A stretch of DNA of 58,860 nt from the NCBI GenBank assembly GCA_028287465.1, contig JAQBPO010000007.1, positions 1 through 58,860 on the forward strand, in the 5' to 3' direction. Below, in pieces: positions 1 through 58,860 of the stretch. Each line of letters opens with the position of its first letter. Positions within the stretch are counted from its first letter, which is position 1. Origin of the DNA: Fibrobacterota bacterium (lineage in GTDB: Bacteria > Fibrobacterota > Fibrobacteria > UBA11236). The notes under the pieces were generated by a model that did not search any database, was not told the DNA's origin, and worked only from the letters and a program-made list of their open reading frames with translations. The position numbers and the translations under genes are program-made.

Positions 1-1
1 C

Positions 2-190
2 GCCGCCGCTGCTCCGGCCGCCGCTCCTGAAGCCGCCCCGGCCACAGCCACCGCGGACACCAAGGCCGCCAAGAAGAAGGCGAAGAAGGCCAAGAAGGCT
101 GACGCAGCCGTCGCCGCCGCTCCCGCCGAAGGCGAAGCCGCTCCCGCCGCGGCCCCCGCCGCCGCTCCCGCCGCCGGTGCCGTTAAATGA
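2..190 (+). CDS. C-terminal fragment of an Ala/Pro/Lys-rich protein (runs off left edge)
   Basis: The reading frame is open from the window edge and stops at TGA 188-190, giving about 62 residues. Almost all are Ala, Pro, Lys, Thr or Glu, with a lysine block (KKKAKKAKKA) and a tail ending AAGAVK. The stop overlaps the ATG of the next gene (ATGA at 187-190), so the two are probably translationally coupled. The next protein has a similar lysine block (KKAKKAKAHK) and a similar Ala/Pro linker, so this may be the tail of a paralogous secreted precursor. No domain is visible in the part present, so its function cannot be assigned. A compositionally biased spurious frame is the alternative, but the stop/start overlap argues for a real gene. 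Confidence 0.55.
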   Translation, partial: AAAAPAAAPEAAPATATADTKAAKKKAKKAKKADAAVAAAPAEGEAAPAAAPAAAPAAGAVK

Positions 191-753
191 ATAAGTCCAA
201 CCTGCTGGCCCAATTGGCCTTCGCCGGCATCGCCGCCGGCATGATCTCGGTGTCTTCGGTTTCCGCCGCCGACGCAACGGCTCCGGCCGCCGCTCCCGCC
301 GCCGCTGCCGCTCCCGGCATGACGACGACCTCGACGACCACGACCGTGACCACCACGACCGCGGATACCACCGTCAAGCATCATGGGAAAAAGGCCAAGA
401 AGGCCAAGGCGCATAAGGACTCGACCTCGGTCGCCGTCGTTCCCGCCACCCCTGCGACTCCCGCCACCCCTGGCGTGACCCCCGCAACTCCCGCAACTCC
501 CGCCACCCCGGCCGCTCATGGCACGACGACGACCTCGTCGACCACGACCACGACCGTGTCCACGGCCCCTGCGACTGACAAGCACTCGTGCAAAGGTCAG
601 AACAGCTGCAAGGGCAAGGGCGGATGCAAGATGGATCAGGCCGGTATCGACGCCGCCGCCAAGAAAATGGGCATGGCCGCCGACAAGGCCGGCAAAGCCC
701 ATGACTGCCACGGCAAGAACGAATGCAAGGGTCTGGGCGGCTGCAAAGCCTAA
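187..753 (+). CDS. Secreted Cys-repeat protein, bufferin (BufA2)-like metallophore precursor
   Basis: This is a 188-residue protein. It has a signal peptide (about residues 1-27, ending SVSA-A), a long Ala/Pro/Thr linker with repeated PATPATP and poly-Thr runs (about 30-145), and a C-terminal Cys domain. That domain holds two copies of H-x-C-x-G-x-N-x-C-K-G-x-G-G-C-K: HSCKGQNSCKGKGGCK and HDCHGKNECKGLGGCK. CKG-N-CKG-G-C repeats in small secreted proteins are typical of BufA2/bufferin-type metal-binding RiPP precursors, whose Cys residues are modified by DUF692 enzymes. A DUF692 gene lies 550 bp downstream in convergent orientation. Assignment to the family is inference from motif plus neighbour. 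The very long linker is unusual, since such precursors are normally around 100 residues. A strong terminator follows. Confidence 0.75.
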   Translation: MNKSNLLAQLAFAGIAAGMISVSSVSAADATAPAAAPAAAAAPGMTTTSTTTTVTTTTADTTVKHHGKKAKKAKAHKDSTSVAVVPATPATPATPGVTPATPATPATPAAHGTTTTSSTTTTTVSTAPATDKHSCKGQNSCKGKGGCKMDQAGIDAAAKKMGMAADKAGKAHDCHGKNECKGLGGCKA

Positions 754-793
754 TCCGCACCTGAACATCCGGCGCCTCGCCGACATGTCTGAA

Positions 794-827
794 GAACCCG
801 CCTCCAAAAGGGGCGGGTTCTTTTTTT
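794..827 (+). terminator. Rho-independent terminator after the bufferin-like gene
   Basis: A 9-bp perfect stem (GAACCCGCC at 794-802, GGCGGGTTC at 812-820) with a 9-nt loop is followed directly by seven T. It lies 41 bp after the stop of the Cys-repeat protein and closes that transcription unit. Confidence 0.88.
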
Positions 828-864
828 CCCCCGCCACCACGCACTCCCACAACCCCCAGCCCCA

Positions 865-952
865 CGCCGCCTCTCCCAGGGCGTCCCCCCTGCGCCAAAC
901 GCCGCCACTCCTAGGGCGTCCCCCTGCGCCAAACGCCGCCTCTCCCAGGGCG
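865..952. repeat. Tandem repeat, 2.5 copies of about 34 bp
   Basis: Units at 865-899, 900-933 and a partial one at 934-952 share the core CGCCGCCTCTCCCAGGGCG. The second unit differs by a few substitutions and the first carries one extra C. No open frame depends on it. It sits just past the terminator, in a 550-bp gap between two convergent genes. Confidence 0.8.
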
Positions 953-1125
953 GCACCCCATCCGACCCACCCCTCGACCCCGCAGTCCTGCCCCACAACG
1001 GATCGGCCGAAACCTTTAAGCCACCTTACGACCGCGATGACCGCCCGGGAACAAAGCCCTGGTGGACCCAAACCATCAGACCCACCCACCCCGCGAGCCA
1101 TGGGTCTGCCTGCCAGGGGGATGGA

Positions 1126-1361
1126 CTCGGGGGCGGGGGCGATCGGCGGGGCCGGCCGAATTCGGGCGACATGCGAACGGCCGGTCCAAACGCGCAAAAG
1201 CGCTGCCATCGCGGCCGCGCGTGCGAGGGAAACCGATCAGCGCTTTTAAGCTAAGGAACCGGAGTCCAGGTTTGGACCGGCCAAAAGACCCACCACCTGG
1301 GAGCTACGCGACAGCCGAGCCCGTTCTGAGGCCGGCCCCGCCGATCGCCCCCGCCCCCGAG
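1126..1361. repeat. 236-bp fold-back element with 32-bp perfect terminal inverted repeats
   Basis: Bases 1126-1157 (beginning CTCGGGGGCGGGGGCGATCG) and 1330-1361 are exact reverse complements over 32 bp. Inside lie more paired segments: GGCCGGTCCAAAC near 1179-1191 with its complement at 1269-1281, and AAAAGCGCTG (1196-1205) with CAGCGCTTTT (1238-1247). The whole could fold as a long, interrupted hairpin. The architecture resembles a MITE or fold-back element; no transposase is inside and no target duplication is obvious. Its right arm and part of its interior encode the last residues of the DUF692 protein, so it appears to have landed on that gene's 3' end. Confidence 0.75.
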
Positions 1362-2170
1362 ACCAACGATTGAGCGCGCAGCACCTCAGCATGCGTCTCC
1401 GGGAAAGGCAGGAAGTTATCATCCCACTCCACCATGGTCGCCACCCCCCCCGTGCCCGCGTAAACGACCTTGAAGAGGTCCCACACTTCCTCGCGCACGG
1501 GCCCGTCATGGGTGTCCAATACGTAGGTCCCCTTGTCGGTGTGCCCCGCCAGGTGGATCTGGCACACCCGGGACAGATCGAGCCCGCGCACGTAATCCAT
1601 CGGATCGAAATGATGGTTGCGCGAAGACACGTAGATGTTGTTCACGTCCAGCATCATACGGCAATCCGCCCTTTCCACCACGGCGCGGTAGAACTCCCAC
1701 TCCGGCATGGTGCCCGCGGAGAATTCCGCCACCGCCGAGAGGTTCTCGATGCCGAAAGGGATCTCCAGGAAATCCTGGGCGATGCGGGCCTTCTCGGCCA
1801 CGTGCCGGACGGCCTCGTCCGTATAGGGAAGGGGAAGCAGATCGTGGTAATGATGCGCGCCCGCTTTGGTCCAGCACAGGTGATCGCTGAACCAGGGCGT
1901 CCCGGTCTTGCGCGCCAGGGCCTTCAGCTTCTTAAGGTATCCCATGTCCAGATCGCCGGGCGCTCCCAGGGACATGCACACCCCGTGCAGGACCACCGGA
2001 TAGGTTTCCAGGATCCGTTCCAGGTTCCGCAGCGGGACGCCGCCCGCGGCCATGAAATTCTCGGAGATGATTTCGAAGAAGTCGACCCGGGGGCGGTGCT
2101 CGAAAATATGGGAGTAGTGGGGGATGCGCAGTCCCAGTCCGAATCCCAGATGGGGGAGTTTGGCGGTCAT
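1304..2170 (-). CDS. DUF692 family enzyme (BufB/MbnB-like multinuclear iron oxygenase)
   Basis: This 288-residue TIM-barrel protein carries the hallmark DUF692 segments: EIISENFM, HGVCMSLG, SDHLCW, LPLPY, GIENLS, LDVNNIYVSS-NH, QIHLAGH and EWDDN. The conserved His, Asp, Glu and Asn residues in these motifs bind the iron cluster in MbnB and related enzymes, which turn Cys of a precursor peptide into oxazolone/thioamide or thiooxazole groups. The likely substrate is the Cys-repeat protein at 187-753; this is inference from the family and the neighbourhood. No partner of the BufC/MbnC type (DUF2063) is in view. The last 20 or so residues (SGAGAIGGAGL and following) are translated from a fold-back repeat, so the native C-terminus has probably been replaced. 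No clear ribosome site precedes the ATG. Confidence 0.88.
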   Translation of the reverse strand: MTAKLPHLGFGLGLRIPHYSHIFEHRPRVDFFEIISENFMAAGGVPLRNLERILETYPVVLHGVCMSLGAPGDLDMGYLKKLKALARKTGTPWFSDHLCWTKAGAHHYHDLLPLPYTDEAVRHVAEKARIAQDFLEIPFGIENLSAVAEFSAGTMPEWEFYRAVVERADCRMMLDVNNIYVSSRNHHFDPMDYVRGLDLSRVCQIHLAGHTDKGTYVLDTHDGPVREEVWDLFKVVYAGTGGVATMVEWDDNFLPFPETHAEVLRAQSLVSGAGAIGGAGLRTGSAVA

Positions 2171-2300
2171 GGGAATAATGTAGTCGGTTTGGAGCTTGGC
2201 GTGAGATTGGAGGCGGGGGAGGGTGCCCGGAGGCGGGAGGGGAAAAAGGCCCGGAGGCTCTGGAATCGGGGATCCCAGGGCATCCAGGCGCTGAAGCGAT

Positions 2301-2810
2301 TTAGAACAAGATGCGGAAGTTGAAACCCTGGACGATGCTGATCTGCTCGCCGGAGGTGCTCAACGAGAAGTCGGGCATGATCGGGATGTCGAGGCCGAAC
2401 TTGGTCGACACGGCCAGGTGCGGGACCAGGACGAGTTCCGGTTCGTACCCGATGAAGGTCGACAGGGTCGAACGGCGGTTGGCGACGGAGCCATGGGCCT
2501 GATCATCCGCGAAGTAGAGGCCGACATGGAGGAAGCCGGTGAGCTTCTCCCACTGGTGCAAGGCGAGCAGGTAGCGGACCGAAGCCGACATGGTCATCTG
2601 GGCATCGTCTTCCTGGGAATTGGTGGCGCCGGGGATGTTGTTGTTGTCCCACTGCAGGCCGAGGCCGACTTCCAGGTGGTTGAATCCGCCGAGTCCGAGG
2701 CGGCCGACGATCTGGGAATTCTGGACATCATATCCGAAACCTTCGACCTGGGCATTGGCGGCGACGGTCAGTGCGAGCACGAGGCCGGCGAAAATGGAAA
2801 CTTTTCTCAT
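2301..2810 (-). CDS. Small outer-membrane-barrel-like secreted protein
   Basis: The protein has 169 residues: a signal peptide (MRKVSIF to AANAQ, about 1-20), then alternating hydrophobic/polar strands with many aromatic residues (HLEVGLGLQW, GFLHVGLYFA, LAVSTKFGLDI), ending FNFRILF with terminal Phe. That pattern fits a small beta-barrel of about eight strands in the outer membrane. The start at 2810 is preferred over an upstream ATG at 2849 because the signal peptide begins here and AAGGAG lies about 10 nt upstream. The gene stands alone. No specific family is recognised; a porin-like or opacity-like barrel is the best guess. Confidence 0.7.
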   Translation of the reverse strand: MRKVSIFAGLVLALTVAANAQVEGFGYDVQNSQIVGRLGLGGFNHLEVGLGLQWDNNNIPGATNSQEDDAQMTMSASVRYLLALHQWEKLTGFLHVGLYFADDQAHGSVANRRSTLSTFIGYEPELVLVPHLAVSTKFGLDIPIMPDFSLSTSGEQISIVQGFNFRILF

Positions 2811-3128
2811 GTAAGGAACTCCTTGTTTAGTGAAGAGTGGAAGGTGCATTCACCGGCCGGAGAAGGTAGCCTTTTCGACAAAACCTGACATCTCCTGACA
2901 AGCGTGCGGCTCCTCATCTTGGCGAGGAGATACGTTTCATCCTTGGGGCTGTCAAATTTTCTTGGAGACTTTCAAACGGTAACCATGCAAAAACCGGGAG
3001 GGGAAACTTGGAGGGTACCCCCCGGATTGGAAAGGCAGTTTCCAATGGGAAGAGTGGGATTAATGTGGCGGCTCGCGTTATCTCAGCTATTGATAACGCT
3101 TTAGGCGATTAATCCCGCGGGCGGGAAA
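2811..3128. other. Intergenic gap, 318 bp
   Basis: This region holds the ribosome site of the barrel gene at its left end and lies upstream of that gene and downstream of manA. The only structure seen is a perfect 8-bp inverted repeat, GCGTTATC (3075-3082) and GATAACGC (3092-3099), with a 9-nt spacer. It lacks a T-run on either side, so it could be an operator as easily as a weak terminator. No gene is supported. Confidence 0.5.
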
Positions 3129-4208
3129 TCAGGGAAGCCCTTCCAGGCCGCCCAGGTCCCGGATCTCCGTATCCCCGTATCCAGCGGCCTTCAAGGGCGC
3201 ATCGATCTCTTCGCTGATTACGGGCAGGAAGCTGACCAATAGGGAAGAGTCGGGCGCGGTTTCCCGGATCCTGGGATGGGGGCAGGCGGCGGGGACCAAA
3301 ACCGTTTCGCCCAGGCCAATGCCCATGGGCTGTCCGCCGTCCCAGCCGATTTCGAACGCTCCGGCGATGCAGGTGAGCACGCGGAAGCGCTCCCCATTAC
3401 CGAGTGGAACGGCTCCGCGGACCTTGGAGAGCCTGGTCACGGCGAAATGCCGGCATGCCACGCGGAATTCCTCCTCATGCGTCGGCCGCCGGATCAGCAA
3501 TGGGGGGATGCGATGCTTATCGTGGCGGCGCAGATCGATGACCTGTTCCGACTCGGCGGAATGCAGGGCACGGGGCTTGCCCGAGGGATCGAGCCGATCC
3601 CAATCGTACAAGCGGAAGGTCGTGTCCGAATTCTGCTGCACTTCGTAGAGGAGCAGGCCGGCCGTAATGGCATGGACGGTGCCCGCGGGAATGAAGAACA
3701 TGTCCCCGGCCTTGACCGGCACCTTGTTGAGGACCGTCCGGCACTCACGGGTGCGGAGGGCGGCCAGGACCTGGTCGCGATCACCGCTCCCGGAAATGCC
3801 CAGGATGAGTTCCGCGCCCGCCGGGGCCTCGAGGATGTACCAGCATTCGGTCTTCGCCTCGCCCAAGGGGGAATCCTCCCCGGGATGGACCTGCACGGAA
3901 AGGTTCTCCCGCGCGAAGATGAATTTGTAGAGCAGGGGGAAGCGCGCCAGGCTCGGCATGTACTGGCTGCCCAGGATGTCCCTGGCATGCACGGAGAACA
4001 GGTCCCGCAGGTTGCGGCCGGAGAAGGACCCACCGGCGATCACGCTCGCATTGTCGTCCCGGTCCGAGAGTTCCCAGGATTCGCCGATGTCCGTATCGGA
4101 CGGGCGGCCTTTCCCGAGCACGCGGTGCAGGCCTTCGCCGCCCCAGATCTTGGATTGCAGGATGGATTTGAACTTCAGCGGTTCGCGCACGACGGCGGGT
4201 TGTACCAT
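3129..4208 (-). CDS. manA: Mannose-6-phosphate isomerase, class I
   Basis: This 359-residue cupin enzyme interconverts fructose-6-phosphate and mannose-6-phosphate in the cytoplasm, feeding GDP-mannose and glycan synthesis. The zinc ligands of the family are visible: Gln106 and His108 in SVQVHPGEDSP, Glu121 in KTECWYI, and His179 in PAGTVHAI. An Arg typical of the active site follows in the segment TTFRLYDWDR. The length suits the shorter bacterial ManA type. The ATG chosen has no good ribosome site, so the start could move a few codons inward. Downstream genes on this strand are unrelated. The family call is secure; the physiological sugar (mannose or another 6-phosphate) is inferred from the family. 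Confidence 0.93.
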   Translation of the reverse strand: MVQPAVVREPLKFKSILQSKIWGGEGLHRVLGKGRPSDTDIGESWELSDRDDNASVIAGGSFSGRNLRDLFSVHARDILGSQYMPSLARFPLLYKFIFARENLSVQVHPGEDSPLGEAKTECWYILEAPAGAELILGISGSGDRDQVLAALRTRECRTVLNKVPVKAGDMFFIPAGTVHAITAGLLLYEVQQNSDTTFRLYDWDRLDPSGKPRALHSAESEQVIDLRRHDKHRIPPLLIRRPTHEEEFRVACRHFAVTRLSKVRGAVPLGNGERFRVLTCIAGAFEIGWDGGQPMGIGLGETVLVPAACPHPRIRETAPDSSLLVSFLPVISEEIDAPLKAAGYGDTEIRDLGGLEGLP

Positions 4209-4279
4209 GAAATAAGGATAGCTTTTTTGGCCCCGCGGGAGGAGTGCCTGGAGGGGGAGGCGGACTCCCCCGTCAGGGA

Positions 4280-4717
4280 TCAGGCGGCGTTCTTGGCGCC
4301 GTCGTTGAAGCGGTGTTCTTCCGTATTGAGGAGGCTGGATTCGGAATTGCCCAGGTTGAGGGAGAGCCCCTTGGGCTGGAGCACCTTGTCCACGAACTCA
4401 TCGAACGACTTGAAGATCCTGCCGCTGAAGATGATGTTGAATCCGATGGTGGCGAACAGGAACTGGATGTAATCGGAGCTGGATACGATGTAGATGTCGC
4501 CGCCGGTCTCCTGCACTTTTTTCATGTTGTAGACCAGCGCGCCGATGCCGCCGCTGCAGAGGAAGGAGACTTCGTCCAGGTTGAAGATGATGTGGGAGCA
4601 TCCCTTCTCCACCATCTTGTGGATCTGGGTGTCGAGGATGCGTGAATTGTCCCAGCCGATTTTCCCTTTCACCAGGAAGAGGGCTATCTTGTCGTTGCTT
4701 GTGATTCTCAATTCCAT
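4280..4717 (-). CDS. STAS-domain protein (anti-sigma-factor antagonist type)
   Basis: The protein has 145 residues. The N-terminal 110 form a STAS domain of SpoIIAA/RsbV type: an opening beta-hairpin (LFLVKGKIGWDNS), the helix ILDTQIHKMVEKG, and the strand-loop IIFNLDEVSFLCSGGIGAL. Ser55 in CSGG stands where the phosphorylated Ser of antagonists lies, though the usual preceding Asp/Ser is Cys here. A polar tail of about 35 residues follows. Such proteins switch partners by Ser phosphorylation to control a sigma factor or another effector. No anti-sigma kinase is adjacent. The upstream gene ends 17 bp before this one, so they form an operon and may act together. Confidence 0.82.
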   Translation of the reverse strand: MELRITSNDKIALFLVKGKIGWDNSRILDTQIHKMVEKGCSHIIFNLDEVSFLCSGGIGALVYNMKKVQETGGDIYIVSSSDYIQFLFATIGFNIIFSGRIFKSFDEFVDKVLQPKGLSLNLGNSESSLLNTEEHRFNDGAKNAA

Positions 4718-4734
4718 CGGGCACTTCCGCGGTT

Positions 4735-5601
4735 TTAAATGGCTTGCTTCGTAGGCCCTTGATTATCCATCTTGGGTTCGCGCTCTTCAAGCCATTTGGA
4801 CAATTTGGTGAAGACCAGATCGCGGGTGTCCTGGTTCAACTTGGCCGCCGGGCCCGTCAGATCGCCCGTGGCCTCGTGGGCCTGATCGAAGCCGTCGCCG
4901 ATGGCCTTGCGGATGGATTCCGCGAATTCCTTGGGGTCCAGGCCCGAAATTTCGGCCATTTGCGTGGCAAAATGCACAATGCGATCCGAAGTGTTCTCCG
5001 CGTTCCAATATTCCGGCACCGGGGCGGCTTCGGTCTTGGCGGCGGGACCCGATGCATCCGGGCCCCCATCGGGCATCACCATGAGGAAGCGCCCTTCCCC
5101 CGCTTCCACGTGCTTACCGGATTGCTTTAAGATTTGCTCGAGGATTTTCAGTTGTTGCTGGCGCACTTCCTTTTCGACCTGCCTGGCCCATTCACGGAGT
5201 TCGGCGAGCTGCTTTGCCTTGGGGTCCGTCTCTTCCGTGTTACCTGCCGCGTCCTTCCCGCCCGCCTTCTTCTTCGCGTCATCGGCCGCCAGGGCCTTCG
5301 CGCCCGCGCTGATGCTCAGGAGCTCCCTGTAATCGGCCGTCTCCGACTTATGGGAACTCATCTCCAGGACGTCCCCGTCCCGGGAGGTGTATTTGAGGTA
5401 AAGGTCTTCCGTGCGGGAGTAGGAGAGCGAGGTCCGGGACTCATAGTTCCAATCCGGCGCCGAAGCGGAAACGGCCGGACCCTCCTTGGCCTCGGGAGCG
5501 GCGTTCCGGGCCTCGGTCTTGGGGCCGTCCTTTGAGGAGTTTAGGGCGGGGGAGGGCGGAACGGGGTCTTTCCTCGAAACGTTGGCGGAATTGCTGATCA
5601 T
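4735..5601 (-). CDS. Uncharacterised cytoplasmic protein upstream of the STAS gene
   Basis: The 288-residue protein has no signal peptide or membrane segment. Residues 1-50 are Pro/Ala/Ser-rich and probably disordered. Residues 55-85 (YESRTSLSYSRTEDLYLKY) look like beta strands. A helical, Lys/Gln-rich stretch around 120-165 is predicted coiled coil. The C-terminal part (YWNAENTSDRIVHFATQM, IGDGFDQAHEATGDL) resembles conserved proteins such as the DUF5610 type, which have no known function; I am only moderately sure of that. The ATG at 5601 is chosen over an upstream one at 5661 because GGGAG lies 6-7 nt before it. It is co-transcribed with the STAS gene (17-bp gap), suggesting a signalling link. 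Confidence 0.65.
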   Translation of the reverse strand: MISNSANVSRKDPVPPSPALNSSKDGPKTEARNAAPEAKEGPAVSASAPDWNYESRTSLSYSRTEDLYLKYTSRDGDVLEMSSHKSETADYRELLSISAGAKALAADDAKKKAGGKDAAGNTEETDPKAKQLAELREWARQVEKEVRQQQLKILEQILKQSGKHVEAGEGRFLMVMPDGGPDASGPAAKTEAAPVPEYWNAENTSDRIVHFATQMAEISGLDPKEFAESIRKAIGDGFDQAHEATGDLTGPAAKLNQDTRDLVFTKLSKWLEEREPKMDNQGPTKQAI

Positions 5602-6178
5602 GTCCTGCTCCCTTTTACCCATCCATCGGCGGCTTAGGCGCGGCGGGCGTACTTCCTTCATCGGAATAGTTGAAGGGTTACTTTAACTTTCCCCGGTTTT
5701 ACTTTCGGAGGGCTTCCTGCGGCATCCGCGGGAGCGCATTCAGGGGATGGACCGGGGAAATCGGGGAGGGTGCCGGGGGCCTGGGAATCCCATAAGGCCT
5801 GGGCCCGCGGGCGGATGCGGAAAACCGTCCGGGTCAAGGCCGCCACCCGGGGAATGGGTTTCCGGAGGTCGGGGACCCGGCGAGAAACCGCGCTCCGAAA
5901 AAAGGGCGCTAATTCTAGGATCATTTCCGGATCGGGATCAACCGCAAAGGAATTTTTTTTGTGCATAGGCTGTTGACATGGCGTGGACAAAGTAGGGAGA
6001 AGATGGGGAGCAGGATCGCTTCGATTCCGGAAGCGCGAAATAAGGTCGATTGGAGCGTTTAAAAAAATGTTCGCCGCTCTTGCCCAGGCAAATCCAATTA
6101 TTCTTAAATTAACCCGTCAGATCTTCTTCAAGGTCAACAAGTTGCATACGGGCAAGGGAGAGCGATGGGACGCAATAA
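5602..6178. other. Divergent gap upstream of dnaA, 577 bp; possible origin region
   Basis: The gap separates the leftward hypothetical gene from rightward dnaA and becomes A+T-richer toward dnaA (T-run near 5952-5959, A-run near 6060). A TTGACA hexamer sits at 5973-5978 but has no convincing -10 partner. One sequence, CGTGGACAA at 5982-5990, is the complement of TTGTCCACG, a 7/9 match to the DnaA box consensus; I find no cluster of boxes. A replication origin here is therefore possible by position but not supported by sequence. No gene is supported; the open frames are GC-driven. Confidence 0.4.
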
Positions 6179-7615
6179 ATGATGGGCGAACACACCTTGA
6201 TAGAAGCCGAAGAGAGCTCCTTATGGTCGCAGTGCCTCTCGGCGCTGAAGTCCCAGATTTCCGAGTCCGCCCTGAACACCTGGTTCTCGGCCCTCGAGAT
6301 CGTCGAGTCTTCCGCCGGGGAGATGGTCATAGGGGTTCCCAACGGCTTCGTCCTCGAGTACGTGTCCCATCATTACCGCGGCATCATCGAAAAGACCCTG
6401 GAGGACATCCTCCGCAGCCCGGTCCGCATCTCCTTCTCCGTCCTCTCCCGTGCGCCGCACCTGGAGGTCTACCAGTCGGATTTCCGGTCCGGCGAAGGCC
6501 GCTCGGAAATGTCCTCCTACAACGGAGCCGGCGCGGCGCCCGGCCAGGACGCCCCTTGGCTCAAGTCCCGCGGTCCCGTGCGCATCGAGGTGACGGTCCC
6601 TCTCAATACCCGATACACCTTCGATGACTTCGTCATCGGGGATTGCAACCAGCTGGCCCACGCCGCCTGCATGGCCGTTGCCGAAGCGCCCAGCCACAAC
6701 AATTTCAATCCCCTGGTCCTCTACGGCGGCACCGGCATGGGCAAGACCCATCTGGTCCAGGCCATCGCCCACTTCTGCATCGAGAACGAGACCGTCCGCA
6801 AGGTCGTCTACCGCACCTCGGAAGAGTTCACCCGGGAGTACATCGAGTTCGTCCAGAAGAACAAGGACTCGCGCACCTTCTACCAGGTCTATAAGGACGC
6901 GGACATCCTCCTCATCGACGATATCCAGTTCCTGGCCGGCAAACAGAGCACCCAGGACGAGTTCTTCAACATCTTCAGCATCCTCCAGTCCCTGAACAAG
7001 CAGATCGTCATCACCTCCGATCGGCCCCCTTCCGAGATCAAGGGCCTGCACACCCGCCTGCTGTCCCGTTTCGACACCGGCCTCCTGGCCGATCTGCAGC
7101 CTCCGAACCTGGAAACCCGCCTCGCCATCCTCCAGAAGAAGAGCGAAGGGGACGGGGACTCCTGCATCACCGGGGACGTGCTCACCTACGTGGCCAACCA
7201 GGTGACCTCGAACATCCGCGAGCTGGAAGGCACCTTGATCAAGCTTTCCGCCTACGCCAGCTTCACCCACATGCCCATCACGGTGGAAATCGCAAAGCAG
7301 ATCCTGGGCGACACCCTCCGCAACGTGAACCAGCCCGTGACCATCAAGCGGGTCCTGGACCAGGTGGCCATGGAGTACAGCACCACGGTCTCCCTGCTTA
7401 CGAGCCAGACCCGCAAGAAGAACGTGGCCGAACCCCGCCAGATCGCCATGTACATGGCCCGGCAGCTCACCGACAACTCCCTGCACACCATCGGCCTGGC
7501 CTTCGGCCGGGACTACTCCACCGTCATCCACAGCATCAAGAAGGTGGAGCAATGCATGGAGAAGGACCCGGATCTCAAGAAGCAAGTCGATCGCCTCATG
7601 GAGTCCCTCGGCTGA
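6179..7615 (+). CDS. dnaA: Chromosomal replication initiator protein DnaA
   Basis: This 478-residue AAA+ initiator opens the origin and loads the replicative helicase. Domain I (about 1-90) contains the LWSQCLSALKSQIS helix and WFSALEIVE, used for helicase contact. A variable linker (about 95-140) follows. The ATPase begins near 145, with Walker A GGTGMGKT at 183-190, Walker B ILLIDDIQF near 243-251 and the sensor segment VITSDRPP. The C-terminal DNA-binding helix-turn-helix reads NSLHTIGLAFGRDYSTVIHSI, a variant of the usual HPxIGxxFGGRDHTTV signature. Two consecutive ATG codons start the frame; the nearest purine-rich stretch (AAGGGAG) is some 18 nt upstream, so the translation start is not firmly fixed. 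The tol genes follow. Confidence 0.96.
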   Translation: MMGEHTLIEAEESSLWSQCLSALKSQISESALNTWFSALEIVESSAGEMVIGVPNGFVLEYVSHHYRGIIEKTLEDILRSPVRISFSVLSRAPHLEVYQSDFRSGEGRSEMSSYNGAGAAPGQDAPWLKSRGPVRIEVTVPLNTRYTFDDFVIGDCNQLAHAACMAVAEAPSHNNFNPLVLYGGTGMGKTHLVQAIAHFCIENETVRKVVYRTSEEFTREYIEFVQKNKDSRTFYQVYKDADILLIDDIQFLAGKQSTQDEFFNIFSILQSLNKQIVITSDRPPSEIKGLHTRLLSRFDTGLLADLQPPNLETRLAILQKKSEGDGDSCITGDVLTYVANQVTSNIRELEGTLIKLSAYASFTHMPITVEIAKQILGDTLRNVNQPVTIKRVLDQVAMEYSTTVSLLTSQTRKKNVAEPRQIAMYMARQLTDNSLHTIGLAFGRDYSTVIHSIKKVEQCMEKDPDLKKQVDRLMESLG

Positions 7616-7634
7616 ACTCCCCTACGGGAAACGG

Positions 7635-7675
7635 GATGGACGGGACGGGAAGTCCCGGCCCCGTCCCGTTCCATC
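7635..7675 (+). terminator. Imperfect hairpin after dnaA
   Basis: GATGG-ACGGGACGGG (7635-7649) pairs with CCCGTCCCGT-TCCATC (about 7660-7675), giving a long GC-rich stem a few dozen bases after the dnaA stop. T-rich stretches follow only further on (7690-7720), so it may be a weak or Rho-assisted terminator separating dnaA from tolQ. Confidence 0.5.
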
Positions 7676-7766
7676 TTCCCGTGCGCTACTTTTTCCTCCC
7701 CGAATTTTTTAGTTTTACTCTGTTTCGCGGCATCGCCGCCCCATTCCACACCTAACCGGGTCAGCC

Positions 7767-8462
7767 ATGCATTCAGTCATCCTGGAAATCCTGAAGCAAG
7801 CCACGGTTTCCACCTTCGCCATCGTCGGCATCATGTTCATCCTGTCCATCGGGGTGTGGGCCATGCTCGTCCAGAAATGGCTTGCCAACCACTCCAGCAA
7901 GAAGTCCTTCGAAAAGTGGCGGGAACAGATGGGCGAGCGCCCCAGCTTCCAGGACCTGCTCAAGCTGTCCAAGAACATGCCGGATTCGCCCATGGGCCGC
8001 ATCACCAAGTCCGCCTTGTCGGAAATGGAAGGCCTTTCCGCCTACGTCTCCTACGATTCCCTGGAGCACCGCGGGGAACTCGTGCGCGAATCCACCGAAC
8101 GCGCCGTGGACATCGAAAAGGAGAAGAACGAACGCTCCCTCGTCTTCCTGGCCTTCTGCTCGGCCACGGGACCCCTGATCGGCCTTTTAGGCACGGTCTG
8201 GGGCATCATGGACTCCTTCTACCAGATCGGCAAGCAGGGGTCGGGCAATATCACCGTGGTCGCCCCCGGAATCGCCGAAGCCTTGTTGGCCACCATGGCC
8301 GGCCTGTTGGTGGCCATCCCCAGCTCGGTGGGGTACAATGCCTTCGCCGGCTTCAACCGCAAGGCCGAGTCCCTCATGTTCAACTTCGGCTCGGAGCTGG
8401 TAAGCCTTTTCAAGCGCGGCGATCTTTCGGCCCTGGAGCGTTCCACGGCGAAGAAAGCCTGA
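7767..8462 (+). CDS. tolQ: TolQ/ExbB family proton-channel protein
   Basis: This 231-residue inner-membrane protein has three predicted transmembrane helices: about residues 15-37 (STFAIVGIMFILSIGVWAML), about 125-150 (LVFLAFCSATGPLIGLLGTVWGI) and about 165-195 (IAEALLATMAGLLVAIPSS). The GLLGTVWGIMDSF and ALLATMAGLLVAIP segments are the MotA/TolQ/ExbB family signature. With TolR it uses the proton motive force to drive the Tol-Pal system, which links outer membrane, peptidoglycan and inner membrane and helps constriction at division. tolR starts 23 bp after its stop, and the rest of the set follows in order, which favours TolQ over ExbB. Confidence 0.92.
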   Translation: MHSVILEILKQATVSTFAIVGIMFILSIGVWAMLVQKWLANHSSKKSFEKWREQMGERPSFQDLLKLSKNMPDSPMGRITKSALSEMEGLSAYVSYDSLEHRGELVRESTERAVDIEKEKNERSLVFLAFCSATGPLIGLLGTVWGIMDSFYQIGKQGSGNITVVAPGIAEALLATMAGLLVAIPSSVGYNAFAGFNRKAESLMFNFGSELVSLFKRGDLSALERSTAKKA

Positions 8463-8485
8463 TCGGCCCGTAGCCGGAACATACC

Positions 8486-8920
8486 ATGCGTAGACGCGAA
8501 TCCCTGAAGCCGAATCCCGAGCTTAATTTGATCAACCTGATCGATGTCCTGTTCGCGATCCTGATCGTGTTCATGATCACGGCCCCGCTGATGAGTCAGG
8601 GCGTGAAGGTGGAGCTGCCCAAGGCCCAGGCCGCGAGCCTGGAAGAGAAGAAGGCCATCCAGGTGACGGTCACCAAGGAACGCGAGATCCTCATCAACGA
8701 GACGCCTTCGGACCCCGCCAGCTTCGAAAAGGATTTCCGCACGGTCTGGACCGGGGACGACGAGACCGCCATCATCATCAACAGCGATCAAACCGTGCCT
8801 TACGGATTCGTGATGGAGCTGGTGGCTTCGGTGCAGCGCCAAGGCGGCAAACGCCTGGGATTCCTAACCGACCCGGGCGCGCCGCAAGGCAGGGCTGCCT
8901 CCAAGCCCAAGCGTCACTGA
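8486..8920 (+). CDS. tolR: TolR/ExbD family biopolymer transport protein
   Basis: This 144-residue protein has a short basic cytoplasmic N-terminus, a single transmembrane helix (LINLIDVLFAILIVFMITAP) and a periplasmic domain. The Asp in NLIDVLF is the conserved membrane Asp of the ExbD/TolR family, which takes part in proton translocation with TolQ. The following segment (GVKVELPKA) and the paired beta-alpha layout (IQVTVTKEREILIN, IIINSDQTVPYG) fit the peptidoglycan-binding periplasmic domain. It lies between tolQ and the TonB/TolA-type gene, 12 bp before the latter. Confidence 0.9.
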   Translation: MRRRESLKPNPELNLINLIDVLFAILIVFMITAPLMSQGVKVELPKAQAASLEEKKAIQVTVTKEREILINETPSDPASFEKDFRTVWTGDDETAIIINSDQTVPYGFVMELVASVQRQGGKRLGFLTDPGAPQGRAASKPKRH

Positions 8921-8932
8921 GGATTCCCAGCC

Positions 8933-9709
8933 ATGGCGACCATTCCCAGAGAATCGGTTCCCTCCGCGGCCCCGGATCACAACGGACCGGCGGGCTCGAG
9001 GGAATTCGTCCCGCGCGCCTCCCACGGCAAAGAGCCCCTCACCCAGAACATCGCTCTGCTCGTCTCGGTCCTGGTCCATGGGATAGCCATCATCGCCATC
9101 GGCCTGTCGGCCCTGCTCGCCCCGCACCGTCCCTCCGTGGTCCCGGTCTTTGAACTCGTCAACCTGGAGCCGCCGAAGCTCCGGCCGCTCACGCCCAAGG
9201 TGATCCCGCCCCCGGAACCGCCTCCCAAACCGCCGGAGCCGGTGGCTCCTCCGGAGGCGCCCAAGCTGACGCCCAAGCCCACCAACGCCGTTCAGCCCAA
9301 GAAGCCGGAGCCCAAGGTGGTCAAGCCGAAGGAAGACGACGAGCCCAAGCCCGTCAAGGAAGTGGTCCAGGAGCAGCAGGTCCTGCCGCAACCGCAAGTG
9401 CAGATGAGCGTTCCGCAGGATCCCCGGCTTTCCCTATGGGCCGCGCGCGTCAAGAAAAAGGTCGACCAATTGTGGAATCCCCCGACCGGAATCGACGTAT
9501 CGGGCCGGGTCAAGGTGGTCGTGACCTTCAAGGTTTCCCGGGACGGCACCATCGTTTCGGCGGACGTGACCGGGGCGAGCGGGAGCTCGAGCCTGGATGA
9601 ACTCGCCTTGATGACCATCAAGCGGATGGAAACCGTGCCTCCCATCCCCGAGAATTTCCCCAATGACGAGCTCGAGGTCGGATGTGACTTCCTTTATCAA
9701 GGCCAATAA
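8933..9709 (+). CDS. tolA: TolA-position energy transducer with TonB C-terminal domain
   Basis: The protein has 258 residues. A cytoplasmic tail of about 35 residues is followed by one membrane helix (about 38-62, NIALLVSVLVHGIAIIAIGLS). A long Pro/Lys/Glu-rich periplasmic stalk (about 75-150) leads to a C-terminal TonB/TolA-like domain (about 165-255) with the WAARVKKKVDQLWNPP start and the GRVKVVVTFKVSRDGTI strands. In position it replaces TolA, the rod linking TolQR to TolB/Pal at the outer membrane. The domain is of TonB family type rather than classical TolA, as in many non-proteobacteria. The next gene starts one base after its stop, so tolB translation is coupled. Confidence 0.85.
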   Translation: MATIPRESVPSAAPDHNGPAGSREFVPRASHGKEPLTQNIALLVSVLVHGIAIIAIGLSALLAPHRPSVVPVFELVNLEPPKLRPLTPKVIPPPEPPPKPPEPVAPPEAPKLTPKPTNAVQPKKPEPKVVKPKEDDEPKPVKEVVQEQQVLPQPQVQMSVPQDPRLSLWAARVKKKVDQLWNPPTGIDVSGRVKVVVTFKVSRDGTIVSADVTGASGSSSLDELALMTIKRMETVPPIPENFPNDELEVGCDFLYQGQ

Positions 9710-9710
9710 T

Positions 9711-10982
9711 ATGCTTGATCGTTCCCGGATCGCCCTCGGATTGGCCCTTCTCGCCTTCGCCTTCCACCTTCCCGCCCGCGCCGCGGACGTGGTCATCACC
9801 TCCGAGAACAAGGGCGCCGAGACCATCTCCCTGGGGTTCGTGGACTTCATCTGCGCCAAGGGCGACGCCAAGACCATCCCCTTCACGCCCCATGCCGTCA
9901 TCGCCTGGGACCTGGAGTTCAGCGGCCGCTTCAAGATTAAGGCCGCGCCCCGGTTCGACAGCACCACCAAGGGGGAGTTCAAGAGCGACGGGGCCCTGGC
10001 CTACGTGCGCGGGGAATACACCCTGGAAGGGGACAATTTCACCCTGGCCTGCGACCTGATCGACATCGACACCCAGGAAAAGATCATCGGCAAGAAATAC
10101 TCGGGCAAGAAGGCGGACCTGCGCCAGTCCGCCCACAAGTTCTCGGACGAGCTGGTCTACCAGCTTTTCGGGGAAAAGGGCATCGCCCAGTCCCGCATCG
10201 TCTACGTCAACAAGCGGGGCGGGAACAAGGAAATCTCGGTGATGGACTATGACGGCGCGAACGTCACGGAAGTCACGAAGAACAAGTCCATCAACCTGAT
10301 GCCCACCTGGGTGGACGGCAAGGGAAAGGTCCTCTACACCAGCTACGCCGGCGGGCAGCCCCAATTCTACCTGAAGGATTTCGAATCCGGCAAGAACGGG
10401 GTCTTCTTCACCTCCAAGGGCATGAATACCTCCCCCGGGTACAACAAGATGGACAAGGAGATCGTCTACGCTTCGACCATGGACGGGAACACCGAAATCT
10501 ACCGCCGGGGCTTCCCGGACGGCAAATCCCAGCGCCTCACCTTCTCCGGCTCCATCGAGACCTCGCCCAGCTGGTCGCCCAACGGGTACGAAATCGTCTT
10601 CATCTCGGATCGGGGCGGCAAGCCCATGGTTTATGTCATGGACCGTGACGGATCGAACCTGCGCGCCTTGACGCATGAAGGGGACTACTACGGATCGCCC
10701 TCCTGGTCCCCCAAGGGCGACCGCATCGCCTTCGCCGCCATGGACGAGGGCAACAACCTGAACATCATGACCATCTCCCCGGACGGCAAGGACCAGGCCA
10801 AACTCACCACCCAGGCCGGCAGCAACGAGAATCCCAGCTGGAGCCCGGACGGCCGTCACATCGTATTCATGTCCACGCGCACGGGCGGCCCCGAGATTTT
10901 CATGATGGACGCGGACGGCAAGAACCAGAAGCGCATCAGCTTCTCGGGCGGCAATTCCATGCCCAAGTGGTCGGACTACTAG
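9711..10982 (+). CDS. tolB: Tol-Pal system protein TolB
   Basis: This 423-residue periplasmic protein has a signal peptide (LDRSRIALGLALLAFAFHLPARA, about 1-24), an N-terminal alpha/beta domain (about 25-150) that meets TolA, and a C-terminal six-bladed beta-propeller of WD40-like PD40 repeats. Each blade carries the SPSWSPNGYEIVFISDRGG or SWSPKGDRIAFAA pattern, and the last ends PKWSDY. TolB binds Pal through the propeller. The ATG at 9711 is preferred to an in-frame one at 9663 inside the preceding gene, because the signal peptide starts here and TAATATG joins the two genes. About 275 bp with no recognised gene or clear terminator separate it from pal. Confidence 0.93.
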   Translation: MLDRSRIALGLALLAFAFHLPARAADVVITSENKGAETISLGFVDFICAKGDAKTIPFTPHAVIAWDLEFSGRFKIKAAPRFDSTTKGEFKSDGALAYVRGEYTLEGDNFTLACDLIDIDTQEKIIGKKYSGKKADLRQSAHKFSDELVYQLFGEKGIAQSRIVYVNKRGGNKEISVMDYDGANVTEVTKNKSINLMPTWVDGKGKVLYTSYAGGQPQFYLKDFESGKNGVFFTSKGMNTSPGYNKMDKEIVYASTMDGNTEIYRRGFPDGKSQRLTFSGSIETSPSWSPNGYEIVFISDRGGKPMVYVMDRDGSNLRALTHEGDYYGSPSWSPKGDRIAFAAMDEGNNLNIMTISPDGKDQAKLTTQAGSNENPSWSPDGRHIVFMSTRTGGPEIFMMDADGKNQKRISFSGGNSMPKWSDY

Positions 10983-11259
10983 CCCAGGCCACGCATAAGG
11001 CGCTTTAAGTGCCTATGGTCAATCCCGATTCATGACCATTCGCGACGGCCTGGTGCGGCAATCCGCCCAAATGGGAAAAACCCTCGGAGGGGGGGTATCC
11101 CGGAAAGCACCCCCGCCCTCGACCGGGCGGGACCCTGGCCATCAAATGGGCGTCGGAAGGTTCTCCTACTTCATCACCGGAAAGATGGCTGCAAAAATCG
11201 TAGGGATTTTTTAAATTTCCCCCCTATAAGTGTTAGATTTCTGGAAAAAGGAGATGGAT

Positions 11260-11784
11260 ATGAACTTGAAGCATTGGACCCTCGTGGGCCTGAGCGCATT
11301 GGCGATTGCCGGTTGCGCCAAGAAACCGAAACCCGAACCCGTCGCGGAGCCCCAACCGCCCCGCATGGACGAGCCCGCCCGGACCCCTGCTGAACCGCCC
11401 AAGGTCGATGAGGAAGCCCTGCGCCGCCAGCGCATCCAGGCCCGCGTCTCCGAGGTCTTCAAGCCCGTCTACTTCGCCTACGATCAGAGCACCCTGTCCG
11501 CCGAGGGCCAGTCGACCCTCCAGGAGATCGGCAAGCTCATGAAAGAGGTTCCCGAAATCACCGCGCGCGTGGAAGGCCATGCCGATGAGAAGGGCAGCAA
11601 CGATTACAATCTCGCGCTCGGCGAACGCCGCGCCAAGACCGTGAACGACTACCTGACCAGCTACGGCATCCAGGGCACCCGTCTCAGCACCATCAGCTAC
11701 GGCGAAGAGAAGCCGGCGTCCGAAGGTCATGACGAGTCGGCCTGGTCCAAGAACCGCCGCGTCGAATTCACCACAACGTTCTAA
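11260..11784 (+). CDS. pal: Peptidoglycan-associated lipoprotein Pal
   Basis: This 174-residue lipoprotein has a lipobox ending LAIAGC with lipidated Cys19, a Pro/Glu-rich linker (about 22-60), and an OmpA-like domain (about 70-174). The signature residues for binding meso-diaminopimelate are present: the DEKGSNDYNLALGERRA segment holds the conserved Asp and Arg. Pal anchors the outer membrane to peptidoglycan and is pulled by the Tol motor. Several ATG codons lie close together; that at 11260 is chosen because AAGGAG ends six bases before it. The A+T-rich stretch before the gene (11195-11235) may carry its own promoter. Confidence 0.93.
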   Translation: MNLKHWTLVGLSALAIAGCAKKPKPEPVAEPQPPRMDEPARTPAEPPKVDEEALRRQRIQARVSEVFKPVYFAYDQSTLSAEGQSTLQEIGKLMKEVPEITARVEGHADEKGSNDYNLALGERRAKTVNDYLTSYGIQGTRLSTISYGEEKPASEGHDESAWSKNRRVEFTTTF

Positions 11785-11879
11785 TCTCCCGTGATTTCCA
11801 TCACCGGCCGCTCATTCGGAATCCGGCCCCGCCTTCCGGCGGGATCCGGACCCTGGTGAAGGTCGGGTCCGGAGGCTCC

Positions 11880-12683
11880 GTGATCGCATCCTTTCCGCGC
11901 CTGGTCCTGGTTTCCATCTCCATCCTTTCCTGGACCGGGTGCGCGCATATCACCATGCTCCGCACGGAAGAGCTCCGCAAGGTCGAAGGCGAAGTCAAGG
12001 CTGCGAGCAAGCAGATCGAGGGCCTGCAAAAGTCCATTGATGATCTCAATATGGCCCAAGGCGGCTCGACGAGCAAGATGAAGGCGGACTTGACCCTGAT
12101 GTTGAATCAGCTCGAGTCCCAAATCACCCGCCTGCACGCCGAAATCGACGAGACCCAGTTCCGCCTCACCCAGCTCAGCGCCAAGATCGAAAAGCTGGAT
12201 CAGAAGAAGTACGTGGTGGGCGGTGCCGGCGTTCCCGGAACGCCCGGCGCACCCGGTGCCGCGACTCCCGGAGCCGTCGGTCCCAATGGCGAACCGGTCC
12301 GCGTGGTGGAAGGCCTGGACCTCGAAGCCCTTTTCAACCAGTCCCGGGACGATTATATCCGCGGCAAGTACGACCTGGCCCTGCAAGGCTTCAAGAACGT
12401 CTACGAGAAGGACGCGGGCGGCACCTGGCGCGAACTCGCCATGTTCTGGCTGGGCGAGACCCTCCTGAAGCAGGACAAGACGGACAAGGCCCTGGAGGCC
12501 TACGCCAGGGTAACCAAGGAGTTTCCCCGGGGCACCAAGACCTGCTCTTCCCGTTTCAAGATCGGCCTGATCTACCACGGGAAGAAGGACAAGGCCAAGC
12601 GCGACGAGGAGTGGAACAAGCTCATCGCCGAATGCCCGGGCACGAATGAGGCGCAGCGGGCCCAGGAGATGCAGAAGGAATAA
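11880..12683 (+). CDS. cpoB: CpoB/YbgF-like Tol-associated lipoprotein
   Basis: The protein has about 267 residues. A GTG start at 11880 is favoured by GGAGG four bases upstream; another GTG lies at 11856. A lipoprotein signal ends SWTGC (Cys21). Residues about 30-115 form a coiled coil (EELRKVEGEVKAASKQIEGLQ, RLTQLSAKIEKL) like the trimerising part of CpoB. A Gly/Pro linker (VPGTPGAPGA) follows, then TPR-type repeats (about 155-265: LFNQSRDDYIRGKYDLALQG, AMFWLGETLLKQDKTDKALE). CpoB coordinates peptidoglycan synthesis with Tol-driven outer-membrane constriction. It closes the tol-pal cluster and is followed by a bidirectional terminator. Confidence 0.85.
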   Translation: MIASFPRLVLVSISILSWTGCAHITMLRTEELRKVEGEVKAASKQIEGLQKSIDDLNMAQGGSTSKMKADLTLMLNQLESQITRLHAEIDETQFRLTQLSAKIEKLDQKKYVVGGAGVPGTPGAPGAATPGAVGPNGEPVRVVEGLDLEALFNQSRDDYIRGKYDLALQGFKNVYEKDAGGTWRELAMFWLGETLLKQDKTDKALEAYARVTKEFPRGTKTCSSRFKIGLIYHGKKDKAKRDEEWNKLIAECPGTNEAQRAQEMQKE

Positions 12684-12709
12684 TCCCGGCGATTTCCGGG
12701 ACGAAGAAA

Positions 12710-12739
12710 AAGCCAGGAGCGTCGCTCCTGGCTTTTTTT
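12710..12739. terminator. Bidirectional Rho-independent terminator
   Basis: AGCCAGGAGC (12711-12720) and GCTCCTGGCT (12724-12733) form a perfect 10-bp stem with a 3-nt loop. T residues follow on the plus strand and A residues precede it, so it also ends with a T-run on the minus strand. It serves cpoB from the left and glyS from the right. Confidence 0.92.
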
Positions 12740-12791
12740 GTTGGGACATCCGGCTCCCGGCGGTCAGCCACCGGGAGCCGTCATTCCGGAA

Positions 12792-15700
12792 TCAACCCTG
12801 GATGGCCGAGAAGTCCGCGATCTCGCCCACCAAATCCCGCACCTTCCGCAGCAACAAATGCCGCTGGGTCCGCAGGCCCGCGTCGGGGTCGTTCACCATG
12901 GCCGCTTCGAACAATGCCGCCACGTCCCCGCGCAGGGTGCCTACCGCTTCCAGCACGTCCCCGTAATTGCGCGAGGCCAGGCCCTTGCGGACGTCCGCCT
13001 CGGCTTTGTCCGCGCCGGCCAGCAATCGGATCTCCGCCGGCAGCTTGAGCGCCTTGCCGTCCAGAACGCCTTCCACCTTGGGGTCCAGGATATTGGAGAC
13101 GCGCTTGAAGGTCTCGGCCGCGGGCGCGAAGCCCGCCTTTTCCCGGAAGGCCTGGAGCGCCTGGAGGCGCGCGACCAGATCGGTGAAGTCACGCCAGCCC
13201 GCCTTGGATTGGACCACGGCGTCGATGGTGTCCTTGGCGAAGCCGCCGGGCAGGCCCGGGCGGGGCGCTTCCTGGAACAGGTTCTTGGCGCGGCCCAGGA
13301 AGAACTCCTGCAGCTTATCGGCCAGGCCGTCGGTCTCGCCCGCCTTGAGGATGGGCTTGTAGACGGTATCGATGGCGTATTTCAGGGCCTCGCCGATGTC
13401 CAGGCGGAAGCCCCGGTTCACGATCAGGGCGATGGCGGTCCAACAGGCGCGGCGCAGGGCGTATGGGTCGGATGAGCCCGTGGGCGCCTTGCCCTTGGCG
13501 AACATGGTGATGAGGGAATCCAGGCGATCGGCCAGGCCGGCCAGGGCCGCCTCGTCGCTGCCCGGGAAGGTATCGTCCGCGTTACGGGGCAGGTATTGGT
13601 CGCGGATGCCGTCCGCCACCACCGGGTCCAGCTTTTCCGCGATGGCGTAGTACCGGCCCATGATGCCTTGCAGCTCCGGGAACTCGCCCACCATGTTGGT
13701 GGTGAGATCGCATTTGGCCAGGCGCGCGATGGCGGCGGTGCGGTCCAGCTTGGCCTTGTCCATCCCGAGCAGGCCGCCCAGGTGCACGGCGAGGCTTTCC
13801 GCGCGGGCGACCTTCTTGGCCATGGTGCCTTCCGGCCCCAGGTCGGCCGTGAAGGTCACCTTCTCCAGCTCCTTGCCGCGGGACTCCAGGGTCCGCTGGC
13901 TGTCCTCCTTGAGGAAGAACTCCGCGTCCGAGAAGCGGGCGCGAAGCACCTTCTCGTTGCCCTCGCGCACAAGGTTGAAGTCCGTGCAATGCATGTTGGA
14001 AATGGTCACGAAGGCGTTGGCGAGGTGGCCTGCGGCCTTGCCGTCCGCCTTTTCCATGGCGAAATACTTCTGATGCTCGCGCATCTCCGAGACCAGCACC
14101 TCCTCCGGCACGTTGAGCAGTCGTTCCTCGAAGCCGCCCAGCACGGGATGGGCGTATTCCACCAGGAAGGTCACGGTGTCGAGCAGCTCCTCGTCCTTGC
14201 GCCACTTCAGTCCCGCCTTGGCGGCGGTCTCCTCGGTCAGCTTGCGGATGAGAGCCTTGCGCTCGACCTGGTCCGCGAAGACCTTGGCCTTGCGGAGGGC
14301 GTCGAGATACCCGGCCCGTTCCGCGGGCACGGTCACGCCCTGGTTATGCATGAAGCGATGGCCGCGGCTCTGCTCCCCGGAAGCCACTCCCGCGAAGGAC
14401 ATGGGGATCACCCGGTCGCCCAGTTTGGCCACCAGCCAGATCACGGGACGGACGAACGGGGTCACGTTGCCGTCGCCCCAGCGCATGGTCTTGTACCAAT
14501 GGATGTCCGCGAAGAGCTTGGGGAACAGCTCCGCCAGGATCTCCAGGGCGCCTTGTCCCTTCTTCTCGGCCTGGGCGAACAGGTAGGAACCGCCGCCGAT
14601 GGTGCGGAACTCCAGCTTGTCGGCCTCGAGCCCGGCCTTCTGGGCGAAAGCCTGGGCGGCCTTGGTCCAATTGCCCTGGGCGTCCTTGGCCAGGTTGGCG
14701 GGCGGGCCCTTGAGCTCCAGCTTCTGGTCCGGCTGGCGCGTGAGGATGGAACCCACCGAAATGGCGACGCGGCGGGGGGTCACGAACACCTTGATGTCCT
14801 GGGCCTGCAGCTGGGTGGGATCGAGATGCTTGTTGAGGAGGACGGGCAGCTCCCGCAAAAGCGGGGCGAAGACCCGGGCAGGCATCTCTTCGACGCCGAG
14901 CTCGATGAGAAGAGGGACGCGTTCCGGCAAGGCGGCATCGCCCGCGGCGCCGGCCTGGGTCCCGGAGGGCGCATGCGGAGCCTTGGAGGCGCCGGATGCG
15001 GCCGTAAGGGTGCCTGCGGCCGCGGGCTTCACCCGGGCCATGAGCGGATAGCCGAGCTCCTCGCGCTTCTTCATCCAGGCTTCGGCCACGGCCTTGGCCA
15101 GGGTGCGCACGCGGAGGATATACCCCTGGCGTTCGTTCACGGAGATGGCCCCGCGGGCGTCCAGCAGGTTGAAGGCATGGCTGGCCTTGAGGCAATAGTC
15201 CAGGGCGGGGGCGGGCACGGCCGCTTCGCACATGCGGCGGCATTCCGCTTCGTAGCTGGAGAACAGCTTGAGCTGCATGTCCACGTCGGCGAGCTCGAAG
15301 TTGTGCTTGGAGAACTGGACCTCGTTCTGGTGGTAGATGTCCCCGTAGGTGAACCGGTCGTTGTACATGAGCTCGAACATGTTGTTCTTCTTCTGCAGGT
15401 ACATGCAGATGCGTTCGAGGCCGTAGGTGATCTCGCCCATGATGGGGGAGAGGTCGAAGCCGCCCACCTGTTGGAAATAGGTGAACTGGGTGATTTCCAT
15501 GCCGTCCAGCCAGACTTCCCAGCCCAGGCCCCAGGCGCCCAAGGTGGGGGATTCCCAATCGTCGTGGACGAAGCGGATGTCATGCTCCTCGGGCTTGATG
15601 CCGATTTCCTTAAGCGATCCGATGTACAGATCGAGGATGTCCAGGGGGCTGGGCTTCAGGACCACCTGGAACTGGTAATAATGCTGGCCGCGGTTGGGGT

Positions 15701-15899
15701 TCTCCCCGTAGCGTCCGTCCTTGGGGCGGCGGCAAGGTTCGATGAAGGCTGCATCGAACGGTTCCGGGCCCAGGGAGCGCAGGAAGGTGGACGGATTGAA
15801 GGTGGCTGCCCCTTTTTCCACGTCGTAAGGCTGGGCCAGCAGGCATCCTTGCTTGCTCCAATAGTTCTGCAGGGACAATACCAGATCCTGAAAATGCAT
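12792..15899 (-). CDS. glyS: Glycyl-tRNA synthetase, alpha and beta subunits fused
   Basis: This 1035-residue enzyme charges tRNA-Gly. Residues 1 to about 300 match the alpha subunit (GlyQ): [17 protein letters not shown] at the start, then [25 protein letters not shown] and [11 protein letters not shown], the class II catalytic motifs. An Ala/Gly/Ser linker (about 300-325) leads to the beta subunit (GlyS) from [14 protein letters not shown] onward, with the HD-like and anticodon-binding parts at the C-terminus. Most bacteria with this alpha2-beta2 enzyme keep two genes; a fused form is known in some lineages. GGAGG lies four bases before the ATG. It ends at the shared terminator with cpoB. 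Confidence 0.95.
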
Positions 15900-16000
15900 C
15901 CAACCTCCACGGGGGCTAAGTCGTTAAAAATGCCAAATTCGCGGGCAAAGCAACAGGCCTTCGGGGAGAAGAAGACGCTGGGAATCGGGAGCCGGCAGTC

Positions 16001-17236
16001 CTAGCCCAAGGCTTGGGTGAAGTCCTCCAGGAGATCCTCGGTATCCTCGATCCCCACCGACAGGCGCATCATCCCGTCCTCTATGCCCATGCTGGCGCGG
16101 CGCGCGGGACCCATCTCGAAGAAGATGGTATGCGCCACGGGGATGATGAGGGTGCGGTTGTCGCCCAGATTGCTCGAGCAGATGGCGAGCTTGAGCCGAT
16201 TGATGAAAGGGAAGGGATCGACGCCGTCCGACAGCACGAAACTGAGCAGGGCCCCGGGACGCTTGAAAAGCTCCTTGGCCAGGGAATGCTGGGGGTGCCC
16301 GGGCAGGCCCGGATAATGGACGGCCTTCACCTTGGGATGGGTCGATAGATGCAAGGCGAGGCGCGAAGCGTTGCCGCAGGCCCGGTCCATGCGCAGGGCC
16401 AGGGTCTCGGAGCCCACGGAGAGGGTATGCGCGGCCTCCGGGGCCAGGGTACCGCCGAAATCCCGCAAGCCTTTCTTGCGCACCTGGAGCATGGCGAACA
16501 AGGCCGGATCGGATCCCGGCGTCTTGTAGATGTCGAGGATGTTGGGGAAGGCGGCCCAGTCGAATCCGCCGAGATCCGTGACGCTTCCGCCCAAGGCGTT
16601 GCCGTGGCCGCCGAAATACTTGGACAGGGAATTGATGGACAAGGTGGCCTTGACCGTTTTGGGGAGGAACAGGTAGGGCGAGGTGAGGGTATTGTCCACG
16701 GCGTAGATGATGCCCTTGGCCTGGCATAGGGCGCCGATCCGGGCCATGTCCGCGATTTGGGTGGCGGGGTTGGCGATGGTTTCCACCACGACCATGCGCG
16801 TGGACGGCCTCAAGGCCGCTTCCACGTTCTTCACGTCCGTCGCGTCCACGAAGGTCACCTCGATGCCTATGCCGGCCAGGGTGTTCATCAGGCTGTTGGT
16901 ATTGCCGAAGAGGAAGGAGCTGGATACGATATGTTCGCCCTTGCGCAGAAGGGTGGTCATCACCGCGGCCAGGGCGGCCATGCCCGTGGAGAAGCAGACG
17001 CTGGCCACGCCTTGTTCCATGGCCGTGACCTTCTTCTCCAGCGCGGAGACGGTGGGATTGGCCTGGCGGGCGTAAGCATAGCCCTGCGCGGTCCCCTGGA
17101 AAACGGCCGCCAGATCCTCCGCCTTCTCGTAGCCGTAGGCGATGGAGGTATGGATGGGCTTGTGCAACGATCCATGCTCGGGCTTGCCGAGGCGATCGGA
17201 GTGGATGATGTTGGTGGTGAAACCGCGGTTCTTCAT
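16001..17236 (-). CDS. Cys/Met-metabolism PLP-dependent enzyme (cystathionine gamma-synthase family)
   Basis: This 411-residue fold-type I enzyme belongs to the family of cystathionine gamma-synthases and lyases, O-acetylhomoserine sulfhydrylases and methionine gamma-lyases. The cofactor Lys is Lys206 in SINSLSKYFGGHG; Asp181 in VDNTLTSPYLF binds the pyridine nitrogen; YARQANPTVSALEKK carries the phosphate-binding Tyr/Arg; and FSTGMAAL is the Ser/Gly/Met loop. The C-terminal NLGDNRTLIIPVAHTIFF segment, with the substrate-carboxylate Arg, is also present. The exact reaction cannot be fixed from sequence: sulfur assimilation from an activated homoserine or a lyase reaction are both possible. 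It is monocistronic, with no S-adenosylmethionine riboswitch seen upstream. Confidence 0.87.
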   Translation of the reverse strand: MKNRGFTTNIIHSDRLGKPEHGSLHKPIHTSIAYGYEKAEDLAAVFQGTAQGYAYARQANPTVSALEKKVTAMEQGVASVCFSTGMAALAAVMTTLLRKGEHIVSSSFLFGNTNSLMNTLAGIGIEVTFVDATDVKNVEAALRPSTRMVVVETIANPATQIADMARIGALCQAKGIIYAVDNTLTSPYLFLPKTVKATLSINSLSKYFGGHGNALGGSVTDLGGFDWAAFPNILDIYKTPGSDPALFAMLQVRKKGLRDFGGTLAPEAAHTLSVGSETLALRMDRACGNASRLALHLSTHPKVKAVHYPGLPGHPQHSLAKELFKRPGALLSFVLSDGVDPFPFINRLKLAICSSNLGDNRTLIIPVAHTIFFEMGPARRASMGIEDGMMRLSVGIEDTEDLLEDFTQALG

Positions 17237-17311
17237 GATTGAATCCTCGAGTCCTTGGGTCTGATGCGTAGAGCGATAGGTTGTCCGGAGGCCGTGCGGT
17301 CCCGGGACCGC

Positions 17312-20300
17312 CTAGAAAAGCCCCAGGTTGAAGCCGACCACGAAGCGCGGGTCCTGGACCTGCCCGATGTAATTCTTCCGGTCGCGGGCATCGTTGTCGA
17401 AATCCGATTCGCCCGGGCGCTTCTGGGTGCGGGGGTAATCGGAGCTGTACAGGTTGGCCGCCTTCAGGGCATTGTAAGGGACGAAGACCTGGCCGAAAAT
17501 AGTGCACGGCAGCTGGTGGTACAGCTTGAAATTGGCGGACAGGCGCAGGCCGAAATCCAGCAGCAGATGGTGTTCGCCGTTCTCCAGGGCCGCGACGATA
17601 TGTTCGGGCCGGGTTTCCAGGGTCGTTCCCCATTCGCCCATGGCCGTCAGCATGAACTGCTTGAGGGACGTGGTCGGCAGGCCGGGCAGGAAGGTGCCCG
17701 CCTTGAGCGGCACCTGGATCCCGTACTGGCCGAAGGCGAAGGATGAACCGGCCATGATGTCCCGGCCGCGGTAATTGAAATTATAGGGATAGCCGGACAT
17801 GCGGTAATATCCCAGGCGGTAGGAAAGGACCCAAAGGCCGGGCTCGGGCTGTTCCTCGAAGACGGTGTCGACCACGACGGTACCGTTGACCAGGCGCTCC
17901 GAGGAATGCACCGGCGTGGCCACGGTGGGGAACTTGTTCAGGAAGGACCCGGCCTCGGCGTTCGCGAAAAGCGAGAAGGCCTTGCCGACGGAAATCATGC
18001 CGGCCGTTCCCCCGTCCACGGACCAGGGATCGTATTGCTTCTGGCTGAAAACGGCCAGGGGCGCCGACTTGCCTTGCTGGGAAAGGGACAGGGAATTGAC
18101 GGAATCGAGTTCGATGAAATCCTTCCTGTAGGTGGCCCAGTATTTGTGCACCGTGCCCCATAGGCCGCCGCCGGTGGGGAGGTAGGTGCCCAGCATCCCT
18201 TTGGACCATCCCCAGCCGAGGTTGGTCTCGAAGTTGCGATGCTCGGGCGCATCGCGCAGGATGGTCGTGCGGGGCTGGCCCTGGGACCAGACCGAATCCC
18301 GGATGATGCGATGGAGCTCGGCGGACTCGGAAAAGTCCTGGGTGACGTGCTGGGCGAAATAGCTTCCCCCCGCCAGGAAGTTGTAGGGCAAGGGCGTGAC
18401 CACATTCGCCGCGTCCCGGGTGTACAGGGCATAGGAGTAGAGGCGGTCGACGAAGGCGATGCTGTCCACGCCGGTGGGGAACCCGCCCACCTGCTTGTCC
18501 ACGGTATTGGATTGCACCACGTCGTGGTATAGGGAGTAGTATAGCGACGGGGTCCAGGAAAAACGCGTATGCCTGATGGACGTGGCGGAAAGCGAGCCGG
18601 AATATTGGAACTGGTAGTTCAGGGGCGCGTCCAGGCTGGTGCGCTTGGTGAGGGCCCCCGAGACGGATTGCTGCCAGGCGCCGTAGGCCTCGCCGAAGGA
18701 TACGTTGAGGCCCAGGGCCAGATCCGAGTAGGACTTGTCGCCGGAGATGAAGACGGGCTGCACGGCCAGGAAGGGGGTGATGTCGAGGGCGACCTTGCGT
18801 CCCGAGTACTCCCCGGTCTCGAAGGACTTGGTGTAATCCTCCTTCTTGGGCTTGGCCAAGGGCAGGGAATCCGTCGGCGCGCCCAATACCATGCCCGTGC
18901 GGGTGAGGGCCAGGTTCTGCCGGTAGATGCGGAATTGCTGCCGGTGGTAGCCCTGGTAATAAAGCTCTCCTCCATGGACCACCGGTTCCGTGGCCTGGCC
19001 GGCCACATGGGTCGCGCGGTAGACGGTCGAATCCCCCGGGATCCGGGCGTAGACATCATAGACGCTGTAGGCGCTGTCCATGTTGTTCGCGGACCAGAGC
19101 AGGGTATCGTTCGAGAACCGGAGATTGCGGATGGCGCCGGCGCGCATGGGAGTGATGAAGGTGAGCTTCTGGGACTTGGCCAGGACCAGGGAATCCGGGA
19201 ACAGGGCCGAGTCCTTGACGGCCAGGAAGGGGTTGAATCCGGGGGCGTCCGCGTTGATGGAGGCTATGGCCTCCTTTTCGCCCGCGCCGAAGGTGAAGTA
19301 GATGGAGTCGCCCCTGGGGGTGAAACGCGGGTTGTAGACCTGCTCCCCGTTGGAGAAGTTGGTGATCTGCCAGTTCCGGCCCGCCGAATCCAGGAGGGTG
19401 AGGTTGCTGGAGCCGCCGTTCTTGCGCGAGTAGACGATCAGTTTCCGGGTGGGATGGTAGCTGGGGTAGGCCGCCCGCTCCTCCCAGGTGAGGCGATGCC
19501 ATTTGTCTTCCTCGCTCTTATTGGCGCGGAATTCGTATTCCCAGATGTCCGTGAATTGCGCCTCGGGACCCTGGCGCGTGGTCAGCAGGCGGGTATTGTC
19601 GTTATTGAACTCCAGGCCGGAGGAACCGTATTCCTTGCTGCGGCGGGCCTCCGGATCGCCGAAGCCTTCCAGGCCATGGCCGGAACCCGCCAGGCGCTGG
19701 GCCACGGGCCCGCCGGGAAAGGGGCCGAACCCGCGGCCCAGGGCCTGGGCGGGATTCGCGAACCGGGGCCGGGGCAGGAAGCCCGGAGATCCCGCGGCGG
19801 AACCGTTGCCCGGAAGGAACCCGTCGTTCTTGGGATCGGGGGCGGGGGAGGGAACGGGCATCGGATCAGGGCCCGGGGACGTGGTCGCGGGCGCGCTCGC
19901 GGGTTTATCCACCGGGCTGGCGGATTTGGCGACGCTTCCGCCCTTCACCTTCTTCCAATAGATCCAGTTCAAGGGGTAACGGCGGTTGTCCGCATTGCCC
20001 AGCCATGCCATGTATTCGCCGTCCGGGGAAAAGGCCAGGTTCTGCTGGAAGCCTCCCACCATGTCGATGTCGGCCAAGGTATCCTTCGGGATCTCCTTGA
20101 AGTCCGCGTAACGATCGGCAAGCGACTTCTTCCAGTCCTCGAACAGGTCGGGCAGGGAACGGCCGAAGGCCTTATGGACGGAGTAGGAGAAGTTCGCCAG
20201 GGGCTTGGGCCGGGCCAGATCGCGCACCTTGTCCTCGCCGAAGCGGTCCTTGAGGTAGATGAGGAAGGCGTAGCCGGTATTGTAGCAACGCTCGGCCTGG

Positions 20301-20965
20301 GTCCAATCCTCGTCGCCCTCGAAGGTCTCGATGAAATCCAGGGTCGGCAGGGTGCCGGTCAGGTAGGCGTCCCGCACCACCATGTCCCGCTGGGAATCCC
20401 AGGTATCGTTCCCGTTCATGTAGGCTTCGAACTGGGCGATGCCTTCCACGTACCAGGTGGGGGCCACCAGCGGGATCCAGGGAAGGTGGAAGGAGTAATT
20501 GATCTTGTCCGTGTAATTGTAGGTGCTGCCGTACAGCTCGACCGCGTCCACAGGGGAAAGGAAGGCCGCGCGGCGCAGGGAGAAAACGTGGGCCAGTTCG
20601 TGGGTCACCACGTTCCGGATCCAAGCCTGCCGGTTGCGCATCACCCAATCCATATGCGGGGCGAAGATGGCCACCCGGGAGAAATTGTAGATGGCGTACC
20701 CGTTCGCATCGTCCCCTTCATCGGTGATCTTGATATCGATACGCTGGTAATTGTCGTAGGCGTCATAGGCCTTCGCCAGGGTGGGCCATACCGACTCCGC
20801 CACCTTGAGCACCTCTCCCGCCATCTGCTCATGCTTCTTTTCATAGGCCACCCGGTAATGCGTGGTCTCCAGGGTGAGCATTTTCTCGGCGATGGCCGGG
20901 GCAACGCCGCCGATAAACGCGTACATGCAGAGGAGGGATGCGAAACGGAGGGTGGGTTTTTGCAT
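17312..20965 (-). CDS. Large exported protein: gluzincin-type metalloprotease, TolB-like propeller, C-terminal barrel
   Basis: This 1217-residue protein has a signal peptide (about 1-26, ending APAIA). A peptidase-MA-like zinc protease domain (about 30-260) contains H122-E-L-A-H126 and the downstream Glu174 in YVEGIAQFE, as in gluzincins. PD40/TolB-type propeller repeats (about 310-700, such as DGEYMAWLGN, YNPRFTPRGDSIYFTFG) are interrupted by a Pro/Gly-rich insert at about 355-410. The C-terminal third is rich in alternating aromatic strands and ends RFVVGFNLGLF, the terminal Phe of an outer-membrane barrel. It probably acts at the cell surface or in the outer membrane. An ATG at 20965 is chosen over an upstream TTG. 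The substrate is unknown. Confidence 0.78.
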   Translation of the reverse strand: MQKPTLRFASLLCMYAFIGGVAPAIAEKMLTLETTHYRVAYEKKHEQMAGEVLKVAESVWPTLAKAYDAYDNYQRIDIKITDEGDDANGYAIYNFSRVAIFAPHMDWVMRNRQAWIRNVVTHELAHVFSLRRAAFLSPVDAVELYGSTYNYTDKINYSFHLPWIPLVAPTWYVEGIAQFEAYMNGNDTWDSQRDMVVRDAYLTGTLPTLDFIETFEGDEDWTQAERCYNTGYAFLIYLKDRFGEDKVRDLARPKPLANFSYSVHKAFGRSLPDLFEDWKKSLADRYADFKEIPKDTLADIDMVGGFQQNLAFSPDGEYMAWLGNADNRRYPLNWIYWKKVKGGSVAKSASPVDKPASAPATTSPGPDPMPVPSPAPDPKNDGFLPGNGSAAGSPGFLPRPRFANPAQALGRGFGPFPGGPVAQRLAGSGHGLEGFGDPEARRSKEYGSSGLEFNNDNTRLLTTRQGPEAQFTDIWEYEFRANKSEEDKWHRLTWEERAAYPSYHPTRKLIVYSRKNGGSSNLTLLDSAGRNWQITNFSNGEQVYNPRFTPRGDSIYFTFGAGEKEAIASINADAPGFNPFLAVKDSALFPDSLVLAKSQKLTFITPMRAGAIRNLRFSNDTLLWSANNMDSAYSVYDVYARIPGDSTVYRATHVAGQATEPVVHGGELYYQGYHRQQFRIYRQNLALTRTGMVLGAPTDSLPLAKPKKEDYTKSFETGEYSGRKVALDITPFLAVQPVFISGDKSYSDLALGLNVSFGEAYGAWQQSVSGALTKRTSLDAPLNYQFQYSGSLSATSIRHTRFSWTPSLYYSLYHDVVQSNTVDKQVGGFPTGVDSIAFVDRLYSYALYTRDAANVVTPLPYNFLAGGSYFAQHVTQDFSESAELHRIIRDSVWSQGQPRTTILRDAPEHRNFETNLGWGWSKGMLGTYLPTGGGLWGTVHKYWATYRKDFIELDSVNSLSLSQQGKSAPLAVFSQKQYDPWSVDGGTAGMISVGKAFSLFANAEAGSFLNKFPTVATPVHSSERLVNGTVVVDTVFEEQPEPGLWVLSYRLGYYRMSGYPYNFNYRGRDIMAGSSFAFGQYGIQVPLKAGTFLPGLPTTSLKQFMLTAMGEWGTTLETRPEHIVAALENGEHHLLLDFGLRLSANFKLYHQLPCTIFGQVFVPYNALKAANLYSSDYPRTQKRPGESDFDNDARDRKNYIGQVQDPRFVVGFNLGLF

Positions 20966-21070
20966 AGTTACCAAATGTAAGTCCAGGAGGGGGAAGAGAC
21001 AACCATATCAATGGGTTAGGCGGCCTCGGCGCCCCCGAAAGGAGCTGTCGAAGCGCGCGGCGGACCGGTC

Positions 21071-22060
21071 CTAGAGGAAGGTTCGCGCGATCGCGAGGGC
21101 CCGCCCTCCGTAGGCGCCGCCGAAGAGGAGGAAATGGTTCAACACATGGTAAAGCTGGTAGAGCGGAACGCGCTCCCGCCAGCCTTCCGGCAAGGGCCAG
21201 GCCTCCTGGTATGCGGCCAGGACCGTTTCCGGGAATCCGCCGAAGAGCAGCATCATCCCCCATTCGGCTTCCCGATCCGCGCAATAGGCGGCCGGGTCCA
21301 CCAAGGTGGGCCCGTTCACCGCCGCCATGAAATTGCCGCTCCAGAGATCACCGTGGATCAGGGAGGGAGCGGGCTTGTGCGCGAGCAGTTCCGGGAACCG
21401 TTCCATCAGCTTGGCATAGTCCCGGATTTCGGCCGCGCCCAGGTCTCCCCGTTTCCCCAGGCGATCGACCAGGGCCCCGATGCGGCGCTGGGCGTAGAAC
21501 TCCGGCCAGGAATCGCTCCAGGCGTTCTCCTGCAGGGTCAGGCCGCAGTAATTGTCGCGATCGAATCCGAACCGTTCCTCGCCGGCATGGTGCAACTCGG
21601 CAAGGCCGCGGCCCAGGAGCTCCCAGGTCCGCTTGGAAGGGCCGTCCGCATCCGACTCCAGGTATTCCAGCACCAGCAGGGACGGTCTGAGCGGGGTTTG
21701 GGGCTCTTGCGCCGGGATCGGGGCATCGAGAGATTGGCGGGCGACGGGCGCGTCCGGGGACAAGGCGATGGAGCGGGGGATCCTCAGGGACGTGCCGCTG
21801 CCGGCCAACGCGGCCAGGCCTTCGGCTTCGCGGCGGAACATGCCCGGGGGCGCGGTGGGATTCCATTTGCAGAAATAAACGCCGGAAGCGGTGCGCAGGA
21901 GGAAGGTCTGGTTGATGGACCCGCCCGGGATCGCCTCCAGGCCCACGAGGACGGGAGCCGGCCGGCCCGCGTCGCGGAACGCCGCATCCAGGGCGGAGCG
22001 GAAGCCTTCAGGGGGAGGCTGGTGCATCCCTTGCCGCATCCCCGGTATGCCGTCCGCCAT
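21071..22060 (-). CDS. Fructosamine kinase family protein
   Basis: The protein has about 329 residues with the aminoglycoside-phosphotransferase-like fold of the fructosamine-3-kinase family. These enzymes phosphorylate ketoamine adducts on proteins so that the sugar falls off (deglycation). The nucleotide lobe begins GGSINQTFLLRTASGVYFCKWN. The catalytic loop is SLIHGDLWSGNFM, with the metal-binding Asp in VDPAAYCADREAEWGM. Start codons at 22060, 22039 and 22027 are all possible and overlap the preceding phosphatase gene by 20-53 bp; AAGGG abuts the last. It is the final gene of the trp operon, coupled by overlap to a low-molecular-weight phosphatase, a pairing also found elsewhere. Confidence 0.87.
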   Translation of the reverse strand: MADGIPGMRQGMHQPPPEGFRSALDAAFRDAGRPAPVLVGLEAIPGGSINQTFLLRTASGVYFCKWNPTAPPGMFRREAEGLAALAGSGTSLRIPRSIALSPDAPVARQSLDAPIPAQEPQTPLRPSLLVLEYLESDADGPSKRTWELLGRGLAELHHAGEERFGFDRDNYCGLTLQENAWSDSWPEFYAQRRIGALVDRLGKRGDLGAAEIRDYAKLMERFPELLAHKPAPSLIHGDLWSGNFMAAVNGPTLVDPAAYCADREAEWGMMLLFGGFPETVLAAYQEAWPLPEGWRERVPLYQLYHVLNHFLLFGGAYGGRALAIARTFL

Positions 22061-22538
22061 CCTTCGAGGCGCCGCCTTCCAAGGTCTCGAGGAGACGGGA
22101 GCAGCAGCGATCGAGCATCTCGTAGACATTGTCGAATTCGAACGGTCCGCCGTAATAGGGATCGGGAACGTCCGCGCCGCGATCGCCGGCGGCATCGAAA
22201 TCGCGCATGAGCTTGACCTTGTCCCGGTACTTGGCGGGGCTCAACTCCAGCAGATCCCGGCGGTTGTTGCCGTCCATGGCCAGGATGAGATCGAATTCCT
22301 CGAAGTCGCTCTTGCGCACCTGGCGCCCCAGGCTGGGCAGGGCCACGCCGCGCTTCCTGGCCACGTTGATGGACCGCGTATCGGGAGGATTCCCCACGTG
22401 CCAGTCGCCGGTGCCGGCGGAATCGGCCGTATACCGGCCTTCCAGGCCGCGCGCTTTCACCTGGTGCAGGAAGATGCCTTCCGCGAGGGGGGAACGGCAG
22501 ATGTTCCCCAGGCAGACGAACAGGATCCGGCCGCTCAA
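22008..22538 (-). CDS. Low-molecular-weight protein-tyrosine-phosphatase family protein
   Basis: The 176-residue protein has the catalytic P-loop CLGNICRSP (Cys9, Arg15) and the general-acid Asp126 in DPYYGG, the two defining features of this phosphatase family. It probably removes phosphate from Tyr of bacterial proteins or from small phospho-substrates. The start is TTG, which overlaps the stop of trpC (TTGA at 22535-22538), so it is translated as a read-on from the trp genes. About 25 extra polar residues follow the usual C-terminus. In some bacteria relatives act with fructosamine kinases, and the next gene here is one, suggesting a shared repair role; that is inference. Confidence 0.9.
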   Translation of the reverse strand: MSGRILFVCLGNICRSPLAEGIFLHQVKARGLEGRYTADSAGTGDWHVGNPPDTRSINVARKRGVALPSLGRQVRKSDFEEFDLILAMDGNNRRDLLELSPAKYRDKVKLMRDFDAAGDRGADVPDPYYGGPFEFDNVYEMLDRCCSRLLETLEGGASKDGGRHTGDAARDAPASP

Positions 22539-23344
22539 AACGCGAGCATCTCCTTGAGGGCCGCGGTCACGTCCTTCTGCTTCATCAGGCTCTCGCCTAT
22601 GAGGGCGGCCTGGACCTTGGCTGCCACCAGGGCCTCCAGGTCCGAGCGCTTGAAGATGCCGGATTCGGCCACCACGGGGATGCCGTCCGGGATCAGGGGC
22701 CTCAGCTTGAAGGTCGTCTCCAGGGAGGTGTGGAAGGTCTTGAGATCGCGGTTGTTGATGCCGATGATGGGCGAGCCCGCGTCGAGCGCGATCTTCACCT
22801 CATCCTCGGTATGCGCTTCCACCAGGGGCGTGAGCCCGAGCTCGCCGCCCAGGGCGATCATGTCCGCGAGCTGCTTAGGCTTGAGGCAGGCCACGATGAG
22901 CAGGTAGGCGCTGGCGCCCAGGACCTTGGCCTCGTGGATCTGGTAGGTATCGACGATGAAGTCCTTGCGCAGGGTGGGGAGTTCCACGTTGCGGGAGATG
23001 TCGCGCAGGTAGCGATCGTGCCCGAGGAAATGATCCTCTTCCGTGAGGATGGAGAGGGCGGAGGCGCCGCCCGCCAGGTAGGCCTTGGCGATTTCCAGGG
23101 GCTTGAAATCCTGGCGTATGATGCCGCGCGAGGGGGAAGCCTTCTTGACCTCGGCGATCACGTGGATGCCGGTCCCGCCGGTGGAGCTGGCCTTGGGCGC
23201 GCTCAGGACGGTCAGGAAATTCAGCGCGGGGGCGGGGAGGGAACGGGCCTTGGCCTCCATGTCCTCCGCGGACACGGATTTCTTCAGGTCAACCAGCCTG
23301 GCGGACTTCGCTTTGATGATCTTGTCGAGGATGCTGGTTCCCAT
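22535..23344 (-). CDS. trpC: Indole-3-glycerol phosphate synthase
   Basis: This 269-residue TIM-barrel enzyme closes the indole ring in tryptophan synthesis. Hallmarks are the N-terminal helix with KIIKAKSARL, then VIAEVKKASPSRGIIRQDF with the catalytic Lys, LSILTEEDHFLG, LRKDFIVDTYQIHEAKVLGA with the second catalytic Lys and Glu, GINNRDLKTF, VAESGI and the phosphate-binding AALIGESLMK. It is the single-function type with no fused TrpF. It begins 27 bp after trpD and its stop overlaps the next gene's TTG start. Confidence 0.96.
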   Translation of the reverse strand: MGTSILDKIIKAKSARLVDLKKSVSAEDMEAKARSLPAPALNFLTVLSAPKASSTGGTGIHVIAEVKKASPSRGIIRQDFKPLEIAKAYLAGGASALSILTEEDHFLGHDRYLRDISRNVELPTLRKDFIVDTYQIHEAKVLGASAYLLIVACLKPKQLADMIALGGELGLTPLVEAHTEDEVKIALDAGSPIIGINNRDLKTFHTSLETTFKLRPLIPDGIPVVAESGIFKRSDLEALVAAKVQAALIGESLMKQKDVTAALKEMLAF

Positions 23345-23371
23345 GCAATACGGCCCGTAGGAAGGATTATA

Positions 23372-24394
23372 TCATGAAGCGGGGAAGGAACGCGAGCGGG
23401 AAACCCAGGACTCCAGGGTCTTCTTCGCCGCGCCGGAGGCCACGGACGTCCGCGCCAGGGCCACGCCGCCCTTGAGATCCGTAGCCAGACCGCCCAGGTA
23501 GATGGCCGCGCCGGCGTTGAGCAGAACGATATCGAGGGCCGGTCCCGGCTTCCCGTCCAGCACCCCGCGGATGATGGCCGCGTTCACGGGCGCATCCCCG
23601 CCGGTCAGGTCCGAGGCCGCGCACAGGGAGAATCCCAGGTCCTGGGGATTGAGGATGTACTCGTCCACCCGGCCGTCCTTGAGTTCGGCCACCTTGGTGG
23701 GCGCGGTCAGGCTGATCTCGTCCATGCCGTCCGTACCCGCCACCACCATGACATGCTCGGAGCCCAGCTCGTCCAGCACATGGGCCAGGGTGGATGTAAG
23801 GTCCATGTCGTAGACGCCGATGAGCTGCCGCTTGGCCCGCGCCGGGTTGAGCATCGGCCCGAGCAGGTTGAAGATGGTGCGCTGGCCCAGTTCCTGGCGC
23901 GCTCCCGACACGTACTTGAAGGAGGAATGCAGCTTGAACGCGAACAGGAAGCCGATGCGGCATTCGTCCACGCATACGCCCACCTGCTCCGGAGTCAGCT
24001 CCAGGTTGACGCCCAGCTCCTGGAGCACGTTGGCGCTCCCGCATTTGCTGCTCATGGCCCGGTTGCCGTGCTTGGCCACCGCCACGCCGCCGCCCGCCGC
24101 CACGATGGCTGCCGCGGTGGAGATGTTGAAGGATCCGCTATGATCGCCGCCGGTGCCGCAGGTGTCCACCAGGGGCTTGGCCGAGGTGGGGACCACGGTC
24201 GCCTTCTCGCGCAGGATGGTCACGGCCGCCGCGATCTCCTGGGGCGTCTCGCCCTTGATGCGCAAGGCGATGAGGAAGGCGCCGATCTGGGCCGGGGTCC
24301 ATTGGCCGTCCATGAGGCCGTTCATCGCGCCCTGCATCTCGCCGAAGGTCAGGTCTTCGCCCTTGATCAATTTTCCGAGCAGGGGAGCGATCAT
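23372..24394 (-). CDS. trpD: Anthranilate phosphoribosyltransferase
   Basis: This 340-residue enzyme transfers the phosphoribosyl group to anthranilate, the second step of the tryptophan branch. The PRPP-binding loop DTCGTGGDHSGSFNIST lies near residue 77-93, followed by KHGNRAMSSKCGSANVLQELG and NLLGPMLNPA, all diagnostic. The helical N-terminal domain (FGEMQGAMNGLMDGQWTPAQIGAFL) is complete. The gene begins one base before trpG ends its frame region (spacing of 1 bp), and it stands alone rather than fused to TrpG. Confidence 0.96.
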   Translation of the reverse strand: MIAPLLGKLIKGEDLTFGEMQGAMNGLMDGQWTPAQIGAFLIALRIKGETPQEIAAAVTILREKATVVPTSAKPLVDTCGTGGDHSGSFNISTAAAIVAAGGGVAVAKHGNRAMSSKCGSANVLQELGVNLELTPEQVGVCVDECRIGFLFAFKLHSSFKYVSGARQELGQRTIFNLLGPMLNPARAKRQLIGVYDMDLTSTLAHVLDELGSEHVMVVAGTDGMDEISLTAPTKVAELKDGRVDEYILNPQDLGFSLCAASDLTGGDAPVNAAIIRGVLDGKPGPALDIVLLNAGAAIYLGGLATDLKGGVALARTSVASGAAKKTLESWVSRSRSFPAS

Positions 24395-24395
24395 C

Positions 24396-24995
24396 TCAAG
24401 CGCCTTTCATGGCGAGGAAGTTCCGGATCATGGCCTTGCCGTGCTCGGTCAGGATGGATTCCGGATGGAATTGCACGCCGTGGATGGGGCGGCTCTTGTG
24501 GCGCATGGCCATGATCAGGGACGCGTCCCCGGCGGCCTTGGCGGCTTCGTCCTGGCAGGTGGCCGTGATCTCGAGATCCGGCGGCAGGCTGGACTTTTCC
24601 ACGATCAGGGAATGGTAGCGCGTGGCCGTGAAGGCGCGGGGCAGGCCCGCGAAGAGGCCCATGGAATCGCACTCGATGGTGGAAAGCTTGCCGTGCATCG
24701 GGGCCGGGGCGCGGATCACCTTGCCCCCGAAGGCTTCGCCCATGGCCTGATGGCCCAGGCAGACGCCCAGCAAGGGGATGGAGGCCGGGACTTCCCGGAT
24801 AAGGTCCACGGAGATGCCGGCCTCGGAAGGCGTGCAGGGACCGGGCGAGACCACGATATGGGTCGGCTTCATGGCGATGGCCTCGCCAACGGTGAGCTGA
24901 TCGTTGCGGACGACCTTGAGATCGGGATCGATCTCCCCGATGTACTGCATCAGGTTGAAGGTGAAGGAGTCGTAATTGTCGAGTATGAGGATCAT
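24396..24995 (-). CDS. trpG: Anthranilate synthase glutaminase subunit
   Basis: The 199-residue class I glutamine amidotransferase supplies ammonia to TrpE. The catalytic triad is visible: Cys79 in GVCLGHQAMGEAFGG, His177 and Glu179 in GVQFHPESI. It opens with the typical LILDNYDSFTFNLMQYIGE. The start overlaps the stop of trpE by four bases (ATGA), which keeps the two subunits in step. A PabA role as the glutaminase for p-aminobenzoate synthesis may also be shared, as in several bacteria. Confidence 0.95.
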   Translation of the reverse strand: MILILDNYDSFTFNLMQYIGEIDPDLKVVRNDQLTVGEAIAMKPTHIVVSPGPCTPSEAGISVDLIREVPASIPLLGVCLGHQAMGEAFGGKVIRAPAPMHGKLSTIECDSMGLFAGLPRAFTATRYHSLIVEKSSLPPDLEITATCQDEAAKAAGDASLIMAMRHKSRPIHGVQFHPESILTEHGKAMIRNFLAMKGA

Positions 24996-26455
24996 ATCTT
25001 CCCCGCCGCGTCGACCGCGCGCATCAAGGCTTGCGCCTTATGCCGCGTCTCTTCGTATTCCATCTGGGGATCGGAATCCGCCACGATGCCGCCTCCGGCC
25101 TGCACGTAGGCCATGCCGTCCTTGATGAGCATGGTGCGGATGGCGATGCAGGAGTCCAGGTTGCCGCGGAAGTCCATGTAGCAGATGGCTCCCCCGTAGA
25201 GGCCGCGGCGGTGGGGCTCCAGGCCGTCGATGATTTCCATGGCCCTGATCTTGGGCGCTCCGGAAAGCGTTCCCGCGGGCAGGCAGGACATCAGGGCGCG
25301 CAGGGGATGGAAATCCCGCTTGAGCTTGCCCTGCACCACGGAGACGATATGCATCACGTTGCTGAAACGCTCCACGCCCATGAACTGGGTCACGCGCACG
25401 GTACCGTATTCGGATACGCGGCCGATATCGTTGCGGCCCAGATCGACCAGCATCAGGTGCTCGGCGCGCTCCTTGGCGTCCGCCAGCAGTTCCTTCTCGA
25501 GGGCCTTGTCCTCGGCCTCGTCCTTGCCGCGGCGGCGCGTGCCCGCGATGGGCTTGGTCTCGGCCTCGCCGTTCTGGACCTTCACCAGGGTCTCGGGCGA
25601 TGCGCCCACGATCTCGAAGTCCCCGTAGTCCAGGTAATACATGTAGGGCGAGGGGTTGATGGAACGCAGGGCGCGGTAGATGGACAGCGCGCTGGCTTCC
25701 GGTTTGGTCGTGAAGCGCTGGGACAGCACGATCTGGAAGGCGTCCCCGGCCTTGATGTATTCCTTGCACTTCTCCACCCCGGCCTTGAAGCCCTCCTGGG
25801 TGAAATTGGATTCCCATTGGGCGGGCTTGCCCCCGCCATGGACATGGTCGAGGGCGGGCAGGGCCCGGGCCAGGTCCGCTTCCAGCTGGGTGATCTTGGC
25901 CGCGGCGGATTTGTACGCCTCTTCCAGGGAAGGGAACTCGTCCGTGAGCACATTGGAGACGATGCTGAGCTTATGCTTGATATGATCGAAGACGAGGAAG
26001 GATTCGTAGATGCCGAAATGCATGTCCGGCAGGTGGAAGTCGTCCTTGCCGTTGGCGGGGATGTCCTCGATCAGGCGGATGGCGTCGTAGCAGACGAAAC
26101 CCACCGCGCCGCCGGAGAAGGGGGGCAGTTCCGGATCGGCCGCGCCGCGGAACCGATCCATGAAGGCCTGCAATTCCACCAGGGGATCCCCTTCGATGTC
26201 CTTGCGTTCCTTGCCGCGGATCTCGATATGCCGGCCCTTGGCCGTGAAGGTATACAGCGGATCCTTGCCCAGGAAGGAGAAGCGGGCCAATTTTTCGCCC
26301 ACCTCCACGCTTTCCAGGAGGAATACGCGATGGCCCGGCCGCTTCAATTTCAAAAGGGCGGTGATGGGCGTATCCAGGTCCGGAAGGAAATCCTTATGGA
26401 GCGGAATGACGTTCGCGTGGGCGGCCAAGGGCCGGATATCTTCCAATGTCTTCAT
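24992..26455 (-). CDS. trpE: Anthranilate synthase component I
   Basis: This 487-residue chorismate-using enzyme makes anthranilate with TrpG. The N-terminal feedback site for tryptophan, LLES plus the following Arg (VFLLESVEVGEKLARFSFLG), is conserved, so product inhibition is likely. Catalytic motifs include KAGDAFQIVLSQRF, SPETLVKV, PIAGTRRRG, DLGRNDIGRVSEYG, and GTLSGAPKIRAMEIIDGLE near the C-terminus. It is the first gene of trpE-G-D-C. No leader peptide rich in Trp or T-box is evident in the 103 bp between it and the divergent protease gene; trpF, trpB and trpA are not in the window. Confidence 0.96.
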   Translation of the reverse strand: MKTLEDIRPLAAHANVIPLHKDFLPDLDTPITALLKLKRPGHRVFLLESVEVGEKLARFSFLGKDPLYTFTAKGRHIEIRGKERKDIEGDPLVELQAFMDRFRGAADPELPPFSGGAVGFVCYDAIRLIEDIPANGKDDFHLPDMHFGIYESFLVFDHIKHKLSIVSNVLTDEFPSLEEAYKSAAAKITQLEADLARALPALDHVHGGGKPAQWESNFTQEGFKAGVEKCKEYIKAGDAFQIVLSQRFTTKPEASALSIYRALRSINPSPYMYYLDYGDFEIVGASPETLVKVQNGEAETKPIAGTRRRGKDEAEDKALEKELLADAKERAEHLMLVDLGRNDIGRVSEYGTVRVTQFMGVERFSNVMHIVSVVQGKLKRDFHPLRALMSCLPAGTLSGAPKIRAMEIIDGLEPHRRGLYGGAICYMDFRGNLDSCIAIRTMLIKDGMAYVQAGGGIVADSDPQMEYEETRHKAQALMRAVDAAGKI

Positions 26456-26558
26456 GGCTTAGGGGAATCTACTTAAATCCTGAAAAAAGGGCATTCCGGG
26501 CGCGGGCTCCGCCTTCCGATAAGGCGCGCGACCCCCGAATTAGTTAGAATATAGGGCA

Positions 26559-28229
26559 ATGAAATCCGCCTGCGGATCGGCCCTGCTGGCGCTGATCCTT
26601 TTCCTTTCCCCGACCTTTGCCCGCGCCCATGCCTCCGGCGCTCCCGGTTCCGGTCCTGATTCAGGTCCCGATTCCGTGAAAGTCTGGGTGGTTTTGCGGG
26701 ATAAAGGGCCGGCAAGGCCCGCTACCGGCGGCCGCGCCTTCGAGAACCTCCCGCTCTACGCCCCCTACCTTGCGGCCCTGCGCGCCCAGGGCCTGGCCAT
26801 CCATGCCGGGCTGAAGTGGCAGAACCGCGTTTCCGGCCGCATCGCCGGGGGCCGCATGGAAGCCCTGCGCAAGCTCCCCTTCGTGGCCGGGGTCTCGCTC
26901 CTGCCCCGCCGGGCCAAGCCGGATTGGATCCGGCCGAAGGTCCCCATGTTCTGGGGCCCGGAAGGCCGGGGGGCGCTGGGCAAGCGATCCGCCGGCATCG
27001 ATTACGGGGCGGGCAAATACCTCATCGACTCCCTGAAGGTGGACCGCATCCACGCCTACATGGACTCGGCGGGAATGCGCCCGGGCAAGGGGATGCGCGT
27101 GGCCGTCATCGACGCGGACTTCCATCTGGGCAGCCCCATCTTCACGGCCATGAAAGGCCGCATCCGCGATCAATGGGATTTCGTGAACCGCAAACCCCAG
27201 GCCGTGGACGACCTGTTCCTGGACAGCCACGGGGGCGAATGCATGTCCCTGATCGGAGGTAACCTTCCAGGTACCCTGGTGGGCGCCGCCCCGGAAGCGG
27301 ACTTCCTCCTGTACCGGGCGGAATTCAACGACAGCGAGCTTTACGTGGAAGAGGATTACGTGGCCGCCGCCATCGAGCGGGCGGTGGATTCCGGCGCGCA
27401 GGTGATCAACATCAGCCTGGGGTACCGCACCGAATACACGGACGGCAGCCCGGACCGGCCCTATTCCGAATTCGACGGGCGCACGCGGCCCTCCTCCATC
27501 GCCGCGGTGGGCGCGGCCAGGCGCAACGTGCTGGTCTCGGTGGCCATGGGCAACCTGCCCGCCCCTTCCCATATCACCTTGGAGCCCACTCTCACGGCTC
27601 CCGCGGACGCGGACAGCATCCTTTCGGTGGGCATCGTGGACTCGCACCGCGACCATTGTTCCTATTCCTGCACGGGCCCGAGCGCGGACGGGCGCGTGAA
27701 GCCGGAAGTGGTCTCCATGGGCGCCTTCACCGGTTGCACCGTGGCCGTGGCCGCCACCGATTCCCCGGCCCCCGAAGTCTATACCTTCGCGGGAACCAGT
27801 TTCGCCGCTCCCGCCATCGCCGGGGTGGCCGTGCTCCTGCGCCAGCTCAAGCCGGAACTTTCCGCCGAAGCCGTGCGCCAGGCCCTGATGACCACGGCGG
27901 ATCGCCATGATTCCCCGGACGGCCTGGTGGGATACGGCCTGGCGGATGCCGCCGCCGCGGCCCGGAAGCTGGGCGTGCCCGTGGGCGGCGTATTGATCGA
28001 TACGGGTTTTTCGCGCCTGTTCGCCGATAAGAAGTTCCGCCTGTACCATTCCGGCGGCATCGACCCCATCGTCCTGACCTGGGTTCCGACCGAACCGGAA
28101 CCCGGCGTACAATTGATAGACCTTTCCGGCAGGCTCGTGCCCGCCACGGTGCGCGTATCCGGATCGATGATCCTGATCCAACCGGACCGTCCCTTGCGCT
28201 CCGGCATCTATATCGCCCGGGTCCGGTAA
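26559..28229 (+). CDS. Secreted subtilisin-like serine protease (S8) with C-terminal sorting-type tail
   Basis: The protein has 556 residues: a signal peptide (about 1-24), then a propeptide-like region (about 40-118) that resembles the I9 inhibitor fold (VKVWVVLRDKG, VSGRIAGGRMEALRKLPFVAGV). The S8 catalytic domain (about 155-475) has Asp185 in AVIDADFHL, His224 in DSHGGECM, oxyanion Asn332 in MGN and Ser414 in AGTSFAAP. The last 65 residues (VQLIDLSGRLVPA to SGIYIARVR) resemble type IX secretion sorting tails. The gene is divergent from trpE and monocistronic. It is probably an extracellular or surface protease. Confidence 0.9.
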   Translation: MKSACGSALLALILFLSPTFARAHASGAPGSGPDSGPDSVKVWVVLRDKGPARPATGGRAFENLPLYAPYLAALRAQGLAIHAGLKWQNRVSGRIAGGRMEALRKLPFVAGVSLLPRRAKPDWIRPKVPMFWGPEGRGALGKRSAGIDYGAGKYLIDSLKVDRIHAYMDSAGMRPGKGMRVAVIDADFHLGSPIFTAMKGRIRDQWDFVNRKPQAVDDLFLDSHGGECMSLIGGNLPGTLVGAAPEADFLLYRAEFNDSELYVEEDYVAAAIERAVDSGAQVINISLGYRTEYTDGSPDRPYSEFDGRTRPSSIAAVGAARRNVLVSVAMGNLPAPSHITLEPTLTAPADADSILSVGIVDSHRDHCSYSCTGPSADGRVKPEVVSMGAFTGCTVAVAATDSPAPEVYTFAGTSFAAPAIAGVAVLLRQLKPELSAEAVRQALMTTADRHDSPDGLVGYGLADAAAAARKLGVPVGGVLIDTGFSRLFADKKFRLYHSGGIDPIVLTWVPTEPEPGVQLIDLSGRLVPATVRVSGSMILIQPDRPLRSGIYIARVR

Positions 28230-28432
28230 GACCGCTCGACGCAGCCGCGTGACGCGGGCGCGCGACGCGGGTGCGAACCCAGGCGCACAATCCGCCGCGA
28301 AACCCTCCGCAAAATCCCCAATCGCTTTCAATCGGAAACCGGTATTTGGCTTCCGCGCCACCCGGCGCAATCCCCTTCCCGCCTCAAACCTTATTATTGG
28401 CCTCGGTGTGAGGGGGGGTAACGGGGAGAAGT

Positions 28433-30604
28433 ATGCGCCTTATAGGTGGTTGTTCGATCGTGGCATTGGGTTTGATGGTATCGGCGTCGTGGGCCGGAGC
28501 GCAGGGAGCGGATGGATCCGTCGCGGGCGGATCCGCGGACCGCGTCTATCCGGACGGTTCGGAAAAGTACCGCAAGGAATACGGGGCGGTCCCGCAAGGG
28601 CCCGAGGCCCCCATGGAAACGGGAACGCCCATCGAGCCGGTGCCCATGCCTTCCCCTGCGGCCGCGTATTCCGGATTGCGCAAGGCTTCGGCGGCCGCCG
28701 CCATCGCCATCGACGTCAAGCCGGCGGCAACAACGGTGGATCTATATCGGCCTTTGTTCGCGACCTTCACCATGGCGGTCGCCTATGCCAACCCCTTCGA
28801 TCAGAACGACGTGAAGGCGGATCTCATCGCGGTCTCGCCTTCCGGGAAGACCATCGTCCAGCCCTGCTTCTGGAAGTCCGGCACCACGGCCTTATCAACC
28901 TGGGAGGCCCGGTGGACGCCCCGCGAAGTGGGAGCCTATACCTACAAGATCGCCGTGGTCAAGAACGGCGAGACTTCCGCTTCAGCCGAGCAGAGCCTGA
29001 CGGTGAACCCGTCCAACCTGGACGGCTTCCTGCATATGGACACCACGGGTTCCTTCTTCCACTTCCGCTTCGACTCCGGCAAGCCCTGGCGCGGGGTGGG
29101 CGAGAACTTCGGCTGGGAGGGCGGCAAGTACACCTTCGAATTCATGTTCGATCTGCTCAAGCAGAACGGCGCCAACGTGGTCCGCACCTGGAAGGGCCCG
29201 GGCACCTATTACCTGGAGCACGCCACCGGCAAGGCCGGCTGGTACCAGCAGGATACGGCCGCGCGCCTCGACAAGGTCCTGCAACTGGCGGAACAGAGCG
29301 GCATCTACCTGATGCCCACCCTGGATCCCGTCATCGAATACCAGACCGGCGTGGACGGCTGGAGCGGACAGATCAAATGGCAGCAGAACCCCTACGGCAC
29401 CTACAAGGGCGGGCCGTGCAACGGACCGGGGGATTTCTTCAACGGGGCCAAGGCGCGCGAGATCTACAAGAACCGCCTGCGCTACGCGGTGGCGCGCTGG
29501 GGTTACAGCCCCAACATGGGCTTCTACGAATTCTGGAACGAGGTGGACTGGGCCAATATCACCGAGAAGGTTTCCACCGCGGACCTGGGCGCCTGGCACA
29601 ATTACATGGCCTCCTACCTGCGCAGCATCGATCCCTACAACCATCCCATCACCACCAGCCTGTCCCATAGCGACTTCCCGGACATCTGGAACCTGAAGGG
29701 AATGGAATTCACCCAGCGTCACCTGTACGGTTCCATGGATCAGCATGCGACCTTCCTGGACAGCTATTCCAAGAGCTACAAGAAGCCCTACGTAACGGGC
29801 GAGTTCTCCCTGGACTACCGCGGCGTGACCCAGCATACCAAGGCCGAGTACGGGAAGGAACTGCATATGGGCGTCTGGCGCGGCATGTTCACGGCCACGC
29901 CCATCCTGCCCATGACCTGGTGGTGGGATTTCCACGCGGACAACGGGGACTATTTCCACTACCTGCATGCCCGGACCTTCCTGGAGCGCACCCTGGCGGA
30001 CAGCAAGGCCGTGGCCAATGTGGCGGCCACCGCTCCCGCCAATGTCGAGGTCAGGGCCCTCAAGTCCGATCGCGGCCTCTTCGTCTGGCTCAACAACCGG
30101 AATACAGGCGCCCAGAACAATTTCCAGGTGAAGGTGTCCGGCGCGGGAACGGCGGCCTATGAGTGGAAGCCCTTCGACACCTGGAAGGGCGGCTACGGCG
30201 CGGCCGCGAACGTTTCGCCCTCCAATGGCGACCTGACCGTGACCATCCCGGCCCTGGCGGCGGGCGGGGACATGGCCCTGTGGTTCGCGGACAAGACCCC
30301 GGTGGGCCTGGCCGCGGAAGGCAAGGGATCCCGCAACGGCCTGCCCGAAGGCTGGTCCTTGGACTTCCAGGCCGCTTCGGGACGGCTCACCTTGACCAAT
30401 GTCTCCGCGGATGGCGGTAAGGTATCCTACGCCATGGTCGATCTGGCCGGCAGGAGCCGCGTGGCCGGCACCATGGACGTGGCCGCGAACGGGCGGGCGG
30501 AACGGTCCCTGGATCCAGGGGGCGGCAAGGCCGGGGTGTATCTCCTCAGGGCCGCCTTGGGTAACCGCAGCGTTACCCGGCGCGTGGTCCTGGGCCCCCG
30601 CTAG
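28433..30604 (+). CDS. Secreted DUF5060 plus GH5-like glycoside hydrolase
   Basis: The 723-residue protein has a signal peptide (about 1-23), a linker, an Ig-like DUF5060 domain (about 88-192: VDLYRPLFATFTM, AVAYANPFDQNDVKADL, WTPREVGAYTYKI), and a TIM-barrel glycosidase (about 200-530). The likely acid/base is Glu370 in FYEFWNEVDW and the nucleophile Glu457 in VTGEFSLDY, the spacing and context of clan A enzymes. A beta-sandwich (about 540-620) and a sorting-type tail (YAMVDLAGRSRVAG to AGVYLLRAALGN) follow. Related enzymes cut beta-mannans or other plant or algal polysaccharides; the substrate is not fixed here. GGGGAG precedes the ATG. Confidence 0.85.
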   Translation: MRLIGGCSIVALGLMVSASWAGAQGADGSVAGGSADRVYPDGSEKYRKEYGAVPQGPEAPMETGTPIEPVPMPSPAAAYSGLRKASAAAAIAIDVKPAATTVDLYRPLFATFTMAVAYANPFDQNDVKADLIAVSPSGKTIVQPCFWKSGTTALSTWEARWTPREVGAYTYKIAVVKNGETSASAEQSLTVNPSNLDGFLHMDTTGSFFHFRFDSGKPWRGVGENFGWEGGKYTFEFMFDLLKQNGANVVRTWKGPGTYYLEHATGKAGWYQQDTAARLDKVLQLAEQSGIYLMPTLDPVIEYQTGVDGWSGQIKWQQNPYGTYKGGPCNGPGDFFNGAKAREIYKNRLRYAVARWGYSPNMGFYEFWNEVDWANITEKVSTADLGAWHNYMASYLRSIDPYNHPITTSLSHSDFPDIWNLKGMEFTQRHLYGSMDQHATFLDSYSKSYKKPYVTGEFSLDYRGVTQHTKAEYGKELHMGVWRGMFTATPILPMTWWWDFHADNGDYFHYLHARTFLERTLADSKAVANVAATAPANVEVRALKSDRGLFVWLNNRNTGAQNNFQVKVSGAGTAAYEWKPFDTWKGGYGAAANVSPSNGDLTVTIPALAAGGDMALWFADKTPVGLAAEGKGSRNGLPEGWSLDFQAASGRLTLTNVSADGGKVSYAMVDLAGRSRVAGTMDVAANGRAERSLDPGGGKAGVYLLRAALGNRSVTRRVVLGPR

Positions 30605-30656
30605 CCACGGAAGGGAAGTCCGGGCGGCTCTTCCTCCCGTCTTCCCGCATCCCCAC

Positions 30657-32051
30657 TCAGGCCTTCGAAAGCCGCATGGGCATACCGCCCAGCGGCCGCA
30701 AGGTCACCATCGGTTTCATGTCCACGGATTCGGCCCACAGGCGGAACCGGAAGCGCCGCATGAGGCAGGCCAATACCAGGGCGCCCTCGGCCATGGCGAA
30801 CCCGCTGCCCACGCAGATCCGGGGGCCGCCTCCGAACGGGAAATAGGCGTAACGCGGGCGTTCCTCCGATTCCGCCGGGGAGAAGCGCTCCGGCCGGAAG
30901 AAGTCCGCATCGTCCCCCCAATAACGCGGATCCCGGTGCATGGCGAACGGGCTCATCATCACCAGCCCTCCCTTGGGGATGCCGCATGGGCCCAGGGTAT
31001 CTTCGGCCACGGCGCTGCGGGAAAAGCTCCATACCGGGGGCCGCAGGCGCATGGATTCCTCGTTCACCATCTTGAGATAGGGCAGGCGGGGCAGGTCCGA
31101 ATAGGACGGATCCCTATCGCCCAGCACGGTCCGCAGTTCCTCGCGCAGCCTGGCCTCGGCGGTCGGGTTCCGGTTGAGCAGGTACAAGGTCCAGGCCAGG
31201 CTGGTGGCCGTGGTCTCATGGCCCGCCAGGAAGATGGTCATCACCTCGTCCCGCAACTGGCGCTCGCTCATGGCGGACCCGTCGTCGTAGCGGGCCGAGA
31301 GCAACATGCCCAGCAGGTCCTCGTTCTGGGCGTTTGCGTTCCCGTCCGCCCGTGGTCCGCCCTCGGCGCCCGGTGTAGCGCCCCCGGTCTTGGACGCGGC
31401 CCGGCGCTCGCGGATGATACGGTATACGATGGACTCCAGGCGCCATAGGGCCCGGCGCGAATCCAGGTTGCGCGGGGTGGGGATCCAAAGGGGCAGATCC
31501 ACCAGGGAGAAGAAGCGCCGATTGGAATTCTCGTTGAGGATTTCCACCGCATGGGCGATGACGGCCATATCCTCCTTGAGTTCGGTGCCGAACATGGCCT
31601 TCACAACGATGGACAGGGTGATGGCCGATAGTTCCTCGGCCATGTCCACGACCTTGTCGGATGTTGCCGCCCCTTCCAGGGCGGGCAGGCGCGCCAAAGT
31701 CTCGTCCACCATCAGGCGGCACATGCCCTCCAGGCGGCCATGGGCGAAGGCGGGCTGGATGAGGCGGCGCTGCACGGACCAGAAATCCCCTTCGGAAAGC
31801 AGGAGGCCGTTGCCGAAGGCCGGGCGCATCTTCTCGTAGAGCACGCTCTTGGGGTAATTGACGCGGTTGTCCTGCAGAACGCGCTTCACCAGGTCCGGAT
31901 GGTTGACCAGCCAGGCCTTGCGGATGCCGAAGTCCAAGGGGACCACGTCCCCGCAGTCGCGGGCTTCCTGGAGCAGGCCGAGGGGATCTTTGCGCATGCG
32001 GGGAAGCAGGCCCAGGAGGGGCACGCCTTCGGGGGCGGTTTTGGTCGTCAT
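30657..32051 (-). CDS. Cytochrome P450
   Basis: This 464-residue soluble haem monooxygenase has no membrane anchor. Diagnostic motifs are the I-helix oxygen-binding AGHETT (276-281), the K-helix E-x-x-R pair Glu332/Arg335 in EESMRLRPP, and the haem-binding loop FPFGGGPRICVG with Cys413. An Ala/Gly-rich insert (about 218-242) interrupts the middle. No ferredoxin, reductase or biosynthetic partner lies beside it, so its substrate and redox partner are unknown. It is convergent with the glycosidase gene and divergent from the next one; a fatty-acid or xenobiotic hydroxylase of the CYP102/CYP110-like bacterial type is possible. Confidence 0.93.
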   Translation of the reverse strand: MTTKTAPEGVPLLGLLPRMRKDPLGLLQEARDCGDVVPLDFGIRKAWLVNHPDLVKRVLQDNRVNYPKSVLYEKMRPAFGNGLLLSEGDFWSVQRRLIQPAFAHGRLEGMCRLMVDETLARLPALEGAATSDKVVDMAEELSAITLSIVVKAMFGTELKEDMAVIAHAVEILNENSNRRFFSLVDLPLWIPTPRNLDSRRALWRLESIVYRIIRERRAASKTGGATPGAEGGPRADGNANAQNEDLLGMLLSARYDDGSAMSERQLRDEVMTIFLAGHETTATSLAWTLYLLNRNPTAEARLREELRTVLGDRDPSYSDLPRLPYLKMVNEESMRLRPPVWSFSRSAVAEDTLGPCGIPKGGLVMMSPFAMHRDPRYWGDDADFFRPERFSPAESEERPRYAYFPFGGGPRICVGSGFAMAEGALVLACLMRRFRFRLWAESVDMKPMVTLRPLGGMPMRLSKA

Positions 32052-32175
32052 GGCCAGAAGATAGGAAGTGCGGAGGGCCGGGTTGAACGCATTTTGTCAA
32101 CAGAATCGCTCCCGGATCCCAGGTTACGGGCTAAACGGCGCCGGGCCGTTGCGGGAATCGCCTTATATTGGGACC

Positions 32176-33933
32176 ATGTCATCATCCTACCGCCTTCGCT
32201 CCATGGTCCTTCAATTCGGCATCGCCACCTTCCCGGCTCCGGCCGGCATGGCCATGCTTCAGGCCTCCGCCGGAACGGCGTTGGCTGGAACGCCATACAC
32301 CGCCACCTTCGCGAACTTCACCCCGGCGGGAGGCCAAGCCACCCGGTTCGATACGGACGGAGACGCCCTGGACGCCCATGACGGGGAGATCGCCTTCTTC
32401 GACGGGCTCTATTACCTGTACGGCACCAGCTATGCTTGCGGTTTCGAATGGCAGAATCCGGGCGGCCGCTTCTGCGGCTTCAAGGCTTATAGCTCGCCGG
32501 ATCTGGTCCATTGGACGCCGCGCGGCTTCCTGTTCGACGCCGTCACGGATGCCTGGCAGAAAAGCTGCGACGGCAACAGCTATGGTTGCTATCGCCCCCA
32601 TGTCCTTTACAATCAGGCCACCCGCAAATACGTCCTGTGGATCAACGTATACGACAATCGGGCGGGGTTCCGCGTCTTCACCTCCGGCTCTCCCTGGGGC
32701 CCCTTCACGGAGACGGCACAGCCCACCCTGGCCGTCAACAACGACGCGCCCTTGGCCGGAGTCAACAATGGCGATCACGACACCTTCCTCGATGAGGACG
32801 GTACGGCCTGGATCGCCTATACGGATTGGAGGACCGGAGGCCGAATCGTCATCGAGAAACTGGATCCCTCCTTCCTGACGGGAACCGGCATCCACGTGGC
32901 GGGCGTAACCTCCGGCGCCACGGAGGCGCCGTCCCTGTTCCGCCGCGGTTCCCGTTATTACGTCGCCTATTCGGATCCCAACTGCGGCTATTGCGCCACC
33001 GGCACCTCCTATCGCACCGCGCCCTCGCCCCTGGGACCCTGGACCGACGGCGCCAAGATCAGCGACAACTCATGCGGCGGCCAGCCCGCCTTCGTCGCGC
33101 CCATCCCGGTCGCGAACGGGACCGCCTACCTGTACGGCAGCGATCTCTGGCACGACCGCGCCAAGAACGAGGCCCTGGCCAACCATTTCTGGGGCCCGCT
33201 GGCGTTCGGCGCGGACGGTTCCATCCTGAAACTCGAGTGCGCGCCCACGGTATCCCTTCCCTTGGCGATCGGCAGCGACGGCAGCCGCAACCTGCCCGCC
33301 GACCTGGATGCGGATGCCGGCGAAACCGGCTTCACGTCCTTTTGCGATCTCAAACAAGGGATCCAACGCGTCCAGACCTTCGTTCCTTCGCGCAGCGGGA
33401 CCTTGACCGAAGCCTCCTTCACCACCTTCAAGGAAGGAGGCCCGGACAGCATCCTGTCCATGAGGATCCGGCTGGCCAATGAAGCCCATCAGCCGATAGG
33501 GCCGGTGTTGGGGGTGGGGCGTCAGGAAGGGCAAGGCATCGACTGGGCGCCGAAAGCCATCACCTGGAGGTTTTCCATGCCGGTGAGCGCCGGGGTCCGT
33601 TACGCCTTGGTCATGCAATCGGGATCCACGACGGGATGTTACGGAATGGAATACGACGACGCGGCGCCTTCGCCCTATCCGGCCGGCGGGGCCGCGTACA
33701 GCAAGGACGCGGGAGCGACCTTCACCGTTGAGAAGGGGCGGACCCTGAGGTTCCACACCGCCGTCAAAGGCCCGACGTCCGGGATCCGAACGCGCCGGGT
33801 GGAGCCATCGGGAACGCGCAAGGCCTTATACGGAAGGCGGTCGCCGGGAACCTCCGATGCTTTGGGGCGGAGCGGCATCCCTTCGAAGCGCTCGGCCCCG
33901 CTCCCGGGCTCAGGCTATTTAATCGCCCCTTGA
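32176..33933 (+). CDS. Secreted GH43-like glycoside hydrolase
   Basis: The protein has 585 residues from the ATG at 32176, which has a GGGA site close upstream and opens a signal peptide (about 1-37, ending TALA). A five-bladed propeller follows, of GH43/GH32 clan type: LDAHDGEIAFFDGLYYLYGTS (catalytic-base Asp near 66/69), DHDTFLDEDGTAWIAYTDW (Asp202) and SGATEAPSLFRRGSRYYVAYS (acid Glu250). A beta-sandwich (about 325-530) follows, possibly carbohydrate-binding. The last 50 residues are Arg/Ser-rich, lack structure and overlap the convergent lipoprotein gene by 19 bp. Substrates of the family are arabinans, xylans or galactans; the exact one is not known. Confidence 0.8.
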   Translation: MSSSYRLRSMVLQFGIATFPAPAGMAMLQASAGTALAGTPYTATFANFTPAGGQATRFDTDGDALDAHDGEIAFFDGLYYLYGTSYACGFEWQNPGGRFCGFKAYSSPDLVHWTPRGFLFDAVTDAWQKSCDGNSYGCYRPHVLYNQATRKYVLWINVYDNRAGFRVFTSGSPWGPFTETAQPTLAVNNDAPLAGVNNGDHDTFLDEDGTAWIAYTDWRTGGRIVIEKLDPSFLTGTGIHVAGVTSGATEAPSLFRRGSRYYVAYSDPNCGYCATGTSYRTAPSPLGPWTDGAKISDNSCGGQPAFVAPIPVANGTAYLYGSDLWHDRAKNEALANHFWGPLAFGADGSILKLECAPTVSLPLAIGSDGSRNLPADLDADAGETGFTSFCDLKQGIQRVQTFVPSRSGTLTEASFTTFKEGGPDSILSMRIRLANEAHQPIGPVLGVGRQEGQGIDWAPKAITWRFSMPVSAGVRYALVMQSGSTTGCYGMEYDDAAPSPYPAGGAAYSKDAGATFTVEKGRTLRFHTAVKGPTSGIRTRRVEPSGTRKALYGRRSPGTSDALGRSGIPSKRSAPLPGSGYLIAP

Positions 33934-34901
33934 TGGGCAATGAACACCAGGCTGTCCTCGATCGGATAGACATCCGGGGGGCAGGCCGCGGCGTAACCCG
34001 CGAGTTGGCCCAGTTCGATCTTGTAGCCCGGGTCCACCATCATACCCGTGAACGATCCCGCCACCTTGCCCGGACGCTGCGGGTTCACGGAATCGATCCG
34101 GAGGTGGTAGCTGGCCAGGACGGGGTGGTACGGCGGGCAGAAGATGAGGGGGCGGATGGAATCGTTGATCGGCTCCGTGCAGAGATCCGGGGTCGGATCC
34201 ACGAGCTCCAGACCGCGGTACGCGATGGGGACCAATTCGAGGATCTTCACGCCCGCGATGTGGGCCGGGGTCACGAAATAGGATTGCCCGGCGTCGGAGC
34301 GGAAGGTACCGCTTAGTCCCCCGGTCCTCGCGGAAAGGGAAAGCCTCCCGGTCAGGGCGGTATCGCCGATGCGCGCCTTGATCAACCAGCATCCGTCGAG
34401 TTCGTCGCCGTCGACCGGGATGGGCAAGGTATCGATGGGGGTGCAATCCGGCGAGCCGGGCCAGCCTTCCACTTCCACGCAGATTTCCGCGCGGCCGGTA
34501 CGCACGTCCCGCAGCACCAAGGGAACGAAGACGGATTCGCCGCCGCCGATGTCGATGGTATAGGTTCCTTGGTGGGTCTTGATGCCGCTGCGCATCATGG
34601 TGCCCGTAAAGGTCCGGGCGGATCCCGACGGGATGTCCTCGAGTACCACGGTCTTGCCCCCCACTTCGGAGGCGTTCCAGGTTTGCGTCCGGGCGTTCAT
34701 TCCGGGACCTTCGATGGTGACCGAGAACAGGTAGGGAACCGAATAGGGTTTGCCTTCCATGGTGAAGGTGGTTTCCGGAACGGCCGGGAACCGGATCCGG
34801 GCGGAGCCGCTGGGACCATTTTCGGACGGTGAGGTATTGTCCCCGATACAGGCCATCAGGGAAATACAGGCAGAAACAGCCAAAAACAGTGTTTTTTTCA
34901 A
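33915..34901 (-). CDS. Predicted outer-membrane lipoprotein, function unknown
   Basis: The 328-residue protein has a lipoprotein signal, MKKTLFLAVSACISLMAC, with lipidated Cys18. The mature part is all-beta in appearance: PYSVPYLFSVTIEGPGM, RTFTGTMMRSGI and YTIDIGGGESVFVPLVLRDV suggest Ig-like or transthyretin-like modules in residues 25-145. A Cys/Pro-containing C-terminal half (EICVEVEGWPGSPDC, LIFCPPYHPVLASY) follows. No family is recognised. It is a single gene, convergent with the GH43-like gene and sharing 19 bp of 3' end with it. Confidence 0.72.
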   Translation of the reverse strand: MKKTLFLAVSACISLMACIGDNTSPSENGPSGSARIRFPAVPETTFTMEGKPYSVPYLFSVTIEGPGMNARTQTWNASEVGGKTVVLEDIPSGSARTFTGTMMRSGIKTHQGTYTIDIGGGESVFVPLVLRDVRTGRAEICVEVEGWPGSPDCTPIDTLPIPVDGDELDGCWLIKARIGDTALTGRLSLSARTGGLSGTFRSDAGQSYFVTPAHIAGVKILELVPIAYRGLELVDPTPDLCTEPINDSIRPLIFCPPYHPVLASYHLRIDSVNPQRPGKVAGSFTGMMVDPGYKIELGQLAGYAAACPPDVYPIEDSLVFIAHQGAIK

Positions 34902-34982
34902 AATACGCCTCCTTGGGTTGAGCGGGCGATCCGAATATACACTACGGAAAGGGTTTAAATATGGCCCTAAATGAAAATAAAT

Positions 34983-34999
34983 GCTCTCTGAATGAGAGC
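34983..34999. repeat. Short hairpin upstream of the lipoprotein gene
   Basis: GCTCTC-TGAAT-GAGAGC forms a perfect 6-bp stem. It lies 82 bp upstream of the leftward lipoprotein start, in a 259-bp gap before valS, and could be an operator or leader hairpin. No T-run follows on either strand. Confidence 0.4.
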
Positions 35000-35082
35000 G
35001 GTGAATTGTGTTTACACTACAACCTGGTTTTCAGGCGAAATTCGCAGATTTAGGGGCAAATCAGGGGGCGGTATATAAGTCA

Positions 35083-35102
35083 GGTCGGCCAAACGGCCGA
35101 CC
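35083..35102 (-). terminator. Hairpin downstream of valS, possible weak terminator
   Basis: GGTCGGCC-AAAC-GGCCGACC is a perfect 8-bp stem with a 4-nt loop, 59 nt past the valS stop. Further GGTCGGCC/GGCCGACC copies lie between it and the gene, so alternative pairings are possible. There is no T-run, so termination here would need Rho or another factor. Confidence 0.45.
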
Positions 35103-35160
35103 GGGGGCACCAGAAACCGGCCCGGGCGGCCGACCGGAGGGGCCGACCCGGTGGCGGACT

Positions 35161-37845
35161 TCAGCCGAGATCGGCCAAGGCGACCTTCAGCTTTTCCACG
35201 CGCTCCTTCTGGGACTGCAGCTTGGTCCGCTCGCCTTCCACCACATCGGCCGGCGCGCTCTTCACGAAGCTCTCGTTCTGCAGCTTCTTCTCCTGGGTGG
35301 CCATGAACCCTTCCGCCTTGCCCAGTTCCTTGGTCAGCCGCACCTTCTCCTGGACCGGATCCAGGATCCCTTCCAAGGGGATGTAGATATGGCCGCCCGG
35401 GAACAGGCCCGCCGCGCTGAAGGCCGGCTTGGAGCCGTTCACTTCCAGCTTCAACGCGCCCACCTTCTCCAGGCTGGACACCACGTCCGCATGGGGCTTC
35501 AGGCGCTCCCGCAGATCCGCATTGTCGCAGCTGATGATCAGGTCCGTGGCCTGGGCCGGCGGGATGGTATAGTCCCCGCGGATGGCGCGGGTGATGTCCA
35601 CGATCTTGAGCAACAGCTCCATGGTCGCCATCTCTTCCGCGTTCCCGGCCCCGGGCGTGCCGGCGGTAGGCCAGGAGGAGGTGATGAGCAGGTCCTGCAG
35701 GCCGATGGCCTGGCGGATCTCCTCGGTGATGAAGGGCATGAAGGGATGCAACAGGGTGATGAGCTTTTCCAGCACGGTCGCGAATACGGAGACCGCCTGT
35801 TTTTTGGCGGCCAAGGCCTCAAGCGTCGCGGTCGCATCGTCCGCCGTGATCACGCGCTTGCGGATTTCCAGGTAGCTGGAGCAGAAATCGTCCCAGGTGA
35901 ACCGGTACAGGGCCTGCGCGGCCTCGGAGAATCGCAGGGTGGGGGGCTCCAGGCTTTCCGTCACGGTCTTGATGGTCTCGTCCAGGCGCGCCAGGATCCA
36001 ACGATCGGCCAGATGCAATTCGCCCATGCGCAGGGGCTCGCGATTGTCCTGCAGATGCGGCAGCACGAAGCGCACGGCGTTCCATAGCTTGTTCGCGAAG
36101 TTGCGGCCCGTCTCGAACTTCACGGGCGAGAGCTTGATGTCCTGGCCTTCGGTCGTGAGGATCATCAGGGCGAAGCGCACGGCGTCCGCGCCGTACTTGC
36201 CGATCATCTCGATAGGATCGATGCCGTTGCCTTTCGACTTCGACATGCGCTGGCCCTTTTCGTCCAGGATGGTCCCGTGGATGTACACGGTATGGAAGGG
36301 TTCCTTCTCCAGGAACTTGATGCCGGAGAACACCATGCGCGCCACCCAGAAATAGATGATGCCGCGATCGGTCACCAGCACGTCGGTGGGATAATGGGTC
36401 TCCAGCTCCGGGGTCTTGCCCGGCCAGCCTAAGGTGCTGAAGGGCCACAGGGCGCTGGAGAACCACGTGTCCAGCACGTCCTCTTCCTGCACCAATACCG
36501 CGTGCGCGCCGTATTTGGAGGTTGCTTCGGCCTGGGCCTCCTCGACCGACCGCGCGACGACGAAAGGCGTATCCTGGCGGCGCTTGCCGTCGGTCTCGCT
36601 CACCACGTACCAGGCGGGGATCTGATGCCCCCACCAGAGCTGACGGGAGATGCACCAGTCCTTGAAGGGCTCCAGCCAGTCCCGATAGATCTTGGCGTAA
36701 CGCGCGGGCACGAAGCGCGTGCGCCCGGACTCCACCGCTTCCAGGGCCGGGACGGCCAGGGGCTTCATGTACACGAACCACTGATCCAGCAGGTACGGCT
36801 CCACCACATCGCCCGAGCGATAGCAGGTGGGCAATTGGATCACGCGGTCCTCGACCGCGGCCAGCAGCCCGGCAGCCTCCAGGTCCGCCAGGATCGCCTT
36901 GCGCGCCTCGAAGCGGGGCATCCCTGCATATTTGCCGGCCTGATGGTTCAGGGTGGCGTCCAGGTTCATGGCGATGATGGGCTTGAGGTTGTGGCGCTTG
37001 CCCACCTCGTAATCGTTGAAGTCATGCGCCGGCGTGATCTTGACCGCGCCCGTGCCCTTGGTGGGATCCGCATGCTCGTCCGCGATGATGGGGATGGTCC
37101 TATCCGTGCCCGGCAGCTTCACCTGCTTGCCGATCAGATGCTTATAGCGCTCGTCCTCGGCGTTCACGGCCACGGCCACGTCCCCGAACATGGTCTCGGG
37201 ACGCGTGGTGGACACCACGATGAACTCTTCGGGATTGTCCGCGAGGGGATATTTGATGGACCAGAAATGCCCTTTGGTCTCCTTGCTTTCCACCTCCTCG
37301 TCGGCGAGGGCGGTCTGCAGCTTGGGGCACCAGTTGATGAGGCGCGTGCCCCGGTAGATGAGGCCGTCCTGATGCAGGCGCACGAACACTTCGCGCACGG
37401 CCTTGGAAAGGCCCTCGTCCATGGTGAAGCGCAGGCGCGACCAATCGCAGGAGCTGCCCAGGCGCATCAGCTGGTTCACGATGCGGCCGCCGTATTCCTG
37501 CTTCCACTCCCACACCTTCTCCACGAACTTCTCGCGGCCCAGGTCCTGGCGCTTCACGCCCTCCTTGGCCAGCTGCTTTTCCACCACGCTCTGGGTGGCG
37601 ATGCCTGCATGATCCGTGCCCGGCTGCCACAAGGTGCGGTAACCCTGCAGGCGCTTGAACCGGGTCAACACGTCCTGGAGGGTATTGTTGAGGGCATGGC
37701 CCATATGCAGGGCGCCCGTCACATTGGGCGGGGGAATGACTATGGTGAACGGCTTACCCGTGCCCTGGGGCTTGAACGCGCCGGCGTCCTCCCAGGTCTT
37801 GTACCATTTTTCTTCAATGTCCTGCGGGGAATAGCGACTGTCCAT
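35161..37845 (-). CDS. valS: Valyl-tRNA synthetase
   Basis: This 894-residue class I enzyme charges tRNA-Val. The HIGH motif is HMGH at 47-50 in PPPNVTGALHMGHALN, and the KMSKS motif is RMSKS at 533-537 in LDEKGQRMSKSKGN. The CP1 editing domain (about 190-350) contains STTRPETMFGDVAVAV and GTGAVKITPAHDFNDYE. The anticodon-binding helical bundle (about 620-760) and the C-terminal coiled-coil arm (KEKVRLTKELGKAE to LKVALADLG) are complete. It is monocistronic and divergent from the ArsR cassette. No T-box or other tRNA-sensing leader is seen upstream. Confidence 0.97.
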   Translation of the reverse strand: MDSRYSPQDIEEKWYKTWEDAGAFKPQGTGKPFTIVIPPPNVTGALHMGHALNNTLQDVLTRFKRLQGYRTLWQPGTDHAGIATQSVVEKQLAKEGVKRQDLGREKFVEKVWEWKQEYGGRIVNQLMRLGSSCDWSRLRFTMDEGLSKAVREVFVRLHQDGLIYRGTRLINWCPKLQTALADEEVESKETKGHFWSIKYPLADNPEEFIVVSTTRPETMFGDVAVAVNAEDERYKHLIGKQVKLPGTDRTIPIIADEHADPTKGTGAVKITPAHDFNDYEVGKRHNLKPIIAMNLDATLNHQAGKYAGMPRFEARKAILADLEAAGLLAAVEDRVIQLPTCYRSGDVVEPYLLDQWFVYMKPLAVPALEAVESGRTRFVPARYAKIYRDWLEPFKDWCISRQLWWGHQIPAWYVVSETDGKRRQDTPFVVARSVEEAQAEATSKYGAHAVLVQEEDVLDTWFSSALWPFSTLGWPGKTPELETHYPTDVLVTDRGIIYFWVARMVFSGIKFLEKEPFHTVYIHGTILDEKGQRMSKSKGNGIDPIEMIGKYGADAVRFALMILTTEGQDIKLSPVKFETGRNFANKLWNAVRFVLPHLQDNREPLRMGELHLADRWILARLDETIKTVTESLEPPTLRFSEAAQALYRFTWDDFCSSYLEIRKRVITADDATATLEALAAKKQAVSVFATVLEKLITLLHPFMPFITEEIRQAIGLQDLLITSSWPTAGTPGAGNAEEMATMELLLKIVDITRAIRGDYTIPPAQATDLIISCDNADLRERLKPHADVVSSLEKVGALKLEVNGSKPAFSAAGLFPGGHIYIPLEGILDPVQEKVRLTKELGKAEGFMATQEKKLQNESFVKSAPADVVEGERTKLQSQKERVEKLKVALADLG

Positions 37846-37941
37846 GGTTCGTCTCGGGGTTATTTACCGAAAAATATAGGAAAAAGCGGGAAACGGCCGG
37901 AATGGGGCCTGGGTGGGCCATGGGGCCGTAAAATCACGGGG

Positions 37942-37977
37942 TAGACATATTCCCATATCGGAATCTATTATTAAACC
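37942..37977 (+). promoter_or_regulatory. Promoter with overlapping inverted-repeat operator; leaderless start of the ArsR gene
   Basis: TAGACA (37942-37947) and TATTAT (37966-37971) are spaced 18 bp. Six bases later comes the ATG at 37978, so the transcript should begin at or next to the start codon. Between the hexamers lies ATTCC-CATATC-GGAAT (37949-37964), a perfect 5-bp inverted repeat well placed for autorepression by the ArsR protein. Confidence 0.6.
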
Positions 37978-38322
37978 ATGTCCAGGGCCGCCACCACAAC
38001 GGATGTCTTCAACGCCATCGCGGAATCCCGCCGGCGGGACATCCTCAGCCTGCTGGCCGGCCAAGAGCGTCCGGTAGGGGACATCGTCGACATGTTGGGG
38101 ATGGAACAGCCTTCCGTCTCCAAGCACCTGCGCGTTCTGCGCGATGTGGATCTGGTGCGGGTGCGCCGCGAGGGTAGGCAGATGCTCTACCGGACCAACG
38201 CGGAGGCCATACGGCCCCTCCATGAATGGGCAGGAGGATTCAAGCAATACTGGCGCCACCAGCTGCAGCGCATCAAGGAACGCGCCGAGGAAAAAGGCCC
38301 ACCTTTTCCGAAGGAGAAATGA
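37978..38322 (+). CDS. ArsR-family transcriptional regulator (cassette 1)
   Basis: The 114-residue winged-helix protein has its helix-turn-helix at DIVDMLGMEQPSVSKHLRVLRD, followed by the wing VRVRREGRQMLYRTNAEAI. The ELCVCDL metal site of ArsR/SmtB metal sensors is absent, so it belongs to the non-metal subgroup that often precedes SRPBCC genes. Its TGA is followed immediately by the ATG of the next gene. The promoter layout implies a leaderless mRNA with self-repression. A basic Lys/Glu-rich tail (RIKERAEEKGPPFPKEK) ends the protein. Confidence 0.88.
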   Translation: MSRAATTTDVFNAIAESRRRDILSLLAGQERPVGDIVDMLGMEQPSVSKHLRVLRDVDLVRVRREGRQMLYRTNAEAIRPLHEWAGGFKQYWRHQLQRIKERAEEKGPPFPKEK

Positions 38323-38769
38323 ATGACAACGAAGGAGCAATTGATGGAAAACCTGACCATGAACATCACCGAGGAAATCCGCGTGCGCGCGTCCCTGGAC
38401 GCGACCTTCGCGGCCCTGCTGGAGGAAATCGGTCCGCATAATGAATTCGAACCGGGCAAGCCGCTGCCCTTGACCCTGGAAGCCTGGCCCGGCGGCCGTT
38501 GGTACCGGGATCTCGGCAACGGGAACGGCCATTGCTGGGGCCATGTCCAATCCATCAAGCGTTCGAGCCTGCTGGAAATCTCCGGCCCGTTGATGATGTC
38601 CTACCCTACGGTTTCGAGCATCCAGTACCGGTTGAGCGAGGTGGACGGGGAAACCCTGATCAAGTTCCACCACCTGGCCTTCGGTTCGATCAAGGAGGAG
38701 CACAAGGCCGGGTTCCTGTCCATCTGGAAATTCACCCATGATAGATTGAAGACGCGGGCGGAGAAATGA
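38323..38769 (+). CDS. SRPBCC/AHSA1-type START-like protein (cassette 1)
   Basis: The 148-residue protein has the helix-grip fold of the AHSA1 (activator of Hsp90 ATPase-like) group: ITEEIRVRASLDATFAALLEE, LPLTLEAWPGGRWYRDLGNGNGHCWGHVQSIK and SSIQYRLSEVDGETLIKFHHLAFG. Such proteins bind hydrophobic ligands; the ligand here is unknown. The annotated ATG follows the ArsR stop directly, with an internal ATG at 38344 as an alternative. It overlaps the DinB gene by four bases (ATGA), so the three genes form one translationally coupled unit. A paralogous arrangement lies at 52.8-54.2 kb. Confidence 0.85.
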   Translation: MTTKEQLMENLTMNITEEIRVRASLDATFAALLEEIGPHNEFEPGKPLPLTLEAWPGGRWYRDLGNGNGHCWGHVQSIKRSSLLEISGPLMMSYPTVSSIQYRLSEVDGETLIKFHHLAFGSIKEEHKAGFLSIWKFTHDRLKTRAEK

Positions 38770-39266
38770 ACAAGCAGGAAGAACTGGCGGCCTTCGCGGC
38801 GATCAAGGACGAACTGCTTTCCCTGTTGGAACCCCTGGACGAGGAGCGGATGAACCGGGTCCCCTTCCCGGGCAGCTGGACGGCCGGGCAGCTGGGGGAA
38901 CACGTGCTGAAATCCTTCCTGTTGGCGGATTTGTCCAAGGTGCGGACCGAGCCCAACCAGGGGCCGATGGACGGAAAGTCCCCGCAAATAGACGGCGTGT
39001 TCATGGATTTCACCCGTAAGTTCGAACCCCCGGCCATCATCGTCCCCTCCTCGGAGAGGATTTCCGGGAAGAGCCTGATGGCCGATTTGCGGAATGCGGC
39101 GGATGGGATTGACGCCTTCGCGCGCGGCCACGACCTGTCCTTCACCAGCCCGGACTTCGCGGGCATCGGATTCGGGCCCTTGACGGCGCAGGAGTGGATC
39201 CATTTCCTGTCGGCGCATTGCCGGCGGCATGTGCGCCAACTGCGGAATATCGTGAGCCGCGTTTAA
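38766..39266 (+). CDS. DinB-like four-helix-bundle protein (cassette 1)
   Basis: The 166-residue protein has DinB/YfiT-type helices: EELAAFAAIKDELLSLLEPL, WTAGQLGEHVLKSFLLADL and WIHFLSAHCRRHVRQLRNI. The His of GEHVLK and the paired H-x3-H of SAHCRRHVRQ match the putative metal ligands of the superfamily. Several DinB members are thiol-dependent transferases, but no specific reaction can be claimed. A 27-bp stretch of this gene (38829-38855) recurs exactly at 47148-47174. The gene is convergent with the DUF1080 gene, 53 bp away. Confidence 0.85.
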   Translation: MNKQEELAAFAAIKDELLSLLEPLDEERMNRVPFPGSWTAGQLGEHVLKSFLLADLSKVRTEPNQGPMDGKSPQIDGVFMDFTRKFEPPAIIVPSSERISGKSLMADLRNAADGIDAFARGHDLSFTSPDFAGIGFGPLTAQEWIHFLSAHCRRHVRQLRNIVSRV

Positions 39267-39319
39267 CGCGGCTTGGATTACCGTTTGCCTGAAGGTTTAA
39301 CGGATCGCTTCCGGGCCGG

Positions 39320-40597
39320 TTATTCCGGTGGGCGCACCACCCGGATCGATTCGACCCCCGACGCCGTACTCAGCCTGATGAACAGGATCCCGCGGACCGC
39401 CGTAGCGAAGGCATGGTGGACGCTTCCCGCCTTGCCCGCGAACGATTCGAGACGCAGCCCCCGGGCATCCCTTACTTCTATCCGATAGTCCCCGTCCACG
39501 GTTCCGGTCAGGGTGGAGGCGCTTGCGGAGAGGCGCCTCGGCGCGGAACGGGGTGCGGCGTCCCGGGAAACCCCCACGGGGTTATCGTATAGGGCCACGC
39601 CCTGGTCGTTGAGGGGCTTCCAGCGGATGTCCCGGTACCAGGTTCCCCTGGGCCCGCCGAAGCGGCCGCCGCCATGGACCTCGAAGCCGATAAAGCCCGG
39701 AGGAGCCACTTGCGCCAAGGTCGTGTCCTGGAGGATGGGAATCCAGATTTTGCCGGACGGTTTCTTGAACCAGGACTTCATGTGGATGCGGCCCGAGGCG
39801 CTGTCCTTGGCCCCGTAGAATTGCACCTTGAAATCGTTCCAGCCGTTGAAGTCCCATAGGGTCCGCCATTCGGCCTGGGTACAACCGGTTTCCGGGCAGG
39901 GAAGATCCGGCAGGGTGGTCGCCTTGAGCTTGCGGGTGATGGAGGTCCAATTCGAGATCTCGCCTGCGCCATTGCCGGGGATGAAAAGATCCCAGGCCGT
40001 GCCATTGAATGAGAAGGGCCGGTAATCGCGGCCGGTAAAACCGCCCTCGCCCCAAGCGCCGCCCATGGATGAACCGGCGATATAGCTGAGCTTGGTGTTG
40101 TAGCAGCGACCGTTGATCGGCGTCCGGTTGAACAGGCCCCCTTCATTCCCGTAATCGGGCCATATCTGGAAGGCGATTTCGTAATTGCCGAATTTCTTCC
40201 GGGTCATCATGACCCCGCCGATTTTCCCGCCCTCCAATTTCGGGTCCTGCCTCTGGGTGGAATAGATGGCGGGTTTCCCGTCGGCCTGGCCGATGCGGAA
40301 GATGGCCCCAAGCCCGGAACCGTAGGAATGCCCGGTTGAGCAACTTTGGAACCATCCCTTGAAGGTGCCGTCGAAGAGGGTGAAATACCCTTCGTCATCG
40401 CGGCTGCCGTCCCTACTCGTGTCCGGCTCGGGTCCGTTCCCCGTTTCCATGCAGGGGAGATCGCCCGTGGCGGGGGCGGGAACGGGTTGGGCCCAGGCCG
40501 ATACGGCCGATAGCGCCAGGGCCATTCCCATGGCCATCCCAAAGCCATGGGTACGGGAGGTGGATGGACTCAACGGGGAATTACGGAAGAGCATCAT
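39320..40597 (-). CDS. Secreted DUF1080-type (3-keto-glucoside hydrolase-like) protein with sorting-type tail
   Basis: The 425-residue protein has a signal peptide (about 1-36, ending SAWAQ). A concanavalin-like DUF1080 domain (about 68-345) carries FTLFDGTFKGWF, MMTRKKFGNYEIAFQIW, NEGGLFNRTP, WNDFKVQFYG and PPGFIGFEVHGGG. The tail (YRIEVRDARGLRLESFAG to RGILFIRLS) resembles those of neighbouring secreted enzymes. DUF1080 proteins hydrolyse 3-keto-disaccharides in some bacteria; activity here is inferred only. A CACCA-N7-TGGTG palindrome lies 36 bp upstream. AAAGG precedes the ATG. A broken copy of its 5' part lies at 41560-41838, and a distant paralogue at 47299-48414. Confidence 0.82.
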   Translation of the reverse strand: MMLFRNSPLSPSTSRTHGFGMAMGMALALSAVSAWAQPVPAPATGDLPCMETGNGPEPDTSRDGSRDDEGYFTLFDGTFKGWFQSCSTGHSYGSGLGAIFRIGQADGKPAIYSTQRQDPKLEGGKIGGVMMTRKKFGNYEIAFQIWPDYGNEGGLFNRTPINGRCYNTKLSYIAGSSMGGAWGEGGFTGRDYRPFSFNGTAWDLFIPGNGAGEISNWTSITRKLKATTLPDLPCPETGCTQAEWRTLWDFNGWNDFKVQFYGAKDSASGRIHMKSWFKKPSGKIWIPILQDTTLAQVAPPGFIGFEVHGGGRFGGPRGTWYRDIRWKPLNDQGVALYDNPVGVSRDAAPRSAPRRLSASASTLTGTVDGDYRIEVRDARGLRLESFAGKAGSVHHAFATAVRGILFIRLSTASGVESIRVVRPPE

Positions 40598-41010
40598 GCG
40601 CCTTTCGGTGAGATCGTTTGAGGACGCGGCGGCACCATTGAAAATGGTGCGCCGTAGGCATTCGGGAAAAGCGTCGCCCTCACGATCGCATAGCGCAGGC
40701 TACGAAGGATAATCTAATGCAGGGAGGACGTTTCCGGGAACGGGATTTTGGGGGGCGGAGGCCGGTTGAATCAAAGGGGCTTGCGGTACTCGCTTGCCGT
40801 ACCTCAGGCTTTCCGAAACTACCGAAGATTCCCGACCCTGGCGTTCGTGCTTCGTGCTGGCCATGAAAGTCGACCCATTTCCTGAAATCGGATTGACTCT
40901 TGAGAGCACCATAAGTATTTCAAGGCCTCCGGAAAATCCCGAGCCGCTATCGTGGGACGGCGCTCGGATGCATTTGCGCTTCCGGAGAAACCCAGTCAAG
41001 GAGATCCAGA
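40598..41010. other. Divergent promoter region, 413 bp
   Basis: This gap drives the leftward DUF1080 gene and the rightward lipoprotein gene. It contains the first CACCA-N7-TGGTG site (40633-40649) near the leftward gene. On the right, TTGACT (40893-40898) and TATTTC (40916-40921), 17 bp apart, could be the -35 and -10 of the lipoprotein promoter, leaving a leader of about 80 nt that ends in AAGGAG. No gene is supported inside. Confidence 0.45.
40633..40649. promoter_or_regulatory. Candidate operator site 1, CACCA-N7-TGGTG
   Basis: CACCATTGAAAATGGTG is a 17-bp palindrome, extended by flanking G and C to an 8-bp perfect arm on each side. It lies 36 bp upstream of the leftward DUF1080-type gene. 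Three further sites of the same form occur at 50920, 55347 and 56372, all reading in the same top-strand direction. Confidence 0.6.
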
Positions 41011-41526
41011 ATGAAGATCAGAATGTCCCCCCTGTTTTCCACCTTCGCCATCGGCCTGCTCTTGGGCGGTTGCGAAATGGCTTCCGCTCCGCGCGATGCG
41101 GCAAGCGAACCGCTCGCCAACGCGGCCCAGGGCCAAGGCACCGAAGTCATGGTGATCCCCATCAACGGCGCGATCCTGGGCTGCAACGGAGAGATGATCC
41201 CGATTACCGGAGAGCTCCTCATCACCAGCCATACCGTGATCAACGGTCAGGGCGAGACCCGCATCCGATTCCATAACGCTTTCCGCAACGTCACGGGCGT
41301 GGATGCCGCAGGCAACGAATACGTGCTCGCCGCGGCCTCCACGAACGGTTTCGAGGTCATACCGGGACCGGACGCTACGGTTTCGACCAATACCTCGGAC
41401 ATGGTCCTGGTCTCCAAGGGCTCGGGGGAAAACCTTCAGGTGCACCTCAACATCCACACCACGGTCACCCCAAGCGGCGACGTGACGGCCGAGGTATTCA
41501 ATATCACCTCGGAATGCCGGGGCTGA
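41011..41526 (+). CDS. Small predicted lipoprotein, function unknown
   Basis: The 171-residue protein has a lipoprotein signal ending GLLLGGC (Cys21). The mature part is beta-rich: TEVMVIPINGAILGCNGEMI, LLITSHTVINGQGETRIRFH, and VHLNIHTTVTPSGDVTAEVFN, with Cys residues near 58 and at the end (SECRG) that could pair. It has the look of a single beta-sandwich. No family is recognised. AAGGAG lies 9 bases before the ATG. The neighbours are a DUF1080 gene (divergent) and a broken DUF1080 copy downstream, so this gene sits inside a duplicated, rearranged region. Confidence 0.72.
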   Translation: MKIRMSPLFSTFAIGLLLGGCEMASAPRDAASEPLANAAQGQGTEVMVIPINGAILGCNGEMIPITGELLITSHTVINGQGETRIRFHNAFRNVTGVDAAGNEYVLAAASTNGFEVIPGPDATVSTNTSDMVLVSKGSGENLQVHLNIHTTVTPSGDVTAEVFNITSECRG

Positions 41527-41559
41527 ACCCTTCCGGGCGACCCCGGGACCCGCGGATGA

Positions 41560-41838
41560 TTACCCGGTTGGAACCCGTTTTTTCCTCGCGCCCGGGCGCG
41601 CGGCGCGAGGAATGATTATCGCGGGCCGTCCGTCCGCCCGGCCGATGCGGAAGACGGCCCCGAAGTCGCTGGCATGGGTATGGCCGGTCTTGCAGCCTTG
41701 GAACCATCCCTTGAAGGTGCCGTCGAAGAGGGAGAGATATCCCTCGGCATCCCGATCCTAGGGTACCGTATCCGTTACGGGCGCGTCGTCCCCGGCGAAG
41801 CAGGGCATGTCGCCGCCCGTCGGGGCGGGAACGGACAT
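41560..41838 (-). pseudogene. Broken DUF1080-type gene fragment
   Basis: Read leftward from 41838, the frame gives MSVPAPTGGDMPC, then after an in-frame TAG (about 41758-41760) AEGYLSLFDGTFKGWFQGC and FGAVFRIGRADGRPA, and then an unrelated tail to TAA at 41560-41562. The real gene at 39320-40597 reads PVPAPATGDLPC, DEGYFTLFDGTFKGWFQSC and LGAIFRIGQADGKPA over the same span (its residues about 37-117). The DNA also matches closely, including the stretch GGAACCATCCCTTGAAGGTG. It is therefore a duplicated 5' part, disabled by a stop and lacking the remaining 70 percent of the gene. Confidence 0.85.
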
Positions 41839-42202
41839 TTCCCTTTTCGCCTTCCCCACCGCCGAAACATACTCCGTCGCGTAGAGCGGGCTTGCCGCCA
41901 ACCATTCCGGAGAGGGGTCAAAACCGCTCACGCGAGCGCCATTACGGATCGGTTCCCGATTCTATGGGAAGGTGATTCTCCTCGAATGTTGGTATATTCC
42001 TAAAGTCTGAGCGTGCCTTCCCGATAGAAATCCGACTTTTTCCGATTCCCTTTTGAATTGCGTACCATTCGAATATTACTTATGTATATCCGGGTTTCTC
42101 CTCTCGGCGACTTCCTGAAAGCCAATCCGTCCGAACCAAATCCAATCAGGTCATAAGGGTAAGTCCGACCGATCCTCTCGATCCCCCTTTGAAAGGCCTC
42201 CC
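41839..42202. other. Gap between pseudogene and heme oxygenase gene, 364 bp
   Basis: This is A+T-richer than its surroundings (41940-42110) and probably holds the promoter of the phytochrome operon. TATATT at 41993-41998 could be a -10 element but has no convincing -35. The heme oxygenase frame is open from 42119, yet has no ATG, GTG or TTG before the conserved His region. No separate gene is supported. Confidence 0.4.
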
Positions 42203-42802
42203 CTGAATACAACGCAAGATCCGATCTCGATCCTCACCAGCATCAGGACGGCGACGAGCGGCCATCATTCCAGGATGGAACGGTCGCTGGATATCATGGG
42301 TCATGATTGGACCCTGGAGGCCTATAAGGATATGCTTGCGGTTTTCTATGGATTCTACCGCCCCCTGGAAGCCCTCTTGATCCGTTTCCCCCGGGAGGAT
42401 ATGGGCATCGATGTCGGACCGCGATGCAAGGCCGCTTTTCTGGAGGAAGATTTGCGTGAGTTGGGGATGTCCGAGGCGGACCAATCGGCACTTCCCCTTT
42501 GCGGATCCTTACCGGACCTTACCAGCGTTCCCGCGGCTTTGGGTTGCCTCTATGTCCTGGAAGGCGCTACCTTGGGAGGACGGGTCATCGTTCCCTATCT
42601 GAAAAAGTGCCTGGATGCTTCCGCCATCCTCGGCTACCGGTTCTTCAACCCCTATGGGGAAATGACGGGGCCGCATTGGAAGGGCTTCTGCAATGTCCTG
42701 GTTTCGAACGCCACCCGGTCCAAGGCGGACGACGTCATTCTCAAATCCGCGTGCGATACGTTCCAGAGCCTGGAAGAATGGTTTCAAAGGCGTTTAAAAT
42801 GA
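42203..42802 (+). CDS. bphO: Bacterial heme oxygenase (BphO type), probable CTG start
   Basis: The enzyme opens haem to biliverdin, the chromophore of the phytochrome encoded next. The helices TLEAYKDMLAVFYGFYRPLE and CLYVLEGATLGGRVIVPYLKK (the distal-helix Gly motif) are typical. The conserved proximal His lies in RTATSGHHSRMERSL, which is upstream of the first ATG (42275). The open frame has no ATG, GTG or TTG before that point, so translation must start at a weaker codon. CTG at 42203 has GAAAGG six bases upstream and gives a natural N-terminus (NTTQDPISILTSIRTATSG), for 199 residues in all. Starting at 42275 would leave 175 residues without the haem ligand. The stop overlaps the bphP start (ATGA). 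Confidence 0.82.
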   Translation: MNTTQDPISILTSIRTATSGHHSRMERSLDIMGHDWTLEAYKDMLAVFYGFYRPLEALLIRFPREDMGIDVGPRCKAAFLEEDLRELGMSEADQSALPLCGSLPDLTSVPAALGCLYVLEGATLGGRVIVPYLKKCLDASAILGYRFFNPYGEMTGPHWKGFCNVLVSNATRSKADDVILKSACDTFQSLEEWFQRRLK

Positions 42803-45051
42803 GTTCACAGCCGGTGGACATCGACAATTGCCACCGCGAGCCCATCCATATCCCCGGACGGATCCAACCTCACGGGGTACTGGTGACTTTCAGGGAATCC
42901 GACCTGACCATCCTGCAGGCGAGCGAAAACCTCGCCGCCTATTTGGGATTCGAAGCCTCCCGTGCCGTGGGCGATTCCCTGGCCAGTATCCTTCCCGCCG
43001 ACTACATCGAGGATCTGAAATCGGCCTTGAAGGAGATCGATAAGGAGGAGCATCCCCGGTACGCTTTTTCAATGACGAGGAATCCCGGCGGGTCCCCGAT
43101 CCATATGGAGGCCATCGTCCACCGGATCCAAGGCGTGGTAGTCCTGGAATTGGATGCCGCCAAATCCAAGGGCGCGGTCGAGCTTCCCGCTTATTACCGG
43201 TTCCTGAAAAACCCATTGTCCGCCCTCAGCGATTCTTCGAATCTGGCTGACCTATGCCGATTGGCCGCCAAGGAGACCCGCTCCCTCACGGGATTCGACC
43301 GGGTCATGATCTACCGGTTCGATCGGGACTGGAACGGGTCCGTGATCGCGGAAGAGAAACCGCCCTCCCTGGAACCATTCCTGGGTTTACGCTATCCCGC
43401 TTCGGACATTCCCATCCAGGCGCGGAACCTGTATACCAGGAACTGGCTCCGGATCATTTCCGATGTCGGATATGAATCCGTACCCATCCAACCCATCCTG
43501 AATCCCGCCAACGGGCAGCCCTTGGACTTGAGCCACTCCGTATTGCGCAGCGTTTCCCCCATGCACATCGCCTATCTGAAGAACATGGGCGTGGGCGCCT
43601 CCATGTCCATCTCCATCATCAAGAACGGCGTGCTCTGGGGGCTCATCGCTTGCCACCATGCAACGCCGCGCTTTATCAGCCATGAGATGCGGCTGGCCTG
43701 CGAATTCCTGGGGCAGGCGTTCTCGCTCAGGCTGTCCTCCCTGGAAGTCCTCGAAGACGAGAGATACAGGCTCGGGCTTAAATCCCTGCAGCAGGAATTC
43801 CGGAATTCCATGGCCCTGGAGCCCGACTTCCTGGATGGACTCGTCAAGCATAAGCCGAATCTCAAGGATTTCGCGGACGCCGGCGGAGCCGCAATCCTAT
43901 ACGATGGGAAATGCCGGTTGGTGGGGAATTGCCCGAGGGAAGCCGAGGTGCGGGAATTGGCCGCTTGGCTGGACGGCCAAGCGACCGACCCCGTCTATGC
44001 CACCGACTCCCTTCCGAAAGCCTATCCCCCGGCCGAAGCGTTTTCCGCCGTCGCCAGCGGGTTGCTGGCCATCGCCATTCCTACCACGACGAACAATTAC
44101 CTCATGTGGTTCAAGCCCGAGGTTCTGCAAACGGTCAATTGGGCCGGCAACCCCGAAAAGCCCGTTGAGATCGCCCCGGATGGTTCGCACCTGTCCCCCA
44201 GGCGGTCTTTCGCTATTTGGAAGGAAACGGTCCTGCTCACCTCCTTGGCGTGGCAAAAGCACGACCTGGAGGCCGCGTTGGAAATCAAGAACAGCTTAGT
44301 CGCCCTGGCCTTGAAAAGGACCGCCGAAGATCTCTCGGCCAGCAATGCCGAGCTGGACGCCTTCGCCTACATCGCGTCCCATGATTTGAAGGAGCCTTTA
44401 CGGGGGATCCGGACTTATTCCCGGTATCTGGCGACCGATTTCGGGGAAAAGCTGGGCGAAGCCGGAATGGGCAGGGTAAACACCATAAGCCGCCTGGCCG
44501 AGCGTATGGAGTCCTTGATCCATTCGCTCTTCGAATTCTCCAGGCTGGGCAAGGTCCATCTGAGCCGGGGCAAGGTCGACCTCGATAAAATAGTGGAGGA
44601 CGTCCTGGAGCGGTTGAGCGTCTCCATCGAAGAGCACAAGGCCGTGGTGACGATAGCACGGCCCTTGCCCACCGTGGAATGCGATCGCATCCGCGTCGGT
44701 GAGATTTTCAGTAATCTCATTTCGAACGCCCTTAAATACAATGATAAGGCCGAAAAGCGGATCGAGATCGGTTTCCAGGCCGGATCGGATCCCGCCTCGG
44801 ATGCGATACCCGTATTCTTCGTCAAGGACAATGGCCTCGGCATTCCCGAACGCCATTTCGACACCGTTTTCAAGATGTTCAAGCGCCTGCATGGACGGGA
44901 TCAGTTCGGCGGGGGCGCTGGAGCCGGGTTGGCCATCGTCCGGAAAATAGTCGGTACCCATGGGGGCCGTATCTGGCTCGAATCCGAGCCCGGCCACGGC
45001 ACCACTTTTTACTTTACCTTACAGGGCCGGGCCACCCGGATAGAGGCCTAG
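42799..45051 (+). CDS. bphP: Bacteriophytochrome sensor histidine kinase
   Basis: This 750-residue red/far-red photoreceptor is built as PAS (about 10-125), GAF (about 140-310), PHY (about 320-490), HisKA and HATPase. Cys11 in DIDNCHREP is the biliverdin attachment site of bacterial phytochromes. The GAF domain has PASDIP (200-205) and the PHY tongue has PRRSF (467-471). His528 in FAYIASHDLKEPLRG is the autophosphorylation site. The ATP lid reads DNGLGIPE and GAGAGLAIV, with a Gly-rich G2 box. Biliverdin is made by the upstream heme oxygenase. The start at 42799 overlaps that gene's stop. Output probably goes to the hybrid kinase next door. Confidence 0.93.
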   Translation: MSSQPVDIDNCHREPIHIPGRIQPHGVLVTFRESDLTILQASENLAAYLGFEASRAVGDSLASILPADYIEDLKSALKEIDKEEHPRYAFSMTRNPGGSPIHMEAIVHRIQGVVVLELDAAKSKGAVELPAYYRFLKNPLSALSDSSNLADLCRLAAKETRSLTGFDRVMIYRFDRDWNGSVIAEEKPPSLEPFLGLRYPASDIPIQARNLYTRNWLRIISDVGYESVPIQPILNPANGQPLDLSHSVLRSVSPMHIAYLKNMGVGASMSISIIKNGVLWGLIACHHATPRFISHEMRLACEFLGQAFSLRLSSLEVLEDERYRLGLKSLQQEFRNSMALEPDFLDGLVKHKPNLKDFADAGGAAILYDGKCRLVGNCPREAEVRELAAWLDGQATDPVYATDSLPKAYPPAEAFSAVASGLLAIAIPTTTNNYLMWFKPEVLQTVNWAGNPEKPVEIAPDGSHLSPRRSFAIWKETVLLTSLAWQKHDLEAALEIKNSLVALALKRTAEDLSASNAELDAFAYIASHDLKEPLRGIRTYSRYLATDFGEKLGEAGMGRVNTISRLAERMESLIHSLFEFSRLGKVHLSRGKVDLDKIVEDVLERLSVSIEEHKAVVTIARPLPTVECDRIRVGEIFSNLISNALKYNDKAEKRIEIGFQAGSDPASDAIPVFFVKDNGLGIPERHFDTVFKMFKRLHGRDQFGGGAGAGLAIVRKIVGTHGGRIWLESEPGHGTTFYFTLQGRATRIEA

Positions 45052-45062
45052 GCGAAAGGCAT

Positions 45063-47057
45063 ATGTCGAAAAATTCCATAAAAATCCTCATCATAGACGA
45101 TAGCCCCGAGGATCGGGAGGTCCTCAAGCGATTCCTGGAAGAGGACGACCAGGTCTCGTATGAAATCCTGGAAGGGGATTACGGTGAACAGGGGATCCAG
45201 CTTTGCCTCCTGGAGAAACCGGATTGCGTCCTGCTCGACTACCAGTTGCCGGACATGGATGGACTGGAAGTCCTGGATCAAATCGCGGATAAAAAAGCCC
45301 TCAGCCGATTCCCCGTCATCATGATTACGGGTTCCGGGGATGAGGTCACGGCCGTAAAAGCCATGAAAAGCGGCGCCTTCGATTACCTGGTCAAAGAACG
45401 GATCACGGCGGGGAGCCTTAAGAAGGTCATCCGCCAGGCTCTGGAGAAAATCCAGACCAACCTCAAGCTCGAAGAGCGGACCTTCATCCTGAAAATGAAG
45501 AACCAGGAGATGCAGCGCCTATCCAGCAAACTGCAAAAGGTCCTGGAATCGAATATCATGGGCGTGTTCTTCTGGAACAAGGACGGGATAATCATCGATG
45601 CGAACGCGGCGTTCCATTCCTTGTTGGGATACGGCCCGGGCGAATTGCTCGCAACGCCTACAAGATGGCGGGACCTGACCGTGGGGGAGATGGATTACCG
45701 GAATGAAGCCGGGCTCCGTACCCTGGCGGATACGGGAACCATGGAGCCTTATGAGCAATTGCTCCTCCACAAAAACGGCAATCAGGTGGACGTCTACCTC
45801 GGATTCGCTTTCCTGGAAGGTCCGGAAGGGGAGAGCGTTGCTTTCTGCCTGGACATAACCCAACGCAAGAAATTCGAGCATGCGCTCCGCCAAAGCGAAA
45901 ATCAACTCCGGCAGTCCCAAAAGATGGAGGCGGTCGGGAAACTGGCGGGCGGCATCGCCCATGACTTCAACAATCTCTTGACCTCGATCACGGGCTTTAC
46001 CTCGCTTTCCCGGGCCTCGCTGGAAGCCTCCCACCCGGTGCAGGAATACCTGCAAGAGGTCGCGAAGGCGGCGGAAAGGGCCGCGGCCTTGACGCACCAG
46101 CTGCTCGCCTATAGCCGGAAACAGGTCATCGCCCCCAAGGTCTCGAATCTCAATGATATCGTATCCAACATGGACAAGATGTTGCAAAGGGTGATCGGGG
46201 AGGACATCGACCTCCTCACCGTTCCCGGCAAGGACCTTTGGCTGACGAGGATCGATCCGGGCCAATTGGAGCAGGTCATCCTGAACCTGGCCATCAATGC
46301 GCGCGACGCCATGCCCAAGGGCGGGAAGCTGGTGATTGAAACCGCCAATGCGCAGATCAAAGCCTTCCAGCCCGGAATGCCCGCCGAGATGGCGCCCGGC
46401 CCCTACATCCGCTTGGCCATCTCGGATACCGGCGCAGGGATGTCCCAAGCGATCCAGGAACAAATCTTCGAGCCTTTCTTCACGACCAAACCGGTGGGGC
46501 ACGGAACCGGTCTGGGGCTTTCCATGGTTGATGGAATCATCAAGCAGAGCGGAGGCCACATCCTGGTTTCCAGTTCACCGGGCCAAGGGGCGTCCTTCAA
46601 AATCTACCTGCCGCGACTCCCTGCCGACCAAGAGGCCGTGGAGCCGATTGCCGGTCCATCGGTGGAAGCCGCCCGACCCGGAAAGGAAGCCGTCTTGGTG
46701 GTGGAGGATGAGGATACGGTCCGGAGGCTCGTCAAACATGTTTTGCAGACCTATGGATACAACGTATTGGAAGCGGCGAACGGCGTGGAAGCGGAAAAGC
46801 TGGCGTCGGATCCGGGTTTGACGATAGACCTGCTCCTCACGGATGTCATCATGTCCCATATGGGAGGACGGGAGCTCGCCCAGAAACTCATGAAGTCCCG
46901 GCCGGGCATCAAGGTCATGTACATGTCCGGATATACCGATGATGCGATCGTGCAGCACGGGGTCCTGGAGTCCACGGCGTACTTTATCCAGAAGCCCTTT
47001 TCGCCCCAAAGCCTGTTGCTGAAAATCAGGGAGGTCCTGGAAACTGTTGAAGCCTGA
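45063..47057 (+). CDS. Hybrid kinase: REC-PAS-HisKA-HATPase-REC
   Basis: The 664-residue cytoplasmic protein has two receiver domains around a kinase. The N-terminal REC (about 7-130) has the acceptor Asp59 in [14 protein letters not shown] short coiled coil leads to a PAS domain (about 160-270: [20 protein letters not shown]), the HisKA with His300 in [13 protein letters not shown], the HATPase ([26 protein letters not shown]), and a C-terminal REC (about 540-660) with Asp594 in LLLTDVIM. It starts 11 bp after bphP and so should be co-expressed. Phosphate probably moves from BphP to Asp59 and controls the second kinase; no DNA-binding output is adjacent. Confidence 0.9.
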
Positions 47058-47069
47058 CGGCCGGGATCC

Positions 47070-47179
47070 TAATGGTTTCAAAGCAGGCGCAACCGGCCTG
47101 AGGACCTCCGGGATAGACGTAATCGACCTTCAGGTCGAATCATCCTTGAACCCCTGGACGAGGAGCGGATGAACATGGT
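47070..47179. repeat. Chimeric scar joining copies of two distant genes
   Basis: Bases 47070-47154 repeat 48598-48683 (inside a lipoprotein gene) with only two substitutions and one missing base. From 47148 to 47174 the sequence is identical to 38829-38855 (inside the DinB-like gene), with partial match for a few bases more. The two matches overlap at GAACCCC, present at both source sites. The segment codes for no complete protein, and it sits in the 241-bp gap between the hybrid kinase and a DUF1080-type gene. Confidence 0.85.
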
Positions 47180-47298
47180 CCCGGCGTGATGGCAAAACGG
47201 TGCCGCGCCCTCGCGATGCCGTTTACCGAATGTTTACCCAGATAATCCCTGCCTAGGGGAAAATTCCGGCTACCTTCCCTTCCGGGGGGATTCCATAC

Positions 47299-48414
47299 AT
47301 GCACCGTAATGCCTTTTTCTCGAGCAGCCTGCTTTGCCTTGCCACCTTCATGCCTGTCCTTGCCGGGCCGGACGATACGGTATGGACGCCGCTGTTCAAC
47401 GGCGCCGATATGAAGGATTGGGACATCAAGGTCATGGGCTACCCGCTGAACGTGGACTCCAAGAATACCTGGCGCGTAACGAACGGCGCCATCGAAGTGA
47501 ACTATTCCAACCTTACCGATTGGACCGGTGAGCCTTGGTCCCATGCCGAATACAAGGTAAGGCCGTATTCCCATTACCTGCTCAGGGTGGAGTACCAGTT
47601 CTACGGGACCCAGGTTCCCGGCGCGCCCGCCTATGCCAACGAGAACAGCGGCATCATGCTCCATTCCCAGAAGCTTTCCACCATGGCCGTGAACCAGAAC
47701 TGGCCCATCAGCCTCGAGAACCAGTTGCTCGGGCCCAAAAGCGGGGAGGGGACAGGCTCTTCGAACCTGTGCACCCCGGGCACGGCCGTGCATAACGCCA
47801 ACGGGACCTTGAACAACGATCACTGCATCCGCGCGGCGGCCAATACGCGCACGGTGGCGCCGCTTTGGACCCTGTCAACGTCCCTGGTGCTGGGGGATTC
47901 CGTCATCAAGCAGTACATCGAAGGGAAACTGGTCCTGACCTATTACAAGCCGGTCCAATATGAAGGCGTCGTTTCCAACAATACGGTCAAGATCGTGAAC
48001 AATACGCCCCTGACTTCGGGGTATATCCAGCTCCAATCCGAATCCGCGCCCATCCGGTTCCGGAAGGTGGAATTGGCGAACCTGGAAGGGTGCAAGACGC
48101 CGGCCTCGCCCAACTACAAGTCCTACTATATCAAGCATGATCCGGCCGCCTGCAATGCCGTATCGATCGGCCCGGATCGGAAGCCTCCGACCGGCAGCCT
48201 GGAATTCCATTCCGGCGAGGGCGCCTTGGTCGCGGATTTCGCCGGAGACTACGGGTTGGAAATCCGCGACCTGGCGGGAGAGCGCGTCTGGTCCGGGAAG
48301 GGACGGGGCCGGCAGGCTTTCGCGCTCGGCTCCATCGGCCGACCCGGTCTTTATTTCGTGATCTTGAGGCAGGCCGGGCAAGTCCCTATGCGGAAAGCGG
48401 TTTGCCTCCCTTGA
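47299..48414 (+). CDS. Secreted DUF1080-type protein with sorting-type tail (second copy)
   Basis: The 371-residue protein has a signal peptide (about 1-22, ending PVLAG). A DUF1080 domain (about 25-265) includes WTPLFNGADMKDWDIKV, TWRVTNGAIEVNYSN, YLLRVEYQFYG, NSGIMLHSQ, WPISLENQLLG and SGYIQLQSESAPIRFRKVEL, a closer match to canonical DUF1080 than the other copy. The final 65 residues (YGLEIRDLAGERVWSG to RPGLYFVILR) resemble type IX sorting tails. The family acts on oxidised disaccharides and glycosides; the substrate here is unknown. It is monocistronic, follows a chimeric scar and is convergent with a small lipoprotein gene. Confidence 0.85.
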   Translation: MHRNAFFSSSLLCLATFMPVLAGPDDTVWTPLFNGADMKDWDIKVMGYPLNVDSKNTWRVTNGAIEVNYSNLTDWTGEPWSHAEYKVRPYSHYLLRVEYQFYGTQVPGAPAYANENSGIMLHSQKLSTMAVNQNWPISLENQLLGPKSGEGTGSSNLCTPGTAVHNANGTLNNDHCIRAAANTRTVAPLWTLSTSLVLGDSVIKQYIEGKLVLTYYKPVQYEGVVSNNTVKIVNNTPLTSGYIQLQSESAPIRFRKVELANLEGCKTPASPNYKSYYIKHDPAACNAVSIGPDRKPPTGSLEFHSGEGALVADFAGDYGLEIRDLAGERVWSGKGRGRQAFALGSIGRPGLYFVILRQAGQVPMRKAVCLP

Positions 48415-48502
48415 GGCGATAGAGAGGCGGCTTTACGGGGCGGCGGAAAGGGGCTTTGCCGCCTTGATGGAAATCCCTTCATCGGGATCGGACGATTCCG
48501 GA

Positions 48503-48937
48503 TTACGGGTTGGGCGCCCGCAGGGTGAAGGTGAATCCATTGAATTCCACGCGCCGGATCAACATCAAGTCATGGTCCGTGGATTTTGCGGTAAGGGTAA
48601 TGGTTTCGAAGCACGCGCAACCGGCCTGAGGACCTCCGGGATAGACGTAATCGACCTTCAGGGTCGAATCATCCTTGAACCCCGTTCTTTCTTCATGGGT
48701 CGTTTTGCAAGGTACGCCTGCCTTGAAGGTTCCCTGCAGGCTGTCCTTGGAGGCGAAGATCAGGATTCCATTGGAGTCCAGGGAGGCCTTATCGGATGCG
48801 GATTCCTTGGGCGCGGCCTCTTCGCATATCCCATGCGTACTGATTTGCGAGGAGCTCTTGGCGTTATCCGACATGCACCCCACGAAAGGAAGCAGAAATA
48901 AAACCGATAGGCTACCCATACGCATAAGATTCCCCAT
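48503..48937 (-). CDS. Small predicted lipoprotein, function unknown
   Basis: The 144-residue protein has a lipobox FLLPFVGC (Cys21). The mature part contains four further Cys (HGICEEA, GVPCKTT, AGCACFE) and beta-like stretches (LKVDYVYPGG, VEFNGFTFTLR). The start at 48937 abuts the upstream gene's stop (TGAATG); an internal ATG at 48925 has a better ribosome site (GGGGA five bases before). The segment GFKDDSTLKVDYVYPGG to CFETITL is duplicated, out of context, at 47070-47154. It is the last gene of a leftward group with the DUF6345 gene. No family is recognised. Confidence 0.68.
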   Translation of the reverse strand: MGNLMRMGSLSVLFLLPFVGCMSDNAKSSSQISTHGICEEAAPKESASDKASLDSNGILIFASKDSLQGTFKAGVPCKTTHEERTGFKDDSTLKVDYVYPGGPQAGCACFETITLTAKSTDHDLMLIRRVEFNGFTFTLRAPNP

Positions 48938-49918
48938 TCACTTAACCAGTTGATCGAATAAAGATACATCCTGGTATGGATTGAAGACCACGCCGCCCTC
49001 GTATTCGACTTTCGAGATAAAGGAGAACCCGGGAGTGATCAATATCTTACCGTTTTGCGTATCGAGGATCCAGGCCAATGCGAGGCCATCGAGCGAGCCC
49101 TTCACCGGGCGGCGTTGCGCTGTACTATTGGAAATGTCGGGAATGTTCTCGACATAGGACCGGGCTTCCGAAACCACCTCATCAAGGCTCCTTTTGGCCC
49201 GGCCGGAGTAAAGGGCGGACACCGCTGGATTGGCCTTGAATACCGGCCACTTGGCGCGAACCTTTATGATTTTCCCGTCATGATTCATCCTCAGGTACAC
49301 GAAAGAGGCATTGCCGCGCACCAGCCCTCCCCGAAATATCCTGCGATATCGGAGATCAAGGGTGGATTGGCAGCCGTTGACGTAGGTTATTTCGTGATTA
49401 TCGAATTCAACCGCGCCATTCATGTCCACCAGGGCCTGCTCCGCAATGGCTTTGTATCGATCAAGGTCCGCCAGGAAATCGAATTGGGTGTCCGTCGGTG
49501 GAGGAAGCAGATTATCCAAGGTGTCTTGCTTCTCATCCTGGATCACGAGCTCGTCCTCGGATATCTTCTCCTTTTTGTCCGAAAGGGATTTTATCCTGTT
49601 CCTGAATTTCCTGCTTAGTTGCGCATAGGTGGATGAGTCGTGCTCTAATGCGAAAACCAGGCATTTTCTCCCATTCCAATCCGCCATCGACGCGACCGTG
49701 CCCATTTCATTCGGAGATTGGATGGCCGTGCCCAATGATCCATATGCCTGCGCTTTCGCTTTGAGGCTCGATTTATGGATATTGCCGGACCCTTTTTTGA
49801 AATCTTCGACCATGGCGGTGACATTCTGGTCCACCGTGACGGGAATGGCGGCCAAGCAGAGCGAAGGCAGAATCAGGCTTAAGGTTATGATGAAATGCAT
49901 GATGTTCTCCAGTTTCAA
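48938..49918 (-). CDS. Secreted protein of unknown function, partner of the DUF6345 gene
   Basis: The 326-residue protein has a signal peptide (about 1-24, ending CLAAIP). The middle has a charged helical segment (about 95-170: LSRKFRNRIKSLSDKKEKIS, FDFLADLDRYKAIAEQALVD), then a C-terminal alpha/beta part (LDLRYRRIFRGGLV, FVYLRMNHDGKIIKVRAKWP, LALAWILDTQNGKILITPGF). The mature start, IPVTVDQNVTA, matches the mature start of its neighbour (VPVYLDQNTNT). The DUF6345 gene ends one base before this one begins, and the lipoprotein gene follows without a gap, so all three are one operon. An inhibitor, propeptide-like or substrate role is possible but unproven. Confidence 0.68.
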   Translation of the reverse strand: MKLENIMHFIITLSLILPSLCLAAIPVTVDQNVTAMVEDFKKGSGNIHKSSLKAKAQAYGSLGTAIQSPNEMGTVASMADWNGRKCLVFALEHDSSTYAQLSRKFRNRIKSLSDKKEKISEDELVIQDEKQDTLDNLLPPPTDTQFDFLADLDRYKAIAEQALVDMNGAVEFDNHEITYVNGCQSTLDLRYRRIFRGGLVRGNASFVYLRMNHDGKIIKVRAKWPVFKANPAVSALYSGRAKRSLDEVVSEARSYVENIPDISNSTAQRRPVKGSLDGLALAWILDTQNGKILITPGFSFISKVEYEGGVVFNPYQDVSLFDQLVK

Positions 49919-49919
49919 A

Positions 49920-50786
49920 TCAATAAGTCGGAGTGCCGTATATGCTGTAGATAAACCTGAGTTGGCTTACCGGGACGTCTCCATTCCAGGTGTTCGCCAC
50001 ACGCTCTTGGTGCCCCATAAATACCGTGGCTCCCTGCCATCCCGAAACGACGTTATATACGGCAGCGGGCGCATTCCCGAACCCGCCTTGGGCATATTGG
50101 ATATCGAGATTCGCTTCCGACCAGGAATCCCATAGGCCTTTGTTGTTCGGCCTCGCCCATTTCGCGGCGAAATTCTCGTACTTGGTTTCTGAGCGATGGT
50201 GGCTGCAGCACCCGCCGAAGCAATAGCAGTTATATGGATTGATATAGTACCACATATCCGATTCGTATCCAAAGACGGCATGCAGTCCATTGAACATCGG
50301 TCGATAAAAATTGGGATCATGATTAATGAGGAATTGGCAAAAATCGGCGAAAACCCATCGGGTCCAACCTCCATAGGATCTGGAACCCGGCTTTAGGGAG
50401 CTCTGCTCGTAGGTGGCGAATCCGGGGGCCTTTCCGGTGTAAACCCCGGGCGAACTCGCTACCCAGCCATGGCCCGAGAAGAAGACCATTTCATAATTAT
50501 TCATGAAGCCGTCGTTTACCAGGGTGCTGTAGGTCACCGAAGCATCCCTTCTATCGGTGCGGCTGACGGTTACGCTCGGATAATAGGAATTGAGGTTGGC
50601 TTTCAGATTATTAGCGAAGGCGTCTCCATGCGAATGGGAACGGATAGGCGAAGCCATGGCCGGGTTATAGGTCTCTATGGTATTGGTGTTCTGATCCAGG
50701 TATACCGGAACGCCGTAATACGGCGTCACGCCTGCGCAGATTCCAATCAAGCCGGCCGGCAATAAAATGAATATCGGGAATCTCAT
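49920..50786 (-). CDS. Secreted DUF6345-like protein with caspase-type His/Cys pair
   Basis: The 288-residue protein has a signal peptide (about 1-20). The core resembles clan CD (caspase/gingipain) peptidases: a hydrophobic strand ending in the His motif, EMVFFSGHGW (His106), and a second strand ending in the Cys motif, WVFADFCQFL (Cys150), then GLHAVFGYESDMWYY. This layout is that of DUF6345-type proteins, and I infer a Cys-protease-like fold; activity is not known. A Cys/His-rich insert (NPYNCYCFGGCCSHH) could bind metal or form disulfides. It heads a three-gene leftward operon. A CACCA-N7-TGGTG site lies 133 bp upstream. The substrate is unknown. Confidence 0.7.
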   Translation of the reverse strand: MRFPIFILLPAGLIGICAGVTPYYGVPVYLDQNTNTIETYNPAMASPIRSHSHGDAFANNLKANLNSYYPSVTVSRTDRRDASVTYSTLVNDGFMNNYEMVFFSGHGWVASSPGVYTGKAPGFATYEQSSLKPGSRSYGGWTRWVFADFCQFLINHDPNFYRPMFNGLHAVFGYESDMWYYINPYNCYCFGGCCSHHRSETKYENFAAKWARPNNKGLWDSWSEANLDIQYAQGGFGNAPAAVYNVVSGWQGATVFMGHQERVANTWNGDVPVSQLRFIYSIYGTPTY

Positions 50787-51111
50787 TCCTTTTCCTTTTC
50801 CTTTGGCCCGAGTTCCGGTAAAACCGGATGGTCAAGGCGCGGGTTCAACTTATCAAGACCAGCGATTAAGTCAACCCCTTTCCATTTAGACCCGGCAATA
50901 CCGAAGCCAATCGCCAATGCACCACGTAAAATGGTGACAAAAATCACTACCGGCGAACGGAGGTGGAGGGGAAAAACGAGGCCGCGTTCGAAATGCCATT
51001 CGATAGCCCGCCCTTAAGCCTTCATTTTTCCTGTGTTTCGCAACCCCGAAAGAAGCTTTATTAGAAGAGAGTACCCGCGCGCGGACCGGCTCCTTGTAAA
51101 GGAATTCGCCT
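50787..51111. other. Divergent gap between DUF6345 operon and HTH membrane gene, 325 bp
   Basis: This carries the second CACCA-N7-TGGTG site (50920-50936) and, on the leftward strand, GTGATTTTTGTCAC overlapping its flank as a further inverted repeat. The right end holds AAAGGA, the ribosome site of the gene at 51112. No gene is supported. Confidence 0.45.
50920..50936. promoter_or_regulatory. Candidate operator site 2, CACCA-N7-TGGTG
   Basis: CACCACGTAAAATGGTG lies 133 bp upstream of the leftward DUF6345 operon and 175 bp upstream of the rightward gene at 51112. Outer bases are G and A. It differs from site 3 (55347) at one inner position only. Confidence 0.6.
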
Positions 51112-51819
51112 ATGGCCTTCTCCCTATCCCTTCCCCTCTTCCGCCCCAAATCCCGCCTGCCGGACCTGTCCGGCCGGATGATGCTGGGCCTTGGCCTGGG
51201 GGGAGTGGCCGCCGTGGCCGCCGCCTTCGGCGCCTACCGCGTCCGGTCCTTGCGCCGGGGTACCCTTCTCGCGGCCCCCATCCGCCTCCTGGCCGCGCCG
51301 GAACCCCAGGCGACCTGGACGCAAGCCGGGTCGTCCGGGTCCCGCGCGAAAGCGGATGCCAACCGGGTAGAAGCGGCACCGCTTGAGGAAACGGATCCGG
51401 AGATAACCAGCCAGGAATGGGCCTCCGGCGGCGCGCCCATGGACACGTTGATCCCGGGATCTTATGCCGTGCCGGACATGGACTCTTCCGCAGCCCGTGA
51501 AACCACCCCCAACCTGCCCATCTCCACCGGCCCCCTGGGCGATCCGGATCTGGCCATGCCCGCCGCATCGGACTCCGGGACGGAGCCCCTGGGGGAACCC
51601 TGGCTCGAGACCCTGCGGACGGCCATGGAACGGAAGCCCCTGCAGTTCGGCTTCGACAAGAGCGTGTGGAACGCGCCCCTGCTCGCCGAATACTTGATGC
51701 GCACCCATGGCATCAATGTGCCCGTGCCCCGCATCCGCGCGGCCCTCAAGGACATGGGCTACCAATGGAAGAATACCCGCTACGCCCGCGTCCGCAATGG
51801 GAATGCGCAGGAGCCGTAA
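51112..51819 (+). CDS. Membrane-anchored protein with a transposase-type winged helix
   Basis: The 235-residue protein has one membrane helix near the N-terminus (about 22-44, MMLGLGLGGVAAVAAAFGA) followed by a basic stretch, then a long Pro/Ala/Glu-rich, probably disordered segment (about 60-160). The C-terminal 60 residues (KPLQFGFDKSVWNAPLLAEY, INVPVPRIRAALKDMGYQW) match the winged helix found at the N-terminus of IS630-type transposases. No catalytic transposase domain is present, so this looks like a DNA-binding module recruited to the membrane. AAAGGA lies eight bases before the ATG. Its end overlaps the next gene by 23 bp. Confidence 0.65.
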   Translation: MAFSLSLPLFRPKSRLPDLSGRMMLGLGLGGVAAVAAAFGAYRVRSLRRGTLLAAPIRLLAAPEPQATWTQAGSSGSRAKADANRVEAAPLEETDPEITSQEWASGGAPMDTLIPGSYAVPDMDSSAARETTPNLPISTGPLGDPDLAMPAASDSGTEPLGEPWLETLRTAMERKPLQFGFDKSVWNAPLLAEYLMRTHGINVPVPRIRAALKDMGYQWKNTRYARVRNGNAQEP

Positions 51820-52705
51820 TCCCTCCCTGGGGACGGTCCTCACCGGCCTCCTGCATTTCCTGGCCCGGTTCGGCAGCTTCTGCGTTGGAACGGTCTATGT
51901 GCTGATAGGCGTTTGGGCCCTGCTGGCGCTCAACCATATGGCCGAACCCGCCGCCGACGAAGAACGCATCCTGCAACGCCTGGTGGACTTCCCCTTCGGA
52001 GGCGCCTTCATAGTGGTATTGGCCACGGGCACCTTGGGGTATACCCTTTGGCGTCTCTACGAGGCGGTATCGGATCCGTACGGCTTCGGGAATTCGCCCA
52101 AGGCCCTGATGGAACGGGCGGGCATGGCCCTGAGCGCCTCGGCCTATGGCGTGATAGCCTTGGCGGCATTGAAGGTGCTGGCGGGCAACGGGGGGCATGG
52201 GGAGGAGAAGCAGCAGGCGCTGGTGGGCAAGGTGCTGGAATGGCCCGCGGGGGCTTGGCTGGTGGGGGCCATGGGCCTGGTGATCGCGTTCTCCGGGCTG
52301 TATCAGATCAAATACGTGCAGGGCGGGGAATTCAAGAAGCGGCTGGAGCTGAAACGGATGAACGCTTTTACGCGCACCGCCTCGGACGTGCTGGCCTGGC
52401 TGGGGTTCATCGCCCGGTGCGTGATCCTTTCCGTATTGGGCGGGTTCCTGATCCGGGCGGCCTGGCTGAGCGATCCCAAGGCGGTGGGGGATACGGATAC
52501 GGCGTTCGATTTCCTGGGGTTGGGGGGATCGACCTGGGGGGATTCCTTGTTTACGGTGGTGGCGTTGGGGACCATCGGGTACGGGGTGTTCATGTACCTG
52601 AACGGCGCCTACTTCCACTTCAGCGATGGAACGGATGGCGGGCGGGACCTGAAGATGCTGCACCACGGCGGCCAGGGAGATCTTGAGCGGCTCCGCTTGG
52701 GGTAG
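51797..52705 (+). CDS. DUF1206-family integral membrane protein
   Basis: The 302-residue protein has about six membrane helices arranged as three repeated pairs, the DUF1206 layout: FCVGTVYVLIGVWALLAL and IVVLATGTLGYTLWRLYEA, then MALSASAYGVIALAALKV and WLVGAMGLVIAFSGLYQIKY, then IARCVILSVLGGFLIRAAW and LFTVVALGTIGYGVFMYLN. Its function is unknown. The start at 51797 (another ATG at 51803) overlaps the end of the winged-helix gene, so the two are coupled. The gene ends 26 bp before the promoter of the second ArsR cassette. Confidence 0.82.
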   Translation: MGMRRSRNPSLGTVLTGLLHFLARFGSFCVGTVYVLIGVWALLALNHMAEPAADEERILQRLVDFPFGGAFIVVLATGTLGYTLWRLYEAVSDPYGFGNSPKALMERAGMALSASAYGVIALAALKVLAGNGGHGEEKQQALVGKVLEWPAGAWLVGAMGLVIAFSGLYQIKYVQGGEFKKRLELKRMNAFTRTASDVLAWLGFIARCVILSVLGGFLIRAAWLSDPKAVGDTDTAFDFLGLGGSTWGDSLFTVVALGTIGYGVFMYLNGAYFHFSDGTDGGRDLKMLHHGGQGDLERLRLG

Positions 52706-52730
52706 AATAGGGTCGATTCCAAAAAGCCCC

Positions 52731-52766
52731 TTGCCAAACATTACACCTTAGGGTATAATGAAATCC
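52731..52766 (+). promoter_or_regulatory. Promoter with overlapping 22-bp palindromic operator; leaderless start of ArsR gene 2
   Basis: TTGCCA (52731-52736) and TATAAT (52754-52759) are exactly 17 bp apart, an excellent vegetative promoter. The start codon ATG at 52767 is seven bases past the -10, so transcription should begin on it and leave no leader. An earlier ATG (52758) lies inside the -10 and cannot be used. Bases 52739-52760, beginning CATTA and ending TAATG, form an imperfect 22-bp palindrome covering the spacer and -10, ideal for autorepression by the ArsR protein. Confidence 0.78.
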
Positions 52767-53102
52767 ATGGACCCGTTGACCCAGGTGCTGACGGCCATTT
52801 CCCACCCCACCCGGCGTGCGATAATCGGGCAGTTGGCGAACGGTCCCGCCCGGTTCACGGATGTGGCGGGGAGGTTCGACACCGCCTTGAACGCGGTCAC
52901 CAAGCATTTGAAGCTGCTGGAACGGGCGAGCCTTATCGAACGCCGGAAAGAGGGCCGTGAGGTTTTCATTTCGCTGCGCGCCGGGCCTTTGAAGCAGGTG
53001 GCGGGATGGGTGCATGAATACGAGCGGCTCTGGAAGGAGAAGCTCGACCGGTTCGAGGACCATTTCAAGGATAAAAAGGCCAAGAAGGAGAAGAAGGAAT
53101 GA
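52767..53102 (+). CDS. ArsR-family transcriptional regulator (cassette 2)
   Basis: The 111-residue winged-helix protein has its recognition region at DVAGRFDTALNAVTKHLKLLERA and the wing IERRKEGREVFISLRAG. The opening SHPTRRAIIGQLANGPARF is typical of the SRPBCC-linked ArsR subgroup. No ArsR metal motif is present. The chosen ATG is the second one, since the first lies in the -10 element. The Lys-rich tail (KDKKAKKEKKE) leads to an ATGA overlap with the SRPBCC gene. It mirrors cassette 1 at 38 kb in order, size, coupling and leaderless promoter. Confidence 0.88.
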   Translation: MDPLTQVLTAISHPTRRAIIGQLANGPARFTDVAGRFDTALNAVTKHLKLLERASLIERRKEGREVFISLRAGPLKQVAGWVHEYERLWKEKLDRFEDHFKDKKAKKEKKE

Positions 53103-53572
53103 AGGGCATGAAGACTCTCGAAATCAGGATTGAACGGACCATCGCCGCGCCGCCGCTGGAGGTTTTCAAGGCGTGGTTGAATCCGAAGGTTCCGGGCACT
53201 CCCTGGGAAGCCGGGGACGCGCTCATCCTGCAACCCAAGGTGGATGGGCTCTTCTACTGGCTTTCCAGTAATACGGCCCATTACGGCCGGTTCACGAAGC
53301 TGCAGCGGTCGAGTGTCATCCAGCATACCTGGATGTCCTCGTATACGGAAGGCCTGGAATCGACCGTGACCGTGACCTTCAAGAAGCAGGGCGGGGATAC
53401 CTTGATGACCTTGGAGCATACCGGCCTCCCCGACAATGACAAAGGGCAGGCGCATGTGGGGGGCTGGCACGATTTCCTGGATACCTTTCCGATGCATTTC
53501 ATGAAGGCCTCGCGGAAAAAGGTCTCCCGGAAGAAAGTCGCCGGAAAGAAAGTCGCCGGAAAAAAGAAGTAG
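53099..53572 (+). CDS. SRPBCC/AHSA1-type START-like protein (cassette 2)
   Basis: The 157-residue protein has a helix-grip fold: LEIRIERTIAAPPLEVFKAW, LFYWLSSNTAHYGRFTKLQR and QHTWMSSYTEGLESTVTVTF, then a C-terminal helix (VGGWHDFLDTFPMHFM). A lysine-repeat tail (KKVSRKKVAGKKVAGKK) extends it and might bind nucleic acid or membranes. It starts on the ArsR stop (ATGA) and is followed five bases later by the YdeI-like gene. Ligand and role are unknown; sequence similarity to the cassette 1 protein is only at the fold level. Confidence 0.85.
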   Translation: MKGMKTLEIRIERTIAAPPLEVFKAWLNPKVPGTPWEAGDALILQPKVDGLFYWLSSNTAHYGRFTKLQRSSVIQHTWMSSYTEGLESTVTVTFKKQGGDTLMTLEHTGLPDNDKGQAHVGGWHDFLDTFPMHFMKASRKKVSRKKVAGKKVAGKKK

Positions 53573-53577
53573 GCTCC

Positions 53578-54150
53578 ATGGCGGAGGAATATGGAATCGG
53601 GACCTTCGAAAGCGCCTCCGCCTGGAGGCGGTGGCTTTCGGAGCATCACGGCAGTATCAAGGGGATTTGGGTCCGCATCGCGAAGAAGGATGCGGCCATG
53701 AAGACGGTCACCTATGACCAGGCCCTCGATGAGGCCCTGTGCCATGGCTGGATCGATGGGCAGAAAAAGAGCCATGACGAGGCCAGCTTTCTGCAGAAGT
53801 TCACGCCGCGCCGCCCCAGGAGCCTCTGGTCCAAGCGCAATGTCGAAAAGGTGGCCAAGCTGCTGGAAGCGGGGAAGATCAAAGCCCCGGGCCTGGCTGA
53901 AATCGAAGCGGCCAAGAAGGATGGCCGATGGGCAGGAGCGTACGACTCTTCCAAGTCCATGACGATTCCCGAGGATTTCCTCGCCGCCTTGAAGAAGAAC
54001 AAAACGGCGGAAAAAACCTTCAAGACCCTCAATCGCGCCAACCTCTTCGCGATCGGGTTCCGGCTCCAGACCGCGCGGACGCCGGAGACGCGGCAGAGGC
54101 GCATTGAGGCCTTGATGGAACGGTTGAAGAGCGGCTTGACTATCCTTTAG
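53578..54150 (+). CDS. YdeI/OmpD-associated family protein
   Basis: The 190-residue protein is recognisable from its N-terminal core: FESASAWRRWLSEHHGSIKG, VTYDQALDEALCHGWIDGQKK and FTPRRPRSLWSKRNVEKVAKL. The C-terminal helices (IPEDFLAALKKNKTAEKTF, TPETRQRRIEALMERLKSG) are also typical. Members of this family affect resistance to cationic peptides or polymyxin in enterobacteria, but the biochemical role is unclear. As the third gene of ArsR cassette 2 it takes the place DinB holds in cassette 1. It ends before the convergent YpfJ-type peptidase gene. Confidence 0.87.
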   Translation: MAEEYGIGTFESASAWRRWLSEHHGSIKGIWVRIAKKDAAMKTVTYDQALDEALCHGWIDGQKKSHDEASFLQKFTPRRPRSLWSKRNVEKVAKLLEAGKIKAPGLAEIEAAKKDGRWAGAYDSSKSMTIPEDFLAALKKNKTAEKTFKTLNRANLFAIGFRLQTARTPETRQRRIEALMERLKSGLTIL

Positions 54151-54222
54151 GCCGGCAGCTTTCGATGCCGCTTCCAGGGGTCGTTATGCCTAGTCCGGCG
54201 CATTTAGCCGCAAGGAACGGGT

Positions 54223-55131
54223 TCAAAGTTTCCCGAAGTCCTGCTCGGCGAAGGTGTCGCAGTTGCGCGCGTCCCCGCCATCGAAGCCGCGGCGGAACCA
54301 TCGCATGCGTTGGGCGCTGGAGCCGTGGGTGAATTGGGTCTTGTCGGCATGGCCAAGGGCGTCGTCGCCGATAGCGTGCGCCGCGCCCAGGGCTTCCTTG
54401 AGATCCTCATCCGTGATGCTCAAGGCGGCTTTCGCCGCCTTTCCCCAGACCCCGGCGAAACAATCGGCCTGAAGCTCGATGCGGACCGAGGTTTGGTTCT
54501 GCGTTTCGCCGTTGATCTGTTGGCGGGTCGCTCCGATCAGATTCTGGACATGGTGGCCGACTTCATGGGCGATCACGTAGGCTTGCGCGAAATCCCCCGG
54601 CGCCTTCAGGGTCTTTTCCATCACCTGGTAAAAGGTGGGATCGAGGTACAATTTGCCGTCCCCGGGGCAGTAAAAAGGCCCGGCGCCGGTCGAGGCATTG
54701 CCGCATCCGCCCGTGGAAACCTCATCGCTGAACACCGCCAGGGTGGGATTCACGTATTTGCCGGCACCTGCGCCCGGGAGCTCTCCCTGGGCGAAGCGCT
54801 CGGCCCAGACATCTTCCGTGGAAGCGAGCACCACCCGGGAGAAATCGCAGGCCTTTTCATTCGCTTCCGAAACCGTGCACGCGCTCGTCCCGCCGCTCTG
54901 GACCTCTCCTTGTCCGCCGCCGCCCAATAAGGCGTGCGTCATGGTCGACTTAAGACTGCTGGGCGCCAGGAAGTATACGACCGCGCCCAAGCCTCCCACG
55001 ATCAAGGTGCCCTTCACCCCCAGCAAGCGCACGATGTTCATCAATCCCTGACCGCCGATCCTGCCGCCCCCGCCGCGGCCTTGGCCACGATCCTCGAAGT
55101 TGTCGGAGCGGCGTTGATCTTCAATGCGCAT
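54223..55131 (-). CDS. YpfJ-type neutral zinc metallopeptidase
   Basis: The 302-residue protein has a basic, Gly-rich N-terminus (DRGQGRGGGGRIGGQG), one membrane helix (about 40-58, GTLIVGGLGAVVYFLAP) and an extracytoplasmic peptidase domain. The zinc motif is H189-E-V-G-H193 in AYVIAHEVGHHVQNLIG. The following RIELQADCFAGVWG segment gives the third ligand, as in the family. CPGDGKLYLDPTFYQVMEKT is also characteristic. The ATG at 55131 is chosen for its AAAGG site; a longer frame starts at 55182. The substrate is unknown. It is a single gene, facing the operator-linked secreted genes. Confidence 0.92.
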   Translation of the reverse strand: MRIEDQRRSDNFEDRGQGRGGGGRIGGQGLMNIVRLLGVKGTLIVGGLGAVVYFLAPSSLKSTMTHALLGGGGQGEVQSGGTSACTVSEANEKACDFSRVVLASTEDVWAERFAQGELPGAGAGKYVNPTLAVFSDEVSTGGCGNASTGAGPFYCPGDGKLYLDPTFYQVMEKTLKAPGDFAQAYVIAHEVGHHVQNLIGATRQQINGETQNQTSVRIELQADCFAGVWGKAAKAALSITDEDLKEALGAAHAIGDDALGHADKTQFTHGSSAQRMRWFRRGFDGGDARNCDTFAEQDFGKL

Positions 55132-55346
55132 GGATAAAACCTTTCGTGATGGCCGCTGCATCGGGTCCGCCAGGTAAGGCAAGTTCCGGAGCTAAGGTCA
55201 ATAAATCCATTTTCAGGGGCGGAGGCAACCGCAATTCCCGAGCGCCCCGCCACGGAAGGGTAATGGTCGGGTTCCCGGTGGGATTACAAGGGTGGCAATT
55301 TAAGAGCGAAGGATGCCTTCCGGTGAAGGTGCCAAGCGGGCGCAGT

Positions 55347-55363
55347 CACCACGTAGAATGGTG
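55347..55363. promoter_or_regulatory. Candidate operator site 3, CACCA-N7-TGGTG
   Basis: CACCACGTAGAATGGTG lies 59 bp upstream of the small secreted gene at 55423, in the 291-bp gap after the divergent YpfJ-type gene. It is preceded by GT, as at site 4, giving GTCACCAC in both. Confidence 0.6.
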
Positions 55364-55422
55364 TTTACATGACCTGTTTTCGAAGGTAAATCCCCATCTC
55401 AATATCTAAAAAGGGATCTGCC

Positions 55423-55761
55423 ATGAAAAACCTATTGATTCTCGCAATAGTGGGGGCCTTTGCCGTCATACCCTCCCATTCGGCCTGCGGCACGGACGGA
55501 ATTGGGACGTGGTGCGAGTCAAAGGTGCTGCACGTCGGGTCCGGCGCCAATGGTTCCCCTCAATGGGCCGAAGGTGTCGTCTATGTCACCTTATCGGATG
55601 ACCAGAGCTGGTTTTGGGATAATTCCTCGGCTAAGAGCATGACCCTTTCAGAGTTGCTGACGGCAAAAAGCACGGGACAGAAAGTCCAGGTACGTTGGAC
55701 GGCCGGAAATAACGGCATCGGGTCCAAAAAAATAACATCGGTTTTATTGATTCCGGAATAA
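55423..55761 (+). CDS. Small secreted beta-rich protein A
   Basis: The 112-residue protein has a signal peptide (about 1-21, ending PSHSA). The mature part has a Cys pair (SACGTDGIGTWCES) and the pattern VVYVTLSDDQSWFW, then MTLSELLTAKSTGQKVQVRW, then KKITSVLLIP. The order of beta-strand, polar loop, short helix with L-x-A-K-x-x-G-x-x-V-x-V and a final strand is shared with the next gene and with many small secreted proteins of marine and soil bacteria, none of known function. It lies 59 bp downstream of a CACCA-N7-TGGTG site and has AAGGGA before its ATG. Confidence 0.7.
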   Translation: MKNLLILAIVGAFAVIPSHSACGTDGIGTWCESKVLHVGSGANGSPQWAEGVVYVTLSDDQSWFWDNSSAKSMTLSELLTAKSTGQKVQVRWTAGNNGIGSKKITSVLLIPE

Positions 55762-55848
55762 GGCGGAATATCCGGCATACGGTATCGATTAAAACGCGAA
55801 TATGAAGTCCCTTGAAATCATTCAACAATGGATTATTAGGTAAGTGAA

Positions 55849-56208
55849 ATGAAAAACTCGCATAAGTTGTTTTTGAAATTGTCGGTTCTCGTTATGGCAA
55901 TCGGATCCATGGGTAATGCCGCATCCCAATACTTTACGGGCACAATCAACACGATCTATGCCCAGGATTCCCAATTCGGGGCGAATACTACAACCGTATA
56001 TTTAAACGGCGTAACAGCCACCACTACCACCTGCGCCTTTGACGAGGGCTTCGTAAGCTTTCGAATCAAGGATGACGAAAACGGAAAGAAGGAAATTTCC
56101 GCGATTTTGACGGCGTATTCCATGGGCAAAACCGTTCAGGTATACGTAGATGATGCATACAAAACGGCGAATGGACGTTGTTACATGATGTTCGTGAAAT
56201 TATTCTGA
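55849..56208 (+). CDS. Small secreted beta-rich protein B
   Basis: The 119-residue protein has a signal peptide (about 1-25, ending GNAAS). The mature part repeats the layout of protein A: TGTINTIYAQDSQFGANTTT, VYLNGVTATTTTCAFDEGFV, KEISAILTAYSMGKTVQVYV, NGRCYMMFVKL. The M-G-K-T-V-Q-V segment aligns with T-G-Q-K-V-Q-V of protein A. Two Cys probably form a disulfide. It lies 87 bp after protein A and has no palindrome of its own, so both may be read from the same operator-linked promoter. The next site is upstream of the metzincin. Function unknown. Confidence 0.68.
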   Translation: MKNSHKLFLKLSVLVMAIGSMGNAASQYFTGTINTIYAQDSQFGANTTTVYLNGVTATTTTCAFDEGFVSFRIKDDENGKKEISAILTAYSMGKTVQVYVDDAYKTANGRCYMMFVKLF

Positions 56209-56371
56209 ACCGGTTGTCCGGCATATCCCGATCCGCCTGCTTTTTTGATTCGGTCCATGTTCGCCTCAATCTACGGGGCCGGCCTTGGACTTATCTTCGG
56301 ATGAAGCCATCTCCCTGCCGGCCATCCTGAGAAAACAATTTTCTTGGGGCGGAAAGGGCGGCATTACAAGT

Positions 56372-56388
56372 CACCACTCAAAATGGTG
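56372..56388. promoter_or_regulatory. Candidate operator site 4, CACCA-N7-TGGTG
   Basis: CACCACTCAAAATGGTG, flanked by T and A to give a 6-bp arm on each side, lies 83 bp upstream of the metzincin gene. It is in the 263-bp gap after small secreted protein B, which otherwise shows only a short AGAAAA-CAA-TTTTCT hairpin near 56330-56344. Confidence 0.6.
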
Positions 56389-56471
56389 ATTGGAGACATC
56401 TTGAATCATGGGTACTTTCGGAAATCTCGGATTGCCCACTAATTTATTTTTCGCCACCCTAGGAGTCCGTA

Positions 56472-58860
56472 ATGCTCAGGATCTCGGTTTTTGTTTTCTC
56501 CATCGCCATAGCCCTGCTGGGCGCCTTTTCACCTGGGTGGGCCGCGACTCAAGGAGTCTATAGCCCGACCTACCGGTGGGGGAAATCGGATACCAAGGCG
56601 ACTGAATCGGAATCGGATCCGGTGACCTTGACCCTGTGCTGGAAACAGAAGCCCGCCTATACCTACTTTGACAACGCGAATTCCAATTTGCGGGTGGTGG
56701 AATTCGACTTCTCGACCATGATGAGCGGTGTCCAATTGTCCTTGAATACATCCTGGCCATTCTATTCGAACTTGAAAATAAACTGGCTTCCCCCGGGCGA
56801 ATCGGGGTCCTCTTGCGACGTTACGATCGATATCGATCCTGAAATGAACAAATTGGAGAAGAATAAGAATGCCGTAGGCTGGTATGACGGTATCGGTACC
56901 AATTCCATGACGCGTACAATCAAGATCAACCCCTTGTATTTCGATCCCGTCAGCATCCACAAGCTGAATGAACCCGGTTTCACTTATCCCGATTTTTTCC
57001 GGCCTGGAGCGTCCCGTACGGTCCGTAGTCAAATCGAGGAACGGGCTTCGACTCCCACGGCGATAGCGAACCTTGCCCTCAGGTATATCAGGAATACCAT
57101 GGTGCACGAATTCGGCCATATGCTGGGGATCTACCATGAGCAATGCTACGCGCCGGGAGCCTACGATGGGCTAACCAAGGGATGCGGGGAGGGGGACGAC
57201 AGGGATTTCCAGCTCGTGAATCTCGAGAAATTGGACGTGAACTCCATCATGCTCTACGGGGGCGTCAAGGCGCGCAACTGGGATTACAATATCAGTTGCG
57301 GGGACGTGATGTCCATCCGCCAGCTCTACGGCCGGAAGGCGGTTCCCTTCAATTCCCTGGACATGTGCTATGTCGGGGCGGAGGTCTGCCGGGATAAAGC
57401 CTCGCCGGCCATGCCTAAAACAAGCGCGGACCCCATTCCCACCACTACGCCGGGGGGGTCTTGTTCCCAACCCACGATCGATGATGCCGTGTTCACTGGC
57501 TTGTCCGCCGACCAGAAGGCTACCGCAACTCTCACCACCAACACCACTCAGGATGTGCCGACCATCAAGGAATTCGAGGTCATGGAGGATAATCCCGTAC
57601 CTGCCCAATTCACGGTCACCAATGCCTGCTCTTACGTGACCTGGGTAAGCCCGAACATGGATAACAGTACGCCCGTACAAAAGGTCTTCATCGGCGATAA
57701 GGTCCACATCAAGGTCAATTTCACGGCGGACAAGAACGCTGAAACCTATATCCTGTATGCGTCGCAGAATAACGCCGGGAATACCTACGATCGCCCGACG
57801 GTGGAAATCACCCGGAGCCCATCCTATACCGGCGGCGCGCAAACGTTCGAGTTGGACTACCCGGTTCCTGCGAACATCGTGAATACCTCGTCGGCAACTG
57901 TCAAAAGCTATTGGCTGTCCTTCACCCTGGCCGCCCAATACTATAACCTGGGCCCCACCGGATCGCATACCCAACAATACTCGTGCTATTCCAGGGTCAT
58001 CTGGGCGTCGGAGCGGATCAAGGTGAAGCAAACCGTTATCGTCAAGCAGGTCACGACAACCACGGAAACAACCCGTTTCGGCATCCTCAATGGCGTGTCC
58101 GCGACGGACGGCCCGGCTGAACCGACCTTGTTGGCCGGCTCGATCTATCCTTTGCAATGGGCCCAATCGAAGCAGGTGGCTTCCGCGGGTTTCGACCTGC
58201 AGTTGTATGCGGACAAGGCCAGCGCCAAGGAGCCGCCGGCGGCCACCTACCGGATCGGATCATGGAACAAGGGGGAAGGCTCCTTCGCCGAGTTCATCGA
58301 TATCCCCAGGCAGTTCACCAATTCCGCCAAGCAGATCGTGCAGGTCAAGGGATGGGCCCGGATCAAGGGAACCGCGAACGTGAATACCGCGGCCAACGGG
58401 ACCTTGGTGGTCTATTCCCTGCCCTTCTATATCGGGCCTCCGGCGCCTAGCCTGGATGCGATGTCCCCCATGCACGGCAACCCGGGCGATCTGATCACCC
58501 TGACCGGGCGCTTCGACAATATCGCCACCGCCCCCTCCACCCTCACCTATGCAGGAACCACAGTCACCATGGAATCCAAAACGGAATCGCAAATCACCTT
58601 CAAGGTGCCCGCGGTCCGGAAATCGGGAGGGTTGCAGTTGACCATCGACGGCACCGCTTCGAACTCCCTCCTGTTCCAGATCGATCCCCGCATCGAGTCC
58701 ATCGTGCCCGAACACCCGAAGGCCGGGGAGGCGATGACGGTCAATGGCTATGGATTCGAATTCGGGGTGGCTCCGGCGACGGCGAGCTTCGGGTCCCAAC
58801 CCGGTATTCTGGTTCCCGGGACCCCGGAGTCCTTCCAATTCACCTTCTACTCTTCTTGCC
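56472..58860 (+). CDS. Secreted metzincin protease with Ig/IPT-like repeats (truncated by window edge)
   Basis: The frame is open for 796 residues to the right edge. It has a signal peptide (about 1-25, ending GWAAT), a zinc protease domain (about 30-290), then beta-sandwich modules. The zinc motif is HEFGHMLGIYH (His212, His216, His222, catalytic Glu213), the HExxHxxGxxH of metzincins, with a Met-turn at NSIMLYG (Met260). Extra Cys residues suggest disulfides. The repeats beyond 660 (LDAMSPMHGNPGDLITLTGRF, IESIVPEHPKAGEAMTVNGYG) are IPT/TIG-like, often adhesive. AGGAG lies six bases before the ATG, and a CACCA-N7-TGGTG site 83 bp upstream. Likely an extracellular or surface protease; the substrate is unknown. 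Confidence 0.88.
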   Translation, partial: MLRISVFVFSIAIALLGAFSPGWAATQGVYSPTYRWGKSDTKATESESDPVTLTLCWKQKPAYTYFDNANSNLRVVEFDFSTMMSGVQLSLNTSWPFYSNLKINWLPPGESGSSCDVTIDIDPEMNKLEKNKNAVGWYDGIGTNSMTRTIKINPLYFDPVSIHKLNEPGFTYPDFFRPGASRTVRSQIEERASTPTAIANLALRYIRNTMVHEFGHMLGIYHEQCYAPGAYDGLTKGCGEGDDRDFQLVNLEKLDVNSIMLYGGVKARNWDYNISCGDVMSIRQLYGRKAVPFNSLDMCYVGAEVCRDKASPAMPKTSADPIPTTTPGGSCSQPTIDDAVFTGLSADQKATATLTTNTTQDVPTIKEFEVMEDNPVPAQFTVTNACSYVTWVSPNMDNSTPVQKVFIGDKVHIKVNFTADKNAETYILYASQNNAGNTYDRPTVEITRSPSYTGGAQTFELDYPVPANIVNTSSATVKSYWLSFTLAAQYYNLGPTGSHTQQYSCYSRVIWASERIKVKQTVIVKQVTTTTETTRFGILNGVSATDGPAEPTLLAGSIYPLQWAQSKQVASAGFDLQLYADKASAKEPPAATYRIGSWNKGEGSFAEFIDIPRQFTNSAKQIVQVKGWARIKGTANVNTAANGTLVVYSLPFYIGPPAPSLDAMSPMHGNPGDLITLTGRFDNIATAPSTLTYAGTTVTMESKTESQITFKVPAVRKSGGLQLTIDGTASNSLLFQIDPRIESIVPEHPKAGEAMTVNGYGFEFGVAPATASFGSQPGILVPGTPESFQFTFYSSC

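Follow-up and report, generated by a model that had tools for sequence, protein, structure and literature searches.

Palindromes and genes of the locus

The window, by which we mean the whole 58,860-nucleotide stretch analysed here from a Fibrobacterota bacterium, carries four copies of the palindrome CACCA-N7-TGGTG close to genes for secreted proteins (Table 1). An initial annotation had listed these sites with their inner bases, and a pattern search recovered each of them as given; no fifth copy was found in the window when one mismatch was allowed. As annotated, none of the four copies falls within a large called gene. They had also been described as reading the same way, which is true of the asymmetric core only, the nearest genes for exported proteins being on the minus strand for sites 1 and 2 and on the plus strand for sites 3 and 4. 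Shuffling of the window sequence gave an expectation of 0.01 copies, an estimate from base composition agreed with the earlier figure of 0.06 copies per window, and the same pattern read backwards, which is also a palindrome and has equal composition, occurred 15 times in the 5.8-Mb draft genome to which the window belongs as contig C12, corresponding to about 0.15 copies per window. All of these figures are far below the four observed.

Table 1. Coordinates of the palindromes, their promoter elements and neighbouring genes in the window, with the candidate small RNA loci of the six genomes
Feature	Position	Strand	Basis
DUF1080 (3-keto-disaccharide hydrolase-domain) secreted protein, gene nearest site 1	39320..40597	-	Pfam PF06439 8e-7
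Site 1 CACCATTGAAAATGGTG, palindrome without promoter signature	40633..40649	.	
Operon gene 3, lipoprotein-like	48503..48937	-	G002 homologue 34% identical
Operon gene 2, exported	48938..49918	-	G002 orthologue 49% identical, same order
Secreted DUF6345 protein, first operon gene downstream of site 2	49920..50786	-	Pfam PF19872 3e-7; G002 orthologue 57% identical
Site 2 CACCATTTTACGTGGTG, read towards the DUF6345 operon	50920..50936	-	Pattern search; G002 orthologous operon
Site 3 CACCACGTAGAATGGTG, candidate activator operator	55347..55363	+	Pattern search; composite with 1 mismatch
-35-like TTTACA, directly 3' of site 3	55364..55369	+	Sequence; fits post-palindrome consensus NTTNC
-10-like TAAATC, +24 from site 3	55387..55392	+	Sequence; composite search
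Small secreted protein, target of site 3	55423..55761	+	ORF; signal peptide
Second small secreted protein, possibly on the same transcript	55849..56208	+	ORF
Site 4 CACCACTCAAAATGGTG, candidate activator operator	56372..56388	+	Pattern search; composite search
-10-like TACTTT, +25 from site 4	56413..56418	+	Composite search
Secreted protein with HEFGHMLGIYH (metzincin-type zinc motif) and TIG domain, running off the contig	56472..58859	+	Domain search; ORF
Candidate small RNA loci, convergent with the regulator gene	L188 G000:C36; L201 G002:C114; L172 G005:C10; L177 G004:C30; L184 G003:C43; L170 G001:C57		

The promoter of the secreted pair looks complete at site 3, as does that of the metzincin-like protein at site 4. 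The 17-mer of site 4 recurs in the congener G005, ahead of a gene for an exported protein, and a distant homologue of the metzincin-like protein belongs to another cluster of sites (G000:C43). A canonical -10 box is missing at the expected place after site 2. Since the orthologous operon of G002 is preceded by AACCAATGGAATTGGTG, oriented alike and with TACCTT at +24, site 2 is probably a true member of the regulon whose promoter may be weakened or shifted, and the palindrome is thus kept upstream of an orthologue, as the regulon proposal had anticipated. Site 1 shows no TAnnTT at +22 to +26 in either direction, and none of the DUF1080 homologues checked has the palindrome upstream. Given that the reversed control yields about 0.15 sites per window, site 1 may be a chance occurrence, and its membership of the regulon is unsupported. 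The absence of an expected -10 box at two of the four window sites counts against the activator model developed below.

The region around the DUF1080-type genes has features of its own. A degenerate DUF1080 fragment with an internal stop (41602-41838, minus strand) is 56% identical to the protein encoded at 39320-40597, and a 65-bp direct repeat (97% identical; 47070-47134 and 48598-48662) lies on either side of a DUF1080-type gene, possibly as the trace of a duplication or insertion.

Sequence specificity of the palindrome

The bare pattern was hardly enriched in the genome of the window (19 copies, against 15 for the reversed control), indicating that the ten outer bases alone are insufficient to define the site. 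By contrast, the AT-cored palindrome CACCATTTNAAATGGTG was found 23 times in this genome with up to three mismatches, against 2 for its reversed control, and 42 times in five congeners with up to two mismatches, against 1. The matches were not spread evenly, an outcome by which the initial annotation had proposed to judge the regulon. The reversed control makes it unlikely that palindromes in general are over-represented, and suggests that this particular sequence is recognised.

The same control bears on the view that the copies are leader hairpins, terminators or dispersed palindromic repeats with no DNA-binding protein involved, two forms of which had been kept as alternatives in the initial annotation. 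The palindrome can form a hairpin of 5-7 bp, and one copy (L107) sits within a longer, perfect-armed hairpin shortly past a stop codon; the reversed palindrome of equal composition is nevertheless not enriched, and the flanks are unconserved apart from the -35 and -10 elements, unlike those of REP elements, which occur in many copies with conserved flanks at gene ends. Together with the fixed promoter phasing described in the next section, this makes a dispersed repeat highly improbable.

In three species (L080, L097 and L069), the palindrome also occurs inside a carbohydrate-kinase-like gene, where the bases differ and the symmetry is kept; this may be a consequence of the protein sequence.

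Promoter geometry

When intergenic sites were oriented towards the neighbouring gene, a TAnnTT box appeared at +24 from the palindrome. Around 55 palindromes that had been selected blind to promoters, 25 TAnnTT boxes were counted over 60 offsets in both directions, and 14 of them lay at +24 or +25 (p = 6.6e-15). The composite pattern CACCA-N7-TGGTG-N23/24-TAnnTT was found 31 times in six congeneric genomes, where the control pattern was absent, and was not found in 120 other genomes of the class, where the control occurred 5 times. The spacer was 23 bp in 24 composite sites and 24 bp in 7; the composite search accepted these two lengths only, and the promoter-blind set peaks there too. Immediately 3' of the palindrome stands a -35-like element, NTTNC, often TTTCC, TTTAC or CTTGC. 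If the first T of the -10 box is placed at -12, the palindrome extends from about -52 to about -36, with its centre at about -44. Each genome of the genus has 2-8 such strict composite promoters, and relaxed matching gives more.

Class II activators touch RNA polymerase at a fixed angle, and an operator that adjoins the -35 element at a fixed distance upstream of the -10 box is the arrangement expected of class II-type activation. The initial annotation had left open whether a repressor or an activator was involved; from the fixed spacing to the -10 box, we infer that an activator is more likely. A repressor operator covering the -35 region and blocking RNA polymerase would also abut the -35 box, and many of these boxes (TTTAC, CTTGC) still look usable. 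However, repressor sites usually vary in position, whereas here the spacing is constant to within one base, and the palindrome lies upstream of the -35 element, as it does with activators that contact the polymerase. We therefore consider repression quite unlikely. The geometry also disfavours the leader hairpin, because a palindrome upstream of the -10 box, and hence of the inferred transcription start, would lie outside the transcript of these promoters.

Targets of the sites

The genes that follow composite sites encode mostly exported proteins, among them lipoproteins and proteins with FG-GAP, fibronectin-III, RCC1 and BNR/YCF48 repeats. Palindromes without an exact composite are neighbours of genes for an Ig-repeat protein, a subtilase, a kelch lipoprotein and a multicopper oxidase. 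By a crude test, 18 of 26 targets have a signal peptide, against a background of 34% among other genes of the same loci (p = 4e-4), a value that is not fully blind, since the predictor was revised after it had missed clear signal peptides (the first version gave p = 0.009). Several of the 8 negatives are false ORFs or have clear signal peptides that the test missed, and reading by eye raises the share. Homologous targets in different species have the palindrome in common: it stands before the three-gene DUF6345 operon in both G000 and G002, before a fibronectin-III protein (FN3) in G001, G003 and G005, and before an Ig-repeat protein in G000 and G002. The earlier reading as a local regulon of secreted-protein genes is supported as to a protein-binding operator ahead of genes for exported proteins, but not as to its being local, the sites being genus-wide.

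A few composite sites (L182 and L171) point into antisense or fall in coding sequence. At a locus conserved between two species (L185, G000:C35; L173, G003:C3), a composite promoter runs antisense into a small gene, with a gene for a Cro/CI-type HTH protein some 500 bp downstream. At another locus (L174, G000:C10:145047-145093, minus strand), the composite promoter leads into about 160 nt in which no gene is called and which close with a strong terminator-like hairpin, GGGGCGGATCC..GGTCCGCCCC; this stretch is a second candidate non-coding RNA, in addition to the one described below. No Rfam family scored above threshold, either in the surroundings of the window sites or at the non-coding targets.

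A site common to all six genomes, a candidate small RNA and a candidate regulator

In all six genomes, a response-regulator gene has one composite site just past its 3' end, directed towards that end. On the far side of the site is a gene for an ABM-domain protein in G002, G003, G004 and G005, and a different or doubtful gene call in G000 and G001. The stretch of about 95 nt from the -10 box to the stop codon of the regulator is strongly conserved in all six, with an invariant GGACGGCCAA and an invariant ACCCGCG. No conserved reading frame was seen in it by eye, and it gave no Rfam match. It folds into two or three hairpins, for which two compensatory pairs in the six sequences give weak support, and each copy has 4-5 GGA motifs, of which few are conserved, mostly in predicted stems. 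A search of 331 kb of fetched loci brought up no copies beyond the six already known; weak matches in the window (10659-10738) and at L237 were at chance level. The conserved stretch is presented as a candidate new small RNA.

The protein encoded beside this site has a receiver domain (PF00072, 5e-13) and a GerE domain (PF00196, 2e-9). It has one orthologue per genome in the six congeners (63-100% identity; in G002 at C114:16596-17243), the next-best proteins being 31% identical or less over the same length, and no comparable response regulator was found in 15 other genomes. As far as tested, the regulator and the composite site share their distribution, and synteny at this one site holds in six of six genomes; the regulator was picked by adjacency and by this genus-level co-occurrence, a distribution that many other genes share. 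Its own promoter contains no composite site. In G005, a membrane histidine kinase (HisKA and HATPase_c, domains tested in this genome) is encoded about 1.5-2.5 kb from the regulator, and similar-looking genes lie near it in the other five genomes. This genus-specific response regulator of the NarL/FixJ type is the best candidate for the protein that binds the palindrome. The initial annotation had noted no obvious cognate regulator in the window; the candidate is encoded elsewhere in the genome. The ArsR-type genes of the window adjoin no site and were set aside.

An activator-type operator of the same kind might instead be bound by a TIGR02147 HTH paralogue, by the Cro/CI-type HTH protein of L185 and L173 or by a CRP-like protein, with the response regulator a mere neighbour. 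The TIGR02147 family has 26-85 copies per genome in the six genomes of the genus, 53 of them in the genome of the window, and one copy in G002 is preceded by a composite site with one mismatch (L124); the HTH_26 protein follows the site in two genomes. However, TIGR02147 genes are not consistently linked to sites, for which reason we rejected them as the regulator, and about 500 bp and an antisense gene separate the HTH_26 gene from its site. Unlike the linkage of the response regulator, neither of these two is kept in all six genomes, and we regard another binder as possible, if somewhat unlikely.

Proposed mechanism and comparison with known systems

With a probability of about 0.6, we favour the reading that a dimeric transcription activator has CACCA-YT-N3-AA-TGGTG as its operator. 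Placed directly upstream of a weak -35 element and at its fixed distance from the -10 box, the bound dimer would touch RNA polymerase in the manner of class II-type activation. The regulon would be limited to one genus of Fibrobacterota and comprise mainly secreted and surface proteins, together with at least one conserved candidate small RNA. The response regulator encoded beside the small-RNA promoter would bind the operator, and the nearby histidine kinase would be its likely partner. Regulation in the Fibrobacterota has been little studied, and an operator, a promoter geometry, a set of targets and a testable regulator are here defined from sequence alone. The operator and its regulator would help to tell when these bacteria deploy their secreted proteins, and the conserved candidate small RNA was previously undescribed.

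At class II activator promoters, such as those of CRP, FNR and several NarL-family regulators, the operator adjoins a weak -35 element at fixed spacing to the -10 box and is centred at -41.5. The promoters predicted here share the position next to a weak -35 element and the constant distance to the -10 box, and differ in operator sequence, in a centre at about -44 instead of -41.5, and in the -10 box itself, TAnnTT, which resembles the Bacteroides box, TAnnTTTG. The latter motif is named in PMC7366714. The nearest solved structures to the candidate regulator are those of DevR, NarL and VraR, with which it shares the receiver and GerE HTH domains, although it forms a separate, genus-specific lineage.

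In the Gac/Rsm system, a NarL-type response regulator is thought to control small-RNA genes via a palindromic activating sequence upstream of them, the outputs being exoproducts, and in Pseudomonas the sequestration of RsmA requires several GGA motifs (PMC2375449). Like GacA/Rsm of the gamma-proteobacteria, the system described here combines a NarL-type regulator (as a candidate), a candidate small RNA, exported products and CsrA in the genome; every one of the six congeners has a single CsrA gene, and CsrA also occurs in G010, G012 and G014, which have no composite site. Unlike in GacA/Rsm, the operator has another sequence and position, most sites stand directly before genes for secreted proteins, and conserved GGA motifs are few in the candidate small RNA. 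Because these motifs lie mostly in predicted stems and binding is here only predicted, we do not class the system as Gac/Rsm. We consider it unlikely, though conceivable, that it is a separately arisen, genus-specific counterpart in the Fibrobacterota, in which a histidine kinase and a NarL-type regulator would act through one type of operator to activate both a small RNA acting on CsrA and, directly, a set of surface and secreted proteins.
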